Shown here: positions 1 through 64,000 of the stretch, piece by piece
Layout: every line of letters starts with the position of its first letter
Numbering within the stretch: the stretch's first letter is position 1
Origin: Agrococcus pavilionensis RW1
Lineage (GTDB): Bacteria > Actinomycetota > Actinomycetes > Actinomycetales > Microbacteriaceae
Reading direction: 5' to 3'
Length of the DNA: 64,000 nucleotides
Assembly (NCBI RefSeq): GCF_000400485.1
Contig: NZ_ASHR01000028.1
Coordinates: forward strand, 124,001 to 188,000
Program-made: the position numbers and the translations under genes
The notes under the pieces: model-generated
Seen by the model: the letters and a program-made list of their open reading frames with translations, nothing else
Databases searched by the model: none
Told to the model about the DNA's origin: nothing

Positions 1-752
1 CGGCCTTGATCTCGGCGACCGAGATCTCCTCGCCCTCGAAGAACTTCTCCATGAGCGCGTCGTCGCTCTCGGCGATCGTCTCGATGAGGGCTGCGCGGTA
101 CTCCTCGGCCTTCTCCTTGAGGTCGGCCGGGATCTCCTCGACGGCGTACTCGGCGCCCATCTTCACGTCACCCTTGGCGTCGCCGCGCCAGGTCTTCGCG
201 TTCATCTCGACCAGGTCGACGATGCCCTCGAAGCTGCTCTCCGCGCCGATCGGCAGCTGGATGACGAGCGGGCGCGCGCCGAGGCGGTTCACGATCGTGT
301 CGACCGTGAAGTAGAAGTCGGCACCGAGCTTGTCCATCTTGTTGACGAAGCAGATGCGCGGCACGTCGTACTTGTCGGCCTGGCGCCACACCGTCTCGGA
401 CTGGGGCTCGACGCCCTCCTTGCCGTCGAAGACGGCGACCGCGCCGTCGAGCACGCGGAGCGAGCGCTCGACCTCGACCGTGAAGTCGACGTGACCGGGG
501 GTGTCGATGATGTTGATCTGGTTCTTGTCCCAGAAGCAGGTCACGGCGGCCGACGTGATCGTGATGCCGCGCTCCTGCTCCTGCTCCATCCAGTCGGTGG
601 TCGCTCCGCCGTCGTGCGTCTCGCCCATCTTGTGGTTGACGCCCGTGTAGAACAGGATGCGCTCGGTCGTGGTGGTCTTGCCGGCATCGATGTGGGCCAT
701 GATGCCGATGTTGCGGACCTTGTTCAGGTCGGTGAGCACGTCCTGTGCCACA
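1..752 (-). CDS. fusA: Elongation factor G, N-terminal 250 residues (runs off the left edge)
   Basis: Translation elongation factor G, the GTPase that drives ribosomal translocation. The GTP-binding motifs are all visible: the P-loop AHIDAGKT, the G3 motif DTPGH and the G4 motif NKMD. The start is GTG at 750-752 (MAQDVLTD...), which gives the family's usual N-terminus and has GGAGGA about six bases upstream. The remaining roughly 450 residues, including domains II-V, lie outside the window. It is the third gene of the str operon rpsL-rpsG-fusA; tuf would be expected next, off the edge. A stem-loop separates it from rpsG. Confidence 0.98.
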
Positions 753-791
753 GGGTTCCTCCGATGGTGGATGGAGCGGGTGAGTTGGTGA

Positions 792-825
792 GGTGAGGGC
801 GGCGCCGGTGGGCTCCGCCCTCACC
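792..825 (-). terminator. Stem-loop between rpsG and fusA
   Basis: A perfect 11-bp stem (792-802 with 815-825) encloses a 12-nt loop in the 82-bp gap between rpsG and fusA. There is no U-tract, so it is more likely an mRNA processing, stability or attenuation element inside the str operon than a full terminator. Confidence 0.5.
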
Positions 826-834
826 AGTGCTGGA

Positions 835-1305
835 TTACCAGCGGTAGTGCGCGAAGGCCTTGTTCGACTCGGCCATCTTGTGCGTGTCCTCGCGACGCTT
901 CACGGCGGCGCCGAGGCCGTTCGAGGCGTCGAGGATCTCGTTCATGAGGCGCTCGGTCATCGTCTTCTCGCGACGCGCCTTGGCGTACGAGACGAGCCAG
1001 CGCAGCGCGAGCGTGTTCGCGCGGTGCGGCTTGACCTCGACGGGCACCTGGTAGGTCGAGCCGCCGACGCGGCGCGACTTCACCTCGAGGGTGGGGCGGA
1101 TGTTGTCGAGCGCCTTCTTGAGCACGGTCACGGCGTCCTGGCCCGACTTGGTGCCGACGCCGGCGAGCGCGCCGTAGACGATGCGCTCGGCGAGGCCCTT
1201 CTTGCCGTCGAGGAGGATCTTGTTGACGAGCTGCGAGACGATCGGTGCGCCGTAGACGGGGTCAGCAACGACCGGGCGCTTGGGAGCGGGACCCTTGCGA
1301 GGCAT
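835..1305 (-). CDS. rpsG: 30S ribosomal protein S7
   Basis: Primary 16S rRNA-binding protein of the small-subunit head. It has 156 residues, the normal bacterial length, and begins [10 protein letters not shown]. The body is typical of S7, including the segment [19 protein letters not shown] and a C-terminus ending AFAHYRW. The ATG overlaps the rpsL stop in the arrangement TAATG (1303-1307), so the two genes are very probably translationally coupled. S7 is the usual translational regulator of the str operon; no S7 autoregulatory structure was identified here. Confidence 0.99.
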
Positions 1306-1679
1306 TACTTCTTCTCCATCTTCGCGCCGTAGCGGCTGCGAGCCTGCTTGCGGTTCTTCACGGCCTGGGTGTCGAGCGCGCCGCGCACGATCTTGTAGCG
1401 CACGCCGGGGAGGTCCTTCACTCGACCGCCGCGCACGAGCACCATCGAGTGCTCCTGGAGGTTGTGGCCCTCACCGGGGATGTAGGCGGTGACCTCGGTG
1501 CCGTTCGAGAGCTTCACGCGCGCGACCTTGCGGAGCGCCGAGTTCGGCTTCTTGGGAGTGGTGGTGTAGACGCGGGTGCAGACGCCGCGCTGCTGGGGGT
1601 TCGCCTTGAGCGCCGGCGCCTTGGTCTTCGAGACCTTCGGCGACCGGCCCTTGCGGACCAGCTGCTGGATGGTGGGCAC
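1305..1679 (-). CDS. rpsL: 30S ribosomal protein S12
   Basis: Decoding-centre protein of the small subunit. The GTG start at 1677-1679 gives the standard 124-residue protein starting (M)[11 protein letters not shown], preceded by an AGGAAG Shine-Dalgarno. The open frame extends upstream to 1880, but that part has no S12 similarity and lies in the leader. The streptomycin-determining loops [12 protein letters not shown] and [11 protein letters not shown] carry the wild-type lysines, so no resistance mutation is seen. First gene of the str operon, transcribed from the promoter at 1890-1919 with a leader of about 200 nt. Confidence 0.99.
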
Positions 1680-1889
1680 GTTGCTTCTTCCTGCTGCACG
1701 GTGACAGCGATTTCGATGTGGTTCGCCGGCTCGGCCGGCTCCATCGGTGATCCACCGCACGCGCTCTCGCGCGCTCTTCTCAGGTGGTGGATATGCCGTG
1801 GGGGCTCGCGGACCGGTGTCCGCTGCCCGAGTGCTGCCCGCCCGCTCCCCGCGCATGACGCAGGGCGCGCGTGTGCGCACACCCGGTCA

Positions 1890-1919
1890 ATGGTAGGGCC
1901 ACCGCCCATGCACGGTCAA
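1890..1919 (-). promoter_or_regulatory. str operon (rpsL) promoter
   Basis: On the minus strand a -35 TTGACC (1914-1919) and a -10 TACCAT (1890-1895) are separated by 18 bp, a good vegetative promoter. Transcription would begin near 1883, leaving an untranslated leader of about 200 nt. The -35 box overlaps the stop codon (1916-1918) of the last gene of the secretion island, and I see no terminator between them, so island transcripts may read into the str operon. Confidence 0.7.
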
Positions 1920-2542
1920 GCGTCGGCCGCGACTCGATCCGGAGCCTCGAATCGGGCGGCGGTCGCGATCGCGTCGCACAGCGCGAGCAGCAGCGCGGCG
2001 GGCGCGATGAGCGGCACGTCGACGTGCAGGAGCGCGGCGCGCCGCTCGCCGGGCACCGTCACCCAGTAGTCGACCGCGAGCGCGGGGGTGGCGCCCTCCC
2101 CGAGCGGCACGTCGCGCACGCCCGGTCGGCGCAGGATGCGCGAGCGACCCGCGTCGAGCACCCGGTCGTCGGGGCCGGGCGCCGCGGTGCCGCCCGCGCC
2201 CTCGTGCGCGGCGCGCAGCACGAGCGGCACGAGCGCCGCCATCACCGCGTCGGGCTCGGTGGAGGCGGCGGTCGGCACCGGCACCCCGCGGTAGACGGAT
2301 GCGACGGCGGGCAGGGGCACGTCGGCCTCGAGGGCGATCCCCACGTGCACCTCCGCCGCGCCCGCCGCCTCGGAGCGCTCGAGCGCCGCCTCGAGCCGCT
2401 GCCGCAGGGCGATGCGGAGCGGCGCCCGCTCGTCGCCGGCCCCGAGCAGTCGGGCCGCGAGCTCGCGGATGCGCTCGCGCGCGCCCGCCTCGCCGACCGG
2501 CAGCCGCACCCACTCCCCCGGCAGCCGCAGCGCGAGCCTCAC
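1916..2542 (-). CDS. Unknown protein, last gene of the type VII-like island
   Basis: A 208-residue acidic soluble protein that I do not recognise. It begins MRLALRLPGEWVRLPVGE and is Ala/Arg/Glu rich, with no signal peptide or clear membrane segment; a hydrophobic stretch near the C-terminus (LIAPAALLLALCDAI) could be a buried helix. It overlaps the preceding gene by 4 bp and ends the transcription unit that begins with the WXG100-like gene at 4851. Its place behind the hydrolase fusion would suit a chaperone, an immunity protein or an assembly factor, but nothing in the sequence decides between these. Confidence 0.8.
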   Translation of the reverse strand: MRLALRLPGEWVRLPVGEAGARERIRELAARLLGAGDERAPLRIALRQRLEAALERSEAAGAAEVHVGIALEADVPLPAVASVYRGVPVPTAASTEPDAVMAALVPLVLRAAHEGAGGTAAPGPDDRVLDAGRSRILRRPGVRDVPLGEGATPALAVDYWVTVPGERRAALLHVDVPLIAPAALLLALCDAIATAARFEAPDRVAADA

Positions 2543-2889
2543 GAGCCGCTCCCCGCGAGCAGCAGGATCTCGCCGCCCGCGGCGACCGCTCCCTCGACCG
2601 AGGCCGCGCCGAGCGCGGCGCGCGCGTCGAGCGGATGCCGGACGCCGCCGTCGAGCCGCTCGAGCGCGAGGCTCGCGGGCACGCCCGGCATCGTCGCGCG
2701 CAGCGCGTCGACCGCCGCGCGCACGACGCGGCCCGCCGCATCCGCCCCCTCGTCGTCGACGAGCAGCGAGACCCGCACCGACCGGCTGCCGGGCAGCCCG
2801 TCGACCGCGACCGCGGCGCGCGCCGCGGCGACGCCCTCGATCGACTCGAGCAGCCGCTCGAGCTCGGGCTCCCTCCCCGTCGCGCCCAC
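2539..2889 (-). CDS. Unknown small protein following the hydrolase fusion
   Basis: A 116-residue protein of unknown function, starting (M)GATGREPELERLLESIEG from a GTG at 2887-2889, one base after the stop of the hydrolase gene. The open frame continues upstream, but that part lies within the hydrolase gene and looks like its shadow. The composition (Ala, Arg, Val; alternating strands and helices) suggests a compact soluble fold. Tight packing on both sides points to translation coupled with its neighbours. Immunity or chaperone roles are possible but unsupported. Confidence 0.7.
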   Translation of the reverse strand: MGATGREPELERLLESIEGVAAARAAVAVDGLPGSRSVRVSLLVDDEGADAAGRVVRAAVDALRATMPGVPASLALERLDGGVRHPLDARAALGAASVEGAVAAGGEILLLAGSGS

Positions 2890-2890
2890 G

Positions 2891-4582
2891 TCACCGGCCC
2901 CGCTCGAAGATCGACGCGTGGGCCCGCTCGACGCCGACGAAGAAGCGGTCGAGGTCGTGGAGCGCCATCCAGGTGGCGGCCGGCCCGGGCGCATCGCCCT
3001 GTCGCTGCATCGTCACCTGGTAGGCGAGGCCCTCGTGGGGCACGAGCCCGGCGCCGGGCGGTGGCGGCACGCGCACGCTCAGCCGGTTCGGGTCGCCGCT
3101 CAGGTCGAGCTTGCCGGGCGCCTCGGCGAGCGGCACGGGGTCGGGCAGTCCGCCGCCCGCGTGCTCGATCGAGAGCACCGGGATGTGCGTCGGGATGGGC
3201 GCGTCGTCGATCGGGGCGCCGGCCACGATGACGGCGTCGACGTCGTACACGGCGGTGAAGGCGGGGTCGGCGGCGAGGTTCGCGGCGGTGATGCCGCCGA
3301 GGCTCCATCCCGAGAGCAGCACGCTCGAGCCGGGTGGCACGCCCGCTTCGGCCATCGCGAGCGCGACGGCCTGCTCGAGCTGCGTGGGCGCGGTGCCGAG
3401 CTTCGCGGCGACGTCGGAGTGCACGTCGTCGATCGACGACGAGCCGGGCCGCCACACCTGCGTGCTCGGGATGCTCACGCGGTAGGCCGTCGAGCCGTCG
3501 GCGCCCGTCACCGCCGTCACGGTCACCATCGTGGATGCATCGGGGTCGGGCAGGGCCGCGTCGTCCGGCGCGCCCGCGTGCGCGTCGACCGCGCGGTTGT
3601 CGGCCTGCAGCCGCGCGAGCAGGTCGCCGGCGCTGCCCGCGATCCCGGTGCGCGGCTCGAGCGGGCCGCTCCACAGCAGCACGGGAGCGCCCGCGTCGCC
3701 GGCGATGAGCCAGTCGACGACGCCGGGCAGCGTGCCGTGGAGCCACGCGATCGTGCCGCTCACGAGCGCCGCATCGATCGAGCCGGTGCGCGCGAGCGTG
3801 CCGACGAAGGCGGCGGCGCCGCCGTTCGCGACCCACGTCGCGACGAGCGCGAGCGCGACGCCGGCGAGCAGCGCGCCGACGAGGCCCGTCGCCGCGAGCG
3901 CGATCGCGAGCGCCGCGGCGACGAGCGCCCCGATCGCCGCGAGCACCGCCGCGCCGAGCCACGCGAGGGCGTCGACGACCGCGTCGCGGATCGCGTCGAG
4001 GAGGCCGGAGACGGCGCCGCGCACGTCGTCCCACCACGAGTCGCCGATCGCCGAGCGCTCGATCTCTGCGCGGATGCGCGCCGATGCCTCCTCGGCCGCC
4101 CGCCGCTTGCGCTCGGCCGCGGCGCGCCAGTCGGCCTCCGCCTCGGCGCGGCGGCGATCGTGCAGCTCGGCGAGCGACTGCTGCTCGGCCGCGGCGCGCT
4201 CGAGCGCGGCCGCCGCATCGGCACCGCTCGCGAGCGCCGCGAGCCGGTCGCGCTCCGCGAGCGCCTCCGCCCTCGCCGCTTCGGCGATCCGCCACTCGTC
4301 GATCGCCGCGTCGGCGCTCTGCTGCGCCGCGCGCAGCTCCTCGGCGTAGTCGACGAGCGCCTGCCCCGTGACGCGATAGCGGGAGGTCGCCGAGCCGAGC
4401 TGGCCCGACACCTCCGCCGCGTCCTCGCGCACGCGGTCGAACGCCCGGGCGACGGTCGCGTCCTCGTCGCGGATGGCGAGCAGGTGCTCGATCGCCTGCT
4501 CGATCGCCGCGGCGGTGCGGAGGTAGGCGTCGCCGTGCCCCTCGACCGCTTGCCACTCCCCGCTGAGCTGCTCGAGGGTCAT
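2891..4582 (-). CDS. WXG-like/coiled-coil/membrane/alpha-beta hydrolase fusion, candidate type VII effector
   Basis: A 563-residue multidomain protein. Residues 1-100 are helical and resemble the N-terminal domains of type VII substrates. Residues 100-180 form an Ala/Glu/Arg-rich coiled coil. Residues about 202-262 are a long hydrophobic block. The C-terminal third is an alpha/beta-hydrolase with the nucleophile elbow SGWSLGG (Ser427) and candidate His at 516 or 542. Family knowledge: such folds are lipases or esterases. Substrate and destination are not known. The ATG at 4580-4582 overlaps the stop of the small WXG-like gene (ATGA), a typical pairing of a small helical partner with a larger substrate. 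A host envelope enzyme is the alternative. Confidence 0.8.
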   Translation of the reverse strand: MTLEQLSGEWQAVEGHGDAYLRTAAAIEQAIEHLLAIRDEDATVARAFDRVREDAAEVSGQLGSATSRYRVTGQALVDYAEELRAAQQSADAAIDEWRIAEAARAEALAERDRLAALASGADAAAALERAAAEQQSLAELHDRRRAEAEADWRAAAERKRRAAEEASARIRAEIERSAIGDSWWDDVRGAVSGLLDAIRDAVVDALAWLGAAVLAAIGALVAAALAIALAATGLVGALLAGVALALVATWVANGGAAAFVGTLARTGSIDAALVSGTIAWLHGTLPGVVDWLIAGDAGAPVLLWSGPLEPRTGIAGSAGDLLARLQADNRAVDAHAGAPDDAALPDPDASTMVTVTAVTGADGSTAYRVSIPSTQVWRPGSSSIDDVHSDVAAKLGTAPTQLEQAVALAMAEAGVPPGSSVLLSGWSLGGITAANLAADPAFTAVYDVDAVIVAGAPIDDAPIPTHIPVLSIEHAGGGLPDPVPLAEAPGKLDLSGDPNRLSVRVPPPPGAGLVPHEGLAYQVTMQRQGDAPGPAATWMALHDLDRFFVGVERAHASIFERGR

Positions 4583-4851
4583 CCCGCCGCCAGCTGCCGG
4601 TCGGTCTCGCGGAAGCCGGTCGCGATGCCCGCGATGCGCTCGGCGAGCGCGTGGGCCGCCTCGCGGTACCGCTCGCGGTTGTCGTCCCACGTGTCGGCGA
4701 ACGCGAGCACGCTCGAGGCGAGCCCGTCGTGCCCGACGGCGTCCGCGGCCGCGGCGCTCGAGCGGTCGGAGCCCCCGAGCTGGCGCGCGACGAAGCCGAG
4801 CTCGGCGACCGCGGCGTCCAGGTCGCCGTAGGTGATGCGGATGTCGGCCAC
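4579..4851 (-). CDS. Small WXG100-like protein, likely partner of the hydrolase fusion
   Basis: A 90-residue all-helical protein starting (M)ADIRITYGDLDAAVAELG from a GTG at 4849-4851, with GAGGAGG five bases upstream. Size, helical-hairpin pattern and a central Trp in DTWDDN fit the WXG100 superfamily, though the exact W-x-G is absent. It is the first gene after the palindrome-promoter at 4872-4918. Its stop overlaps the start of the hydrolase fusion. By analogy with known type VII pairs it may escort that protein to the secretion ATPase; this is inference. Confidence 0.75.
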   Translation of the reverse strand: MADIRITYGDLDAAVAELGFVARQLGGSDRSSAAAADAVGHDGLASSVLAFADTWDDNRERYREAAHALAERIAGIATGFRETDRQLAAG

Positions 4852-4871
4852 TGCGCCTCCTCGTGGAGCCG

Positions 4872-4918
4872 ACGCTACGCATCCCCCGCCGCGGCAGTGA
4901 ATGGGCAGGAGTGCCCAT
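4872..4918 (-). promoter_or_regulatory. Palindromic operator and -10 box, copy C
   Basis: The 18-bp palindrome ATGGGCACTCCTGCCCAT (4901-4918, minus strand) lies 23 bp upstream of TAGCGT (4872-4877), and the GTG start follows at 4851. The same arrangement stands before two other WXG100-like genes (8659-8704 and 9120-9165). Where this copy has C instead of G in one arm, the other arm changes to match, so the symmetry is preserved. Confidence 0.7.
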
Positions 4919-4948
4919 GGACAGCGGTCGCGGCGCGGGCCACGGAGG

Positions 4949-5572
4949 TCAGGCTCGCGGACGCCGCCAGCGCAGCGTCGAGACGCACGCGTCGAGCAGG
5001 AGTCGCTGGCCGTCGACGAGCGGATCCTCGACATCCATGTCGACCGGCCGGTTGATGGTCGCGGTCAGCTGCAGCGCCCGGCGGCGCTGCGTGCCGGGCA
5101 CGGGCGTGAGGTAGACGACCGTGAGCACCCGCAGCGACTCGCCCTGCACGGTCTCGAGCCGGTCGCGCTCGAAGCGCACGATGCGCTTCGACTCGTCGAG
5201 CGGCGCCGCGTCGTACTCGAGGATCGCGTGGCGCACGACCTCGTCGAGCGTCACGTCCGGTTGGGCGCGGCGGATGGAGGCGAGGATCGACGACGAGAGC
5301 CACAGCGTGTCGTCGCCCTCCTCGGTCGGCGTGAAGAACGCGACGACGTCGCCGCGCTGCATCGCCTCGAACGAGTCCTGCAGCATGCGCTGCGCCTGGG
5401 CGTAGAGGTCGGGCCGGTGGGCGCGCAGCATGCGCTCCCGGATGCCCGCCGCCATCGCGTCCTGCGTGGCGCGGTCGGGCGCGTGCCTCGCCCAGCCGGG
5501 CGGCAGCTCGAGCTCGAACTCGGGGTCGGGCGCGGCTCCGAGCTCCGCGCGCAGGTCGGGCTGCTCGCTCAT
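4949..5572 (-). CDS. Unknown 207-residue cytoplasmic protein of the island
   Basis: A soluble, acidic protein beginning MSEQPDLRAELGAAPDPEFELELPPGW. It has no signal peptide or membrane segment. The ATG at 5570-5572 has GAGGAGGAC upstream. The region after residue 60 (RMLQDSFEAMQRGDVVAFFTPTEEGDD) reads as an alpha/beta domain, but I do not recognise the family. It sits between the four-TM protein and the small WXG-like gene. A chaperone or substrate-handling role is plausible from context only. Confidence 0.8.
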   Translation of the reverse strand: MSEQPDLRAELGAAPDPEFELELPPGWARHAPDRATQDAMAAGIRERMLRAHRPDLYAQAQRMLQDSFEAMQRGDVVAFFTPTEEGDDTLWLSSSILASIRRAQPDVTLDEVVRHAILEYDAAPLDESKRIVRFERDRLETVQGESLRVLTVVYLTPVPGTQRRRALQLTATINRPVDMDVEDPLVDGQRLLLDACVSTLRWRRPRA

Positions 5573-5633
5573 GCGTCCTCCTCGATCGTGGATGCGTCGT
5601 GCCGGCCCGCGCCCGGAGCCCCTGACCGCGCGG

Positions 5634-6422
5634 TCACTGCGCGCGCAGCTCGGCGTCGATGCGGTGCAGCGTCCCGAGCTCTGCCCGCCGGGCGCGGTCG
5701 GCGATCTCGGGCGCGAGCCGGCCGCGCTCGGCGAGCAGCGCGATCGCGGCGTCGCGATCGTCGCGGATGCGCCGCAGCTCGTCGTCGGGCACGGCCGCGA
5801 GCGCAGCCGCGAGCGCGTCGCGGTCGGCGGGAGCGCCGTGCGGAGCAGCGGCGGTCGCGTCGCCGCGACCGAGCGCGAGCACGAGCGCGGCGAGCACGAG
5901 GCCGAGCGCGCCGGCGACGAGCACGGCGGCGCGCCAGCCGCCGGCGCCGGCGACGGACGCGAGCGAGGCGGCCGAGCCCATGACCCACCAGCTGAGCGCG
6001 GCGAAGACCGCGGTGCCGAGGCCGAGCAGCAGCAGCTGCCGATCGCGCGGGCGCGGCCCGCGCAGCCACCGCATGGCGGCGACGACCTGCACGATCGCGG
6101 CGACGGCGAAGCACAAGCCCGCGATCGGCACCGAGGCGTCGCCGTCGAGGCGGTGGTAGCCGAGCGGGTCGCCGAGCAGCGCCGCGAAGCCGATGACGGG
6201 CGCGACGACCGCGAGCAGGAGCGGCAGCAGCAGCCACAGGCCCGCCATGCCGCCGCCCTTCGCGCCCGCGACGCGCGCGAGCCCGGCACCGTCGTCGCCC
6301 ATGTGCTCGAGCGCGGCCGGGTGCCGCTGCAGCGCGTAGGCCTCGAGGATGCCGAGCCGCGGCTCGGCCGCGGCCGAGAGGTCGTCGGCCCACGCGAGGG
6401 CGCTGTCGTGGCGGAGGCTCAC
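5634..6422 (-). CDS. Four-TM membrane protein of the island
   Basis: A 262-residue protein with four strongly hydrophobic segments, beginning GLWLLLPLLLAVV, IAGLCFAVAAIVQVV, LLLLGLGTAVFAAL and AAVLVAGALGLVLAAL. A soluble helical tail rich in Asp/Arg/Glu/Ala ends ...RIDAELRAQ. The GTG start at 6420-6422 overlaps the stop of the gene before it (GTGA). It has no known domain. With no EccB/D/E homologue here, it is one of the few integral membrane proteins of the downstream half that could contribute to a channel; that role is inference. Confidence 0.8.
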   Translation of the reverse strand: MSLRHDSALAWADDLSAAAEPRLGILEAYALQRHPAALEHMGDDGAGLARVAGAKGGGMAGLWLLLPLLLAVVAPVIGFAALLGDPLGYHRLDGDASVPIAGLCFAVAAIVQVVAAMRWLRGPRPRDRQLLLLGLGTAVFAALSWWVMGSAASLASVAGAGGWRAAVLVAGALGLVLAALVLALGRGDATAAAPHGAPADRDALAAALAAVPDDELRRIRDDRDAAIALLAERGRLAPEIADRARRAELGTLHRIDAELRAQ

Positions 6423-7030
6423 GCGGCGCCCCCCAGGCTCCAGCCGGGCTCGTCGACGACGAGGCCCGCGGGCGGCGCGGCGCGGAACGCCGAGCCGTCG
6501 GGGCGCTCGAGGTCGATGCGGCCGGCGAGGTCGAGCAGCGCGGGCGCCGAGAGGTCGACGACCTCGGCGACCGTCGGGTCGATCGAGAGCGCGAGGGCGT
6601 GCTCGCCGTCGTCGAAGGCGAGCACGGCGAGCGCCGCGGAGGCGTCGGCCTCCTCGAGCCGCACGCGCGCGGTCACCTGCACGCCGGGCCCGAGGCTCGC
6701 GCTCTCGATGGGCTGCACGGCGGCCCCGGCGGCATGGAAGTCGGGCAGTGCCGCGCTGCCGACGACGCGCGCCCGGACGATCGAGAAGAGCGGCAGCGCG
6801 ACGGGCCACAGCTGCCACGAGAGCAGGTCGTCGGCCTCGCGCCGGTCGAGCCCCGCCCGCAGCAGCGCGGGCACGGCGCGGTCGAGCTCGTCGTTCCAGC
6901 GCTCGCCGAACGCGGCGCGGAGGGCGGTCGTGCTCTCGGCGACCCACGCCGCGTCATCGCCGCCGAGCGGCGGCATGCCGAGCCAGCCGGGGGCGGCCGA
7001 GCTCGCGGAGATCCGCCACGTGGCCGTCAC
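6419..7030 (-). CDS. Unknown 203-residue protein of the island
   Basis: Soluble protein of unknown function starting (M)TATWRISASSAAPGWLGMPPLGG from a GTG at 7028-7030 preceded by GAGGGG. It contains an acidic helical middle (RWNDELDRAVPALLRAG) and beta-rich C-terminal repeats (VTARVRLEEADASAALAVLAF). No signal peptide or membrane segment. Translational coupling to the four-TM protein (GTGA overlap) suggests the two work together. Confidence 0.8.
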   Translation of the reverse strand: MTATWRISASSAAPGWLGMPPLGGDDAAWVAESTTALRAAFGERWNDELDRAVPALLRAGLDRREADDLLSWQLWPVALPLFSIVRARVVGSAALPDFHAAGAAVQPIESASLGPGVQVTARVRLEEADASAALAVLAFDDGEHALALSIDPTVAEVVDLSAPALLDLAGRIDLERPDGSAFRAAPPAGLVVDEPGWSLGGAA

Positions 7031-7064
7031 CGATCACACCCCTCGTCGCCCGAGCGCGGCCCGC

Positions 7065-8282
7065 TCACCAGACGACGTCCAGCACGGGCACCTTCTTCTT
7101 GATCGTCTCATGCCCCGTGAACATCGAGATCCAGCCGTCGTACTTGAGCGGCACGGCGAAGAGGCCGTGCAGGAGGTCGGATGCGGTGGCGAGCGCGGGC
7201 AGCACCCCGGTCGTCACGTCGCCGAGCTTCTCGTAGGCCGCGACGTCCTTGCCGGTCAGCAAGCGCAGGAACACGTCGCCGAAGCCGTTGGGGTTGTTGC
7301 CGGTCGCGAGCTGGCGCAGGCTCCCGAGCGCGCCGGTCGCGCCGCGGCCGTGGAAGAGGTAGGCGAAGCCGAGCTCCCTCGCCTGCGAGCCGGCGTTGCG
7401 CCAGGCGGTCGCGCCGAGCACGCCGCCGAACATGTCGTCGGCGAAGCTGAACTTGCCTCCCGCGATCTTGCCGAGCTTCCCCCACGGCAGCACGCCGGCG
7501 ATCGCGAGTCCGAGCTGCAGCCACCCGGCGTCCCCGCGGATCTTCTGGTAGATCGTCAGCCCGAGGGCGACGAGTCCGATGATCCCGCCGATGAGCGCGA
7601 GGATCGGGCCGCCGAAGATGATCGCGAGGATGCCGACGGCGAGGCCCGCCCAGCTGAGGGCCTTCTGCAGTCCCGCGACGAAGCCGTCGACGTTGTCCCA
7701 GAAGCCGTCCTTGACCTTGCCCTCGAGCACGTCGCCGATGTCGGTCGCGGCCGTCTCGAAGGCCTCCTCCCACGTGTCGTAGTCGGCGTCCCAGTAGCCG
7801 GCCTCGTCCTCCCACGCGCGGTAGGCGGCGAGCTTCGCGGCATCCTCCTCCGCCTGCTGCTCGGCCTCGGGGCTGTCGGGCTCGGGCTGGAGCCAGCCGC
7901 CCGTGCCGCGCGGCTCGACCGAGCCGGGGAGCGCGGCGAACGTCGCCCACAGCTCGGCGCACCTGTCGGCGTGCGCCTTAATCTTCGGCTGCACGCCGGC
8001 GAGCGCCTCGCCGTAGGCGACGAGCACCGGGCCGGTCGGCTCGTAGAGCTCTCCCGCTTGCCGCAGCAGCCCGTGCGAGTCGCCGACGACCTCGCGCAGC
8101 TTCTCGACCGCGAGGCCCTTCTGCCCGTCGGCGCCGTCCTTGACCTGCTCGAGCGTCGTCGCGCTCGCCTGCATGACCCGCCCGAGCGATTCGATCGACC
8201 GACCGCGCGCGACGATCCCCTCGGGGTCGCCCTCCACGTACTCGATCCAGCGGCCCTTCGGCGACTGCGCTCCCGTGTGCAT
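7065..8282 (-). CDS. T7SS-signal-type protein with central membrane hairpin, probable type VII substrate
   Basis: A 405-residue protein. Residues about 1-110 (RWIEYVEGDPEGIVARGRSI...) match the helical N-terminal module seen on putative actinobacterial type VII substrates: a GDP-x-x-I/V entry followed by a long helical pair. An acidic Trp-rich linker follows (AGYWDADYDTWEEAFE). Next is a hydrophobic hairpin (SWAGLAVGILAIIFGGPILA / ALIGGIIGLVALGLTIY) and a C-terminal domain of unknown function ending KKKVPVLDVVW. The ATG at 8280-8282 follows the WXG100-like gene at 8306-8614 by 23 bp. No catalytic motif is evident. A membrane-inserted substrate or a structural subunit are both possible. Confidence 0.78.
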   Translation of the reverse strand: MHTGAQSPKGRWIEYVEGDPEGIVARGRSIESLGRVMQASATTLEQVKDGADGQKGLAVEKLREVVGDSHGLLRQAGELYEPTGPVLVAYGEALAGVQPKIKAHADRCAELWATFAALPGSVEPRGTGGWLQPEPDSPEAEQQAEEDAAKLAAYRAWEDEAGYWDADYDTWEEAFETAATDIGDVLEGKVKDGFWDNVDGFVAGLQKALSWAGLAVGILAIIFGGPILALIGGIIGLVALGLTIYQKIRGDAGWLQLGLAIAGVLPWGKLGKIAGGKFSFADDMFGGVLGATAWRNAGSQARELGFAYLFHGRGATGALGSLRQLATGNNPNGFGDVFLRLLTGKDVAAYEKLGDVTTGVLPALATASDLLHGLFAVPLKYDGWISMFTGHETIKKKVPVLDVVW

Positions 8283-8305
8283 CGTCGTCTCCTCGTCGTC
8301 CTGGG

Positions 8306-8614
8306 TCAGCCCTCGGCGGAGGCGGCCTCGAGCTTGAGGGAGGCCTCCTCGTCGAACTCCGCGAAGCCCTCGAGCACGCCCTGCACGTGGTCGCGCACCT
8401 TCGTCATGTCGCGCGCGAGGTCGACGCGCTTGTCGTTCCAGCGGCGCTCGAAGTCGCCCGCGCCCGAGCGCAGCTCCCAGCGTCCGTAGGGCGTGCCGAT
8501 GGCCGCCTCGAGCTCGTTCGACCGGTCGCCCGCGCTCTCGAGCTCGACGATGATCCCGTCGAGCTGCTGCCGCAGCGCGAGCAGCTCGTCGAACGTGATG
8601 AGCACGTCGTCCAT
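8306..8614 (-). CDS. WXG100-like protein (102 residues)
   Basis: All-helical small protein beginning MDDVLITFDELLALRQQLDGII. Length, helical-hairpin pattern and Trp residues at the turn (YGRWELR, ERRWNDKR) fit the ESAT-6/WXG100 superfamily, although the canonical W-x-G is replaced. The ATG at 8612-8614 has GGGGAG four bases upstream. It is the first gene after the palindrome-promoter at 8659-8704 and precedes the T7SS-signal protein, so the two form another small-plus-large pair. Confidence 0.8.
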   Translation of the reverse strand: MDDVLITFDELLALRQQLDGIIVELESAGDRSNELEAAIGTPYGRWELRSGAGDFERRWNDKRVDLARDMTKVRDHVQGVLEGFAEFDEEASLKLEAASAEG

Positions 8615-8658
8615 GTCTCTCCCCGGTTCCCTCGGCGGCGGCGCCGCTCCTGCTCCTC

Positions 8659-8704
8659 AACGTAGGCGGCGGATGCGTCGGGGACGATGGGGAGGACTCC
8701 CCAC
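8659..8704 (-). promoter_or_regulatory. Palindromic operator and -10 box, copy B
   Basis: The 18-bp site GTGGGGAGTCCTCCCCAT (8687-8704, minus strand) lies 22 bp upstream of TACGTT (8659-8664); the ATG is at 8614. It sits immediately before (downstream of) the hairpin that terminates the WXG100 transcript in the sense that transcription passes the 8733-8766 hairpin first, so this promoter restarts transcription after that stop. Confidence 0.75.
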
Positions 8705-8732
8705 CGCCCGCTCGGCTCGCGTCCGCGGACGC

Positions 8733-8766
8733 CGAGAGGGGCCGGCCTCGCGGCCGGCCCCTCTCG
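8733..8766 (-). terminator. Strong hairpin terminator after the WXG100 gene
   Basis: A perfect 14-bp GC-rich stem (8733-8746 with 8753-8766) with a 6-nt loop begins 10 bp beyond the stop codon of the WXG100 gene. There is no U-tract, as is common in high-GC actinobacteria. Together with the promoter just upstream of the gene it would make the WXG100 mRNA a separate short transcript. Confidence 0.75.
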
Positions 8767-8775
8767 ATCGGTGGT

Positions 8776-9063
8776 TCAGCTGCCGGCGAGCTGCTCGTCG
8801 AGCGACTGGATCGCCTGCATCATGCCCCGCAGCGCCTCGCCCATCTCGGAGATGCCCTCGATCGCCTTCTCGAGACCCGACGTGAGCTCCTCGTAGCCCT
8901 CGCCGAACTTGCCCGACGCGTGCTGCGTCTTGAAGTCCTCACCCAGCAGGGTGTCGACCTGGCTCTTCAGGTCCTTCAGGACACCCGAGATGTCCTCCTT
9001 GCCCGTGTCGAGCTTGCCCGCCACGGACTCCATCTCTGCATACGATGCGCCGAAATCGCTCAT
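8776..9063 (-). CDS. WXG100 family (ESAT-6-like) protein
   Basis: A 95-residue helical-hairpin protein starting MSDFGASYAEMESVAGKLDTGKED. Size and heptad pattern are those of EsxA/EsxB-type proteins, the small substrates and partners of type VII systems. It contains no Trp at all; the turn reads GEDFKTQHASGKFGEGY in place of W-x-G. The ATG has AGAGGA upstream. It lies directly downstream of the FtsK/EccC-type ATPase gene, with its own palindrome-promoter (9120-9165) and a strong terminator (8733-8766). This would allow a higher level than the ATPase. Confidence 0.9.
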   Translation of the reverse strand: MSDFGASYAEMESVAGKLDTGKEDISGVLKDLKSQVDTLLGEDFKTQHASGKFGEGYEELTSGLEKAIEGISEMGEALRGMMQAIQSLDEQLAGS

Positions 9064-9119
9064 GGATCTGATCCTCTCGAGGTCTGGTTCGCGGGCCCGC
9101 TGCGGGCCGCCCTGGAGCC

Positions 9120-9165
9120 AAGGTACGAAAGCGAGCCTGGGGACTCAATGGGGAGGAGTCCCCAT
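9120..9165 (-). promoter_or_regulatory. Palindromic operator and -10 box, copy A
   Basis: The perfect inverted repeat ATGGGGACTCCTCCCCAT (9148-9165, minus strand) lies 22 bp upstream of TACCTT (9120-9125). Transcription would start near 9113, about 50 nt before the WXG100 start. A third TCCCC half-site follows a few bases after the palindrome. The palindrome abuts the -35 position, which suits an activator or a repressor. Confidence 0.75.
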
Positions 9166-9169
9166 GGCC

Positions 9170-12100
9170 TCAGCCCTCCGCGCCCACCGACGCGGCCTCG
9201 GGCTCCGCGGCCGGCGCCGACGACGCATCCGCCCCGACGGGCGCCGGGGGCCGGGCCGCGTCGTCGGGCACGAGCGGCAGCTGCACCGTGACCGCGCGCC
9301 CCTGCTGCACGAAGATGCCGCGCCCCTCGGGGAAGTCGGCGCGCTTGACCTTCGGGAACGGCACCTTGAAGACCGCGTCGCCGTCGTACGCATCCGGCTT
9401 GAGGACGATGCCCTTGCGACCCGCCTTGAAGTCGCCGATGAAGCCGAAGCCGCCGGTGACCTGCGTGACGTCGGCGTCGCCGATGAGCAGGTGGTCGCTG
9501 CGGTTGATCGCCTGGAAGAGGCCCTTGAGCGCGCGCTCCGCGTCGGAGTCGGCGAACTGCGGCACGTTCTCCATCACGATCATGATGCGGCCGGGGATCG
9601 ACTCGTCGGCGACGATCTCGGCGAGCTCGGTCGCGAGCGCCTTCGCGTCGTCGGGTCGCGTCGCGCTGCGCACCCACGGGCGGAAGCCCGCGAGCACCGA
9701 GCGGCGGCCCGCGAAGTGGAAGAGCTTGACCTCGGGGTCGAACCGCTCCATCGCGATGACGAGCGCCTTCATCGCGTTGGTCTTGCCCGAGCCCGGCGGG
9801 CCCGCGACGACGAAGGTGCCGATGGGGTCGAAGTCGCGCGCGGCGAGCGTGTCCTCGGCGACGCCGAGCACCGGGAAGTCGTCGACCCGCGCGGGGAGCT
9901 GCCCGAGCTCGAGCCGCGTCGGCAGCGCGCCGATCTCCTCGACGTCGCGCACGCCCTGCGCGCGCAGCGCGTCGGCGAGCTGGCCCATGAGCTTCGTCTG
10001 CTCGGCGACGTTCGGCGTGCCGCCGAGGGTCGCGACCTGCATCTCGAGGCCGTCGATGATCGCGCGGCCGGGCGCCGACTGGTCGTCGAGCACGTCCTTC
10101 GGCGCGCCGACGAGCGTGTAGCCCGACTCGTCCGAGAGCCGCAGCACGACGCGGCGCGAGATGTTCGAGCTCACCGCGGTCGGCACGGCGCCCGAGCGGT
10201 CGGCGGTCGCGATCGCGTGGATGCCGAGCGGCCGCCCCTCGCCGAGGATGCGCATGAAGACCTGGTAGAACGGCGAGCGCGCGCTCGTCACCTCCCAATC
10301 GGCCTTGAACTGCGGGTAGTTGTCGAGCAGCAGGAAGATGCGGGTCGCCTTCGGGTCGACGAGGTCGCGGTACTCGGTGAGGCTCGCGGCGCTCGCCTCG
10401 GCGAAGGCCTTGCCGCGCCGGTCGAGCTCGCGGCCGAGCGAGCGCAGCAGCCGCTGCACGCGCTCGGCGTCGTCGCCGGCGATGATCGAGCCCACGTGCG
10501 GGAGCTGCTCCATCGACTTGAGCGCCCCGGAGGCGAAGTCGAGCCCGTAGACCTCGGCGCCGCCGAGCTCGGGCCGCATGCCCGCCGCGATGCCGATCGT
10601 CTTGAGCAGCGTCGACTTGCCCGAGCCGGAGGTGCCGTAGACGAGCAGCGAGCCATCGCGGTCGGGGTGGAAGTAGACGGGGTCCTGCCGCTGCCGCTCG
10701 GGGATGTCGGCCTTGCCGAGCACGATGCGGCTGTCGCCCTCGATCGCGAGGTCGCGCAGGTCGACCGTCGTCTCGAGGTCGTCGAGCCACGGCCGCCGCG
10801 GGGCGGGGATGCCGGCGCGCTCGGTCGCCCGGATGAGCGTCGCGACGATGCGCTTCTGGTCGTTGGGGCCGAGGTCCTCGTCGTGCGAGTCCGACTCGGG
10901 CGCCGCCTCGGGCTCCCAGCGCTGCACGGAGCCGAAGCGGAGCTCGGCGACCTTGACGTCGGCGACCTTGACCTCGTCGCGGCGGGTCCAGCCGCCCGCG
11001 TACGCCGACTGGAACGGCACGAGGCGGCCGGGGCCCGTCTTCGCGATGCCTCGGCCGGGGATCGAGGGCGGGAACGACGCCGCGATGGGATCGTCGACGA
11101 CGTCCTTCGAGTCGGATTCGTCGGCCATCCGGAGCGCGACGCGCAGGTTGGTGTTGGCGCGCAGGTTGTCCTTGATGACGCCGGCGGGGCGCTGCGTCGC
11201 CATGATGAGGTGGATGCCGAGCGAGCGGCCGCGCTGCGCGATGTCGACGACGCCGTCGACGAACTCGGGCACCTCGCCCGCGAGCGCCGCGAACTCGTCG
11301 ATCACGAGCACGAGCGCGGGCGGCGTCTCGGGGTCCTGGCGCTTCTCGAGCTCGAGCAGGTCCTTCGCCTTCTTGCGGTTGAAGAGGTGCTCGCGGTGGT
11401 GGAGCTCGGCGCGCAGGCTCGTGAGCGCGCGGCGCACGAGGTGGGGACTGAGGTCGGTGACGAGGCCGACGCAGTGCGGCAGCTCGACGCAGTCGGCGAA
11501 GGCGGAGCCGCCCTTGTAGTCGACGAAGAGGAACGTGACGCGGTCGGGGCTGTGCGCGCTCGCCATCCCGAGCACCCACGCCTGCAGGAACTCCGACTTG
11601 CCGGCGCCGGTCGTGCCGCCGACGAGCGCGTGCGGGCCCTGCGTGCGCAGGTCGAGCGTCATCGCGTCGCTCGCGCCCTGGCCCATGATCGCGCGGAGGT
11701 TCCCGGCCTTCTTGAGCCTCGGCTTCGGCTCGCCGGAGCGGTCGAGGATCGTGTTGTTCTGCCGCCAGCGGTCGATGACCGCGTTCGGGTCCTCCGCGAG
11801 CTCCGGGCCGACGAGCGAGAGGAACATGACGCTGTCGGGGATGTCGGAGGAGTCGTTGATGACGATGCTCGCGTCGACGACGGGCGCGAGGCGCTTCGCG
11901 AGCATGTCCATGTACTCGCTCGAGACGCCCTCGACCTTGACGCCCTCGTACTCGACGCCCGAGCGCACGGTGCCGACCCGAGCATCCTCGAGCCCGCCCG
12001 AGACGTCGATGTAGCTGCGGCACACCGCGGGCAGCGACTCGACCGTGGGCGCGACGAAGACGCCGTAGACGCCGACCGCGGCGCCGCGCTCGAGGATCTG

Positions 12101-13768
12101 CGTGAGCCGCGGCCGGTCGACGGGCGCGTCGTTCGTGACGACGAGCACGACCGAGGTCTGCACGCTCGTGACGGTGTCCTTCGCGGCGCGCTCGACGTCG
12201 GAGCCGTAGCGCATGGGGTGCCAGTCCTCGTCGAACGGCGTCTTGCGGTCGGCCGCGGCCTGCTTCGAGCGGCCGAGCACGAGCTCCTCGAGCGCGCTCA
12301 GGAGCGCGGCGCCCGCGGTCGCCGAGTCGGCGAGCGGCATCTCCTTGAACGGGCTCGTCTCGCTCGTCGTGTGGGGCAGCCACTTCATCCACTCGAGCTC
12401 GCCCGTCCACTCCGCGTCGCAGATCGCGACCGTGACGACCTCGTTGGGCGCGTGCAGGCCGTAGAGCTGCACGGCCATGCCGCGCAGCGCGTCCGACGCG
12501 AGCGACTTCGGGCCCGCGATGCCGATCGAGCCGACGGTCGCGAACGACTCGACGATCGGCACGTCGTCGACGTAGCGGTAGCGCTCGCGCAGCCGCTCGA
12601 CGCGCTCGATGTACTCCGGCAGCCCGTCCTGCGACTCCTCGTCCTTGATGGAGTTCCGCGACTCGGCGCGGCACGTGCCGAGCCGCACCGAGAGGAAGTT
12701 CCAGTGCTCGGGCCTGCGGGTCCAGAGCATGGGGCCGAGCCGCATCGCGTGCTCGAAGACCTCCGCGACGGGCGGCACCTCGAGGCCGCGGATCCGCTCC
12801 TCGATCGGCTTCTCGCGGTAGAGCGTCTCCTCGAGCTCCTCGTAGCGCGTCTCGAACAGCTGCGTCTCGAGCTTGCGCTTCTGCCCGTTCTGGGTGCGCA
12901 TGTTGATGAAGTTGCCGAGCAGCATGAGCGGCGTCATGAGCGCGATGAGGATCGAGCGCGGGTTGTTCGTCATCGCGAACATCGCGCCCGCGAGCAGGAT
13001 CGGCGTGACGAGCATCGGCCACGGGAAGATGCGCTCGACCATCTCCTTCGGCAGCCGCGGGCCCTTGTAGGCGGTGCCGGGGTAGCGCGCCTCGACGCGC
13101 GGCGAGCGGTTGAACATGAGCGCGCCCCCGCGCTCGAGCACGGGGTCGGGCCCGGAGGCGTCGAAGGCGCCCACGAGCCAGACGGCGAGCGTCGAGTCGC
13201 CGAGCGTGAACGGCGCGCCCGGCACCACGCGCAGCCGCGAGACAGGAGAGCCGTCGACGACGACGCCGTTCGCCGAGCCCCGGTCGACGACCTCGATGTG
13301 GGTGCCGACCTCGATGCGGGCGTGCCGCTTCGAGACGAGCGGGTCGGCGAGCACGATGTCGTTCGCCGCGTCGCGCCCGATCGAGGCATGGCCGCGGCCG
13401 AGCTGGAACTCCTGGCCCGCGAGCGGGCCGCCGATGACCCGCAGCACCGCGATCGCCTCGAGCGCGCTCCCGGCGGGCCCGCCGCGGCGCCGGGCGTCGG
13501 CGCCGAGGTTGACGACCTGGGTGTGGAAGCCGCTGCCGATCGGCGCCTCGGCGATGAGCGCGTCGGGTTGCAGCTGCACGAGCTGCTGCTCGGTCGGCGG
13601 GGCGACCGCGAGCGAGAGGGTGTCGCCGTCGGCGAAGGGGATCGAGCGCGCGGGGTCGGCGAGCGCGATCTGCCGCGCGACGTCCTCGACGGTCGCGGTC
13701 GAGTCGGCCGTGATGACGACGTCGGTCGCCTCGGTCGTCGGGCGGTGCAGGGTGAGCTTGACCTTCAT
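9170..13768 (-). CDS. Type VII secretion FtsK/SpoIIIE ATPase (EccC/EssC-like) with N-terminal FHA domain
   Basis: The 1532-residue motor of the island. Residues 1-100 form a beta-rich, ubiquitin- or FHA-like region. An FHA domain spans about 122-195 (GRDAANDIV, SKRHARI, GSANGV). Two membrane segments occupy about 250-288. Three P-loop domains follow. Domain 1 has Walker A GTTGAGKS (718-725) and an intact Walker B VLVIDEF (Asp824-Glu825). Domains 2 and 3 have good Walker A loops (1045-1052 and 1323-1330), but the Walker B ends are LLLDN (1146-1150) and IVMEN, lacking the Asp-Glu pair. A single chain with N-terminal FHA resembles Firmicutes EssC more than split mycobacterial EccCa/Cb. It starts 9 bp after the FHA/winged-helix gene. 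Confidence 0.95.
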   Translation of the reverse strand: MKVKLTLHRPTTEATDVVITADSTATVEDVARQIALADPARSIPFADGDTLSLAVAPPTEQQLVQLQPDALIAEAPIGSGFHTQVVNLGADARRRGGPAGSALEAIAVLRVIGGPLAGQEFQLGRGHASIGRDAANDIVLADPLVSKRHARIEVGTHIEVVDRGSANGVVVDGSPVSRLRVVPGAPFTLGDSTLAVWLVGAFDASGPDPVLERGGALMFNRSPRVEARYPGTAYKGPRLPKEMVERIFPWPMLVTPILLAGAMFAMTNNPRSILIALMTPLMLLGNFINMRTQNGQKRKLETQLFETRYEELEETLYREKPIEERIRGLEVPPVAEVFEHAMRLGPMLWTRRPEHWNFLSVRLGTCRAESRNSIKDEESQDGLPEYIERVERLRERYRYVDDVPIVESFATVGSIGIAGPKSLASDALRGMAVQLYGLHAPNEVVTVAICDAEWTGELEWMKWLPHTTSETSPFKEMPLADSATAGAALLSALEELVLGRSKQAAADRKTPFDEDWHPMRYGSDVERAAKDTVTSVQTSVVLVVTNDAPVDRPRLTQILERGAAVGVYGVFVAPTVESLPAVCRSYIDVSGGLEDARVGTVRSGVEYEGVKVEGVSSEYMDMLAKRLAPVVDASIVINDSSDIPDSVMFLSLVGPELAEDPNAVIDRWRQNNTILDRSGEPKPRLKKAGNLRAIMGQGASDAMTLDLRTQGPHALVGGTTGAGKSEFLQAWVLGMASAHSPDRVTFLFVDYKGGSAFADCVELPHCVGLVTDLSPHLVRRALTSLRAELHHREHLFNRKKAKDLLELEKRQDPETPPALVLVIDEFAALAGEVPEFVDGVVDIAQRGRSLGIHLIMATQRPAGVIKDNLRANTNLRVALRMADESDSKDVVDDPIAASFPPSIPGRGIAKTGPGRLVPFQSAYAGGWTRRDEVKVADVKVAELRFGSVQRWEPEAAPESDSHDEDLGPNDQKRIVATLIRATERAGIPAPRRPWLDDLETTVDLRDLAIEGDSRIVLGKADIPERQRQDPVYFHPDRDGSLLVYGTSGSGKSTLLKTIGIAAGMRPELGGAEVYGLDFASGALKSMEQLPHVGSIIAGDDAERVQRLLRSLGRELDRRGKAFAEASAASLTEYRDLVDPKATRIFLLLDNYPQFKADWEVTSARSPFYQVFMRILGEGRPLGIHAIATADRSGAVPTAVSSNISRRVVLRLSDESGYTLVGAPKDVLDDQSAPGRAIIDGLEMQVATLGGTPNVAEQTKLMGQLADALRAQGVRDVEEIGALPTRLELGQLPARVDDFPVLGVAEDTLAARDFDPIGTFVVAGPPGSGKTNAMKALVIAMERFDPEVKLFHFAGRRSVLAGFRPWVRSATRPDDAKALATELAEIVADESIPGRIMIVMENVPQFADSDAERALKGLFQAINRSDHLLIGDADVTQVTGGFGFIGDFKAGRKGIVLKPDAYDGDAVFKVPFPKVKRADFPEGRGIFVQQGRAVTVQLPLVPDDAARPPAPVGADASSAPAAEPEAASVGAEG

Positions 13769-13777
13769 GCGTCGTCC

Positions 13778-14518
13778 TCAGTCCTCGTCGGTCTCGCGCA
13801 GCGCCGCGTCGTCGAGCAGGGCGAGGTCGGCCCGGGTGACGAGCTGCGACGAGACGGCGTACTCGACGAGCCGAGCTCGGCGGTTGCTCGCGAGCTTCCC
13901 GACGCCGCCCCGCAGGCCCTGCACGCCCATCCGGTCGAGCTTGTCGCACACGTTGTCGAGCTTGCGGTTGAAGCGGCTCATCGTCCAGCCGAGCCGGTCG
14001 GCGGCCGCGGCGCTCGAGGGCAGCTCGCTCACGCCCACGCCGTCGCGGCGCAGCATCGGCTCGGCGAGCGCGACGATGAGCAGCTTCTGCAGCTCGGTGA
14101 GGCCGACGGGCATGACGGTCGTCTCGCCCGACGAGCGGCGCCGGTGCTCGGTCGAGAGCGAGAACGACGCGTCGTCGATGTGCGCGCCGATCTCGTAGGT
14201 CGTGGGGCCCGCGGTGAAGACGATGGATGCGTCGGAGAAGACGATCGGCAGGCGCGCGCCGGGCGAGAGCCACGACTGCACCGCCCCGCCGGCGCTCGAG
14301 ACGGTCGCCGAGAGCCGCGAGCCGACGTTCGCGAGCCACCACAGGCCGTCGCGGTGGTGCACCTCGAGGAACGCGCGGTGCAGGTACTGGTTGTCGTCGA
14401 CCGTGAGATCGCCCTCGCGGCCGATGACGAACGGCCGCGAGGGGTCGAGCGTGAACCACTCCCCCGCGAACTCGAGCTGCAGCCTGGGCGCCTGGCCGGC
14501 CCGTGCCTGCTCAACCAT
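13778..14518 (-). CDS. FHA domain protein with C-terminal winged-helix-like region
   Basis: About 246 residues starting MVEQARAGQAPRLQLEFAGEW. The N-terminal half has an FHA-like fold (FVIGREGDLTVDD, then the strand AFLEVHHRDGLWWLANVGS), although the usual phosphothreonine-binding Ser-x-x-His is altered. The C-terminal half (LTELQKLLIVALAEPMLRR ... LGWTMSRFNRKLDNVCDKL) looks like a winged helix with a recognition helix. A Thr-rich linker (SGETTVMPVG) resembles kinase-substrate motifs near FHA domains. I chose the ATG at 14518, with GAAGGGA upstream; an ATG at 14536 would add six residues. It overlaps the kinase stop by 8 bp. It could link phosphosignalling to transcription of the island. Confidence 0.8.
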   Translation of the reverse strand: MVEQARAGQAPRLQLEFAGEWFTLDPSRPFVIGREGDLTVDDNQYLHRAFLEVHHRDGLWWLANVGSRLSATVSSAGGAVQSWLSPGARLPIVFSDASIVFTAGPTTYEIGAHIDDASFSLSTEHRRRSSGETTVMPVGLTELQKLLIVALAEPMLRRDGVGVSELPSSAAAADRLGWTMSRFNRKLDNVCDKLDRMGVQGLRGGVGKLASNRRARLVEYAVSSQLVTRADLALLDDAALRETDED

Positions 14519-16004
14519 CGACACATCCCTTCGCATCGTTCGACTGCCGACCGTCCGAGCGCACGAGCGTGACGAGGATGCACGACTCGCCGTCGCTGTC
14601 GCGCTGCACGGTGACCGTCTCGCCCGCGGCGGTCGCGATCGTCGGGTCGGCGTCGCTCGGCTCGTAGCGGTAGCGGAAGCTGTCGCCCGCTTGCGGCTGC
14701 GCGTTGACCCACGTGAACGTGACGGAGTCGCCCTCGACGGTGCCCGTGACGTTGATGGGCGCCGGCGGCCGCTGCGGGGCGGCGGGCGCCGCGATCGTCT
14801 GGCTCGGGTTCGCGGGCGGCTGGCTCGGCGCGCTGCCGGCGACCGCCAACCACACGATGCCCCCGCCGACGAGCACGACGAGGCCGGCGCCGACGGCCGA
14901 CGCGATCGTGCGGCGACGGCGATCGGGCGCGGGGGCCTCCGGCTCCGGGACGGCCGCCGGGGCCGGCGCGCCCGCGGCCTGGCCGGGCCTCGGCCGCCGG
15001 ATCGTCGCGTCGGGCGCCACGGCGCCCGCGGGCATCGCGGGAGCCGGCTCGCCCGCGTGCGGGTCGATCGAGACGACGCCCCGGATGCGGGTCGCGCCGC
15101 CGTCCTCCTCGTCGACGGCGCCGGCGTCGAGGGAGTCGTCGAGCACGTCGAGCGGCGTGACGGGCAGCGCCATCTCGGCCTCGACCTGCTGCAGCGCGCG
15201 GCCGAACGCCATCGCTGTCGCGTAGCGGCGCGAGGGGTCGGGGTCCATCGCCGAGGCGAGCACGGCCTCGAGCCGCGGCGGCACGTCGTGGCGCGCGAGC
15301 GGCGAGATCTCGCCGCGCTGGATCCGGTCGATGAGGTCGACGCTCGTGTTGCTGCCGCCGGGCAGCTCGAAGGGCGTCCTGCCCGCGAGGAGCGTCGAGA
15401 GCGTCGCGGCGAGCGAGAAGACGTCGGATGCGGGGGTCGACCTCGGCGGGTCCTGGAACGCCTCGGGCGGCGACCACGGGATCGACATGCCGCTCGCGTC
15501 GTCGGCGCCGCCCGAGCTCGTCGCGATGCCGAAGTCGGTGAGCGCCGGCCGGTTGTAGGCGGTGACGAGGATGTTCGCGGGCTTGATGTCGCGGTGCAGG
15601 ATCCCGGCGCGGTGGGCGGTCTCGACCGCGCCTGCGATCTGCACGCCGAGCGAGAGCACCTCGGGCACCGCGAAGCGGTCGCGGCGGTAGCGCACGCCGA
15701 GGTTGGGCTTCGAGCAGTACTCCATCGCGAGGTACGGGCGCCCGTCGGGAGCGACGGCCGCGCCGTAGATCGTCACGATCGAGGGATGCGTCGAGAGCTG
15801 CGCCATGACGTTCGCCTCGTGGCGGAAGTTCTCGATGAGCTCTCGGTTGACCGCGTCGGGCAGCAGCACCTTGATCGCCACCTGCCGCGACGGCAGCAGC
15901 TGCTGGTAGAGGAACACGTCCGCGAAGCCGCCGGAGCCGAGCAGCGAGACGTACTCGTAGCCGGGCAGCTCGGGCGGGGCGGAGGGGGCGCGCTTCGGGC
16001 TCAC
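14511..16004 (-). CDS. Ser/Thr protein kinase with outer FN3-like domain
   Basis: A 497-residue Hanks-type kinase. The Gly-rich loop GSGGFADV (23-30), Lys45, Glu63, HRDIKPANI (Asp139) and DFG (157-159) are all present, so it should be active. A Pro/Ala-rich linker follows, then one membrane helix (about 366-389) and an outer C-terminal fibronectin-type domain (PPAPINVTGTVEGDSVTFTWVN...). PASTA repeats, usual in PknB-type kinases, are absent. The GTG start at 16002-16004 overlaps the preceding FHA gene (GTGA). Likely targets are the FHA-containing proteins and the threonine motifs of the protein at 30743-32128. Bifidobacterium Pkb2 of the PFNA cluster is the closest known parallel. Confidence 0.93.
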   Translation of the reverse strand: MSPKRAPSAPPELPGYEYVSLLGSGGFADVFLYQQLLPSRQVAIKVLLPDAVNRELIENFRHEANVMAQLSTHPSIVTIYGAAVAPDGRPYLAMEYCSKPNLGVRYRRDRFAVPEVLSLGVQIAGAVETAHRAGILHRDIKPANILVTAYNRPALTDFGIATSSGGADDASGMSIPWSPPEAFQDPPRSTPASDVFSLAATLSTLLAGRTPFELPGGSNTSVDLIDRIQRGEISPLARHDVPPRLEAVLASAMDPDPSRRYATAMAFGRALQQVEAEMALPVTPLDVLDDSLDAGAVDEEDGGATRIRGVVSIDPHAGEPAPAMPAGAVAPDATIRRPRPGQAAGAPAPAAVPEPEAPAPDRRRRTIASAVGAGLVVLVGGGIVWLAVAGSAPSQPPANPSQTIAAPAAPQRPPAPINVTGTVEGDSVTFTWVNAQPQAGDSFRYRYEPSDADPTIATAAGETVTVQRDSDGESCILVTLVRSDGRQSNDAKGCVDG

Positions 16005-17443
16005 TGCGCGTCCTCCGCGCGAGCGGGCTCGATCGCCACGACGACGCTGTCGCCGAGGTCGAGCCGGTCGCCGAGCTGCAGGATCGTCGCCGCCTCGGGC
16101 CGCAGCCGCTGGGGCGCCGAGCCCTCGCGCAGCAGGAGCGTGCCGTTCGTCGACGAGAGGTCGACGGCCACGAGGTTCCAGTCGTCGACGCGCAGCTCGA
16201 GGTGGCTGCGCGAGATGTCCTCGCTCGGGCTCTCGACCGTCACGAGCCGCGGCACGCGGCCGTCCTCGACGCGGCGCGATCGCGGCCTGCGGCCGAGCAC
16301 GACGCCGCGGCCGAGCGGCACGCGCTCGCCCGAGGGCAGCACGACGACGGCGACCTCGGGTCGGCGGCGCTGGGCGGCGCTGCGGTCGTCGACCGGCGCG
16401 CCGCACGTCGTGCACGCCGTCGTGCCCGGCGCGTTGACGTGGCCCGAGGCGCACAGCGTCGAGAGCACGAGCGGACCCGTCGCGGGCGGCCCGGCGTGCT
16501 GCGCCGGGGCTGCCGGCGGCTGCGCGGCCGCCGCGCGCTCGGCCTGCAGCCGGCGCGCCTGCTCGGCGGTGATCGTCATGCCGTCGTGGTCGCCCATGTC
16601 GAGGGCACCGGGGGCGGATGCGGCGGGCTCGGCGACCGGGACGGGCCGCGTCGCGCCGGCGTCCGGTCGCTGCGACGCCTCGGCCGCCTCGCGCGAGGGG
16701 GCGGCGGCGCGCGGCGCCGGCGCGATCTCGCTCACGTCGATCGCGGGCTTGATGAACCCCGGCACCGAGTCGATGAGCCCGCCGATCGGGCCGTCCGGCT
16801 CCGGCTCCCGAGCGGGAGGGCTCGCGGGCTCCGGAGCGCTCGGCGCGACCTGCTCGGCAGGCGCGCTCGGCGCGGCGGGCGCTTCGGCGGGCGCCCCGCC
16901 GGCCTCCGCCTCGGCGCGCTCGGCGGCGACCGCGCGGGGCGGCAGGGTCTGGCCGAAGGCGCCGAAGCGCGCCTCGTCGTCGGGAGCCTCGGCGACCGGC
17001 GCGGGCGGAGCCGGCTCGCTCGCCGCATCCGCGCTCCCGGGCGCGATGCGCACGGCGGCGACGCGCGCGACGCCGCCCTCGAGCGGCAGGGTCTGACCCG
17101 CGAGCGCGGCGAGCCCGCCGGCGTCGACGACCGCGTCGGGCGCGGTCTCGTCGAGTGCCCACTCCTCGCCGAAGCGATCGGGCAGCGTCGCGTCGTCGGC
17201 CGTCGCGGGCACGCCGTGGCGGCGCAGCAGCACGCGCGCGCCCGGGGTGTCGACGAGCCCGATGAGCGCCGTCGGCTCGAGCCCGAGGATCGTCCGCAGC
17301 CCCTCGGCGTCGCGCACGGTCGCGGCGGCGTCGTAGAGCGCTCGTGCCCGCACGGGCGGCAAGTCGCGCTCGCACACGACGACCGCGGCGCCCGCCGCGA
17401 CGCACCAGGCCTCGCCGGGCGCGTACTCCAGGCGTGCGCTCAT
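16001..17443 (-). CDS. FHA protein with zinc-ribbon
   Basis: A 480-residue cytoplasmic protein. The N-terminal 150 residues form an unrecognised domain (MSARLEYAPGEAWCVAAGAA...). A long Pro/Ala/Glu-rich disordered middle follows. A short zinc-ribbon-like motif (CASGHVN...CTTCG) comes before a C-terminal FHA domain with canonical residues GRR, SRSH and STNGT. FHA domains bind phosphothreonine, so it is a probable reader of the neighbouring kinase. ATG at 17441-17443 overlaps the phosphatase stop (ATGA), and its own stop overlaps the kinase start. Confidence 0.88.
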   Translation of the reverse strand: MSARLEYAPGEAWCVAAGAAVVVCERDLPPVRARALYDAAATVRDAEGLRTILGLEPTALIGLVDTPGARVLLRRHGVPATADDATLPDRFGEEWALDETAPDAVVDAGGLAALAGQTLPLEGGVARVAAVRIAPGSADAASEPAPPAPVAEAPDDEARFGAFGQTLPPRAVAAERAEAEAGGAPAEAPAAPSAPAEQVAPSAPEPASPPAREPEPDGPIGGLIDSVPGFIKPAIDVSEIAPAPRAAAPSREAAEASQRPDAGATRPVPVAEPAASAPGALDMGDHDGMTITAEQARRLQAERAAAAQPPAAPAQHAGPPATGPLVLSTLCASGHVNAPGTTACTTCGAPVDDRSAAQRRRPEVAVVVLPSGERVPLGRGVVLGRRPRSRRVEDGRVPRLVTVESPSEDISRSHLELRVDDWNLVAVDLSSTNGTLLLREGSAPQRLRPEAATILQLGDRLDLGDSVVVAIEPARAEDAQ

Positions 17444-18267
17444 CGCAGGGCCTCCCTCGGGATGGTGTCGTCGATCGTGTGCGCGTGCGTGTCGTGCAGC
17501 TCCTCGTCGGCGAGCGCCACGGCGTCCACGTCGACGACGACGACCGTGACGTTGTCGGGCGCGCCCGCGTCGAGCGCGCGGCGGAGCAGGAGCGCCGCGA
17601 CGGCCGCGGGCGACGAGACGTCGCCGAGCAGCTCGGCGATCTCGTGGTCGTCGACCTCGCCCGTGAGGCCGTCGGAGCAGACGACGAGCCGCTGGCCCCG
17701 CTCGGCCGGGCGCAGCCACACGTCGGCGGGCTGGCGCTCGCCGGCGCCGAGCGCGCGCGTGATGACGTTGCGGTTCGGGTGCCGGCGCGCGTCGGCGCGG
17801 CGCAGGGCACCGGTCTCGACCAGCTCCTGCACCATCGAGTGGTCGACGGTCACCTGCTCGAGCCGGCCCTGCTCGTACAGGTAGGTGCGGGAGTCGCCGA
17901 CGTTGAGGATGAGCCAGTGCGCGACGCCGTCGACGTCGACGAGCACGGTGCCCGAGAGGGTCGAGCCGCCCGCCGGCTCGCCGACCGCGTTCGCGTGCAC
18001 GCTCTCGAAGGCGTGCTCCACGGCCGTCTCGACGCACGCGACGTCGGCGAGCGTGCGTCCCTTCAAGCCGCGGAACGCCTCGATCGCGAGCGCGCTTGCG
18101 ACGTCGCCCGAGGCGTGGCCGCCCATCCCGTCGGCGACGACGAAGACGGGGAAGGATGCGAAGACCGAGTCCTCGTTGACGCTCCGGCGCATCCCGGGGT
18201 GCGTCGTCGCCGCCCAGCGCAGCGCGATCGACGGGTGGCTGTAGCGGAACTCGCCGATCGCGCTCAC
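17440..18267 (-). CDS. PP2C-family Ser/Thr phosphatase
   Basis: A 275-residue soluble PPM/PP2C phosphatase that would reverse the neighbouring kinase. Metal-binding motifs are present: RSVNEDS (28-34), DGMGGH (46-51), GDSRTYLY, CSDGLT and APDNVTVVVV. Length matches the catalytic core with no extra domain. The GTG start at 18265-18267 overlaps the stop of the RDD-FHA gene, and its stop overlaps the next start. It corresponds to the PrpC-type phosphatases found next to PknB-like kinases. Confidence 0.95.
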   Translation of the reverse strand: MSAIGEFRYSHPSIALRWAATTHPGMRRSVNEDSVFASFPVFVVADGMGGHASGDVASALAIEAFRGLKGRTLADVACVETAVEHAFESVHANAVGEPAGGSTLSGTVLVDVDGVAHWLILNVGDSRTYLYEQGRLEQVTVDHSMVQELVETGALRRADARRHPNRNVITRALGAGERQPADVWLRPAERGQRLVVCSDGLTGEVDDHEIAELLGDVSSPAAVAALLLRRALDAGAPDNVTVVVVDVDAVALADEELHDTHAHTIDDTIPREALR

Positions 18268-19772
18268 GACGCGGCCTCGACCGTGAGCGAGCGGTCGCCG
18301 AAGCGCACGACGTCGCCCGGCTGCAGCGGGAACGCGCGGCCCGGCTCGAGCGGCGTCTCGGCGCCCGCGCGCACGACGCTCGAGCCGTTCGTCGAGGCGC
18401 GGTCGACCGCGGCGAGCGGCGAGGCGGTCAGGAGCAGGTGCGTCTTCGAGATGGAGCGGGTGTCGTCGGCGATCGGCAGCAGGTGGTCGACGACCTCCCC
18501 GGCGCTCGGAGCCGGGTTGCGGCCGATGAGCGCCGCGCCGGTGATCGCGAAGCGGTCGCCGGTGTCGAACGCGAGCGTCGCGACCGGGGCGCGCGACGAC
18601 GGGCGCGCGCGGGTCGCCTCGAGGTCCTCCTCCGGCTCGGCGACCTCGATGCGGCGCACGGTGCGATCGTCGATCTCGCCCGCGTCGTCGAGGCCCGCGT
18701 CCGGGCCGTGCTCGAGATCGGGCTCGATGATCGTCTGCTCGTCGATCGGCGCGACGTGCGCGACCGGTTGCGCGGGCGTCCGACCGGGCACGCTGTCGAC
18801 GATGCCGCCGGTGATCGGCGGGGCGTAGCGCGGCGCCGCGGGCTGCTGCGGCTCGGGGGCTTCGGGCGCGCTCGGTCGCGGCGCCGACCGCGCGGGGGCG
18901 GAGCCGCTCAGCTCGCCCGGGCGGTAGCCGCCGAGGCGCGCGCCGCCCGCGGGCATGCCGGGGACGGTGTGGGTCGGCGTCGGCTCCGACGCCGAGGAGG
19001 CGAGGCCGATCTGCGGCGCTCCCGGCGCTTGCGGCCTCGCCGCACCGACGACGCCGGAGCTCGTGCGAGCGCCGGGGCGGTACGCGGCGGCCGCGGCCTC
19101 GGCGGGCGTCGCGAGCGAGGGCAGCGGCGCCTTCGCGGCCTCCGGCTCGGCCTGCACCGTCTTGCGCGCGATGCGCATCTTCTTCTCGTGGTACGGGTCG
19201 AGGCCGTCGCGAACGTCGACGAACCAGGTGCGAGCGGCCTTGTCGAGCCAGCTGCGGCCGCGCTTCTCGCTGTCGAACCAGACCGAGCAGAACACGAGCG
19301 CGGGCCCGACGATCGGCACGAGGAAGAACGCGTAGAGCAGCAGCGCACGACCGAGCGAGCGCTTGATCCCCGGTCGCTCGAGCGTCGCGACGTGGATCGA
19401 CCGGATGCCCGTGAAGGCCTTGCCGAGCGTGACGCCCCGGCGGCCGTGCAGCACGATCTGCACGATCACGAACGCGGTCGAGAGCACGAACGAGACCGCG
19501 GTCGCGACGATCATCCAGACGAGGTCCGGATGCGTCGCGAGGCCGTAGGGCTGCAGCGCGCCGGTCGCGAGCCGCACGAGCGAGGGCAGGGCGACGAGCC
19601 AGTACGGCAGCTGCAGCAGCGCGTAGAGCGAGAGCTCGATGATCGACGCGAGCGCGCGACGGCCGAGCGGCGCGGGGCGGAGCCCGAGCGCGGCCGCGTA
19701 GGCGGGGTCGGGGCGACCGGCCTCGTCGAGGCCCTCGATGCGCTTCTGCCCCTCGTCGATCTCCCAGATCAC
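18264..19772 (-). CDS. RDD-family membrane protein with C-terminal FHA domain
   Basis: A 502-residue protein. The N-terminal RDD-type membrane domain (about 35-190) has three or four hydrophobic segments (LASIIELSLYALLQLPYWLV, LVWMIVATAVSFVLSTAFVIV, LLLYAFFLVPIVGPALVF). The middle is Pro/Ala-rich and disordered. The C-terminal FHA domain has IGRNPAP, SISKTHLLL and STNGSS. It would tether phosphothreonine recognition to the membrane. The GTG start at 19770-19772 overlaps the transglutaminase-fold gene (GTGA). The linker contains threonine motifs (DEQTIIEPD, DDRTVRRIEV) that the kinase could use. Confidence 0.88.
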   Translation of the reverse strand: MIWEIDEGQKRIEGLDEAGRPDPAYAAALGLRPAPLGRRALASIIELSLYALLQLPYWLVALPSLVRLATGALQPYGLATHPDLVWMIVATAVSFVLSTAFVIVQIVLHGRRGVTLGKAFTGIRSIHVATLERPGIKRSLGRALLLYAFFLVPIVGPALVFCSVWFDSEKRGRSWLDKAARTWFVDVRDGLDPYHEKKMRIARKTVQAEPEAAKAPLPSLATPAEAAAAAYRPGARTSSGVVGAARPQAPGAPQIGLASSASEPTPTHTVPGMPAGGARLGGYRPGELSGSAPARSAPRPSAPEAPEPQQPAAPRYAPPITGGIVDSVPGRTPAQPVAHVAPIDEQTIIEPDLEHGPDAGLDDAGEIDDRTVRRIEVAEPEEDLEATRARPSSRAPVATLAFDTGDRFAITGAALIGRNPAPSAGEVVDHLLPIADDTRSISKTHLLLTASPLAAVDRASTNGSSVVRAGAETPLEPGRAFPLQPGDVVRFGDRSLTVEAAS

Positions 19773-22075
19773 CGTCGTCTCCGCTCTCGCCTCCGCCGGG
19801 CGAACGACCGCATCGAGAGCCTGCCGAGCAGGCGCTCCCGCGTCGTGGCCTCGGCGCGCATGCCCTGCACGCTCCGCTCGACGTCGAGCCAGAAGGCATC
19901 GACGTCCGCCGGATCCGGCTCGCCGGGCCCGAACACGCCCTCGTCGACGAAGTCGCCGATGTCGGTCGCTCTCGATCGAGGGTAGCGATCCGCCACCGCG
20001 CGGGCGACCTCGCGCCGCGTCACGCCCGCGGGCACCGGCAGCCCGAGGTCGACGGCCTCGTCGACGACCTCGTGCCAGCCGCCCGAGAGCCGGTCGCTCT
20101 CGCGCTCCGCCCTGCGGCGCCGCTTCCGCCGCGCGGCCTTGAGCGCACCGACGACGATGAACGGGAGCAGCAGCAGGAGCAGCAGGAGCAGCACGCCGCC
20201 CGCGACCCACAGCCAGACGACCCACGAGCGGTCCTCGGGCTCCTCGTCGTCCTCCTCCTGACCCTCGTCGGCGACGGTGTCGGGCGACATCTCGGCCGGC
20301 TCCTCCGGCGGCTGCGGCGGCTGCAGCACCTGCGGCTTCGGCTCGGGCTGCGGCTCCGGCTCGGGCTGGATCTCGTCGTTGTCCTCGGGCGGCGTCGGAT
20401 CGAACCGCACCCATCCGTAGCCCTCGAACGGCACCTCGACCCACGCGTGCACGTCGCTGCCCGTCAGCTCGACGGGCTCCGAGCCGCCGCTGAAGCCGTC
20501 GTCGGGATAGAGGCCCATCACGACCCGCGAGGGCACGTTGATGCGCGAGAGCGCGAGCGCGAACGCGGTCGCGTACTGCTCGTCGTCGCCGAGCAGCACC
20601 TCCTGGTCGAACATGTCCTGGATGCGCGCGGCCCCGTGCCCCGCGAGTGAGGGGATGTCCCCCTCGAGCCCGTGGCTGAAGCTGCCGTTGTTCATGAGGC
20701 GCAGCATCGTCTCGAGGTTCTCGAACGCGCTCTGCCCGCCCGCGCCGTGCTCCGAGACCCACGCCTGCAGCAGGTCGGGCACCACCGCGGGCTCCGGCAC
20801 CTGCACGCGAGTGATCGGCACGCCCTCGAGCTCCTCGTGCGAGGGCTGCCGCGGCACGATCGCCTGCAGCTCGTAGGCGTCGCCCGCGCCGAGCCCGTCG
20901 AGCGCGATCGCGGTGCCGGTCTGGCCGTTGTAGTGCAGGGATCCCTGCAGGCCCGCGGCGCGCTCCCCCTCGAAGGCGAGCGACTGCAGGTAGCCGACGT
21001 CGGGCACCCAGATGCCGGAGTAGTCCTGCACCTCGACGCGCACGGTCGCGGGCTCGCCCGACTGCGCGACGAGCACCTCGTCACCGATGCGCGCGAACGA
21101 GCCCGAGCCGCTCGACTGCTGGGAGCCGGCGACCGCGAAGACGGTGCCGTCGTAGTGGTCGAAGGTCGCGAGCCGCAGCCGCGACCCCTCCGGCATGCCG
21201 CTCACCGTGAGGAGCGTGTCGTCCTCGAAGCTCTTGTGCCAGCTGCGGAAGCCCGCGAGGGGGCTCGGGTACTCGGCGAGCTCGATCGGCGGTTCCACCG
21301 CATCGCGGAGCACGGCGCGGCTCGCCGGCTGCACCGGGATGCTCACGAGCCCGGCGACGAGCATGGCGCCCGCGATCATCGCGATCGCTCCGCGGGCGCG
21401 CTGCTTGCGCGCCTTGACGCGGAAGCGGCTGTCGTTCGTGACCTCGACCTCTTCGTTGAGCCCCGTGCGCCACGTCGCCCGCCGCCACGCGCACCACGCG
21501 AGGATGACGCCCGCGACGAGCGCGCCGAGCAGGGCCGGCCAGAAGGCGATCTTCGTGCCGAAGGCGATGCCGACGAGCAGGGCGACGACGCCGGGCACCA
21601 TCGCGAATGGGGCGCCGCGGTCGAGGCGCAGCGCGAGCACCGTGGCGATCGTCGCGCAGAGCAGCGTCGTGAGGAAGGGCACGACGAGCAGGCTCGGGAA
21701 GCCCTCGGCGGGCGGCTCGGCGGTCAGCAGGCCCTTCCACGAGAAGACGACGCCGAGCAGCAGCTCGCGCCATCCCTCGAGCGTCGGGAGGACGCCGGCG
21801 ATCGTCCGCCGCGGCACCGCGAGCGCCGGGCCGAAGACGACGAGCGCGAGCACGAATCCCGCTGCCGTCATGAGCCAGCCGCGCAGCGGGCGCAGCGAGG
21901 TCACGACGCCGACCGCGATCCCGAGGATCGCGCCGCCGAGGCCCGCGACGAGGTAGGCGGTGCCGCCGAAGACGGGCCCGAACGAGAGGGTCGCCGCGAG
22001 CATGACGGCGAAGACGGCCGCGCAGTCGATCGCGGCCTGCCGCGGGGTGCGCGGCAGCATGCGCTCGTCGCTCAT
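19769..22075 (-). CDS. Transglutaminase-fold membrane protein lacking the catalytic cysteine
   Basis: A 768-residue membrane protein. About six N-terminal membrane helices (18-215) precede a large outer region and a transglutaminase-like core. One more helix (WVVWLWVAGGVLLLLLLLLL) and a basic cytoplasmic tail follow. In active relatives the nucleophile sits in G-x-C-E-Q; here the sequence is GDDEQYATAF, so Asp498 replaces Cys. His543 (DVHAWVEV) and Asp559 (RFDPTPP) of the triad are kept. It therefore looks like a pseudoenzyme, perhaps a scaffold. It completes the MoxR-DUF58-transglutaminase triad, with ATGA and GTGA overlaps on both sides. It corresponds to Tgm of the PFNA cluster. Confidence 0.92.
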   Translation of the reverse strand: MSDERMLPRTPRQAAIDCAAVFAVMLAATLSFGPVFGGTAYLVAGLGGAILGIAVGVVTSLRPLRGWLMTAAGFVLALVVFGPALAVPRRTIAGVLPTLEGWRELLLGVVFSWKGLLTAEPPAEGFPSLLVVPFLTTLLCATIATVLALRLDRGAPFAMVPGVVALLVGIAFGTKIAFWPALLGALVAGVILAWCAWRRATWRTGLNEEVEVTNDSRFRVKARKQRARGAIAMIAGAMLVAGLVSIPVQPASRAVLRDAVEPPIELAEYPSPLAGFRSWHKSFEDDTLLTVSGMPEGSRLRLATFDHYDGTVFAVAGSQQSSGSGSFARIGDEVLVAQSGEPATVRVEVQDYSGIWVPDVGYLQSLAFEGERAAGLQGSLHYNGQTGTAIALDGLGAGDAYELQAIVPRQPSHEELEGVPITRVQVPEPAVVPDLLQAWVSEHGAGGQSAFENLETMLRLMNNGSFSHGLEGDIPSLAGHGAARIQDMFDQEVLLGDDEQYATAFALALSRINVPSRVVMGLYPDDGFSGGSEPVELTGSDVHAWVEVPFEGYGWVRFDPTPPEDNDEIQPEPEPQPEPKPQVLQPPQPPEEPAEMSPDTVADEGQEEDDEEPEDRSWVVWLWVAGGVLLLLLLLLLPFIVVGALKAARRKRRRRAERESDRLSGGWHEVVDEAVDLGLPVPAGVTRREVARAVADRYPRSRATDIGDFVDEGVFGPGEPDPADVDAFWLDVERSVQGMRAEATTRERLLGRLSMRSFARRRRERRRR

Positions 22076-23442
22076 TGCAGCGCCACCCCTCGCATGACGC
22101 GCGGGAGGTCGCTCACCGAGCCGATCGTCGCGAGCGCGACGTCGCCGATCGGCTGCAGCCTCGGGCTCGCGCCCTGCACGACCGAGAAGACGATGACGCG
22201 CGCTTGCGGCGGCAGCAGGGTGCGCGCGCGGCGCACGAGCGCGGCGTCGATCGGGGCACCCGCGTGGAGCATGATGACGGATGCGCCGGCGTGGTCGCGC
22301 GCGATCGTCGCGGCGAGGTCGAGGAAGCGGTCGTCGCGCGGCGACCACTCGACGCCCGAGAGCGCGTCGAGCAGCCGCTTGCCCGTGCTCGCGGGCACGG
22401 TCCTGCGCGAGGTCTGCACCGCGACGTCCATCTCGTCGCGGATCGCCTGCAGGCCGAGCGAGCCGAGGATCGAGATGGCCGTCTCGAACTCCGCTGGGTC
22501 GGCGTAGTCGTCGGGCGAGGTCGACAGGCCGAGCGCGAGCACGCTGCGCCGGGTCTGCTCGAACTGCCGCACCATGAGCTGGCCGGTGCGCGCCGACGAC
22601 TTCCAGTGGATGTAGCGCCGGTCGTCGCCCGCGACGTAGTCGCGCAGCGCGTGGAAGGCGATGTCGCTGTTCGTGAGGTCACGGGTCGTGATGCCCTCGA
22701 GGTCGCGGATGAGGCCCGGCGCCGTCTCGTCGAGCTGCACCGTCTTGGGGTGCACGTAGAGCTCGACGGGATCCGTCCACCGCACCTGGCGGCGCAGGAG
22801 TCCCACGGGGTCGCCCCGCACCGAGCGCACGGGCCCGACCTGCAGGATCGTGCGGCGGCTCGTGGGGATCGCGAAGACGTCCTCGTGGACGTCGCCCGGC
22901 TGCATGCGCGGCAGGTGGAACGACGCGAGCGCCTTGCCGACGGGCACCTCGATCGTCGCGGGCAGCAGCGGCTTCGTCGAGGCGGCGTGGATCTCGATCC
23001 GGCCGAGCGCGCGCTCCCCCGCCACGACGCGCGTGTAGGCGAGGTCGAGCTCGATCCGGTAGCGGTTGCGCCCGACGATGAAGGCGATCGCGGCGCCGAG
23101 CAGGAGCGCGCCGGCGATGCCCATGACGATGAGCTCCTTCCAGCCGAGCGCGATCCCGGTCGCGAGCGCGAACGCGGTCCCGACGAGCACGGCCCAGCCG
23201 AAGCCCGTGATGGGCTCGATCGCCGGCCACACCCGCTCGCGCGCGATGCGCCCCGCTCGGCGCAGCCCCTCGGCCGTCGCCGACTCGTCGCCGACGACGC
23301 GCGCGACGAGGCGCTGCCACGGCGTGCGCTCGCGCTCGACGGCACGGCGCAGCCGCGTCGTCTCCGACGCGGCGCCGGTCGTCGAACCGGTGTCTGGGTC
23401 AGGTGCGGGGGTCGACGTCGCCCGCTCGGGCGCCGTGGTCAC
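22072..23442 (-). CDS. DUF58 domain protein
   Basis: A 456-residue membrane-associated protein. Two adjacent membrane helices (about 80-125) are followed by a soluble domain carrying the DUF58 signature GDDRRYIHWKSSARTGQLMVRQFE and a vWA-like C-terminal fold. DUF58 proteins regularly accompany MoxR ATPases and are thought to be assembled or remodelled by them. The GTG start at 23440-23442 overlaps the MoxR stop (GTGA), and the stop overlaps the next ATG. Confidence 0.93.
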   Translation of the reverse strand: MTTAPERATSTPAPDPDTGSTTGAASETTRLRRAVERERTPWQRLVARVVGDESATAEGLRRAGRIARERVWPAIEPITGFGWAVLVGTAFALATGIALGWKELIVMGIAGALLLGAAIAFIVGRNRYRIELDLAYTRVVAGERALGRIEIHAASTKPLLPATIEVPVGKALASFHLPRMQPGDVHEDVFAIPTSRRTILQVGPVRSVRGDPVGLLRRQVRWTDPVELYVHPKTVQLDETAPGLIRDLEGITTRDLTNSDIAFHALRDYVAGDDRRYIHWKSSARTGQLMVRQFEQTRRSVLALGLSTSPDDYADPAEFETAISILGSLGLQAIRDEMDVAVQTSRRTVPASTGKRLLDALSGVEWSPRDDRFLDLAATIARDHAGASVIMLHAGAPIDAALVRRARTLLPPQARVIVFSVVQGASPRLQPIGDVALATIGSVSDLPRVMRGVALQ

Positions 23443-24419
23443 GCAGCGTGCTGCCGGTCCTGCGGAGCCGCGATGTCGGCGATGGCGCGGTCGATGATGC
23501 GGTCGCCCGTGACGCCCGAGAACTCCGCCTCGGGGTCGATCACGACGCGGTGCGCCCACACCGGCTGCGCGAGCTCCTTGACGTCGTCGGGCAGCACGAA
23601 CGCGCGGCCCTTCGACGCCGCCCACACCTTCACAGCGCGCATGAGCGCCATCGCGCCGCGCACCGAGACGCCCAGGCGCGTGTCCTTCGAGTCGCGCGTG
23701 TGCTCCGAGAGCTGCGCGACGTAGTCGAGCACCGCGTCGTCGACGTGCACGGTCGCCGCGAGGTCGATCATCTCGGCGATCGCGCTCGTCGTGATGACGG
23801 GCTGCACGGTCGAGGAGGCGTTGCGGTTCGACGCGCCCGCGAGGATCCGCACCGTCTGCTCGCGGCCGGGGTAGCCGATCGACGTCTTCATGAGGAAGCG
23901 GTCGAGCTGCGCCTCGGGCAGCCGGTAGGTGCCCGCCTGCTCGATCGGGTTCTGCGTCGCGATGACCATGAACGGCCGGCCGACCGAGTAGGGCGAGCCG
24001 TCGACCGTCACGCGGCCCTCCTCCATGACCTCGAGCAGCGCCGACTGCGTCTTCGGGCTCGCGCGGTTGATCTCGTCGGCGAGCACGATCGAGGCGAAGA
24101 TCGGTCCCTTGTGGAACTCGAACTCGCCCGTCTTCTGGTCGTAGACCGTGACGCCGGTGACGTCGGAGGGCAGCAGGTCGGGCGTGAACTGGATGCGGTG
24201 GTTCGTGCCCTGCACCGTCGCACCCATCGACTTCGCGAGCTGCGTCTTGCCGGTGCCGGGCGCGTCCTCGAGCAGCAGGTGGCCCTCCGAGAGCATCGCG
24301 GTGAAGGCGAGCCGGATGACGTCCGCCTTGCCGAGGACGACGCTGCCGACGTTGTCGACGAGGCGCGTGAACGTCTCGGCGAACCAGGCGGCCTGCTCGC
24401 GGGTCATGGTGCTGCTCAT
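23439..24419 (-). CDS. MoxR-family AAA+ ATPase
   Basis: A 326-residue AAA+ chaperone. Walker A DAPGTGKT (52-59), Walker B VLADEINR, sensor 1 IATQNP and the arginine-finger region are intact. MoxR proteins act with DUF58/vWA partners in protein maturation. Its ATG lies 16 bp after the stop of the giant Ig/FN3 gene and its stop overlaps the DUF58 start. It corresponds to the AAA-ATP member of the Bifidobacterium PFNA cluster. Confidence 0.95.
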   Translation of the reverse strand: MSSTMTREQAAWFAETFTRLVDNVGSVVLGKADVIRLAFTAMLSEGHLLLEDAPGTGKTQLAKSMGATVQGTNHRIQFTPDLLPSDVTGVTVYDQKTGEFEFHKGPIFASIVLADEINRASPKTQSALLEVMEEGRVTVDGSPYSVGRPFMVIATQNPIEQAGTYRLPEAQLDRFLMKTSIGYPGREQTVRILAGASNRNASSTVQPVITTSAIAEMIDLAATVHVDDAVLDYVAQLSEHTRDSKDTRLGVSVRGAMALMRAVKVWAASKGRAFVLPDDVKELAQPVWAHRVVIDPEAEFSGVTGDRIIDRAIADIAAPQDRQHAA

Positions 24420-24435
24420 GCTTCTGCTCCTGTCA

Positions 24436-27400
24436 TCACGGCCATCCGACGCGTGGGGTGCTGAGGTTGACGTTGTCCGGCCCGCCGGAGATCTGCATCC
24501 ATGCCTGCCCGGCGAAGCCGGAGTAGCACATCTTGTCGCCGTTCGGCCGGTTCTGGGTCGCGCCGCTGGCGCTGCCGATCCGCACCTGGCCCGACTGGAA
24601 GGACGCGCCGCCGTTCGAGGCGGTGTTGTGGCACGAGAAGCTGTAGGTGCCGGGCGTCATCTCGCTCCAGTTGAGCTGGAAGTAGCGGCACTGCTCGCCG
24701 TTCGCGCCCTGGCAGCGGTTCGCGCCCGAGGGGTACGCCACATCGCCCTTGCTCAGCGTGATCGAGGGGTTCGGCCGACGCTCAGCCGTCGCGCTCGCGG
24801 TCGCGGTCGTGGTCTGGCGGCCGTGCCCCGCCTCCGCGGCGCCCGTCGACGACTCGACCGTGATCGTGACCGTCTGCCCGCCGTTGGCGGCCTGCGTCAC
24901 CGCGCCGCCCGACCACGTCACCCAGCCGCCGTTGCCGATCCGGTAGCGCGTCGTGATGTCGCGGCCGTTGCGGCCGGGCGCGCTGATCGTGAAGCGCACC
25001 TGCTCGACCTGGCCCGTGCCGCTCACCTGCGGCGCGCCGATCGGCCCGTAGGGCGCGGCGCGGTTGCTCGACGTCGTCCAGCCGCTCGCGTAGGTCGTGC
25101 CGTCGATCACGGCGACGGCGCGCACCTGGAACGTGTAGGGCCCGCCGTTGTTGTTGAGGCCCGTGTACGTGCCGCCCGGACCGAACGACTGCACGCTGCC
25201 GCCGCCCTGCACCTCGAAGCGCACCTCGTTCGCGCGGAGGCCGTTGGGGTCGCCCGGGGTCCAGTTCACGACCGCGTTCGTGTCGCCCTCGACGGTGCTC
25301 ACCGCGCTCGGCGCGTCGGGAGCCGTGAAGGTGCGCACAGCCGTCGACGCAGCGGAGGGCTGGCTCGTGCCGGCGCGGTTCGTCGCGGTGACGGTGAAGC
25401 TGACGTTCTCGCCGGCCGCGTCGAAGCGGAAGCTCGCGGTCGTGCCGGTCGCCGGCACCGCCGCGGCGCCGTTGGACGGCGTCACGGTGTAGCCGGTGAT
25501 CGGCGCGCCGTTCTCGTTCGGGGCATCCCACGTCACGCGCACCTGCACCTCGCCCGGGATCGAGCGGTCGGGCGTCGCCTGCACGTTCGTGACCTGCATC
25601 GGCGGGCCGGCGGGCGTCACGGCGCGCGAGTAGGCGGAGAAGTCGCTCGGCTCGTCGGCCAAGTTCACCGCCTGGATGCGGAAGGTGTACGACGTGCCGT
25701 TGACGAGGCCCGTCCACGTGTAGCTCGAGGCGCCGCCGCTCACGGTCTGCTGCACGACACCGCCCGGCGCCGGCGGCGAGATCTCGATCCGGTACTCCTG
25801 GATGGGCGAGCCTCGGTTCACCGGCGGCTCCCACGTGAGCGCGACCTGCGTGTCGCCGTCGACGGCTGAGGGCGGCGCCGGCTGCTCGGGGCGCACGTCG
25901 GGGCGCGCTTCGTTCGACGCCGCCGAGGGGTCGGAGTCGCCCACCTCGTTCTGCGCGACGACCTGGAAGCGGTAGGTGACGTTGTTCGTGAGGCCCGTGA
26001 CCGTGCACGTCGTGGCCGGGCACGGGAAGCTGATGGCGCCGTCGGTCGACTGCACGACGTAGCCGGTGATGGGCGCGCCGTTCGACGGCGGCGCGCCCCA
26101 CGTGAGGGTGACCTCGGAGTCGCCCGTCGCATCGACGTTCGGTCGGGGCGGCGCGTCGGGACGGCCCTTGACGTTGAGCGTGAGGGTGCCCGTGACCTGG
26201 CGCGCGGTCAGCTCCGTCGCATCCTCGACCGTGTAGCGCACCGTGAGCACGCCGTTGAAGTCGGCGCCCGGGGTGACGGTCACCTCGCGGTCGTTGTGCG
26301 AGACGTCGCCCTGCCCCGCGACCGTCTCGGCGGAGATCACGCGCAGCGGCTCGCCGCGGTCGGCGAAGGGGTTGAAGTCGTTCGCGATGACATCGGTCGT
26401 GAGCGCGATGCCCTGCGTCGCCTCGCCGCTGTCGGGGCGCGCCTCTGCGAGCGGCCTCGTCGTCGCGACGACCTCGACGACGACCGTGCCCGGCGCCTCG
26501 TTGCCGTGCGGGTCGATCGCGACGATCTGGAACGAGCCGCTCGAGCCGGGCGGCGTCGTGAGGTCGGCCGTCGCGCTGAACACGCCGTCCCGCAGCGACA
26601 CCGAGACGCCGGCCATCGAGCCACCGCGCTGCTCGAAGACCATCGCCTCGAGGTCGCCGGGGTCGGGGTCGCGCGTCGCGTCGCGGAGGTCGAAGGTCGC
26701 GGCCTGCTCTCCCGCCTCGGGGCGCAGGATCGCGCCCGCGAAGGTCGGCGCGACGACGCTCGAGGGCGTCACCTCGATCGCGATCGTGAGCACGGCGGTG
26801 TTGCCGTCGGGGTCGTCGGGGCCTGTGCCGTCGGTGACCTCGAACGTGATGGATGCGGGACCGACGTAGCCCTGCGGGGATCGGAAGAGCAGCGTGCCCT
26901 CGTCCTTGATCGTCTCGGAGCCGTCGTGGTTGACGGCCGAGACGCTGTCGCCGGTCGTGATGCGCGGCGCCGCGCCGTTCGAGGTCGTGACGTAGTCGCG
27001 CAGGGGCAGCTCGAGCGGGAGCCCCGAGCCGATCTGCGCCGGCTCGGTCTTCGAGAGGAAGGGCGCGCGGTCGCGCACCGGCGGCACCGCGACGAACGCC
27101 TCGGCGGTGAGCCCGTCGATGTCGGTCACGCGGTACGTGATGACCTGGAACGACTCGGTCGGGATCACCTGCACGGCGCCCCGCACGACATCCGCCTCTC
27201 CCGTCACGATCGAGAGCTCGAGCTCGCTCGGGTCGCCGTCGAGGTCGAGGTCGTTGTCGAGCACCGGCACGTCGAACGCCTGGCCGAGCTCCACCTGGTC
27301 GCGCGGCAGCGGGTCGTCCCGCGCGATCGGCGCCAGCAGCTCCGCGTCCTCGGTGACCGCCAGCATGACCGAGCCCGTCGCGCGCGCGCCGCGCGCATCC

Positions 27401-30400
27401 ATGACCGAGTAGGTGAACTGGTAGGTGCCCGGCTCGGACGGCGAGCGCAGGTCGACGGTGTCGCGCTCGGTGTTGACCTCGGCGTCGGGAAGCTGTTCGA
27501 TGCCCTCGAGGCCGTCGGCGACGAGCGTCAGCGCATCCTGATCCGGATCGGAGTCGTTCTCGAGCACCGGGATCGCGATCTGCCGGTCGGGGCGCACGTC
27601 GACGTAGTCGGGCTGGGCGAAGGGCGTCTGGTTGATGTCGGCGGCCTGGGCGATGCCGATGATCGCGGTCGCCGTGCCCTCGGCGCCCCAGCGGTCGCGC
27701 ACGCGGTAGGTGAACTCGACGGTGCCGGCGCTGTCGGGGAACGCCTCGAAGTCGAAGTAGTCGGGGCCGACGGTCGGCAGGATGCGGCCGCCCTCGGGAG
27801 CCGTGTCGTAGCCGACGAGCTCGACGCCGTCGCCGTCGGGATCGATGCCGTCGAGCGGGATCGGGATGCGCACGGTCGAGCCCGCCAGCACGCGGGACGT
27901 GACGGTCTGCGGCGCGGGCGAGGAGTTCGACTCCGCGTCGCGCGGCACGATCGTCACGGCGACCGTCGCGGAGTCGCGGTTCCCGAGGTCGTCCTCGACC
28001 TCGTAGACCACCGTCGCGCGCGTCGGTCCGCCCTCGAGCGCGTGCACGCGCAGCCGGCCCTCGGAGATGAAGGCGACACCCTCCGCCTCAGAGGCGAAGC
28101 TCGTCGACACGACGCGCTCGGCGACCCGGAACGGCGTGCCGTCGGGCGAGAAGTCGTTGTCGATGACGTCGAGGGTGCCGTAGTCGCCCGCGCGCACGGT
28201 CATCGCGTCGTCGACCGCCTTCGGTGCGCGCGGCTGCGCGGGCGGCACGACGGGGATGACCTCGACGGTGCCGGTCTCGGAGAAGCGCCCGTTCGAGACG
28301 GTGTACGTGAACTGGAAGGGCGACTCGAGCCCGCGGTTGTCGGTGATGCTGACGATCCGACGGTCGCGCAGCTCGACGCTGATCGGCGCGCCGTTCTCGA
28401 TCTCGAACTGCTGCACGACGAGCACGCCGCCCGCCGGATCGACGTCGTTCGCGAGCAGGTCGACGAGCGCCGTGCCCTGCTGCGGCACGAGCGCGATGTC
28501 GCGCACCGCGACAGGCCGCGACTCCTCATCGGGGGTGCGGATGTCGACGCGCACCCGGCCTTGGCTCGAGAGCGCGCCGTCGGCGACGAGGTAGGTGAAG
28601 TAGTGCGTGCCGACCGGCCCGCCCTGCACCTTGACCGTGCCGGTGGTCGCGTCCCACGTCATGTCGAGGCTCGCGGCGGGCTCGACCGACGCGAGGCGCA
28701 GCGGCCGCCCCGACGGCGAGAAGTCGTTGAGCATCGGTCGGATCGTCGCCTCGCGGCCCTCGATCGTCGTGACGAAGTCGGCGTTCGCGAGCGGGTTCGC
28801 CGTGCCGCGCTCCCGCACGTCGACCGTGATCTCGCCCGTCGTCTCCGCGCGACCGTCGGAGACGGTGATCGAGACGCTCTGGAGGCCGACCTCACCCGTG
28901 GCCGTGTAGACGAGGCGGCCGGACGGGTCGGTCTGGATGGTGTCGCCCGAGTCGGTCGTGGCGCTCACGAGGTACATGTCGTCGCCGTCGGGGTCGACCC
29001 AGTCGGCGAGCACCTGGTACTCGTACTCCCCGCCCTGCTCGACGGCGAATGCCTGGGCCCGGAGCGGCTCCGGCACCGCGTTCTCGCCCTCGCCGCGCAC
29101 GGTGAGCGTGACCGTCGCCTGGTCGCGGCCCTCGCGGCCGTCGTGGATCTCGTAGCCGAACGTGAACGTGCCGGCCGCCTGGTCCGGGGGCAGCTCGACC
29201 TGCAGCTGCGAGTCGTTCGCGACCGGCGCGACCGAGACGCCCGTCGGCAGGTCGCCCACGACGCGCGCGGTGAGCACGTCGCCGTCGGCGTCGACGTCGT
29301 TCCAGAGCACCGGCAGGAGCGTCGAGGTGCCGGGGCGCGCGCCGAAGCGGTCGTCCTCGGCGCTCGGCTCGGTGTTCTCCTCGTTGATGGGCGGCGGCTG
29401 GTTCGTCAGCAGGTCGTCGGTCGACTCCGAGTCCTCCTCGTCGGAGCGGCTCTCGTCCTGCGGCGGCACGAGGTCCTCCCAGTTGTCGACGAGGATGAGC
29501 GTGTCCGAGAGCAGCCACGACGCGCCCTCGACGAACTGGTTGAGCACGACCGCATCGCGGTTGACGCGGAACGTCGCGGGCGAGCCGTCCATCTCGGGCA
29601 CCTGCGCGCGGAGGTCGCGCGCGTCGTCGTCGCAATCGCGCACGAACTGGGCGCTCCCCGGCCACACGCCGTAGACGCATCCGCCGAGCTGCACGGGGCG
29701 CACCGCCTCGCCGCCGCCCGCGATCTCCTCGACCTCGGCGTCGCCGCCGCCGAGCGGCTGGCGGATGAGGCTGTCGGGAGTCGCGAGGATGACGCGGTCG
29801 GAGCGATCGCCGTCGAGCTGCACCGCGGCCCCCTCGGGGGTCGGCACCGCGCCGCCCGGGAGCAGCAGCGTCGAGGTGGCCTCGTCGTGCACGACCGCGC
29901 GGTCGCCCACGGTCGTGACGATCGGCTCCTCCATCGCGCCGAGCTCCTCGCGCCCGCGCAGCTCGGGCTCGCCGAGCGCGCCGTCGACGAGCGGCAGCGT
30001 GAGCTCCTGCGCATCGGCGATCGAGACCGCGTGCACCGTGCCGTCGCGCCCGACCGTGACGGCCGCACCGGCGCCGAGCTCCGCGACCGGGTCGGTGTGC
30101 TCGGGCGAGAAGCCGCCGATGTCGGCGAACCGCATCGCCCACAGCGCCCCGTCGGCGGGGTCGACGATCGCGACGATGCCGCCGCCGAGGGCGATGCCGG
30201 CTTGCGGCGGCAGCTGCACGGCGGTGCCGGTGACGACCTGCGTCGGGTCGACGAGCAGGGCGACGGATGCCTCCTGGTTGTGGAGGATGACGTCGTCGCC
30301 GTCCTGCAGCACGTCGAAGGTCGCGGTGGGCGAGATCAGGCCGGCGTCGAGCTCCTCGGCCTGGACGTTGATGCGGCCGAGCTGCTGGGACGACTGCTTC

Positions 30401-30549
30401 GTGACCCAGACGCCGCCGTCGTTGAGGTCGACGTCGGTCGTCGTGAATCCCTCGTGCGTGAACGCGACGATGCCCAGTGCGACGGAGACGGCGGTGATGA
30501 GGGCTCCGGCGGCCGTCGACTTGCGATGGCGCGAGAGAGACCTGAGCAC
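24436..30549 (-). CDS. Giant membrane-anchored Ig-like/FN3 surface protein (2037 residues)
   Basis: A short basic N-terminus (MLRSLSRHRKS) and one membrane helix (about 13-30) place the rest outside the cell. Residues about 35-350 look like a beta-propeller, with repeated GGVWVT- and DGTVHAV-type strands. About ten tandem cadherin/Big-like domains follow, each marked by ND.D.DGD-type motifs. Then come about four fibronectin type III domains (from about 1460) and a Cys-containing C-terminal domain. It starts with GTG and heads the island. FN3 of the Bifidobacterium PFNA cluster is a smaller equivalent. Adhesion, wall spanning or an outer part of the secretion path are possible; none is shown. 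Confidence 0.9.
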   Translation of the reverse strand: MLRSLSRHRKSTAAGALITAVSVALGIVAFTHEGFTTTDVDLNDGGVWVTKQSSQQLGRINVQAEELDAGLISPTATFDVLQDGDDVILHNQEASVALLVDPTQVVTGTAVQLPPQAGIALGGGIVAIVDPADGALWAMRFADIGGFSPEHTDPVAELGAGAAVTVGRDGTVHAVSIADAQELTLPLVDGALGEPELRGREELGAMEEPIVTTVGDRAVVHDEATSTLLLPGGAVPTPEGAAVQLDGDRSDRVILATPDSLIRQPLGGGDAEVEEIAGGGEAVRPVQLGGCVYGVWPGSAQFVRDCDDDARDLRAQVPEMDGSPATFRVNRDAVVLNQFVEGASWLLSDTLILVDNWEDLVPPQDESRSDEEDSESTDDLLTNQPPPINEENTEPSAEDDRFGARPGTSTLLPVLWNDVDADGDVLTARVVGDLPTGVSVAPVANDSQLQVELPPDQAAGTFTFGYEIHDGREGRDQATVTLTVRGEGENAVPEPLRAQAFAVEQGGEYEYQVLADWVDPDGDDMYLVSATTDSGDTIQTDPSGRLVYTATGEVGLQSVSITVSDGRAETTGEITVDVRERGTANPLANADFVTTIEGREATIRPMLNDFSPSGRPLRLASVEPAASLDMTWDATTGTVKVQGGPVGTHYFTYLVADGALSSQGRVRVDIRTPDEESRPVAVRDIALVPQQGTALVDLLANDVDPAGGVLVVQQFEIENGAPISVELRDRRIVSITDNRGLESPFQFTYTVSNGRFSETGTVEVIPVVPPAQPRAPKAVDDAMTVRAGDYGTLDVIDNDFSPDGTPFRVAERVVSTSFASEAEGVAFISEGRLRVHALEGGPTRATVVYEVEDDLGNRDSATVAVTIVPRDAESNSSPAPQTVTSRVLAGSTVRIPIPLDGIDPDGDGVELVGYDTAPEGGRILPTVGPDYFDFEAFPDSAGTVEFTYRVRDRWGAEGTATAIIGIAQAADINQTPFAQPDYVDVRPDRQIAIPVLENDSDPDQDALTLVADGLEGIEQLPDAEVNTERDTVDLRSPSEPGTYQFTYSVMDARGARATGSVMLAVTEDAELLAPIARDDPLPRDQVELGQAFDVPVLDNDLDLDGDPSELELSIVTGEADVVRGAVQVIPTESFQVITYRVTDIDGLTAEAFVAVPPVRDRAPFLSKTEPAQIGSGLPLELPLRDYVTTSNGAAPRITTGDSVSAVNHDGSETIKDEGTLLFRSPQGYVGPASITFEVTDGTGPDDPDGNTAVLTIAIEVTPSSVVAPTFAGAILRPEAGEQAATFDLRDATRDPDPGDLEAMVFEQRGGSMAGVSVSLRDGVFSATADLTTPPGSSGSFQIVAIDPHGNEAPGTVVVEVVATTRPLAEARPDSGEATQGIALTTDVIANDFNPFADRGEPLRVISAETVAGQGDVSHNDREVTVTPGADFNGVLTVRYTVEDATELTARQVTGTLTLNVKGRPDAPPRPNVDATGDSEVTLTWGAPPSNGAPITGYVVQSTDGAISFPCPATTCTVTGLTNNVTYRFQVVAQNEVGDSDPSAASNEARPDVRPEQPAPPSAVDGDTQVALTWEPPVNRGSPIQEYRIEISPPAPGGVVQQTVSGGASSYTWTGLVNGTSYTFRIQAVNLADEPSDFSAYSRAVTPAGPPMQVTNVQATPDRSIPGEVQVRVTWDAPNENGAPITGYTVTPSNGAAAVPATGTTASFRFDAAGENVSFTVTATNRAGTSQPSAASTAVRTFTAPDAPSAVSTVEGDTNAVVNWTPGDPNGLRANEVRFEVQGGGSVQSFGPGGTYTGLNNNGGPYTFQVRAVAVIDGTTYASGWTTSSNRAAPYGPIGAPQVSGTGQVEQVRFTISAPGRNGRDITTRYRIGNGGWVTWSGGAVTQAANGGQTVTITVESSTGAAEAGHGRQTTTATASATAERRPNPSITLSKGDVAYPSGANRCQGANGEQCRYFQLNWSEMTPGTYSFSCHNTASNGGASFQSGQVRIGSASGATQNRPNGDKMCYSGFAGQAWMQISGGPDNVNLSTPRVGWP

Positions 30550-30606
30550 AGGACTGCCCCTTCCGACGGCACGGGTAGCCGCACCCGGCTGGGGAACGGC
30601 GGCCCC

Positions 30607-30633
30607 ATTGTGTCAGACCTGAGCAAACGCCAA
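30607..30633 (-). promoter_or_regulatory. Candidate promoter for the island's first gene
   Basis: Minus-strand TTGGCG (30628-30633) and CACAAT (30607-30612) with a short 15-bp spacer stand about 58 bp before the GTG start. It is the best candidate in the gap but weak. No copy of the WXG-gene palindrome is present here. Confidence 0.35.
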
Positions 30634-30702
30634 TCGCCTGATGAGGGTCGCGACGGTGTCGACTTGCTGGGAATCCGCTGGAGATCGACGCGGGAGACGA
30701 GC

Positions 30703-30729
30703 GAGGGGCGACCGATCGGGCCGCCCCTC
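30703..30729 (-). terminator. Hairpin after the four-TM threonine-motif gene
   Basis: An 8-bp stem (30703-30710 with 30722-30729) closes an 11-nt loop that itself contains the palindrome CCGATCGG. It lies 13 bp beyond the stop codon at 30743 and separates this gene from the island's first gene. Confidence 0.6.
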
Positions 30730-30742
30730 AGCGCCGCACGAC

Positions 30743-32128
30743 TCAGCCGCGTGCGCGCTCGTACGCGGCGAGCTGCTCGGCGTGCTCGCTGTTGAAATCG
30801 TCCATCGCCTGGCGGTTCCGCTCCCGCGCCCGTCGGCCGCGGCGCGACTGGATGCCGCCGACCCAGATGGGCACCTCGCGCGCGAGGACGAACGCGAGCA
30901 CCGAGAGCGGCGCGAGCAGCAGCTGCCCGAGCGACGCGGCATCGATGCCAGGGACGGCGGCGAAGCTGCCCCAGCCGCCCTCGGCCTCCATGTAGGCGCC
31001 GGCGATGTGCGCGGCGTACGCGAGCAGCGCGACGACGAACCCGCCGAGCACGTGGGCCCACCAGCCGGCGCGGTTGGCGATGAGGCTCAGCAGCAGGTAG
31101 CCGACGAAGAAGACGACGACGGGGAGCAGGTACGAGGGGCGCAGCCACAGCGACTGCAGCGTCTCGGCGGCGTCGAACTGCCGGTCGAAGAGGTAGCCGA
31201 CGGCGAAGAAGGCCGCGGCGTGCAGGAGGGCGAAGACGAGCGTCGCGAGGAGCACGACGGCGACGCCGACCCCGCGCGCACCCTTGCGGCGCGGAGGCAC
31301 CGGCTCCTCGACGAGCACGATCGGCGCACCGGCGCCGGTCGTCGTGGCATCCCCGCCGATCGCGGAGTCCGGCACCTCGTCGCGGACGTCGTCGCGCACG
31401 ATGCCGAAGCGATTGGAGCGGTCGCGCAGCGGCTGCTGGAGCGACTGCGTCGGCTCGTCGGCCTGCGCGTCCATCGCGCGCGTCGGCGCGTCATCGGTCG
31501 CGTCGGCGTCGCGGTCGTCGCCGACGGTGTCCATGGCGCGCGTCGCGTCGTCGTCGTCCCGGCGCTGGGCGTCGATCGCCTGGGTCGGCTCGGGCTCGAC
31601 GAACTCCCGGTCGCGGTCGCCGCTCGCGGCGCCGGGGGCGTCGGCGTCGCCGTGGCGACGCAGGCCGAAGGAGGGGCGGCGGGGCTCGACGAGCGCCGGG
31701 GGCTCGGTCAACTCGGCCACCGGCTCGCTCTCGAGCGAGCTGGATGCGGCCTCGCCGTGCACCTGCTCGGCGGAGGGGCGAGCGGCGTCGTCAGGGTGCG
31801 CCGCGGAGTGCGAGGGGCCGCGCAGCGACGAGGGCGCGATGACCGTCGGCTCGATCGGGCTGTCGCTCGCGGCCGGTCGCTCGAGCACCGCGGTGTCCGC
31901 CTCGGGCTCGTGCTCGACGAGCGGCTGGTGCTCGTCGTGCTCGTCGACCGTCGTCGTCGCGGCCTCCGTCGAGTCGGGCGCGCGCTCCGCGGAGTGCGCC
32001 GCCGAGACCTCGGACGCATCGACGTCGGCATCCGCGGGCGCTCCGCCGCGCTCGTCGGGCGTCGCCTCGGCGAGCGGCGCGGTGCCGAAGAAGCGGTCGC
32101 GCCACGACGTGGACTGCTGGTCGCTCAT
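30743..32128 (-). CDS. Four-TM protein with disordered N-terminus carrying repeated threonine (FHA-docking-like) motifs
   Basis: A 461-residue protein. Residues 1-280 are acidic and disordered; residues 285-420 contain four membrane helices; the tail is basic. The disordered part holds PTQAID (Thr182), ATRAMD (Thr196), PTRAMD (Thr216) and PTQSL (Thr227). FHA domains prefer phosphothreonine with Asp, Ile or Leu at +3, so these look like kinase sites and FHA docking sites. The island just downstream encodes one kinase, one phosphatase and four FHA domains. ATG at 32126-32128 follows AGGAGG. A TAGGAT -10 lies at 32170-32175. Otherwise I do not recognise the family. Confidence 0.8.
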   Translation of the reverse strand: MSDQQSTSWRDRFFGTAPLAEATPDERGGAPADADVDASEVSAAHSAERAPDSTEAATTTVDEHDEHQPLVEHEPEADTAVLERPAASDSPIEPTVIAPSSLRGPSHSAAHPDDAARPSAEQVHGEAASSSLESEPVAELTEPPALVEPRRPSFGLRRHGDADAPGAASGDRDREFVEPEPTQAIDAQRRDDDDATRAMDTVGDDRDADATDDAPTRAMDAQADEPTQSLQQPLRDRSNRFGIVRDDVRDEVPDSAIGGDATTTGAGAPIVLVEEPVPPRRKGARGVGVAVVLLATLVFALLHAAAFFAVGYLFDRQFDAAETLQSLWLRPSYLLPVVVFFVGYLLLSLIANRAGWWAHVLGGFVVALLAYAAHIAGAYMEAEGGWGSFAAVPGIDAASLGQLLLAPLSVLAFVLAREVPIWVGGIQSRRGRRARERNRQAMDDFNSEHAEQLAAYERARG

Positions 32129-32169
32129 GGGTGGAACCTCCTGCGCCGGCACGGTGCCGGGTCGGGGCG

Positions 32170-32175
32170 ATCCTA
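32170..32175 (-). promoter_or_regulatory. Candidate -10 box for the gene at 30743-32128
   Basis: TAGGAT on the minus strand, placing a transcription start about 35 nt before the ATG and leaving room for the AGGAGG Shine-Dalgarno. No convincing -35 was seen. Confidence 0.4.
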
Positions 32176-32239
32176 GGGGCGAGGCGGGGCAGGGATCGGG
32201 CGGCGCACCGCGAGCGGGCGAATCGCGCCGGGACGCGAC

Positions 32240-32271
32240 GGAGGGCCGCTCCCTCTCGGGAACGGCCCTCC
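32240..32271 (-). terminator. rpoBC operon terminator hairpin
   Basis: A 9-bp stem (32240-32248 with 32263-32271), with an inner TCCC/GGGA pairing, lies about 100 bp past the rpoC stop on the transcribed strand. It is the likely end of the rpoBC mRNA. Confidence 0.65.
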
Positions 32272-32285
32272 TCGTGTGGATCTCG

Positions 32286-32313
32286 GTACGCGTGCGGCTT
32301 CGCCGCGCGCTAC
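32286..32313 (-). repeat. Second stem-loop downstream of rpoC
   Basis: An imperfect GC-rich inverted repeat (about 12 bp per arm with one bulge, loop TTC) lies between the stop-codon stem-loop and the terminator. It may assist termination or block 3' exonucleases. Confidence 0.4.
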
Positions 32314-32320
32314 TCGATCC

Positions 32321-32368
32321 TGAGTGCTGCGCGCTCAACGCGACTGCGTCGCATTGAGCGCTTCGCAC

Positions 32369-32371
<3 letters not shown>
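32321..32371 (-). other. Long three-segment stem-loop that includes the rpoC stop codon
   Basis: Arms pair in three blocks: TGAGTGC with GCACTCA, GCGCTCAA with TTGAGCGC, and GCGAC with GTCGC. They are interrupted by a 3x3 and a 1x1 internal loop, and the apical loop is TGC. The TGA stop of rpoC (32369-32371) forms the base of the stem, so a terminating ribosome would cover it. Confidence 0.6.
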
Positions 32372-36253
<3,882 letters not shown>

Positions 36254-36296
36254 TGCTTTTCCTCTTGTCTTCGAGTTCTGTTCTGCGGCTGCCGGA

Positions 36297-39767
<3,471 letters not shown>

Positions 39768-39783
39768 GGCAGATACCTCCGGG

Positions 39784-39809
39784 CCGGGAAGGGTTGCGGG
39801 TCTTCCCGG
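39784..39809 (-). promoter_or_regulatory. Leader hairpin next to the rpoB ribosome-binding site
   Basis: A perfect 8-bp stem CCGGGAAG/CTTCCCGG (39784-39791 with 39802-39809) with a 10-nt loop begins three bases upstream of the rpoB GGAGG. It could affect initiation at the TTG start. Confidence 0.45.
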
Positions 39810-39848
39810 GATCGTGTCGTCGGTGAGAGACTCGTCAACACCCTTGAA

Positions 39849-39867
39849 GCGCCCGGTCTCCGGGCGC
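39849..39867 (-). promoter_or_regulatory. Tight leader hairpin of rpoBC
   Basis: A perfect 8-bp GC stem (39849-39856 with 39860-39867) with a 3-nt loop lies in the first half of the rpoB leader, about 45 nt after the predicted transcription start. Possible attenuation or mRNA-stability element. Confidence 0.45.
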
Positions 39868-39918
39868 GCGCCGACCGCAATATGAAGGCAGAGGGGATGT
39901 CTGTGAGCGCAAAGAATC

Positions 39919-39947
39919 ACTGTACGCCTCACGACCGCGCGTGTCCA
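39919..39947 (-). promoter_or_regulatory. rpoBC promoter
   Basis: Minus-strand -35 TGGACA (39942-39947) and -10 TACAGT (39919-39924) with exactly 17 bp between them, close to the vegetative consensus. The start would be near 39911. Confidence 0.8.
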
Positions 39948-40022
39948 GTCACCGCGGCGTGTCGGCTGGCGCTCCCTCGGGCGTCGATGCTAGCGCGGCG
40001 CGCGGGCGGCAGGCGGTAGCGG

Positions 40023-40028
40023 CAGGAT
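40023..40028 (+). promoter_or_regulatory. -10 box of a leaderless promoter (gene at 40035)
   Basis: CAGGAT ends 6 bases before the GTG start, and no Shine-Dalgarno is present. Confidence 0.5.
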
Positions 40029-40034
40029 GGCTGC

Positions 40035-40865
40035 GTGGAGACCCCGAGCCGCCGCCTCTCGAGCGGCATGCACGCCGAGATGCGCTACGCCTCCGCGGGC
40101 GGCTGGCAGCTCGTCGTCGACGGCACGCCGCAGTCGCACGTCGACCCCGAGCGGCCGCAGCTGCTCGTCTACGAGTACGTGCAGCAGATCGGCCACGTCA
40201 TCGACGCGCTCGAGCCGGGACCCATCAGCGCGGTGCACCTCGGCGCCGGCGCGCTGACGCTCCCCCGCTACGTCGACGCGACCCGCCCGGGCTCGCGGCA
40301 GCAGGTCATCGAGCTCGAGCCTGCGCTCGTCGAGCTCGTGCGCGAGGTCGCGCCGCTCCCCCGCGGCGCGAGCGTGCGGCTGCGCTACGGCGATGCCCGC
40401 GAGCAGCTCGCCCGCTTGCCCAAGGGGCTCGTCGGCGCCGCCGACCTCGTGGTCGTGGATGTGTTCTCCGGCTCGCAGACGCCGGCGCACGTCACGACCG
40501 TGGAGTTCCACGCGCTCGTGCGCGAGCTGCTCGCCCCGACCGGGGTCGTCGCAGTGAACATCGCCGACGACCGGCAGCTCGCGTTCGCGAAGCGCCAGCT
40601 CGCGGCGCTGCTCGAGGTGCACGCCGAAGCGGCTGCCCTCGCCGATCCGGGCATGCTGAAGGGCCGCCGCTTCGGGAACGTCGTCGCGATCGCGGGCGCC
40701 GCGCTGCCCGACCTCGATGCGATCGGCCGGGCGCTGCGGCGCGATCCGCTGCCGGGGAAGGTCGTCGCCGGCGACGAGCTGCGCCGCTTCCTCGGCGGGG
40801 CGCTCCCCGCGCGCGACGCCGACGCGACGCCGAGCCCGGCGCCGAGCCGCGGCATCTTCGGCTGA
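40035..40865 (+). CDS. Spermidine synthase-like SAM-dependent protein, paralogue 1
   Basis: A 276-residue Rossmann-fold protein of the spermidine synthase/methyltransferase superfamily. It has a SAM-binding glycine motif (AVHLGAGALTLPRYV), the acidic QQVIELEPALVELV segment and a DVFSGS catalytic-loop equivalent. There is no integral membrane domain. The actual reaction is unknown, because aminopropyltransferase-specific residues cannot be confirmed by eye. Start is GTG (METPSRRL) behind a -10-like CAGGAT. A second paralogue of similar size and motif layout lies 1.2 kb downstream at 42081. Confidence 0.82.
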   Translation: METPSRRLSSGMHAEMRYASAGGWQLVVDGTPQSHVDPERPQLLVYEYVQQIGHVIDALEPGPISAVHLGAGALTLPRYVDATRPGSRQQVIELEPALVELVREVAPLPRGASVRLRYGDAREQLARLPKGLVGAADLVVVDVFSGSQTPAHVTTVEFHALVRELLAPTGVVAVNIADDRQLAFAKRQLAALLEVHAEAAALADPGMLKGRRFGNVVAIAGAALPDLDAIGRALRRDPLPGKVVAGDELRRFLGGALPARDADATPSPAPSRGIFG

Positions 40866-40963
40866 CCGCCCGCTCCGCTCGCCCCTCCGCCCGCCCCATC
40901 CACGCGCCGAGCGAGTCGGAGCGGCTCGCGGCGCGGCCTCCCTGCGGATCAGCGAACCTGCGG

Positions 40964-40969
40964 CACGAT
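40964..40969 (+). promoter_or_regulatory. -10 box of a leaderless promoter (gene at 40976)
   Basis: CACGAT ends 6 bases before the ATG; no Shine-Dalgarno lies between. Confidence 0.45.
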
Positions 40970-40975
40970 GTCGGG

Positions 40976-41548
40976 ATGAGCGAGTCGATCGGCTACGACC
41001 AGACCGCGCTGCGCAACGCGGTCGACGTGGCGGCCGCCGCCCGCCGGCTGCGCGAGCTCGGGCGCGAGCGCTCGCTCGCCGCCGTCTCGGAGCGCGCGTG
41101 GCTGCTCGAGAGCATCGGCCGCCTCGACGAGGCGCTCGCCGCCGCGAGCGAGGCCGTGACGCTCGCTCGCGCCTCGGGCTCGCGCGACCGCGCCGCCGAG
41201 GCGCGGCTGCTGCGCGCCTCCGTCGTGCAGACGCGCGGCGACCTCTCGACCGCGCTCCGCGAGTGCACTGCGATCATCGCCGAGGCGCGCTCGAACGACT
41301 GGGTCGAGCTGTGGGCGCACGCGCTCCAGCAGCGGGGCACCGTGCACTTCGCGCTCGGCCGCTGGCAGGAGGCGTGCGTCGACTTCACCGTCGCCGTCGA
41401 GCTGTGCCGCGAGGCCGACCTGCCGCCAGAGCAGCTCGAGGCGGCCGAGATCGCGCTGCTCGTCGCGACCGACCGCGCGCAGACCGAGGCGATCCGCGCC
41501 GAGCAGGACGTGCCGCGCGCGAGCCACCCGATCTGGGGCGGGCGCTGA
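40976..41548 (+). CDS. TPR-repeat protein
   Basis: A 190-residue soluble protein starting MSESIGYDQTALRNAVDVAAA. It is built of helical pairs with tetratricopeptide features (RAWLLESIGRLDEALAAASEAV, LHALQQRGTVHFALGRWQEA-like helices). TPR domains mediate protein-protein contacts; no catalytic motif is seen. It lies between the two spermidine synthase-like genes, and an upstream -10-like box suggests leaderless expression. Confidence 0.82.
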   Translation: MSESIGYDQTALRNAVDVAAAARRLRELGRERSLAAVSERAWLLESIGRLDEALAAASEAVTLARASGSRDRAAEARLLRASVVQTRGDLSTALRECTAIIAEARSNDWVELWAHALQQRGTVHFALGRWQEACVDFTVAVELCREADLPPEQLEAAEIALLVATDRAQTEAIRAEQDVPRASHPIWGGR

Positions 41549-41625
41549 CCCTCCACAGGCGCGCCTCGCCGGTTCGCGCCGCGCGGCCGGCTGCTGGCAT
41601 GCTCGCTGCCGGCGGGAGGTGACGG

Positions 41626-42084
41626 ATGGCGGAGCTCGATCGGGTGCGGGTGTGGGCGGAGGCCCTCATCCGGCTGCACCTCGACGCGTCGTGGAGCTTC
41701 GAGTTCGACCGCGCCGTCAAGCGCGCAGGGCTCACCGACTTCCGCGCCAAGCGCATCTCCGTCTCGAAGCACCTCGCCGCCCGTTGGGACGACGACGACG
41801 TGCACCAGACGCTGCTGCACGAGATCGCGCACGCGATGGTCGGCCCCGGCGCGGGCCACGGTCCCGAGTGGCGACGCGCGGCGCGCGAGCTCGGCTACAT
41901 CGGCGGGCGCACCCATCAGGGCGAGATCGCCGCCGAGCGGGCGGGCTGGCTCGGCGAGTGCCCCGGCGGCCACGAGCACGTGCGCTTCCGCGCGCCGCGG
42001 GGGCGCTACGCGTGCAAGGCGTGCTCGCGCTCGGCACGTCGGGTCGTCGAGATCCGCTGGCGCCGCCGGCAGGCGGCGGCGTGA
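41626..42084 (+). CDS. SprT-like zinc metallopeptidase domain protein
   Basis: A 152-residue protein. The zinc site HEIAH (65-69) with a following His78 in GHGPEW matches SprT/WSS1-like peptidases. A C-terminal zinc-ribbon-like part has CPGGHEH and CKAC. Start at ATG 41626 behind GGGAGGT. The stop overlaps the GTG of the second spermidine synthase-like gene (GTGA), so the two are co-translated. SprT-like proteins elsewhere act on DNA-protein crosslinks; here the role is unproven. Confidence 0.88.
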   Translation: MAELDRVRVWAEALIRLHLDASWSFEFDRAVKRAGLTDFRAKRISVSKHLAARWDDDDVHQTLLHEIAHAMVGPGAGHGPEWRRAARELGYIGGRTHQGEIAAERAGWLGECPGGHEHVRFRAPRGRYACKACSRSARRVVEIRWRRRQAAA

Positions 42085-42935
42085 CGACGGCGCGGCTCTC
42101 GAGCGGCCGCGAGGCCCGGCTCGAGCCCGCCGACGACGGCCTCGTGCTCGTGATCGACGGCATCGAGCAGTCGCACATCGGCGCGCCCGGCGCGGCCCCG
42201 CGGCACGCGTCGGCGCGCTGGATGCTCGCGGCGGCGCTCGAGTGCCTCGCGGGCGGCGGCCGGCGCGCGCTGCACCTCGGCGGCGGAGCGGCCACCCTGC
42301 CGCGACTCCTGCAGCACGCGCTCCCCCACCTCGACCAGCGGGTCGTCGAGCTCGAGCCGGCGCTCGCCGAGCTCGTCCTCGCCGAGGCGCCGCTGCCCCA
42401 CGGCGTCGAGCTCGAGGTCGGCGACGGCCGCGCGGTGCTCGAGGCGCAGGCAGAGCCCGTCTCGATCGTGCTCTCGGATGTCTTCGGCGGCGGCAGCGTG
42501 CCGGCACCGTTCACGTCGATCGAGTTCTACGCCGCCGCGCGCGCGGCGCTCGAGCCGGGCGGCGCGCTGCTCGTCAACTCCGCCGACGGACCGCCGCTCG
42601 CGTTCGTTCGCGCGCAGCTCGCCACCGTGCGCGCCGTCTTCGCGCACGTCGCGCTCATCTCGACCGGCTCGACGCTCGCGGGTGCGCGCTTCGGCAACGT
42701 CGTGCTGCTCGCGAGCGACGCACCGCTGCCCCTCGAGGCGATTCGCGAGCGGCTCCGTGGCGAGGCGCCGCCCGCCGCCGTGCTGCCGTGGTCGCGGCTC
42801 GAGCGCTTCGTCGCCGACACCGCGCCCGAGCCGGTCACCGACGCGACGGCGATCGACTCCGCGCCGCCGACGCGCGCCGCCTACCTCGGCCCGGGAGCCC
42901 TGCCGCCGTCGCTGCTCGAGCGCGACGGCGACTGA
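42081..42935 (+). CDS. Spermidine synthase-like SAM-dependent protein, paralogue 2
   Basis: A 284-residue Rossmann protein similar in layout to paralogue 1: ALHLGGGAATLPRLL, QRVVELEPALAELVLAEAPLP and LSDVFGGGSVPAPFTSIEFY. The GTG start at 42081-42083 overlaps the SprT-like stop. It ends inside the 3' end of the convergent MFS gene, overlapping by 55 bp. The reaction is unknown; paralogy suggests duplication and divergence around the TPR and SprT genes. Confidence 0.82.
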   Translation: MTTARLSSGREARLEPADDGLVLVIDGIEQSHIGAPGAAPRHASARWMLAAALECLAGGGRRALHLGGGAATLPRLLQHALPHLDQRVVELEPALAELVLAEAPLPHGVELEVGDGRAVLEAQAEPVSIVLSDVFGGGSVPAPFTSIEFYAAARAALEPGGALLVNSADGPPLAFVRAQLATVRAVFAHVALISTGSTLAGARFGNVVLLASDAPLPLEAIRERLRGEAPPAAVLPWSRLERFVADTAPEPVTDATAIDSAPPTRAAYLGPGALPPSLLERDGD

Positions 42936-44383
42936 TCCCGCTCGGTGCGAGCCGACGCATCCGGGCCCACACCCTCGGCCGGCACCGCGCCGACCGCGCG
43001 CGGGTCGCCCGTCGGCACGGCCGCCGCTGACGCGTCGTCGAGCTGGGCGTCGTCGGGCGGCGCGGCCGCGTCGTAGGAGGCGCTGATCTGCCGGTACGAC
43101 TTCGTGAGCATCGCGAGCGCCGCGGCGACGACCATCACGACGCCGCCGATGAGGAAGACGAGCGCGATGCCGCGCGCGACCCCGGTGCCGAGCAGCGGCT
43201 CGAGCGCCGCCGAGCCCTCGCTCGAGCGCGCCCACGGCAGGATCCAGAACTCGGCGAGCGGCGCGATGAGGAACGCGGTGACGGGCGCGGCGGCCGCCTC
43301 GAACGCCATCGCGAAGCCGAACACCCTGCCTTGCCGCGAGAGCGGCACGACGCGCTGGATGATCGTCTGCTCGGCGGCTTCCGCGGCCGGGATGAGGCAC
43401 ATGTAGAGCCAGATGCCGCCCGCGTAGAGCCACCACCACTCGCGGATCGTGAAGAGCGCGCCGAGCGCGCCCATCACCATCACGACGATGAGCAGCGTGC
43501 GGATCGGGCGCTTGCCGAGCCCGAAGCGCGCGATCGCGAGGCCGCCGACGATGAAGCCCGTCGAGGCGACCCCGAACACGACGCCCCACATCTCGACCGT
43601 GAAGAGCTCGAGCCCGTAGGGGTCCATGAGCGCCATGTAGAGGCCGCCGATGAGGTTGTTGAACGTCGAGAACAGGATGAGCGCGAAGAGCCCCCCGGTC
43701 GCGAGCACCGCGCGCAGCGAGCCGCGCAGGTCGACGCCGCGAGCGGTGTCGTCGGCGTCGAGCTCGACGACGTCCTGCGGGATGCGGAGCGTCAGCAGGT
43801 GCGCGAGGCTCACGGCGGTGAGGGCGATGGCGATCGCGATGGTCCAGCCCATGCCGAGCCGCCCGATCGCGAGGCCCGAGAGCACGCTCGTGACGATGAA
43901 GGCGAGGCCCTGCACGGTGCCGACGAGGCCGTTCGCGTTGGCGTGCCGCTCGTCGGGCACGAGCATCGTGACGGTCGTCGAGAGCGCGATGTTGCGCATC
44001 TGCTCGACGACCGCGCCGACGAGCACGATCGTGCCGAAGAGCCAGAACCAGGGCGCGCCGAGGTCGAGCAGCGTCCGCTCGGGCAGCAGCAGGTACATGA
44101 CGCCCGCGGCCGAGAACGCGACGAGCGTGACAGTGCCCGAGAGCAGCATGACGCGCAGCTTGCGGTTGTGGTCGACGATCGTGCCGAAGAGCATGCTGCC
44201 GAACGCGACGAGCAGCATGTAGGCGCCGCCGATGATGCCGGTCGCGAGCACGGAGCGGGTCTCGAGGTAGACCCAGAACGTCAGCGCGAACCAGAGGAAG
44301 CTCGTGGTCAGGTTGGCGAGGGCGGTGTTGATCAGCACGTGGAGGAACGTGCGCTCGCCCTGCGTCCTCGTCATCGAGGTCAT
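42881..44383 (-). CDS. MFS transporter
   Basis: A 500-residue major facilitator with about twelve hydrophobic helices (LINTALANLTTSFLWFALTFWV, IIGGAYMLLVAFGSMLFGTIV and so on), a D-x-x-x-R motif in the first cytoplasmic loop (GTIVDHNRKLR) and a long disordered Ala/Asp-rich C-terminal tail. Family members export drugs or small molecules; the substrate is unknown. The start follows TAGCGT (44390-44395) by 6 bases, so leaderless expression is likely. The tail overlaps the convergent paralogue-2 gene by 55 bp. Confidence 0.92.
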   Translation of the reverse strand: MTSMTRTQGERTFLHVLINTALANLTTSFLWFALTFWVYLETRSVLATGIIGGAYMLLVAFGSMLFGTIVDHNRKLRVMLLSGTVTLVAFSAAGVMYLLLPERTLLDLGAPWFWLFGTIVLVGAVVEQMRNIALSTTVTMLVPDERHANANGLVGTVQGLAFIVTSVLSGLAIGRLGMGWTIAIAIALTAVSLAHLLTLRIPQDVVELDADDTARGVDLRGSLRAVLATGGLFALILFSTFNNLIGGLYMALMDPYGLELFTVEMWGVVFGVASTGFIVGGLAIARFGLGKRPIRTLLIVVMVMGALGALFTIREWWWLYAGGIWLYMCLIPAAEAAEQTIIQRVVPLSRQGRVFGFAMAFEAAAAPVTAFLIAPLAEFWILPWARSSEGSAALEPLLGTGVARGIALVFLIGGVVMVVAAALAMLTKSYRQISASYDAAAPPDDAQLDDASAAAVPTGDPRAVGAVPAEGVGPDASARTERDQSPSRSSSDGGRAPGPR

Positions 44384-44389
44384 GCGGGC

Positions 44390-44395
44390 ACGCTA
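44390..44395 (-). promoter_or_regulatory. -10 box of a leaderless promoter (MFS gene)
   Basis: TAGCGT ends 6 bases before the MFS start codon. Confidence 0.5.
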
Positions 44396-44458
44396 GACCA
44401 GGCCACCCACATGCCGACACCCGCGAGTCGCGAGCGGCGTCACGCATCCGGATCCATG

Positions 44459-44493
44459 CTCTCGCGGCTCCCGGCGGCAGTGGGCCGCGAGAG
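44459..44493. repeat. Relic copy of the hairpin repeat upstream of the DUF559 gene
   Basis: A 10-bp stem CTCTCGCGGC/GCCGCGAGAG with a 15-nt loop. It is followed by CGTGCACATCGC, which is identical to the right flank of the 53-nt units at 45562-45940. The left arm lacks the TGCACG segment of those units. It is therefore a degenerate solo copy on the other side of the DUF559 gene. Confidence 0.6.
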
Positions 44494-44595
44494 CGTGCAC
44501 ATCGCTCGTCGCGCTGGCGCCGGCGCGCCGGTCGTGGAAGCTCGCGCTCTCCACAGGCGGCCCGCCTGCTGCCCGGGCGCCGACCCGCGGCGAGG

Positions 44596-44601
44596 CAGAG
44601 T
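44596..44601 (+). promoter_or_regulatory. -10 box of a leaderless promoter (DUF559 gene)
   Basis: CAGAGT ends 6 bases before the ATG at 44608. Confidence 0.4.
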
Positions 44602-44607
44602 GCGCGC

Positions 44608-45531
44608 ATGCCGCCGCTGCCCGCACCGCTCCCCGAGCCGTTCGCCGGCCGGCCGTTCCTGGTCGGCGACGCCCTGCGCGCCGGCGTCAGTCCCGCGCGC
44701 GTCCGCGCTCGGGACCTCGTCGCGCCGTTCCGCGGCGTGCGCGCGAGCGCCGTCGACGACCTGCACGCGCTCGCCGCGGCCTACGCGACGCGCATGCCGC
44801 CGCACCACTCGTACGGCGGCACGACCGCGGCGCGCCTGTGGGGGCTCCCGCTCCCCGACGACTGGTCGGCCGACGAGCCGCTCGTGATCGCGCGACCCAA
44901 CGGCAGCACCCGCGGTCGCGCGGTCGGCACGCGGCACATCGCCATCGACCCGGATCGGCTGCAGAGCATGTCGCACCGCGGCCTGCGACTCCTCGCTCCC
45001 GGGGCGACCGCGCTCACCCTCGCGCGCGAGCTGCCGCACGAGCGGCTCGTGCACGTCGTCGACGCGCTCCTGACCGGCTCGAAGCGCTACCCCGACCTCG
45101 ACCTCCCGAAGCGTCCGTACGCGACGCTGCAGGCGCTGCTCGACTTCCTCGAGGGCTGCCAGGGCCTCCGCGGCGCGCGCGCCCTGCGGGCGGCCGCCGA
45201 CGATGCGCGCGCTGGCGTCGACTCCCGCTTCGAGAGCATCACCCGCCGCGTCATCGTGCTCGCGGGGCTGCCGGAGCCCGAGGTGCATCCGCTCGTGGTC
45301 ATCGACGCTGTCGAGCTGCACCCGGACCTCGGCTATCCCGCGCTCAAGATCGCGGTCGAGTACGAGGGCGAAGGACACCTCGACCCGAAGCGCTGGGCCG
45401 ACGACATCCTGCGCTACGAGATGCTCGAGGCGGCCGGCTGGATCGTGGTCCGCATCACGAAGGCCGACGTCGCGGGCGCAGGGGATCGCTGCGCGCGGCG
45501 CGTGCGCGCCGCACTGGCCCGTCGCTCGTAG
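44608..45531 (+). CDS. AbiEi/DUF559-type protein (antitoxin-like N-terminus, endonuclease-like C-terminus)
   Basis: A 307-residue protein. The N-terminal half has AbiEi-like features (FRGVRASAV, SYGGTTAARLWGLPLP). The C-terminal half is a DUF559-type domain, seen in Vsr-like nucleases, with IAVEYEGEGHLDPKRWADD and LRYEMLEAAGWIVVRIT. The Asp/Glu-rich VEYEGEGH suggests a PD-(D/E)xK nuclease site. Such proteins are abundant in Microbacteriaceae without a known partner toxin; none is adjacent here. Hairpin repeats of one family flank it, one relic upstream and five intact copies downstream. Confidence 0.8.
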   Translation: MPPLPAPLPEPFAGRPFLVGDALRAGVSPARVRARDLVAPFRGVRASAVDDLHALAAAYATRMPPHHSYGGTTAARLWGLPLPDDWSADEPLVIARPNGSTRGRAVGTRHIAIDPDRLQSMSHRGLRLLAPGATALTLARELPHERLVHVVDALLTGSKRYPDLDLPKRPYATLQALLDFLEGCQGLRGARALRAAADDARAGVDSRFESITRRVIVLAGLPEPEVHPLVVIDAVELHPDLGYPALKIAVEYEGEGHLDPKRWADDILRYEMLEAAGWIVVRITKADVAGAGDRCARRVRAALARRS

Positions 45532-45561
45532 CGCCGGCCCCACCCGCTCGTGGCCGTGCGC

Positions 45562-45940
45562 ATGTGCACGCTCTTGCGGCTCGCGCTGCCGCCGCACCGC
45601 ACGAGCGTGCACATCGCAGCCAGGGAGGACATGACGCGTGCGGGCATGTGCTCGCTGCTTGCGGCTCGCGCTGCCGCCGCACCGCAAGAGCGTGCACATG
45701 GAAGCCAGGGAGGACATGACGCGTGTGGGCGTGTGCACGCTGCTGCGGCTCGACAGGCCGCCGTGCCGCAAGAGCGTGCACATCGCTCCGGGCGCGCGCA
45801 GGCATGTGCACGCTGCTGCGGCTCGCGCTGCCGCCGCACCGCAAGAGCGTGCACATGGCAGTCGCGACCACGGAGTCGCGTGTGGGCATGTGCACGCTGC
45901 TGCGGCTCGCGCTGCCGCCGCACCGCAAGAGCGTGCACAT
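45562..45940. repeat. Array of five 53-nt hairpin repeats
   Basis: This is the only gene-free stretch over 300 bp (45532-45972). Five units lie at 45562-45614, 45646-45699, 45731-45783, 45804-45856 and 45888-45940. Each is a long hairpin: left arm close to ATGTGCACGCTCTTGCGG, a loop of about 17 nt, and right arm CCGCAAGAGCGTGCACAT. Spacing is about 84 bp except for one shorter step (73). Spacers 1 and 2 (31 nt each) are nearly identical; spacers 3 and 4 differ. It sits between two convergent genes, so it may act as a bidirectional terminator or be a REP-type element. Confidence 0.9.
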
Positions 45941-45972
45941 CGCGGCCGAGCGCTCCCCGCCGGCGGGTGTCG

Positions 45973-47031
45973 TCAGTCGCGCGAGTCGCGCGCTCCTGCC
46001 CACAGGTCGACGCCCGGCTCGTCGCGCGCGAGCTCGTCGATCGCCGTGAGCTCGTCGGCGCTGAACGAGAGGCCGCCGAGCGCCGCGATGTTCTGCTCGA
46101 GCTGCTCGAACTGCGACGCGCCGATCGTGAGCGACGTCATGCGCTCGTCGCGCAGCGCCCACGCGAGCGCGAGCTGCGCGAGCGACTGCCCGCGCGACTC
46201 GGCGATGCGGGCGAGTCCTCGGAGGCGCTCGGCCGCCTCGGGCGAGAGGCTCGCGTCGAGCGATCCACGCGCGCTGCCGAGCGCGGCCCGCGACCCCTCG
46301 GGCACCCCGTCGAGGTACTTGCCGGTCAGGAGCCCCTGCGCGAGCGCGGTGAAGCCGATGACCCCGATGCCGAGCTCGCCCGCGGCGTCGAGCAGCCCAT
46401 CCGTCTCGATCCAGCGGTTGAGCATCGAGTACGACGGCTGGTGGATCGTGAGCGGCGTGCCGAGCGAGTCGAGGATCGCGTGCGCGCGCCGCGTCTCGTC
46501 GGCCGAGTAGCTCGAGACGCCGACGTAGAGCGCGCGGCCCGAGCGCACGATGTGGTCGAGCGCCGCCATCGTCTCCTCGAGCGGCGTCTCGGGGTCGGGA
46601 CGGTGGTGGTAGAAGATGTCGACGTAGTCGAGCCCCATGCGCCGCAGCGACTGGTCGAGGCTCGCGACGAGGTACTTGCGGGTGCCGCCGAAGCCGTAGG
46701 GGCCGGGCCACATGTCCCAGCCGGCCTTCGTCGTCACGAGCACCTCGTCGCGGTGCGCGCCGAGGTCGCTCGCGAGCACGCGGCCGAAGTTCGACTCCGC
46801 CGCGCCGTAGGGCGGGCCGTAGTTGTTGGCGAGGTCGAAGTGCGTGACGCCGCGGTCGAAGGCGCCGAGGATGAGCTCGCGCTGCCGCTCGAGCGGCACG
46901 TCGTCGCCGAAGTTGTGCCAGAGGCCGAGCGTGAGCAGCGGCAGCTTGAGGCCCGAGGCGCCGGCGCGGCGGTACTGCATCGCGCCGGGCCGGTCGGCGT
47001 CGTAGCGGGCGGGGTCGGGCTGCCAGCTCAT
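45973..47031 (-). CDS. Aldo/keto reductase, L-glyceraldehyde-3-phosphate reductase-like
   Basis: A 352-residue NADPH-dependent reductase of the AKR superfamily. It has the substrate-site segments THFDLANNYGPPYGAAE (Asp, Tyr), VLVTTKAGW (Lys) and FYHHRPDPETPLEETM (His), and the cofactor-binding C-terminal segment TIGASQFEQLEQN. The close layout matches YghZ/Gpr-type enzymes that reduce L-glyceraldehyde 3-phosphate or methylglyoxal. Start ATG 47029-47031 overlaps the stop of the ComB-like gene (ATGA). Confidence 0.93.
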   Translation of the reverse strand: MSWQPDPARYDADRPGAMQYRRAGASGLKLPLLTLGLWHNFGDDVPLERQRELILGAFDRGVTHFDLANNYGPPYGAAESNFGRVLASDLGAHRDEVLVTTKAGWDMWPGPYGFGGTRKYLVASLDQSLRRMGLDYVDIFYHHRPDPETPLEETMAALDHIVRSGRALYVGVSSYSADETRRAHAILDSLGTPLTIHQPSYSMLNRWIETDGLLDAAGELGIGVIGFTALAQGLLTGKYLDGVPEGSRAALGSARGSLDASLSPEAAERLRGLARIAESRGQSLAQLALAWALRDERMTSLTIGASQFEQLEQNIAALGGLSFSADELTAIDELARDEPGVDLWAGARDSRD

Positions 47032-47495
47032 CGTGCGGCTCCTTCGGGCTCGGCGTGCGCGGCGCGCGCGGCGGTCTCGGCCGCGACGAGGGCGTTCGTC
47101 GCGCCGCGCAGGCCCACGGCCGCCGCGCACGCCGCGGCGCACGCGGGGCTGTGGAAGTCGATGCCGAGCTCGGCGAGCTCGTCGACGACGCGGCCGGCGA
47201 CGAGCAGGTCGGCCGCGTTGGGGCGCAGGGTCCCGTCGCGCCAGCGGTCGCCGGCCGCGACGATCGCGATCGAGGCGCGGTCGCCGAGCCGCTCCTGCTC
47301 GTCGAGCGCGGCGCGGGCGATGTCGGATGCGTTGGCGAGCGTCGCGTCGAGCACGAGCGTCGTGCGGGGCGCGCGGTCCTGCAGCTCGGCCGACTCGGGG
47401 CCCCGGTCGGCGTCCGCGATCACGATGACGTCGGCCGCGGCCGCGTCGATCCCGGCGGTGCCCCACTCGAGGGTCACCTGGTAGTGCGCGCTCAT
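47028..47495 (-). CDS. ComB/2-phosphosulfolactate phosphatase-like protein, short form
   Basis: A 155-residue protein. The C-terminal part (LVLDATLANASDIARAAL, ASIAIVAAGDRW.DGTLRPNAADLLVAGRVVDEL) resembles the ComB family, in which AGERW.DG.LRP..EDL..AG is typical. ComB proteins are normally about 240 residues, and the N-terminal nucleotide- or metal-site segments appear missing here, so it may be a diverged or degraded member. A TAGGCT -10 lies 6 bases before the ATG. Its stop overlaps the aldo/keto reductase start. Confidence 0.6.
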   Translation of the reverse strand: MSAHYQVTLEWGTAGIDAAAADVIVIADADRGPESAELQDRAPRTTLVLDATLANASDIARAALDEQERLGDRASIAIVAAGDRWRDGTLRPNAADLLVAGRVVDELAELGIDFHSPACAAACAAAVGLRGATNALVAAETAARAAHAEPEGAAR

Positions 47496-47501
47496 GCGCC
47501 C

Positions 47502-47507
47502 AGCCTA
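47502..47507 (-). promoter_or_regulatory. -10 box of a leaderless promoter (ComB-like gene)
   Basis: TAGGCT ends 6 bases before the ATG at 47493-47495. Confidence 0.5.
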
Positions 47508-47547
47508 CGGAGCGCGACCCTGCGCATCCGCTCGGAGTCGCCCGGAG

Positions 47548-48087
47548 TCAGCGCAGCGCGCCGCAGTGCGCGAGGGCGGCGCGCACGAGGCTGCCGCGGC
47601 CGCCCTCCATCTCGCTCGTGACGAGCTCGGAGGCGGCGGCCTCGGGGCTCAGCCACGTGAGCTCGAGCGCGTCCTGCCGCGGGTCGCACGTGCCGGTGAC
47701 GGGCACGATGTAGCAGAGCGAGACGGCGTGCTGGCGGTCGTCCGAGAAGATGCCGTCGCCGGGGAGCGGGAAGTACTCGGCGATGTGGAACGGCACGGGG
47801 CTCGCGGGCAGCTGCGGGAACGCCATCGGCCCGAGGTCCTTCTCGAGGTGCCGGTAGAGCGCGTCGCGCACGCGCTCGCCGCGCATGACGCGGCCCGAGA
47901 CGACCGTGCGGGTCATGACGGCCTGCTCGTTCATGCGCAGCAGCAGCCCCACCTCGGTGACTTGCCCCATGCCGTCGAGCCGCACGGGGATCGCCTCGAC
48001 GTAGAGGATCGGCAGGCGCTCGCGGGCCTGCTGCAGCTCCTCGTCGCTGAGCCATCCGGGGTTGGGGTCGGGGGTGCGCACGGCCAT
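47548..48087 (-). CDS. DUF4916/NUDIX-like protein
   Basis: A 179-residue protein beginning MAVRTPDPNPGWLSDEELQQARERL. The fold is NUDIX-like, but the catalytic box is degenerate: VSGRVMRGERVRDALYRHLEKDLG stands where GxxxE...REUxEExGU is expected. The features fit the actinobacterial DUF4916 family. Nucleotide hydrolysis is therefore doubtful. ATG at 48085-48087 follows CAGAAT by 6 bases. Confidence 0.82.
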   Translation of the reverse strand: MAVRTPDPNPGWLSDEELQQARERLPILYVEAIPVRLDGMGQVTEVGLLLRMNEQAVMTRTVVSGRVMRGERVRDALYRHLEKDLGPMAFPQLPASPVPFHIAEYFPLPGDGIFSDDRQHAVSLCYIVPVTGTCDPRQDALELTWLSPEAAASELVTSEMEGGRGSLVRAALAHCGALR

Positions 48088-48093
48088 GCGCCC

Positions 48094-48099
48094 ATTCTG
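48094..48099 (-). promoter_or_regulatory. -10 box of a leaderless promoter (DUF4916 gene)
   Basis: CAGAAT ends 6 bases before the ATG. Confidence 0.5.
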
Positions 48100-48145
48100 C
48101 CCGCACGACCCTCGAGCCGCTCGGAGGGGCGGATGCGTCGGCGGG

Positions 48146-49381
48146 CTACGGGCGCAGGCGCCGGCCCGAGCGGTCGGCCCAGAGCGCGAGCGCGAGCCAC
48201 GCCGCGACGACGACGAGCGCGAGCACGACCGAGGGGATGTCGCCGAGCCGCGCGAAGGCGCCGACCGGGTCGGGGTCGGGCAGCGCCTCGAGCAGCGAGC
48301 GGAGCGCAAGCGTCGTCGCGACCGCGAGCAGGCTGATGCGGCCGACGGCGGCGAAGGGCTCGGCGAGGGCGCCGAGGGTCGAGGTGCCGCCGCGCAGGTC
48401 GGTGTCGATGACCGGATGCGCGACGGTCGCGAGCACGGCGGCGAGCGTCGCGACGCCGAGGGTGAGCGGCGGCGTCCAGATGGCGGCCGCCGGCTCGAGC
48501 GCCTGCTGCCCCCACATCGTCGGCGTGAAGTAGGCGATGACGCCGAGCACCGCGAAGAGGGTCGCGGCGAGCAGCCCGAAGCCGATGACGCGCGGCCGCT
48601 GCCGGCCGGTGACGCTCCGCGCGCGGAGGAAGCCGTGCACGAGCGCCGCGCCGGCCGCGGCGGGCACCGCGAGCCCGAGGCCCGCGACGACCGTCGAGAC
48701 CGCGAGCACCACGAGCGGGTCGGTGGGCGCGCCCGCGGCGTCCGCGATGCCGCCGACGAGCAGCGTCGCGGGGCTGCACACGTCGCTCAGCGCCCCGCAC
48801 AGGCCGCTCGAGAGCCACAGCGCGCCCGAGCCGACGAGCGCGGCGATCGCGAGCGCCGCGACCCACGCCGACCAGCTGCGCGCGAGCAGCCCGAGGAAGC
48901 CGAGCGCCGCGATCGCGACCGCGAGCTGCACGAGCGGGCCGGCCACGGGCATCCGCTCGAGTCCGCCGAAGGTGCCCGTGCCCGGGTCGAACGGCACCCC
49001 GGCGGTCGCGCCCGCGATGAGCGCGACGAGCGCCGAGAGCAGCAGGCCGAGCCCGAGCAGCAGCAGCGAGCGCAGCGCGACGCGGCCGCCGGAGGTCCAG
49101 TCGCGGTGCTGCGCCATCGCGAACGCGCAGCCGGCGACGAGTGCGAACGCTGGCATCGCGAGCGCGTCGATGCCGATCGCGCCCCACGGCTCGGAGGCGG
49201 GCACCGGGCGCCGGGGCGCGGCGAGCCACGCGACGGTCGCGAGCACGAGCAGGCCGCGGGCGGCGTCGAGCGAGACGACGCGGCCGATCCGCTTGCCGCG
49301 CGCAGGCCGGCGGGGCGCGCGGCGAGCACCGCGGCCGCCGGCAGCCGGCATGACGCGCGTGGTCGCCGATGTGCTCGTCAC
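48146..49381 (-). CDS. YeiB/acyltransferase-like multi-pass membrane protein
   Basis: A 411-residue protein with about ten membrane helices. The N-terminal signature RVVSLDAARGLLVLATVAWL recalls DUF418/YeiB and HGSNAT-type membrane acyltransferases. Cys residues occur in an outer loop (LCGALSDVCSP). I chose the GTG at 49379-49381 because GGAGG lies 7 bases upstream; an internal ATG at 49351 would shorten it by ten residues. It is divergent from the esterase gene, with 70 bp between the starts. Confidence 0.75.
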   Translation of the reverse strand: MTSTSATTRVMPAAGGRGARRAPRRPARGKRIGRVVSLDAARGLLVLATVAWLAAPRRPVPASEPWGAIGIDALAMPAFALVAGCAFAMAQHRDWTSGGRVALRSLLLLGLGLLLSALVALIAGATAGVPFDPGTGTFGGLERMPVAGPLVQLAVAIAALGFLGLLARSWSAWVAALAIAALVGSGALWLSSGLCGALSDVCSPATLLVGGIADAAGAPTDPLVVLAVSTVVAGLGLAVPAAAGAALVHGFLRARSVTGRQRPRVIGFGLLAATLFAVLGVIAYFTPTMWGQQALEPAAAIWTPPLTLGVATLAAVLATVAHPVIDTDLRGGTSTLGALAEPFAAVGRISLLAVATTLALRSLLEALPDPDPVGAFARLGDIPSVVLALVVVAAWLALALWADRSGRRLRP

Positions 49382-49451
49382 GGGTGCGCCTCCATGCTTC
49401 GAGGCTACTGTCGAGGGGAGCGGCGCGGCGGGCGCCCGGGAGGAGCGCGAG

Positions 49452-50066
49452 ATGCAGCAGATCGACGCGGATGCGGTGCAGTGGCGGGACGGCTCGGGCG
49501 ACGAGCTGCTCGTGGTCATGCACGGCATCGGCTCCCACGAGGGCGACCTGTTCGGGCTCGCGCCGCACCTGCCGGCCGAGCTGACGATCGCGTCGCTGCG
49601 CGCGCCGATCCCCTACGGCGGCGGCTTCGCGTGGTTCGACTTCTCGCCGATCGACAGCGACGACGACGCGCTCATCAACGCGACCGCCCAGGGCGTGCTC
49701 GCGTGGCTCGACGGGCTCGAGCGGCGCTACTCGCGCGTGCATCTGCTCGGCTTCTCGCAAGGCGGCGCCATGGCGGTGCAGCTCGCGAGGCTCGCGCCGG
49801 ATCGGTTCGCGTCGATCGCCCACCTGTCGTCGTTCGTGCACGCGGGCGAGCTGCCCGGTGACGCCGAGCTCGCCGCCCGCGAGCCGCGGCTGCCGCTGCT
49901 CGCGACGATCGGCGAGCTCGACGACGTCATCCACAAGGACAAGATCGTCCGCTCGGCGCCGTGGCTCGACGCGCACTTCGACGTCGACCGGCGCACCTAC
50001 CGGCGCGCGCACACGATCGTCGGCGAGGAGCTCGCCGACGTCGTGGCCTTCCTGCAGCGGGTCTGA
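49452..50066 (+). CDS. Phospholipase/carboxylesterase family alpha/beta hydrolase
   Basis: A 204-residue serine hydrolase. The nucleophile elbow LLGFSQGGAMA (Ser102), the early VVMHGIGSHEGD oxyanion region, the Asp in IGELDDVI and the His in RRAHTIVGEE complete the triad. Size and motifs match the YpfH/EstB group of carboxylesterases. The ATG at 49452 has GGAGG eight bases upstream. Confidence 0.93.
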   Translation: MQQIDADAVQWRDGSGDELLVVMHGIGSHEGDLFGLAPHLPAELTIASLRAPIPYGGGFAWFDFSPIDSDDDALINATAQGVLAWLDGLERRYSRVHLLGFSQGGAMAVQLARLAPDRFASIAHLSSFVHAGELPGDAELAAREPRLPLLATIGELDDVIHKDKIVRSAPWLDAHFDVDRRTYRRAHTIVGEELADVVAFLQRV

Positions 50067-50091
50067 GCGCTCCCTCGCCGCGCGCGGGCGG

Positions 50092-50097
50092 CAGGAT
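50092..50097 (+). promoter_or_regulatory. -10 box of a leaderless promoter (LysR-like domain gene)
   Basis: CAGGAT ends 6 bases before the ATG at 50104. Confidence 0.45.
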
Positions 50098-50103
50098 GGA
50101 CCC

Positions 50104-50790
50104 ATGGAACGGTTCCGGCTGGGTGGCGTGCCGGGCGTGACGCCCGCGAAGTGGATGCGCGTGTGGGCGCAGCGCGTGCCGGACGTGCCGATCGAGCTCG
50201 TCGCGCTCGAGGAGGCCGACGCGATCGCCGCGCTGCGCGAGGGTCGCGCCGATGCCGTGCTCGCCCGGCTGCCGATCGAGGCGGAGGGCATGCACCGCGT
50301 GCCGCTCTACGACGAGCTCGCGGTCGTCGTCGCGGCCGTCGGCCATCCGATCGTGGCGTTCGAGACCGTGACGCTCGCCGACCTCGAGGGCGAGCAGCTG
50401 CTCGAGTCGGGCGACCTCTCCCCCGCGCAGCTGCTCGAGGTGGTCGCGACCGGCGCCGGGCTCGCGATCGTGCCGATGTCGGTCGCGCGCGCGGTCGGCG
50501 GCCCGAGCACGCGCCACCGGGTGGTGACGGATGCGCCCACCACGACGATCGCGCTCGTCTGGCCCGAGCACGCGGACTCCGCGCTGCACCAGGAGCTCAT
50601 CGGCATCGCGAAGGGCCGGCGCGCGGGATCGTCGCGCGGCCGCGAGCGCGAGCACCGCGTCGAGGCCGGCAACGCGGCGACCGGCGCGAAGCCCCGCCCC
50701 TCGAAGCCGAAGCCCTCGCCGGCCCAGCGCCCGCGCAAGCGCGGCGGCCACGGCCGCGGCGGCCGTCCCGGCCCCGGCGGCCGCCGCTGA
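50104..50790 (+). CDS. LysR-type ligand-binding domain protein without HTH, with basic tail
   Basis: A 228-residue protein. Residues 1-170 form a periplasmic-binding-protein-like fold (RFRLGGVPGVTPAKWMRVW, LREGRADAVLARLPIE, VVATGAGLAIVPMSVARAV) like the effector domain of LysR regulators. The N-terminal winged helix is absent. The last 55 residues are Lys/Arg/Gly/Pro rich and disordered, a potential nucleic-acid-binding tail. It may be a stand-alone sensor or a remodelled regulator; the ligand is unknown. Confidence 0.82.
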   Translation: MERFRLGGVPGVTPAKWMRVWAQRVPDVPIELVALEEADAIAALREGRADAVLARLPIEAEGMHRVPLYDELAVVVAAVGHPIVAFETVTLADLEGEQLLESGDLSPAQLLEVVATGAGLAIVPMSVARAVGGPSTRHRVVTDAPTTTIALVWPEHADSALHQELIGIAKGRRAGSSRGREREHRVEAGNAATGAKPRPSKPKPSPAQRPRKRGGHGRGGRPGPGGRR

Positions 50791-50840
50791 CTGGAGCGGC
50801 GCGACCGTCGCCCGGCGCAGAGCGCGACGTGGGACCGGGC

Positions 50841-50940
50841 GCAGAGTCGCGGCACTCTGCGATCTCGCAGCCGCCGGGCAGCAGAGTGTCGGCACTCTGC
50901 GATCTAGCAGCCGCCGGGCAGCAGAGTGCCGGCACTCTGC
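50841..50940. repeat. Two and a half tandem 40-bp repeats with palindromic core
   Basis: Full units lie at 50841-50880 and 50881-50920, with a half unit at 50921-50940. Each has a 20-bp inverted repeat of the form GCAGAGT-NNN-GGCACTCTGC; the third (GCAGAGTGCCGGCACTCTGC) is perfectly palindromic. A constant 20-bp tail follows. Only the central triplet and one tail base vary. It lies between the LysR-like gene and tRNA-Ser, just before the shared terminator. Confidence 0.88.
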
Positions 50941-50978
50941 GGCCGCACGGGCGCGGCACGCGCCGCCGGAACGGCGAA

Positions 50979-51007
50979 GGCCCCGCGCTCTCGCTGAGCG
51001 CGGGGCC
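50979..51007. terminator. Bidirectional terminator between the LysR-like gene and tRNA-Ser
   Basis: A perfect 12-bp GC-rich stem (50979-50990 with 50996-51007) with a 5-nt loop lies just beyond the tRNA 3' end and downstream of the convergent protein gene. Confidence 0.8.
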
Positions 51008-51013
51008 TCCCGC

Positions 51014-51104
51014 TGGCGGTGACGGTGGGATTTGAACCCACGGTGGAGGGTTACTCCACACGACTTTTCGAGAGTCGCACCTTCGGCCGCTCGGACACGT
51101 CACC
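51014..51104 (-). tRNA. tRNA-Ser (anticodon CGA)
   Basis: The 91-nt minus-strand sequence folds as a tRNA: acceptor GGTGACG/CGTCACC, anticodon loop CTCGAAA giving CGA, the long variable arm GTGGAGTAACCCTCCAC typical of Ser, T-loop GGTTCAAATCC and an encoded CCA (51014-51016). It reads UCG codons, which are common in this genome. Confidence 0.97.
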
Positions 51105-51112
51105 AAGGGGAT

Positions 51113-51118
51113 AGCGTA
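51113..51118 (-). promoter_or_regulatory. -10 box of the tRNA-Ser gene
   Basis: TACGCT ends 8 bases before the mature 5' end, so the primary transcript would carry almost no 5' extension. The -35 is not convincing. Confidence 0.5.
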
Positions 51119-51155
51119 CACGCGCTCGGAGCCGCTCGCGAACCGGCGCCGACGA

Positions 51156-51668
51156 TCAGGGCTGCAGCACCTTCACGCGGCGCACCTCGTGCAGCCCCTC
51201 CTCGACCTTCTCGCCGCCGTCGAGGTGCCAGCCGTGCGCGTCGTAGAACGCTGCGGCGCGCGCGTTGCCGTCCAGCATCCACAGGTAGGCGCGTCGGTGG
51301 CCGTCGGCGATGAGCCGCCGCTCCGCCTCCGCGAGCAGCGCCTTGCCGACGCCCCGCGACCAGCGCTCGCTGTGCGCGTAGATGGCGTAGAGCTCGCCCG
51401 TGATGCCGTCCAGCTCCTCGCGCGCCCGGCCGGCGAACGCCCACCCGACCACCTCGCTGTCGGCCACCGCGACGAGGTCGTGGCTGCCCGCATCCGCGTG
51501 GTGCTCGTCCCACCGCTCGACGCGGTGGGCGGTCTCGCGCTGCACGTCGAGGCGGTCGAGCACCTCCTTGGGCACGAGGCCGGAGTAGGCGGCCCGCCAG
51601 GTCTCGACGCGCACGCGCGCGATGCCTGCGGCGTCGCCGATCGTGGCGTCGCGGACGTGCGCGGTCAT
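51156..51668 (-). CDS. GNAT-family acetyltransferase
   Basis: A 170-residue N-acetyltransferase. It begins MTAHVRDATIGDAAGIARVRVETWRAAY. The acetyl-CoA loop is in RWSRGVGKALLAEAERRL, and the C-terminal strand NARAAAFYDAHGWHLDGGE is typical. The substrate is unknown. ATG 51666-51668 overlaps the stop of the VOC gene, so they form a two-gene operon. Confidence 0.93.
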   Translation of the reverse strand: MTAHVRDATIGDAAGIARVRVETWRAAYSGLVPKEVLDRLDVQRETAHRVERWDEHHADAGSHDLVAVADSEVVGWAFAGRAREELDGITGELYAIYAHSERWSRGVGKALLAEAERRLIADGHRRAYLWMLDGNARAAAFYDAHGWHLDGGEKVEEGLHEVRRVKVLQP

Positions 51669-52033
51669 GCGGCCTCCTCCGGTGCGGCGTCGATGACGCA
51701 GAAGCGGTTGCCCTCGGGGTCCTCCATGATCACGTAGTCGGCGTCGGGCGGCCGCTTCGACCACTCGACGCGACGCGCGCCGAGCGACTCGAGCCGCTCG
51801 ACCTCGGCGCGCTGATCGTCGGCGTACAGGTCGAGGTGGATGCGCGGGGGCAGGATGCGCTCGCTCGGCACCGCGTCGAGGGAGACGTTCGGGCCGGCAC
51901 CCGACCGCGGCCGCAGCAGCACGAAGTCAGGCTCGACCGGCTCGCGCGGCTCGTAGTCGAGCGCCGCGGCCCAGAATCGCCGCTGGCGCTCCAGGTCGCT
52001 GCACCGGATCACGATCGAGCCGACGGTCAGCAT
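51665..52033 (-). CDS. VOC/glyoxalase-like domain protein
   Basis: A 122-residue protein with the two beta-alpha-beta-beta-beta modules of the vicinal oxygen chelate fold: VGSIVIRCSDLERQRRFWAAAL at the start and YVIMEDPEGNRFCVID at the end. Members include glyoxalases, bleomycin-type resistance proteins and dioxygenases; the function here is open. TACGCT ends 7 bases before the ATG. Confidence 0.9.
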   Translation of the reverse strand: MLTVGSIVIRCSDLERQRRFWAAALDYEPREPVEPDFVLLRPRSGAGPNVSLDAVPSERILPPRIHLDLYADDQRAEVERLESLGARRVEWSKRPPDADYVIMEDPEGNRFCVIDAAPEEAA

Positions 52034-52040
52034 GTCCGCG

Positions 52041-52046
52041 AGCGTA
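52041..52046 (-). promoter_or_regulatory. -10 box of a leaderless promoter (VOC-GNAT operon)
   Basis: TACGCT ends 7 bases before the ATG at 52031-52033. Confidence 0.5.
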
Positions 52047-52123
52047 GTGGGTGAACGGCGCTCATGAGCGGCGATCTCGCACACTCGCGCTCGCGCCGCC
52101 GAGCCGGTGTCGGCGGCGGCCGA

Positions 52124-52129
52124 TAGCGT
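52124..52129 (+). promoter_or_regulatory. -10 box of a leaderless promoter (radA)
   Basis: TAGCGT ends 7 bases before the radA ATG. Confidence 0.5.
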
Positions 52130-52136
52130 CGAGCGC

Positions 52137-53495
52137 ATGGCCAAGTCCCCCGCGTTCCGCTGCTCCGAGTGCGGCTGGACGACCCTCAAGTGGGTCGGGC
52201 GCTGCGGCGAGTGCCAGCAGTGGGGCACCGTCGAGGAGGTCGGCGTGCCCGCGAAGGGCGTCGCCGCGGCTTCGGTGCCCGCGTCGCGCGCGGCCCGGCC
52301 TATCACCGAGCTCGAGACCGCCGACGCCCCGCGCTGGCCGACGGGCATCGCCGAGTTCGACCGCGTGCTCGGCGGCGGCATCGTGCCGGGCGCCGTCGTG
52401 CTGTGCTCGGGCGAGCCGGGCGTGGGCAAGTCGACGCTGCTGCTCGCCGTCGCCGCGCGTGCGGCCTCGACCGGCCGCCGCGTCCTCTACGTCTCGGGCG
52501 AGGAGTCGCTCGCCCAGGTGCGGCTGCGCGCCGAGCGCACGGGAGCGCTCGAGCCGCAGCTCTACCTCGCGAGCGAGACCGACCTCGCGACGATCCTCGG
52601 CCAGCTGCGCGACACCGCGCCGGCGCTCGTGATCGTCGACTCCGTGCAGACGGTCGCGAACGCCGCGAACGAGTCGCTCGCGGGCGGGCCGAGCCAGGTG
52701 CGCGACGTCGCCGCCGCGCTCACGAGGGCCGCGAAGGATGCGGGCGTGCCGCTCCTGCTCGTCGGCCACGTCACGAAGGACGGCTCGGTCGCCGGTCCCC
52801 GCGTGCTCGAGCACCTCGTCGACGTCGTCGCGCACTTCGACGGCGACCGGCAGACGGCGCTGCGCTTCGTGCGCACGTCGAAGAACCGCTTCGGACCGAC
52901 GGATGAGGTGGGCTGCTTCGAGATGACCGGCGACGGCATCCTCGAGGTGCCCGACCCCTCCGGACTCTTCCTCTCGCGCTCGGCGACGCCGCTCGCCGGC
53001 ACGTGCGTGACGATCGCGCTCGAGGGCCGCCGCGCGCTCCCGGTCGAGATGCAGGCGCTCGTCGTGCCCGCGTCGACGGCCCAGCCGCGCCGCGTCGTGA
53101 ACGGCGTCGACTCCTCGCGCGTCGCGATGGTCATCGCCGTGCTCGAGCGGCACGCGGGCATCGCGCTGGGCAACCAGGACGTCTACGTCTCGACCGTCGG
53201 CGGCATCCGCGTGACCGAGCCCGGCGCCGACCTCGCGATCGCGCTCGCGATCGCGAGCGCGTTCCGCAGCACCGCCCTCCCCCGCGAGCTCGCCGCGGTC
53301 GGCGAGATCTCGCTCGCGGGCGAGATCCGGGCCGCCTCGGCGGCGAAGCGCCGAGCGGCCGAGGCGCGCAGGCTCGGCTACGCGCGGGTCGTCGACGAGG
53401 GCGTCGCGCTCGTGCGCAGCGCCGTCACCGAGACGCTCGCGGCTGGCCGCCGCGAGCGGCAGCGCGACCCGCTCGAAGCGGTCCCCGGCTTCTGA
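52137..53495 (+). CDS. radA: DNA repair ATPase RadA (Sms)
   Basis: A 452-residue RecA-family branch-migration helicase used in recombinational repair. It has the four-cysteine zinc finger (Cys9, Cys12, Cys23, Cys26), Walker A GEPGVGKS (92-99), the RadA-specific KNRFG motif (near 258) and a C-terminal Lon-protease-like domain. I chose the ATG at 52137, which gives the family start MAKSPAFRCSECG; an upstream in-frame codon at 52107 would add unrelated residues. It converges with the membrane-anchored protein gene, with 13 bp between the stops. Confidence 0.98.
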   Translation: MAKSPAFRCSECGWTTLKWVGRCGECQQWGTVEEVGVPAKGVAAASVPASRAARPITELETADAPRWPTGIAEFDRVLGGGIVPGAVVLCSGEPGVGKSTLLLAVAARAASTGRRVLYVSGEESLAQVRLRAERTGALEPQLYLASETDLATILGQLRDTAPALVIVDSVQTVANAANESLAGGPSQVRDVAAALTRAAKDAGVPLLLVGHVTKDGSVAGPRVLEHLVDVVAHFDGDRQTALRFVRTSKNRFGPTDEVGCFEMTGDGILEVPDPSGLFLSRSATPLAGTCVTIALEGRRALPVEMQALVVPASTAQPRRVVNGVDSSRVAMVIAVLERHAGIALGNQDVYVSTVGGIRVTEPGADLAIALAIASAFRSTALPRELAAVGEISLAGEIRAASAAKRRAAEARRLGYARVVDEGVALVRSAVTETLAAGRRERQRDPLEAVPGF

Positions 53496-53508
53496 GCCGC
53501 CGCGGGCG

Positions 53509-54165
53509 TCACTCGAGGATGAACTGCCGGCTCTCGGCGCTCGCGTAGTCGCCCACCCGCACGCTCAGGCTGTAGGCGGCACCGCCCGCCGTCACCTGCG
53601 GGCGCTCGGCCGTGCACGTCTCGATCGACGACGGGGTGCGGTCCCACTCGATCGGCACGGTCGACTGCGGCGTCGCGGGCTCGAGCTGCACCATGTTGTC
53701 CTGCACGTCGGCGGCGCAGTCGGTGTAGCGGTAGACGACCTCATCGCCCGTGCGGATCTCGTACTCCTGCACGGCGGTGCCGGCGTTGAGCGAGCACGCG
53801 CTCTCCCCGGTGTTCTCGATCGTGAACGACAGCAGCACGGGCTCGCCGGCCGCGTACGTCGAGTGATCGGTCGTCGGCGTGATGCGCACGGCCTCGGGCG
53901 CGCACGGCTCACCCGGCGCGGCGCTCGGGCTCCCGCCGATGGGTGTGAACGGCGTCGTCGGGGTCGGCGTGGGCGTCGCCGACTCGACGGGCGCGGCGCT
54001 CGCGCTCTCGCTCGGCGCGGTCGCGGGCGGCGGTGCCTCGCCCGGCTCCCACGGCCGCCAGACGAGCAGCGCGGCAGCGGCGACCGCGATGACGAGCACG
54101 AGGCCGAGCAGCGTGCGACGCCGACGCACCGCGGCGCGGCGCTTGGCTGTCATAGGCGTGCTCAC
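53509..54165 (-). CDS. Membrane-anchored extracytoplasmic protein of unknown function
   Basis: A 218-residue protein: a basic N-terminus (AKRRAAVRRRR), one membrane helix (LLGLVLVIAVAAAALLVW), a Pro/Thr/Ala/Ser-rich linker, then an outer beta-sandwich domain (EPCAPEAVRITPTTDHSTY, VLLSFTIENTGESACSLN). Four or more Cys suggest disulfides, somewhat like DUF4232/MucBP-style domains, but I cannot assign the family. The GTG start follows TACCCT by 6 bases; an ATG five codons in is an alternative. Confidence 0.82.
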   Translation of the reverse strand: MSTPMTAKRRAAVRRRRTLLGLVLVIAVAAAALLVWRPWEPGEAPPPATAPSESASAAPVESATPTPTPTTPFTPIGGSPSAAPGEPCAPEAVRITPTTDHSTYAAGEPVLLSFTIENTGESACSLNAGTAVQEYEIRTGDEVVYRYTDCAADVQDNMVQLEPATPQSTVPIEWDRTPSSIETCTAERPQVTAGGAAYSLSVRVGDYASAESRQFILE

Positions 54166-54171
54166 CGATCC

Positions 54172-54177
54172 AGGGTA
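54172..54177 (-). promoter_or_regulatory. -10 box of a leaderless promoter (gene at 53509-54165)
   Basis: TACCCT ends 6 bases before the GTG at 54163-54165. Confidence 0.45.
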
Positions 54178-54193
54178 GGCGTCGGACGCGGGC

Positions 54194-54724
54194 TCACAGC
54201 CGCTTGAGCATGCGTGTGTTGCCGAGCGTGTTGGGCTTCACGTGCGCGAGGTCGAGGAACTCGGCGACGCCGCCGTCGGCCGAGCGCAGCAGCTCGACGA
54301 AGACCTCGGGCTCGACGACCTGCTCGGCGACCTCCTCGTAGCCGTGGCGGCCGAAGAAGTCGGTCTCGAACGTGAGGCAGAACAGCCGCGTGAGCCCCAG
54401 CTGCCGCGCGCGCTCCTCGAGGTCGACGAGCATGGCGTGGCCGACGCCCTTGCCGAGCGCACCCTCCGCGACGGCGATGGTGCGCACCTCGCCGAGGTCC
54501 TCCCACATGACGTGGAGCGCGCCGCAGCCGACCACCTGCCCGTCGCGCTCAGCGACGACGAACTCCTGCACGGCCTCGAAGAGCGTCACGAGCTCCTTGC
54601 CGAGCAGGATGCGTCGGCGCACGTAGGGCTCGATGAGGTCGCGCATCGCGCGCACGTCGCTCGTGCGCGCGGCCCGCACGGTGAGCTCGGAGCGATCGGG
54701 GGCAGGAGCGGGTGCGTCGGCCAT
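54194..54724 (-). CDS. N-acetylglutamate synthase-like acetyltransferase
   Basis: A 176-residue GNAT protein. The segments VRTIAVAEGALGKGVGHAMLVDLEERA (acetyl-CoA loop) and RLFCLTFETDFFGRHGYEEV match stand-alone ArgA-type amino-acid N-acetyltransferases of actinobacteria, which make N-acetylglutamate for arginine synthesis. No arginine gene is nearby. The start follows TAGGCT by 8 bases. Confidence 0.88.
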   Translation of the reverse strand: MADAPAPAPDRSELTVRAARTSDVRAMRDLIEPYVRRRILLGKELVTLFEAVQEFVVAERDGQVVGCGALHVMWEDLGEVRTIAVAEGALGKGVGHAMLVDLEERARQLGLTRLFCLTFETDFFGRHGYEEVAEQVVEPEVFVELLRSADGGVAEFLDLAHVKPNTLGNTRMLKRL

Positions 54725-54732
54725 AGGGATCG

Positions 54733-54738
54733 AGCCTA
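54733..54738 (-). promoter_or_regulatory. -10 box of a leaderless promoter (ArgA-like gene)
   Basis: TAGGCT ends 8 bases before the ATG at 54722-54724. Confidence 0.4.
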
Positions 54739-54743
54739 CGCCC

Positions 54744-55304
54744 CTACCCGTCCGAGCCCACCCTGTAGACGAGCCGCGCGAACTGCCCCACCCGACGCAC
54801 CTCGACGAGCGTGAGCCGGTCGGACTCGACTCGGCGCGGCATGAGCGGCGCGCCGCTCGGCAGCGCGACGGGCGCGACCGAGATCGCGACCTCGTCGAGC
54901 GCGCCCGCGTCGAGGAACTGGCCGGCGAGGTCGCCGCCGCCCACGACCCAGATGTCGCCGTCGCCGGCCGCCGCCCGCAGCTCCGGCAGCGCGTCGGCGA
55001 CCGAGCCCCGGAGGAAGCGGATGTCGGAACCCTCCGGCGCGGGGAGCTCGCGGGTCGTGAAGACGAACGCCGGCCGCTCGCCCGCGAAGTCGCGCCACGC
55101 CTGATCCCGCCCCGTCGCGTGCCTCTCGCGGAGCATCCACTCGTAGGTGTGTGAGCCGAGCACCATCACCGTCGCGTCGGCCGGCAGCAGGGTCTCGTCG
55201 GGATCGGTGCCGCCGTCGACGGCGAAGAGCCACGCGAGCGAGTGCTCGTCGTCGGCGAGGAAGCCGTTGATGGTCGTCGCGGTGTCGAAGATGATGCGTG
55301 CCAT
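54744..55304 (-). CDS. RibD/dihydrofolate reductase-like NADPH reductase
   Basis: A 186-residue protein starting MARIIFDTATTINGFLADDEHSLAWLF, the N-terminus typical of the RibD C-terminal/DHFR-like family. The glycine-rich NADPH-binding segment IWVVGGGDLAGQFLDAGALDEV is present. Many actinobacterial genomes carry several such reductases of unknown substrate; it is not the true folA. ATG 55302-55304 follows TAGCGT by 7 bases. Confidence 0.9.
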   Translation of the reverse strand: MARIIFDTATTINGFLADDEHSLAWLFAVDGGTDPDETLLPADATVMVLGSHTYEWMLRERHATGRDQAWRDFAGERPAFVFTTRELPAPEGSDIRFLRGSVADALPELRAAAGDGDIWVVGGGDLAGQFLDAGALDEVAISVAPVALPSGAPLMPRRVESDRLTLVEVRRVGQFARLVYRVGSDG

Positions 55305-55311
55305 GCGCGGG

Positions 55312-55317
55312 ACGCTA
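55312..55317 (-). promoter_or_regulatory. -10 box of a leaderless promoter (RibD/DHFR-like gene)
   Basis: TAGCGT ends 7 bases before the ATG. Confidence 0.5.
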
Positions 55318-55397
55318 GGGCACACCGCCCACACGCGGGCGGACGACGGAGGGGCGGAGCCGCAGCCCCGCCCCTCCGCGATCGATCGATCAGCCGA

Positions 55398-58355
55398 TCA
55401 GTCGCAGCTGCCGAGCCACGCAACCGTGGCCGAGAGCGACGGCTCGCCGCCGAGCAGCGTCACCGAGGTGGGCTGCAGTCGGTCGAGCTCAGCGAGCACG
55501 CGCGAAGGCACGCACGCCGAGGTGCTGATCAGCAGGGGCGCACCCTGGGCACCGGCGACCGCGCCGCCCGCGAGGGCGTCGGGGAAGCTGAACCCGGAGG
55601 CGAGGTAGGCGCCGTTCGGGGCCGCGTCGAACGCCGAGGCCGTCACGATCGCGCTGGTCGCGAAGCGGTCGACCCCGCCGAGCCGGCGGACGCTGAAGCC
55701 GGCGTCGACGAACTGTGCGGCGTTCGACGACGGCACGGCCTTGGTGTCGCCGACGATCCGGACCCGCGCAACGCCGAGGCCCTCGAGCGTCGAGATCGTC
55801 GCGGCCGGGACGGCCTCGCGCGTGTCGACGAGGACGAGCGGCAGGTCGAGGTGACCCGCCGCGGCACCCGCGGAGAGGGCGTCGGGGAACCGCAGGCCGG
55901 TGGCGACGTATGCGCCGTCGGCCGACTCGAACGCGTACTCCGCGACGAGGCGGCTCGTCTCGAAGCGATCGGCGCCGGCGATCCGGTCGATCGTCGTGAC
56001 GCCGTCGACCTCGCCGATCGACGCCTCGACCGCGGCGCTGAGCGTCGGCTCGCCGCCGACGATCACGACGCGCTCGGCGCCGAGCCGGTCGATCTCGGCG
56101 AGCACGTCGTAGGACACCGAGCCGTGGCGCGCGAGGAGGAGCGGGCCACCCTCGTGCGCGGCGGCCGGGGCTGCCGTGAGCGCGTCGGGCCAGCGCTCGC
56201 CGCTCGCGACGTAGACGACCGGAGCGCCCTCGGGGTACGCGGCCCTCGAGATCTCGACCGCGGTCTGGAAGCGGTCCTCGCCCGCGATGCGGGACGTGGG
56301 CTCGACGACCTCGAGCTGGAACGGCACCTCGCTCGTAGCGGTGCGCACCGCGTAGGCGGCGGTGACGGGGCCGGCGGCCGTGGCCTCGGGCGTCGAGACC
56401 GTGAACGTCACGGTCGCCGACGTCGTGAGCGGGTTGCCGGAGGCATCGGTGTTGACGACGACGTCGCCCGTGCCGACGACGGCACCGGTCTCGTCCACGA
56501 TCTCGACCGTCTCGGACGCCACGGCGCCGAGCGAGCGGATGCGGTCGAGCTGGCGCACCTCGACGGTGCGCTCAGAGCCCGCGGCGACCGCGCCCTCCGG
56601 CAGGCCGACGACGTCGACGTGCCGCACCGAGTAGTCGGGAGCGAGGCCCGGGTTGTCGGCGAGGTACGCGAGCAGCGCGTCGAGGTCGACGAGGCCCGAG
56701 TCGCGCTCGTCAGTGCCCTCGGCGAACGCCCAGAAGTTGTCGCCAGGGGTGCCGCCGTTGACGCCCATGAGGAACGAGGCGCTCGCGATGCGGATCTCCT
56801 GGTCGGGCGAGACGAACTCGCCGTCGATCGCGATGTCGCTCACGCGGTCGTCGATCGCGCGCGACGGGTCGGAGACGTACGTGACGTTGTCGCTCAGGCC
56901 GAGCTGCAGGTAGGTGCGGCCCGTCGCGAGCGGCACGCCTGCGGCGTCGCGCTGCCACTGCTGCTCGAGCAGCAGGTCGAGCTCAGCACCGGTCATCGTG
57001 ATCGTCCAGAGGTTGTTGCTGAACGGCAGCACGTTGTTCGCCTCGGCGAGGCGCACGACACCGTCCTCGGTCTCGGGCGAGGTCGCGGCGTACAGCAGGC
57101 TGTCGCGCACGCCTCCCGGGTTGACGATGCCGATCTCGGCGCCGCCGCGGCCCTCGGGGGCGAGCTGATCGCGGTACATGTTGGCGACCATCTGCGCCGC
57201 GGTCGACTCCTCGCCGCGGTTGCCGTTCGAGAGCGCCGGCACCGTGATGGGGCCCGAGATCGTGCCGACCTCGACGTTGCCGATCACCGCGGCCTCGGCG
57301 ACCGCCGCGTCGACGATCTCCTTGACCGCTGCCACGCGCGGGTACGCGGCCACGAGGTCGGCGGGCGCAGCCGTCGTGCGCGCGTGGTTCGTGAGCACCT
57401 CGACGGAGACGTCGAGCGACGCGCGGTCGACCGCGAGGACGACCTGGCCGACGAGGTTGGAGTACTCGTTCGACTGCACGACCGGGCGCGTCTCGCCCGA
57501 GGCGCCCGGCACGGGCGCGAGCCACGAGTAGCTGCGGTGCGTGTGGCCGTTGAAGATGACGTCCACGTCGGCGGAGAGGCCGTTGACGATGTCGCCGAAG
57601 GGGCCGCCCGCGGCCGCATCGGCGGCGAGCAGCGCCTGCTGGTCGGCCTGCGATGCATCGGCCGGGAGCACGACCTGCGAGCCCTCGTGGAGCTCGGCGA
57701 CGATGACGTCGGCCTCGCCGTTCGCGGCGTCGCCATCGGTGAGCGCCGCCGCCACCTCGTTCACCGCCGCGACCGGGTCGCCGAACTCGGCGCCCACGAT
57801 GCCGGAGCCGTCGACGAGCGTCGGTGTCGACTCGGTCACGGCGCCCACGACGCCGACGGTGATGCCGTCGATCTCGAGCAGCTCGTAGGCGGGACCGATC
57901 GGCTCGCCGTCGAGCGTGACGTTCGCCGAGAGGTACGGGAAGTCGGTGAGGCCGGCGACGCGACCGGTGAGGTCGTCGACGCCCTTGTCGAACTCGTGGT
58001 TGCCGACCGCCGAGGCGTCGACGCCCATCGCGTTGAGCACCTCGATCGTCGGCTCATCGCCCTGCGAGGCGGAGGGGAACGCGGATGCGCCGATGCTGTC
58101 GCCGCCCGAGAGCAGCACGGTCGACTCGGGGTAGTCGGCGCGCAGCTGCTCGATGGTGCCGGCGAACTGCACGGTCGTGCTCGAGTCGATGCGACCGTGG
58201 AAGTCGTTGAAGTGCAGCAGGTTGACGACCGCCGTGGTCGCGGGGTCGACGGTGATGGGCGCGGCGTTCGCGACCGTCGGGGTGCTCACGAGCAGCCCGA
58301 CGCTCAGCGCGCAGGCGGCTCCGGCCGCGAGCGAGCGCTTCGCTTTGGTGTTCAC
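55398..58355 (-). CDS. Secreted 5'-nucleotidase family phosphoesterase with three cell-wall-binding (CWB2) repeats
   Basis: A 985-residue exported enzyme. A signal peptide (cut near VANA-A, residue 31) precedes a metallophosphatase domain with NLLHFNDFHGRI, GGDSIGAS, GNHEFDKG and NGHTHRS, then the 5'-nucleotidase C-terminal substrate domain (IVNPGGVRDSLL, VLPFSNNLWTITMTG). An Ig-like linker follows, then three CWB2 repeats (R.AG.DRF.TA.., VYVASG..WPDALTA, VVIVGG.PTLS) that anchor it to the wall. It should release phosphate or nucleosides from extracellular nucleotides. The GTG at 58353-58355 has GGAG five bases upstream. Confidence 0.96.
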   Translation of the reverse strand: MNTKAKRSLAAGAACALSVGLLVSTPTVANAAPITVDPATTAVVNLLHFNDFHGRIDSSTTVQFAGTIEQLRADYPESTVLLSGGDSIGASAFPSASQGDEPTIEVLNAMGVDASAVGNHEFDKGVDDLTGRVAGLTDFPYLSANVTLDGEPIGPAYELLEIDGITVGVVGAVTESTPTLVDGSGIVGAEFGDPVAAVNEVAAALTDGDAANGEADVIVAELHEGSQVVLPADASQADQQALLAADAAAGGPFGDIVNGLSADVDVIFNGHTHRSYSWLAPVPGASGETRPVVQSNEYSNLVGQVVLAVDRASLDVSVEVLTNHARTTAAPADLVAAYPRVAAVKEIVDAAVAEAAVIGNVEVGTISGPITVPALSNGNRGEESTAAQMVANMYRDQLAPEGRGGAEIGIVNPGGVRDSLLYAATSPETEDGVVRLAEANNVLPFSNNLWTITMTGAELDLLLEQQWQRDAAGVPLATGRTYLQLGLSDNVTYVSDPSRAIDDRVSDIAIDGEFVSPDQEIRIASASFLMGVNGGTPGDNFWAFAEGTDERDSGLVDLDALLAYLADNPGLAPDYSVRHVDVVGLPEGAVAAGSERTVEVRQLDRIRSLGAVASETVEIVDETGAVVGTGDVVVNTDASGNPLTTSATVTFTVSTPEATAAGPVTAAYAVRTATSEVPFQLEVVEPTSRIAGEDRFQTAVEISRAAYPEGAPVVYVASGERWPDALTAAPAAAHEGGPLLLARHGSVSYDVLAEIDRLGAERVVIVGGEPTLSAAVEASIGEVDGVTTIDRIAGADRFETSRLVAEYAFESADGAYVATGLRFPDALSAGAAAGHLDLPLVLVDTREAVPAATISTLEGLGVARVRIVGDTKAVPSSNAAQFVDAGFSVRRLGGVDRFATSAIVTASAFDAAPNGAYLASGFSFPDALAGGAVAGAQGAPLLISTSACVPSRVLAELDRLQPTSVTLLGGEPSLSATVAWLGSCD

Positions 58356-58478
58356 AGGATCTCCGAAGGCAAGGTGACAGGGGGCGGTGCGGGGCACCGT
58401 GACTGAGCCTATGGAGCGCGCGGCCGCTTGGCGAGCCCTTCGGGTGTCGGATCGGTGAATCCTGCGTGAATCGCGAGA

Positions 58479-58502
58479 AGGGGACCCCGTTCGGGGTCCC
58501 CT
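58479..58502 (-). terminator. clpC terminator
   Basis: A perfect 10-bp stem AGGGGACCCC/GGGGTCCCCT with a 4-nt loop starts 16 bp beyond the clpC stop codon and is followed by TTCTC on the transcribed strand. Confidence 0.8.
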
Positions 58503-58517
58503 CCTCTGCTCCGCGGG

Positions 58518-61001
<2,484 letters not shown>

Positions 61002-61026
61002 CGCTGCCTCCCTTCCTTGGTTCTCG

Positions 61027-61079
61027 AGCGTAGCCGCGGGGTGGGGGACGCCGCGGCCGTGTTCGCTGTGGGCGCGAAC
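61027..61079 (-). promoter_or_regulatory. clpC promoter with ClgR-like palindrome
   Basis: GTTCGC-N7-GCGAAC (61061-61079) stands upstream of a TACGCT -10 (61027-61032). ClgR, the activator of actinobacterial clp genes, binds GTTCGC/GCG-type inverted sites; the spacing here is about one base longer than the form I remember. The position, just upstream of the -35 region, suits an activator. Confidence 0.55.
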
Positions 61080-61204
61080 CCCGGATGCGGTCGGCTCGGA
61101 ACGCTCCCGGGCTCGGCCGTGCGCGCGCCGCGCGCGCTGTTCGGGGTGCGCGCACACGGAACGCCTGGCTCGCCCCGATAGCCTCGGACGGACGTCGAAG
61201 GAGC

Positions 61205-62446
61205 ATGGTGACCGATCAGCCCACCCAGCCCTCGGGCCAGCCGCAGCCCGCACAGCCCGGCTACCCGCAGCCCGGATACTCGCAGCCGCAGGCGGGCCCG
61301 CCCGTGCTGCCGCCGACGCCGGTCGGCCAGCCCGGCTACGGCGGCTACGGACAGCCGGCGCCGCAGGGCTACGGACAGGTCGGCTACTCGGGCTACGGCT
61401 ACGGCCAGCCCGCGGCTGCGCCGCCACCGGCCAAGCCGGCACTGCTGCCCGCCGCGCTCCCGACGCCCGACCAGGCGTACGCGACCGCGCTCCGTCCGCT
61501 GACGAAGCGCGTCGGCCGCTGGTTCCTCGCGTGGGCGATCGCGATCGGCTTCTTCGCGGCCGGGCAGATCGTCATGCTCGCGCTCGTCATGCCCGGCCTC
61601 GTCGGTGCGCTGCTCGACCTCGACCCCGCCTTGGCGTCGGCGAATCCGGAGGCCGTGACCTTCGACGCGCTCTTCGAGGTGCTCGGCACGCCGCTCGGCA
61701 TGGCGGGCATCAACCTCTCGTGGGCGTCGATGATCCCCGGGGCGATCGTCGCGACCGCCGCGTTCGGCAAGGGCGCGGGCGGCTACGTCTCGAGCGTCGC
61801 GGGCCGCTGGCGCTGGCGCACGACCGGCCGCGCGGCCATCGTGATCCTGCCGATCTTCGCGATCTACATCGGCGTCACGCTCTCGCTCGACCCGAGCGTC
61901 GAGTGGCAGTGGAACCCCAACTGGGGGCTCGTCGCGATCATCCTGCTCACGACCCCGCTGCAGGCGACGGGCGAGGAGTTCGCCATCCGTGGCTTCCTCA
62001 CCCAGATGCTCGGCGGCTGGATAGCGAACCGCTGGGTCGCCTCGATCGGGATCGGCGTGCTCACCGGACTGCTCTTCGGCGCCGCGCACCTGAACCCCTC
62101 GATCGCAGCGACGCTGCAGCTCTCGCTCGTCGGCTTCACGTGCTCGATGCTCACGTTCCGCACCGGCGGCCTCGAGGCCGCGTCGGTGCTGCACACCGCC
62201 AACAACGTCTTCATCATGGTGCCGCTCGCGCTCACCGGCACGTCGGCGTTCTCGGCCCAGCCGGTCTCGGGCGAGGACTGGCTCTCGCTCGGCATCGCGA
62301 TCCTCGCGCTCGGCGCGAGCTACCTCGCGGCGCACTTCTTCCTGCGCAAGGAGCAGCGCTGGACGAAGGGCGCGCCGGGCGCGGAGCTCCTCGTGCCGCA
62401 GCGGACGCCGCTCGAGCCGCAGATCGCGGCTCCCGTCGTGCGCTGA
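61205..62446 (+). CDS. CPBP-family intramembrane metalloprotease with Pro/Gln/Tyr-rich N-terminus
   Basis: A 413-residue membrane protein. Residues 1-75 are a low-complexity tail of QPxYxQP-type repeats. About eight helices follow, with the CPBP/Abi motifs: EEFAIRGFL (Glu-Glu...Arg) and LTGLLFGAAHL (Phe-x3-His), plus a third motif with Asn in HTANN. Such proteins are Rce1-like proteases. The ATG at 61205 is very close to AAGGAG; the next codon, GTG 61208, has a better 4-nt spacing and may be the true start. Confidence 0.9.
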   Translation: MVTDQPTQPSGQPQPAQPGYPQPGYSQPQAGPPVLPPTPVGQPGYGGYGQPAPQGYGQVGYSGYGYGQPAAAPPPAKPALLPAALPTPDQAYATALRPLTKRVGRWFLAWAIAIGFFAAGQIVMLALVMPGLVGALLDLDPALASANPEAVTFDALFEVLGTPLGMAGINLSWASMIPGAIVATAAFGKGAGGYVSSVAGRWRWRTTGRAAIVILPIFAIYIGVTLSLDPSVEWQWNPNWGLVAIILLTTPLQATGEEFAIRGFLTQMLGGWIANRWVASIGIGVLTGLLFGAAHLNPSIAATLQLSLVGFTCSMLTFRTGGLEAASVLHTANNVFIMVPLALTGTSAFSAQPVSGEDWLSLGIAILALGASYLAAHFFLRKEQRWTKGAPGAELLVPQRTPLEPQIAAPVVR

Positions 62447-62488
62447 CGTGCTCCGACGTCGGCGATGACCGGCGGCCCGGCTCGCGCG

Positions 62489-62764
62489 TCAGCGAGCCGG
62501 GTCGTCGGGCGACGGTGACGACGCGGATGCCGGCTCGGCCGCCTGCGCGGCCGGAGCCGTGCTCGGTGCGGCCGCGGACGCATCCGCCGATCCCCTGGGC
62601 GGCAGACCGGCCTTCGCGCGCTCCTCGGCCTCGATGCGGTCGTACTCGAGCCGGGCGGTGCGGTCGCCGCGGATGATCATCCGCAGCACCATCCAGAAGA
62701 TGAGCCCGAGCACGATCGTCGGGATGAGCGAGAAGATCGCGTTCCCCCACCAGCTCTCAGGCAT
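62489..62764 (-). CDS. Small single-TM protein
   Basis: A 91-residue protein: one membrane helix (FSLIPTIVLGLIFWMVLRMII) near the N-terminus, a charged region (RTARLEYDRIEAEERAKAGLPP) and an Ala/Ser/Pro tail. This layout is common in small Microbacteriaceae proteins of unknown role, possibly membrane-machinery accessory subunits. TAGGAT ends 6 bases before the ATG. Confidence 0.8.
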   Translation of the reverse strand: MPESWWGNAIFSLIPTIVLGLIFWMVLRMIIRGDRTARLEYDRIEAEERAKAGLPPRGSADASAAAPSTAPAAQAAEPASASSPSPDDPAR

Positions 62765-62770
62765 GCCGCC

Positions 62771-62776
62771 ATCCTA
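62771..62776 (-). promoter_or_regulatory. -10 box of a leaderless promoter (small TM gene)
   Basis: TAGGAT ends 6 bases before the ATG at 62762-62764. Confidence 0.5.
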
Positions 62777-62827
62777 TCGCTCGCTGCGCCGCCCTGCGGT
62801 CGCTGCGAGCCGGCGACGCCGTCCGCT

Positions 62828-63880
62828 TCACTCCGGCTGGCGCGGCGAAGGCGTCAGGAAGTCGCCCGTCATGCCGAGCGTCGCGTCGGTCATCCGCATC
62901 GAGGAGGCAGCGTCGGGCGCGCTCCCGGTCAGCGCGCGGATCGCGTCGATCGTCTCCGGCACGACGATCGACTCGTTGTGCACCTGGTAGGTCAAGTACA
63001 CCTCGTCGTCCTGCACGGTGATCAGGTCCTCCCAGATCGCCACCTCCCACATGTCGCCCCGCGGCCGGCCGAGGTCGCGCATGAGCTCGATCGTGGAGTT
63101 CAGCGCCACAAGACCATCGGACATCCGGATGAACGCGACGCGAGGAGCGGCGCGGAACGCGTCGAGCACCTCATCCCGGGTCACCTGCTTCGTCATCCGC
63201 AGGGTCCAGTAGTGGTTGTGCGTCTCCGTGTGCGCGCCCTTCGCCGCGATGGTGACGAGGTCGAGCTCGGGCATCACCGTCTGCGCGTCCGGCCCTTGAT
63301 GCGAGGGGATCCTCGCTTCCGGGACGACGGTGTTCATGATGCCGCCCAGGTGCGATTCCCATGGATCTGTGGCGCGTCGGATCAGCACCCCTCGAGCGCT
63401 GGCGAGGAGGCCGGCGTCATGCAGCGCGCCCAGCACGCGGACGATGCTCGTCGTGTTGCACGACACGACCCGGGTGCTCTCGCGGCCCAGCGCGCTCTCG
63501 TAGTTCGCCTGCGCGACGAAGGAGTGCCCGGTCGTCTCATGCGACTCCCCACCCTGGAGCACGAACTTGACTCCGGCATCCCGGTACCGCTGGATGTTCC
63601 CAGCCGCGACGCGCTTCGGGGTGGTGTCCACCACGATGTCGACCGCGCTGATGAGGTCCCCGAGCGTACCGGCGATGTCCATTCCAGCCGCGCGCATGGC
63701 GTGCGCCGCGTCGTCGGTCGCGCCGTAGATCGGCGCCTTGCCCCTCGCGGCCATGATGCGCCAATCGGTCGCGACGTCGGCGATGCCGACGAGGTCCATG
63801 TCTGGCTGCAGCATCACCGCGTCGGCGACCCGCTTCCCGATCACGCCGTATCCGTTGACGGCCACCCTGGTCTTGCTCAT
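62828..63880 (-). CDS. Type II (archaeal-type) glyceraldehyde-3-phosphate dehydrogenase
   Basis: A 350-residue enzyme matching the archaeal class of GAPDH (EC 1.2.1.59). The NAD(P)-binding start is VAVNGYGVIGKRVADAV, the catalytic segment VVSCNTTS (Cys141), and the family blocks VLIRRATDPWE, PSHQGPDAQTVMPELD, RDLGRPRGD and VPETIDAIRALTG are intact. It is not the bacterial type I enzyme, which has SCTTNC. The ATG at 63878-63880 has GGGAGG upstream. It should interconvert glyceraldehyde 3-phosphate and 1,3-bisphosphoglycerate with NAD or NADP. In an actinobacterium it would be an additional, probably acquired, enzyme. Confidence 0.93.
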   Translation of the reverse strand: MSKTRVAVNGYGVIGKRVADAVMLQPDMDLVGIADVATDWRIMAARGKAPIYGATDDAAHAMRAAGMDIAGTLGDLISAVDIVVDTTPKRVAAGNIQRYRDAGVKFVLQGGESHETTGHSFVAQANYESALGRESTRVVSCNTTSIVRVLGALHDAGLLASARGVLIRRATDPWESHLGGIMNTVVPEARIPSHQGPDAQTVMPELDLVTIAAKGAHTETHNHYWTLRMTKQVTRDEVLDAFRAAPRVAFIRMSDGLVALNSTIELMRDLGRPRGDMWEVAIWEDLITVQDDEVYLTYQVHNESIVVPETIDAIRALTGSAPDAASSMRMTDATLGMTGDFLTPSPRQPE

Positions 63881-64000
63881 CGCCCATCCTCCCGGTTGGT
63901 TCGGTGTGTTGGATCTTGCGCGCTCGTCGCCGACCGGCCATCCCCGCGCGTCCCTCGTGCCAGTGGGAACCGCTCGCTCTCGCCTCCCGCGAGGAGCGCG

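Follow-up and report, generated by a model that had tools for sequence, protein, structure and literature searches.

LuxR/TraR-type regulators act on the lux box and the tra box, dyads of 18 to 20 bp that border the −35 element, with their centers near −43, and support class II activation. In mycobacteria, according to the main texts of PMC7002343 and PMC11005418, EspM has an N-terminal FHA domain and a C-terminal HTH domain, is encoded beside the T7SS locus ESX-1, and controls T7SS gene expression. The T7SSd of Olsenella and Bifidobacterium, as set out in the main text of PMC11217815, comprises an EssC-type ATPase with N-terminal FHA, WXG100 proteins, a Ser/Thr kinase, and a large Ig-like protein.

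The locus examined here lies in a 64-kb stretch of DNA (the window), with all of the features named below on the minus strand, and resembles T7SSd in domain content, with a kinase and a large Ig-like protein as candidate counterparts of TsdD and TsdI. Besides WXG100 proteins, it encodes an EssC-type ATPase with an N-terminal FHA domain (9170 to 13768; FtsK_SpoIIIE E 6.6e-57; FHA [PF00498] E 3.1e-12, residues 129 to 190), which TIGR03928 matches at E 1.9e-159, below the model's cutoff, a Ser/Thr kinase (14511 to 16004; Pkinase E 1.5e-36), an FHA-domain protein (16001 to 17443; FHA E 2.1e-7), and a large Ig-like/fn3 protein (24436 to 30549; Big_9 E 2.6e-83). To the T7SSd set as given in that source, the window adds a PP2C phosphatase (17440 to 18267; PP2C_2 E 1.6e-10), RDD, transglutaminase, DUF58, and MoxR proteins, and an FHA-like/HTH protein (13778 to 14518), whose gene lies directly downstream of the kinase gene.

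Palindromic boxes, −10 boxes, and genes in the window

The preliminary description reported three 18-bp inverted repeats without a further match in the window, and a pattern scan confirmed both points. The pattern RTGGGSASTCCTSCCCAT matched exactly at 9148 to 9165, 8687 to 8704, and 4901 to 4918 and, at up to three mismatches, nowhere else in the window, the six matches (three sites on both strands) comparing with a mean of 0.30 and a maximum of 3 in shuffles. The −10-like hexamers described with them are also present at the spacings given: TACCTT (9120 to 9125) and TACGTT (8659 to 8664) each lie 22 bp past the 9148 and 8687 palindromes, respectively, and TAGCGT (4872 to 4877) lies 23 bp past the 4901 palindrome. 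At the 9148 box, the final base and the five following form TTGAGT, 17 bp ahead of TACCTT. The 4901 copy carries a symmetric C6/G13 change, so that the matched two-arm change claimed for copy C is real if copies A, B, and C are 9148, 8687, and 4901, i.e., in transcription order. A third half-site, TCCCC, does follow the 9148 and 8687 palindromes as had been stated; it recurs in only 8 of 117 module instances and hence falls outside the conserved module, and it was rejected as a general element.

Each box precedes a small gene, all three of which had been called WXG100-like. Pfam supports this for the protein encoded at 8776 to 9063 (MSDFGASYAEM...; PF06013 E 2.2e-10), while those at 8306 to 8614 (MDDVLITFDELLALR...) and 4579 to 4851 (VADIRITYGDLD...) are WXG-like by eye and have no Pfam match. 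The genes that follow the latter two, 7065 to 8282 in the run of 8306 to 8614 and 2891 to 4582 downstream of 4579 to 4851, likewise lack Pfam matches and are presumed to encode effectors, the former by position and the latter as an open reading frame in that position. Genes of relatives that resemble 8306 to 8614, among the matches listed, are also preceded by the module, as is one resembling 4579 to 4851 (L029 in genome G015).

Conservation of the module and its targets

Extending the scan to the whole genome and to relatives, as the preliminary description had proposed, revealed a conserved promoter module with nearly fixed spacing: ATGGGSASNNSTSCCCAT, centered at about −43.5, lies ahead of unlinked T7SS genes in many Micrococcales genomes. 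At zero or one mismatch, ATGGGSASNNSTSCCCAT occurs at four places in the whole genome, the three window sites and C24:60005; at up to three mismatches, the whole-genome totals per strand (compared as totals only) were 44 for the motif and 28 for a reversed-pattern control. Among 80 loci selected by similarity of the regulator, without consulting the motif, there were 38 perfect sites (permuted-motif mean, 0.02; largest, 2), 32 of them with a −10 (permutation mean, 0.00; largest, 1). TANNNT was found at 22 or 23 bp in 58 of 75 distinct perfect sites and was absent there in 17; between 15 and 35 bp, its distances were 22 (39 occurrences), 23 (20), and 21 bp (4), with 4 at all other distances together. 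Across the order, 12 of 31 perfect sites had TANNNT at 21 to 23 bp, five more had TTGAGT at 22 bp, and 14 had neither.

In a profile of 117 modules, the clearest position beyond the preselected motif and TANNNT was G20 (0.85). Together with T18, which is fixed by selection in this profile, it resembles the first bases of a −35 element at 17-bp spacing; the −35 hexamers themselves are degenerate. In Cryobacterium the box reads ATGGTGAATTGACACCAT, a double change that preserves the dyad.

The 62 genes downstream of the module form ten clusters with no intercluster similarity at E 1e-3 and comprise WXG100 (35), WXG100_2 (27), and LXG (13) matches, the counts overlapping. Relatives also have sites before a large Ig-like gene (L105, with no TANNNT at 22 or 23 bp), an RDD-domain gene (L298), and a PP2C gene (L310). 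The proposal that substrates are switched separately from the machinery applies to the window but not to these sites elsewhere. A structured noncoding RNA likewise has the module ahead of it in 15 Agrococcus genomes; this RNA is probably a member of a secretion regulon, and no Rfam score on its loci came near the gathering threshold.

Candidate regulator and mode of action

The FHA-like/HTH protein (246 amino acids) belongs to a family with a conserved stretch, LGWxxxxFNRKLDNVCDKL; the Agrococcus lahaulensis member is 98% identical to it. Among 30 members, none gave a confident domain match: in six, HTH_8 (Fis type) matched weakly, the best E of 0.0044 falling short of the Pfam cutoff, and at E 0.1 none matched Pfam FHA, GerE, or the EspM model NF052403, so that GerE and EspM were both rejected as its family. 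An hhalign comparison with the EssC FHA domain placed IGRxxDL..DD in register at a probability of 4%; the earlier FHA label was not confirmed. A PDB sequence search with the family profile gave a best E of 0.39. A kinase homologue ends within 1.1 kb upstream of the regulator gene in 55 of 79 loci and in 40 of 78 the start of EssC lies no more than 0.9 kb downstream of it, but in G044 the regulator and EssC genes are about 1.7 Mb apart.

Among regulator families, co-occurrence with the box was measured for this one. Perfect sites occur in 112 of 396 Micrococcales genomes, and a homologue is encoded in 111 of the 112; outside Microbacteriaceae, the figure is 95 of 96. In the family set, 82 of 87 motif-bearing genomes have a homologue. 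When the 286 family genomes with WXG100 genes were divided by the homologue, the motif was present in 82 of 111 with it versus 5 of 175 without. Weak regulator hits were dropped from the family (G046, G191, and G228) and order sets (G378, G417, G430, G443, G444, G483, G506, G509, and G592). Of the genomes that encode a homologue, 53 of 164 in the order and 29 of 111 in the family lack a perfect site, and some of these carry variants; in two family genomes (G059 and G181), the homologue's HTH stretch has diverged and there is no perfect site. Conversely, a perfect palindrome is present in five family genomes that lack a homologue, and the three inspected (all but G088 and G152) have no −10. Among genomes with this type of EssC (E below 1e-50, the threshold being set after the hits were inspected), the motif occurs in 8 of 14 with a homologue versus 1 of 11 without (P = 0.033, or 0.003 without the bare G051 palindrome); for this contrast, 62 of the 188 family genomes without a homologue and 17 of the 111 with one were searched, chosen for the most part from genera in which carriers also occur. 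In the 11 lacking the homologue, a search for the perfect form found no palindrome with a −10 and one bare palindrome in total. Fisher P values overstate independence because the genomes are related; within-genus contrasts in 16 genera agree but are small. In these genome comparisons, the FHA-like/HTH protein was a better guide to the presence of the box than were WXG100 or EssC genes on their own.

Given the observed architecture (palindrome, 22 or 23 bp, −10), target genes, and co-occurrence with the 13778–14518 protein, the palindromes are probably class II activator sites for a dedicated regulator of T7SS substrates, most likely this protein, whose gene is flanked by those for the kinase and EssC. 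The activator would sit at about −52 to −35, contacting a degenerate −35 element, and once bound would recruit RNA polymerase to the T7SS-substrate genes, which are dispersed around the chromosome. In class II activation, a dyad abuts the −35 at a fixed distance with its center near −42, and this is the arrangement found here, as read from sequence. Dimerization, binding, activation rather than repression, and the transcription starts are predictions of this model, in which the neighboring kinase and phosphatase may control the protein. Conservation, spacing, and regulator co-occurrence strongly support the dedicated T7SS-substrate module originally proposed, except that its position fits a class II activator, not an operator alone, and that its sites are genome-wide and include a noncoding RNA.

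It is unlikely, if conceivable, that a different activator encoded elsewhere (e.g., of the LuxR/NarL or CRP type) binds the box and that the FHA-like/HTH protein merely travels along. LuxR-type and CRP-type class II activators use an 18-bp dyad centered near −43, a geometry that suits the box; GerE proteins exist (in a search limited to Agrococcus, six matches in G000, some found in 24 of 24 genomes); and the HTH assignment of the candidate is weak. This is countered by the 111 of 112 order genomes in which the box accompanies the FHA-like/HTH protein, by the absence of a perfect box with a −10 from the 11 EssC-type genomes without it, and by the 18 other scanned cluster proteins in the window, none of which had an HTH match at E 0.001.

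That the box is instead an operator, at which a repressor would block access to the −35 region of promoters that are functional without it, appears quite improbable. The palindrome touches the −35 position, the 9148 copy then providing a fair −35 (TTGAGT, 17-bp spacing), and EspM, an FHA/HTH regulator of ESX-1, represses whiB6 according to the main text of PMC11005418. However, the phasing of 22 or 23 bp to the −10 is nearly fixed in many genera, which is more typical of activator sites, and the box lies upstream of, not across, a core promoter with degenerate −35 hexamers, again more activator-like. That the palindromes arose by chance, or as promoter pieces duplicated along with WXG100 genes in tandem, and have no regulator is a very remote prospect, rejected on the shuffles and on permutation controls that yield almost no sites. 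The three sites do span just 4.3 kb, and near-identical duplicates exist among the WXG100 genes, but the module, among the matches listed, precedes dissimilar genes and the noncoding RNA at loci that are not linked, and it does so in other families too; the Cryobacterium double change also keeps the dyad.

Beyond the activator reading itself, we tentatively entertain the possibility of a new family of FHA-like/HTH activators, often accompanied by a Ser/Thr kinase and PP2C, that might sense the state of the T7SS machine and turn on chromosome-wide substrates and a small structured RNA via one box. If true, this would constitute a phospho-controlled T7SS feedback circuit common to several Micrococcales families.

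Significance and relation to known systems

With a strict, short promoter signature, T7SS substrates of many genera could be cataloged from their promoters instead of by homology, so that proteins lacking a Pfam match would be covered as well; it also singles out one protein as the regulator to test and brings up an unlisted noncoding RNA. Among the papers listed in literature searches, none described the module or T7SS transcription control in these bacteria, and a 14-mer of the motif had no occurrence among the matches listed. The box resembles the lux and tra boxes in dyad size and position; its sequence, as far as we are aware, differs, and, unlike LuxR/TraR regulators, the candidate family lacks GerE. 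The term "microbacteri" is absent from the main text of the T7SSd account (PMC11217815), as is "palindrom" from the main texts on EspM (PMC7002343 and PMC11005418). The candidate also differs from EspM in length (246 versus 363 amino acids) and in falling outside NF052403; what it has in common with EspM is that, in the window, its gene adjoins the T7SS locus.

The palindrome and its -10 hexamer in the window and across the order

The three 18-bp palindromes reported in the preliminary description are all present on the minus strand, that of the genes, each followed by a -10-like hexamer and then a small gene: 4901-4918 (TAGCGT at 23 bp), 8687-8704 (TACGTT at 22 bp), and 9148-9165 (TACCTT at 22 bp). 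The claim that the window holds no other copies was likewise borne out at up to 3 mismatches, the palindrome pattern giving 6 strand-matches against a mean of 0.30 in shuffled windows. In a genome-wide scan (50 contigs, 2.88 Mb), ATGGGSASNNSTSCCCAT at ≤1 mismatch occurs at four places, i.e., the three window sites and C24:60005 (contig C24). TANNNT was found at 22/23 bp in 7 of 21 own-genome loci (L001-L015, L044-L049). Outside the window, the module precedes four of these: C24:58847, a second and nearly identical WXG100 gene; C7:38109, which is WXG-like; C14:258468, a gene with a look-alike behind a box of another genome (G013, locus L027); and C24:60005, which is non-coding.

Palindrome plus -10 is a conserved module, as emerged when related Microbacteriaceae, as earlier proposed, and the order Micrococcales were scanned for the motif with TANNNT at 22/23 bp. 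At ≤2 mismatches, the pattern had at least one match in 23 of 24 Agrococcus genomes, with 0 to 2 per strand and genome for the reversed-pattern control; in the remaining genome, G005, three WXG-like genes are preceded by variant boxes (e.g., ATGGGGACTTCTCCTCGT) whose -10 lies at 22 bp. Perfect ATGGGSASNNSTSCCCAT was detected in 87 of 299 family genomes and its reversed control in 1. TANNNT lies at 22/23 bp in 58 of 75 distinct perfect sites drawn from the family scan and a few other loci; over a range of 15 to 35 bp, the -10 was at 22 bp in 39, at 23 in 20, at 21 in 4, and at other distances in four. A set of 80 loci chosen solely on similarity to the FHA-like/HTH protein (1,546,307 bases in total) contains 38 perfect sites, in 33 of the loci, and 32 of them have a -10; on the same loci, 200 palindromic permutations of the motif averaged 0.02 and 0.00, with maxima of 2 and 1. 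The fit is poorer among 31 order-level sites: TANNNT at 21 to 23 bp was present in only 12, TTGAGT at 22 bp in 5 more, and neither in 14.

The hexamer 22 to 23 bp past the box is TTGAGT or TTGACT, not TANNNT, in Antribacter, Oerskovia, Isoptericola, Cellulosimicrobium, and family f9 genomes (loci L292, L294, L309, L312, and L314; L365, L367, L371, and L372). Genus g96 (family f12) has a perfect box in 25 of 27 genomes, and its counts, the top ones of the scan, reach 14 in G667. Before Cryobacterium WXG100 genes at 15340 and 15379 (L302 and L313), the box has drifted; in one form, ATGGTGAATTGACACCAT, the dyad is kept through changes in both arms.

Genes and a non-coding RNA behind the module

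Sites with at least 15 of the 16 fixed bases plus a -10 numbered 68 in the 80 loci, with a complete gene behind 62. These genes fall into ten clusters, of sizes 13, 11, 10, 10, 6, 4, 3, 3, 1, and 1. At E 1e-3 no cluster resembles any other, and several may still belong, as distant relatives, to a single WXG superfamily. Pfam matches, with overlapping counts, were to WXG100 (35), WXG100_2 (27), LXG (13), YbaB-like (6), RDD (1), and PP2C (1). In genome G099, the gene behind a palindrome is a large Ig-like one (Big_9, E 1.6e-85; L105:4379-10444), and TANNNT is absent there at 22/23 bp. Given this make-up, together with the Ig-like, RDD, and PP2C cases, the module marks mainly type VII secretion (T7SS) substrates, in many unlinked places, and occasionally the machinery. 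The proposed switching of substrates separately from the machinery holds in this window but not in all relatives, where machinery genes are sometimes also behind the box.

The module at C24:60005 and those in 14 other Agrococcus genomes (23-bp spacing) precede a structured non-coding RNA of ~165 nt (L409 1434-1599, i.e., G000:C24 at about 59.8-60.0 kb, minus strand), which closes with a G+C-rich, terminator-like hairpin. No common reading frame was seen in four translated loci, and a DNA search with the locus matched 16 of 24 genomes, G023 over the box alone. A common fold is supported by the 15 sequences, with 98% of cells paired and both sides changed in 12 of 37 pairs, against 4.7 when shuffled, none of 500 shuffles reaching 12. 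Pairing drops to 56 to 57% on a one-column slide, a control in which the structure is favored by having been derived from the same alignment. Nothing in Rfam came near a gathering score. A second similar non-coding stretch, ~100 nt long, comes after the box on the minus strand of L016 (G001) and L028 (G014).

Co-occurrence with the candidate regulator

The candidate regulator is the FHA-like/HTH protein encoded at 13778-14518, between the kinase gene and EssC; its closest homologue record is from Agrococcus lahaulensis. Thirty homologues align with a mean column identity of 55% and share a near-invariant stretch, LGWxxxxFNRKLDNVCDKL; only G059 and G181 diverge there, and neither of these genomes has a perfect site. 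No Pfam or NCBIfam model covering the protein was found: HTH_8 (Fis-type) matches weakly in 6 of the 30 members, and the N-terminal part is FHA-like by eye, profile comparison giving only 4%. The protein match contains one in-frame stop in G431, G457, G529, G570, G598, and G659 (family f18).

Of 396 order genomes, 111 have both the perfect motif and the protein, 1 has the motif without the protein, 53 have the protein without the motif, and 231 have neither, the corresponding counts being 95, 1, 42, and 224 for the order outside Microbacteriaceae, 82, 5, 29, and 183 for the family, and 82, 5, 29, and 170 for the 286 family genomes with a WXG100 match; these genomes are related to one another, which limits all p-values, and the test covered one regulator family. 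The sole order exception, G602, has two sites, and the one inspected (L364) is within an open frame, acyl-CoA synthetase-like by eye. Three of the five family exceptions were fetched, all three without a -10 at 22/23 bp. G602 apart, the box is confined to genomes with the protein in 16 tabulated genera, e.g., 4/4 with versus 0/3 without in g93 and 3/7 versus 0/26 in g94. Among 79 family genomes searched for this EssC type (62 of 188 without the protein and 17 of 111 with it), the motif was found in 8 of 14 carrying EssC and the protein and in 1 of 11 carrying EssC without it (G051, no -10). In G044, the protein and EssC genes are ~1.7 Mb apart with two boxes near EssC, an arrangement that suits a diffusible regulator.

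Proposed activation and known systems

In a profile of 117 distinct modules, only free positions count as evidence because the sites were preselected by motif and TANNNT; the clearest of these is position 20 (G, 0.85). The -10 is close to TAGCGT. With the palindrome's last T taken as the first -35 base, the spacer at the 22-bp distance is 17 bp and the dyad centers at about -43.5, a class-II activator position. The -35-like hexamers in the window are TTGAGT (9148), TCGTCC (8687), and TTCACT (4901). The 13778-14518 protein is most likely an activator that would sit on the dyad, probably as a dimer, and act on T7SS substrate promoters of sigma-A type. In 55 of 79 loci, a kinase homologue ends ≤1.1 kb upstream of its gene, and a PP2C gene is present in the window cluster, making putative phospho-control of the candidate an attractive idea; 24 loci lack the kinase there, 19 of them Microbacterium records, and the pairing is therefore not universal.

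Within 1305-39920, the T7SS island is flanked, by eye, by rpoC/rpoB-like (32369-39920) and rpsL/rpsG/fusA-like genes (below 1680). These usually form a close gene neighborhood, which the island seems to split.

Searches of the open-access journal literature turned up no paper on the box or the protein for these bacteria, and the regulator family, box, and RNA appear undescribed. The activator, box, and regulon are parts of known kinds. Mycobacterial EspM shows that an FHA/HTH protein beside a T7SS can control T7SS genes (PMC7002343, PMC11005418). None of the 30 members matched the EspM model, and by that test the candidate is not an EspM.
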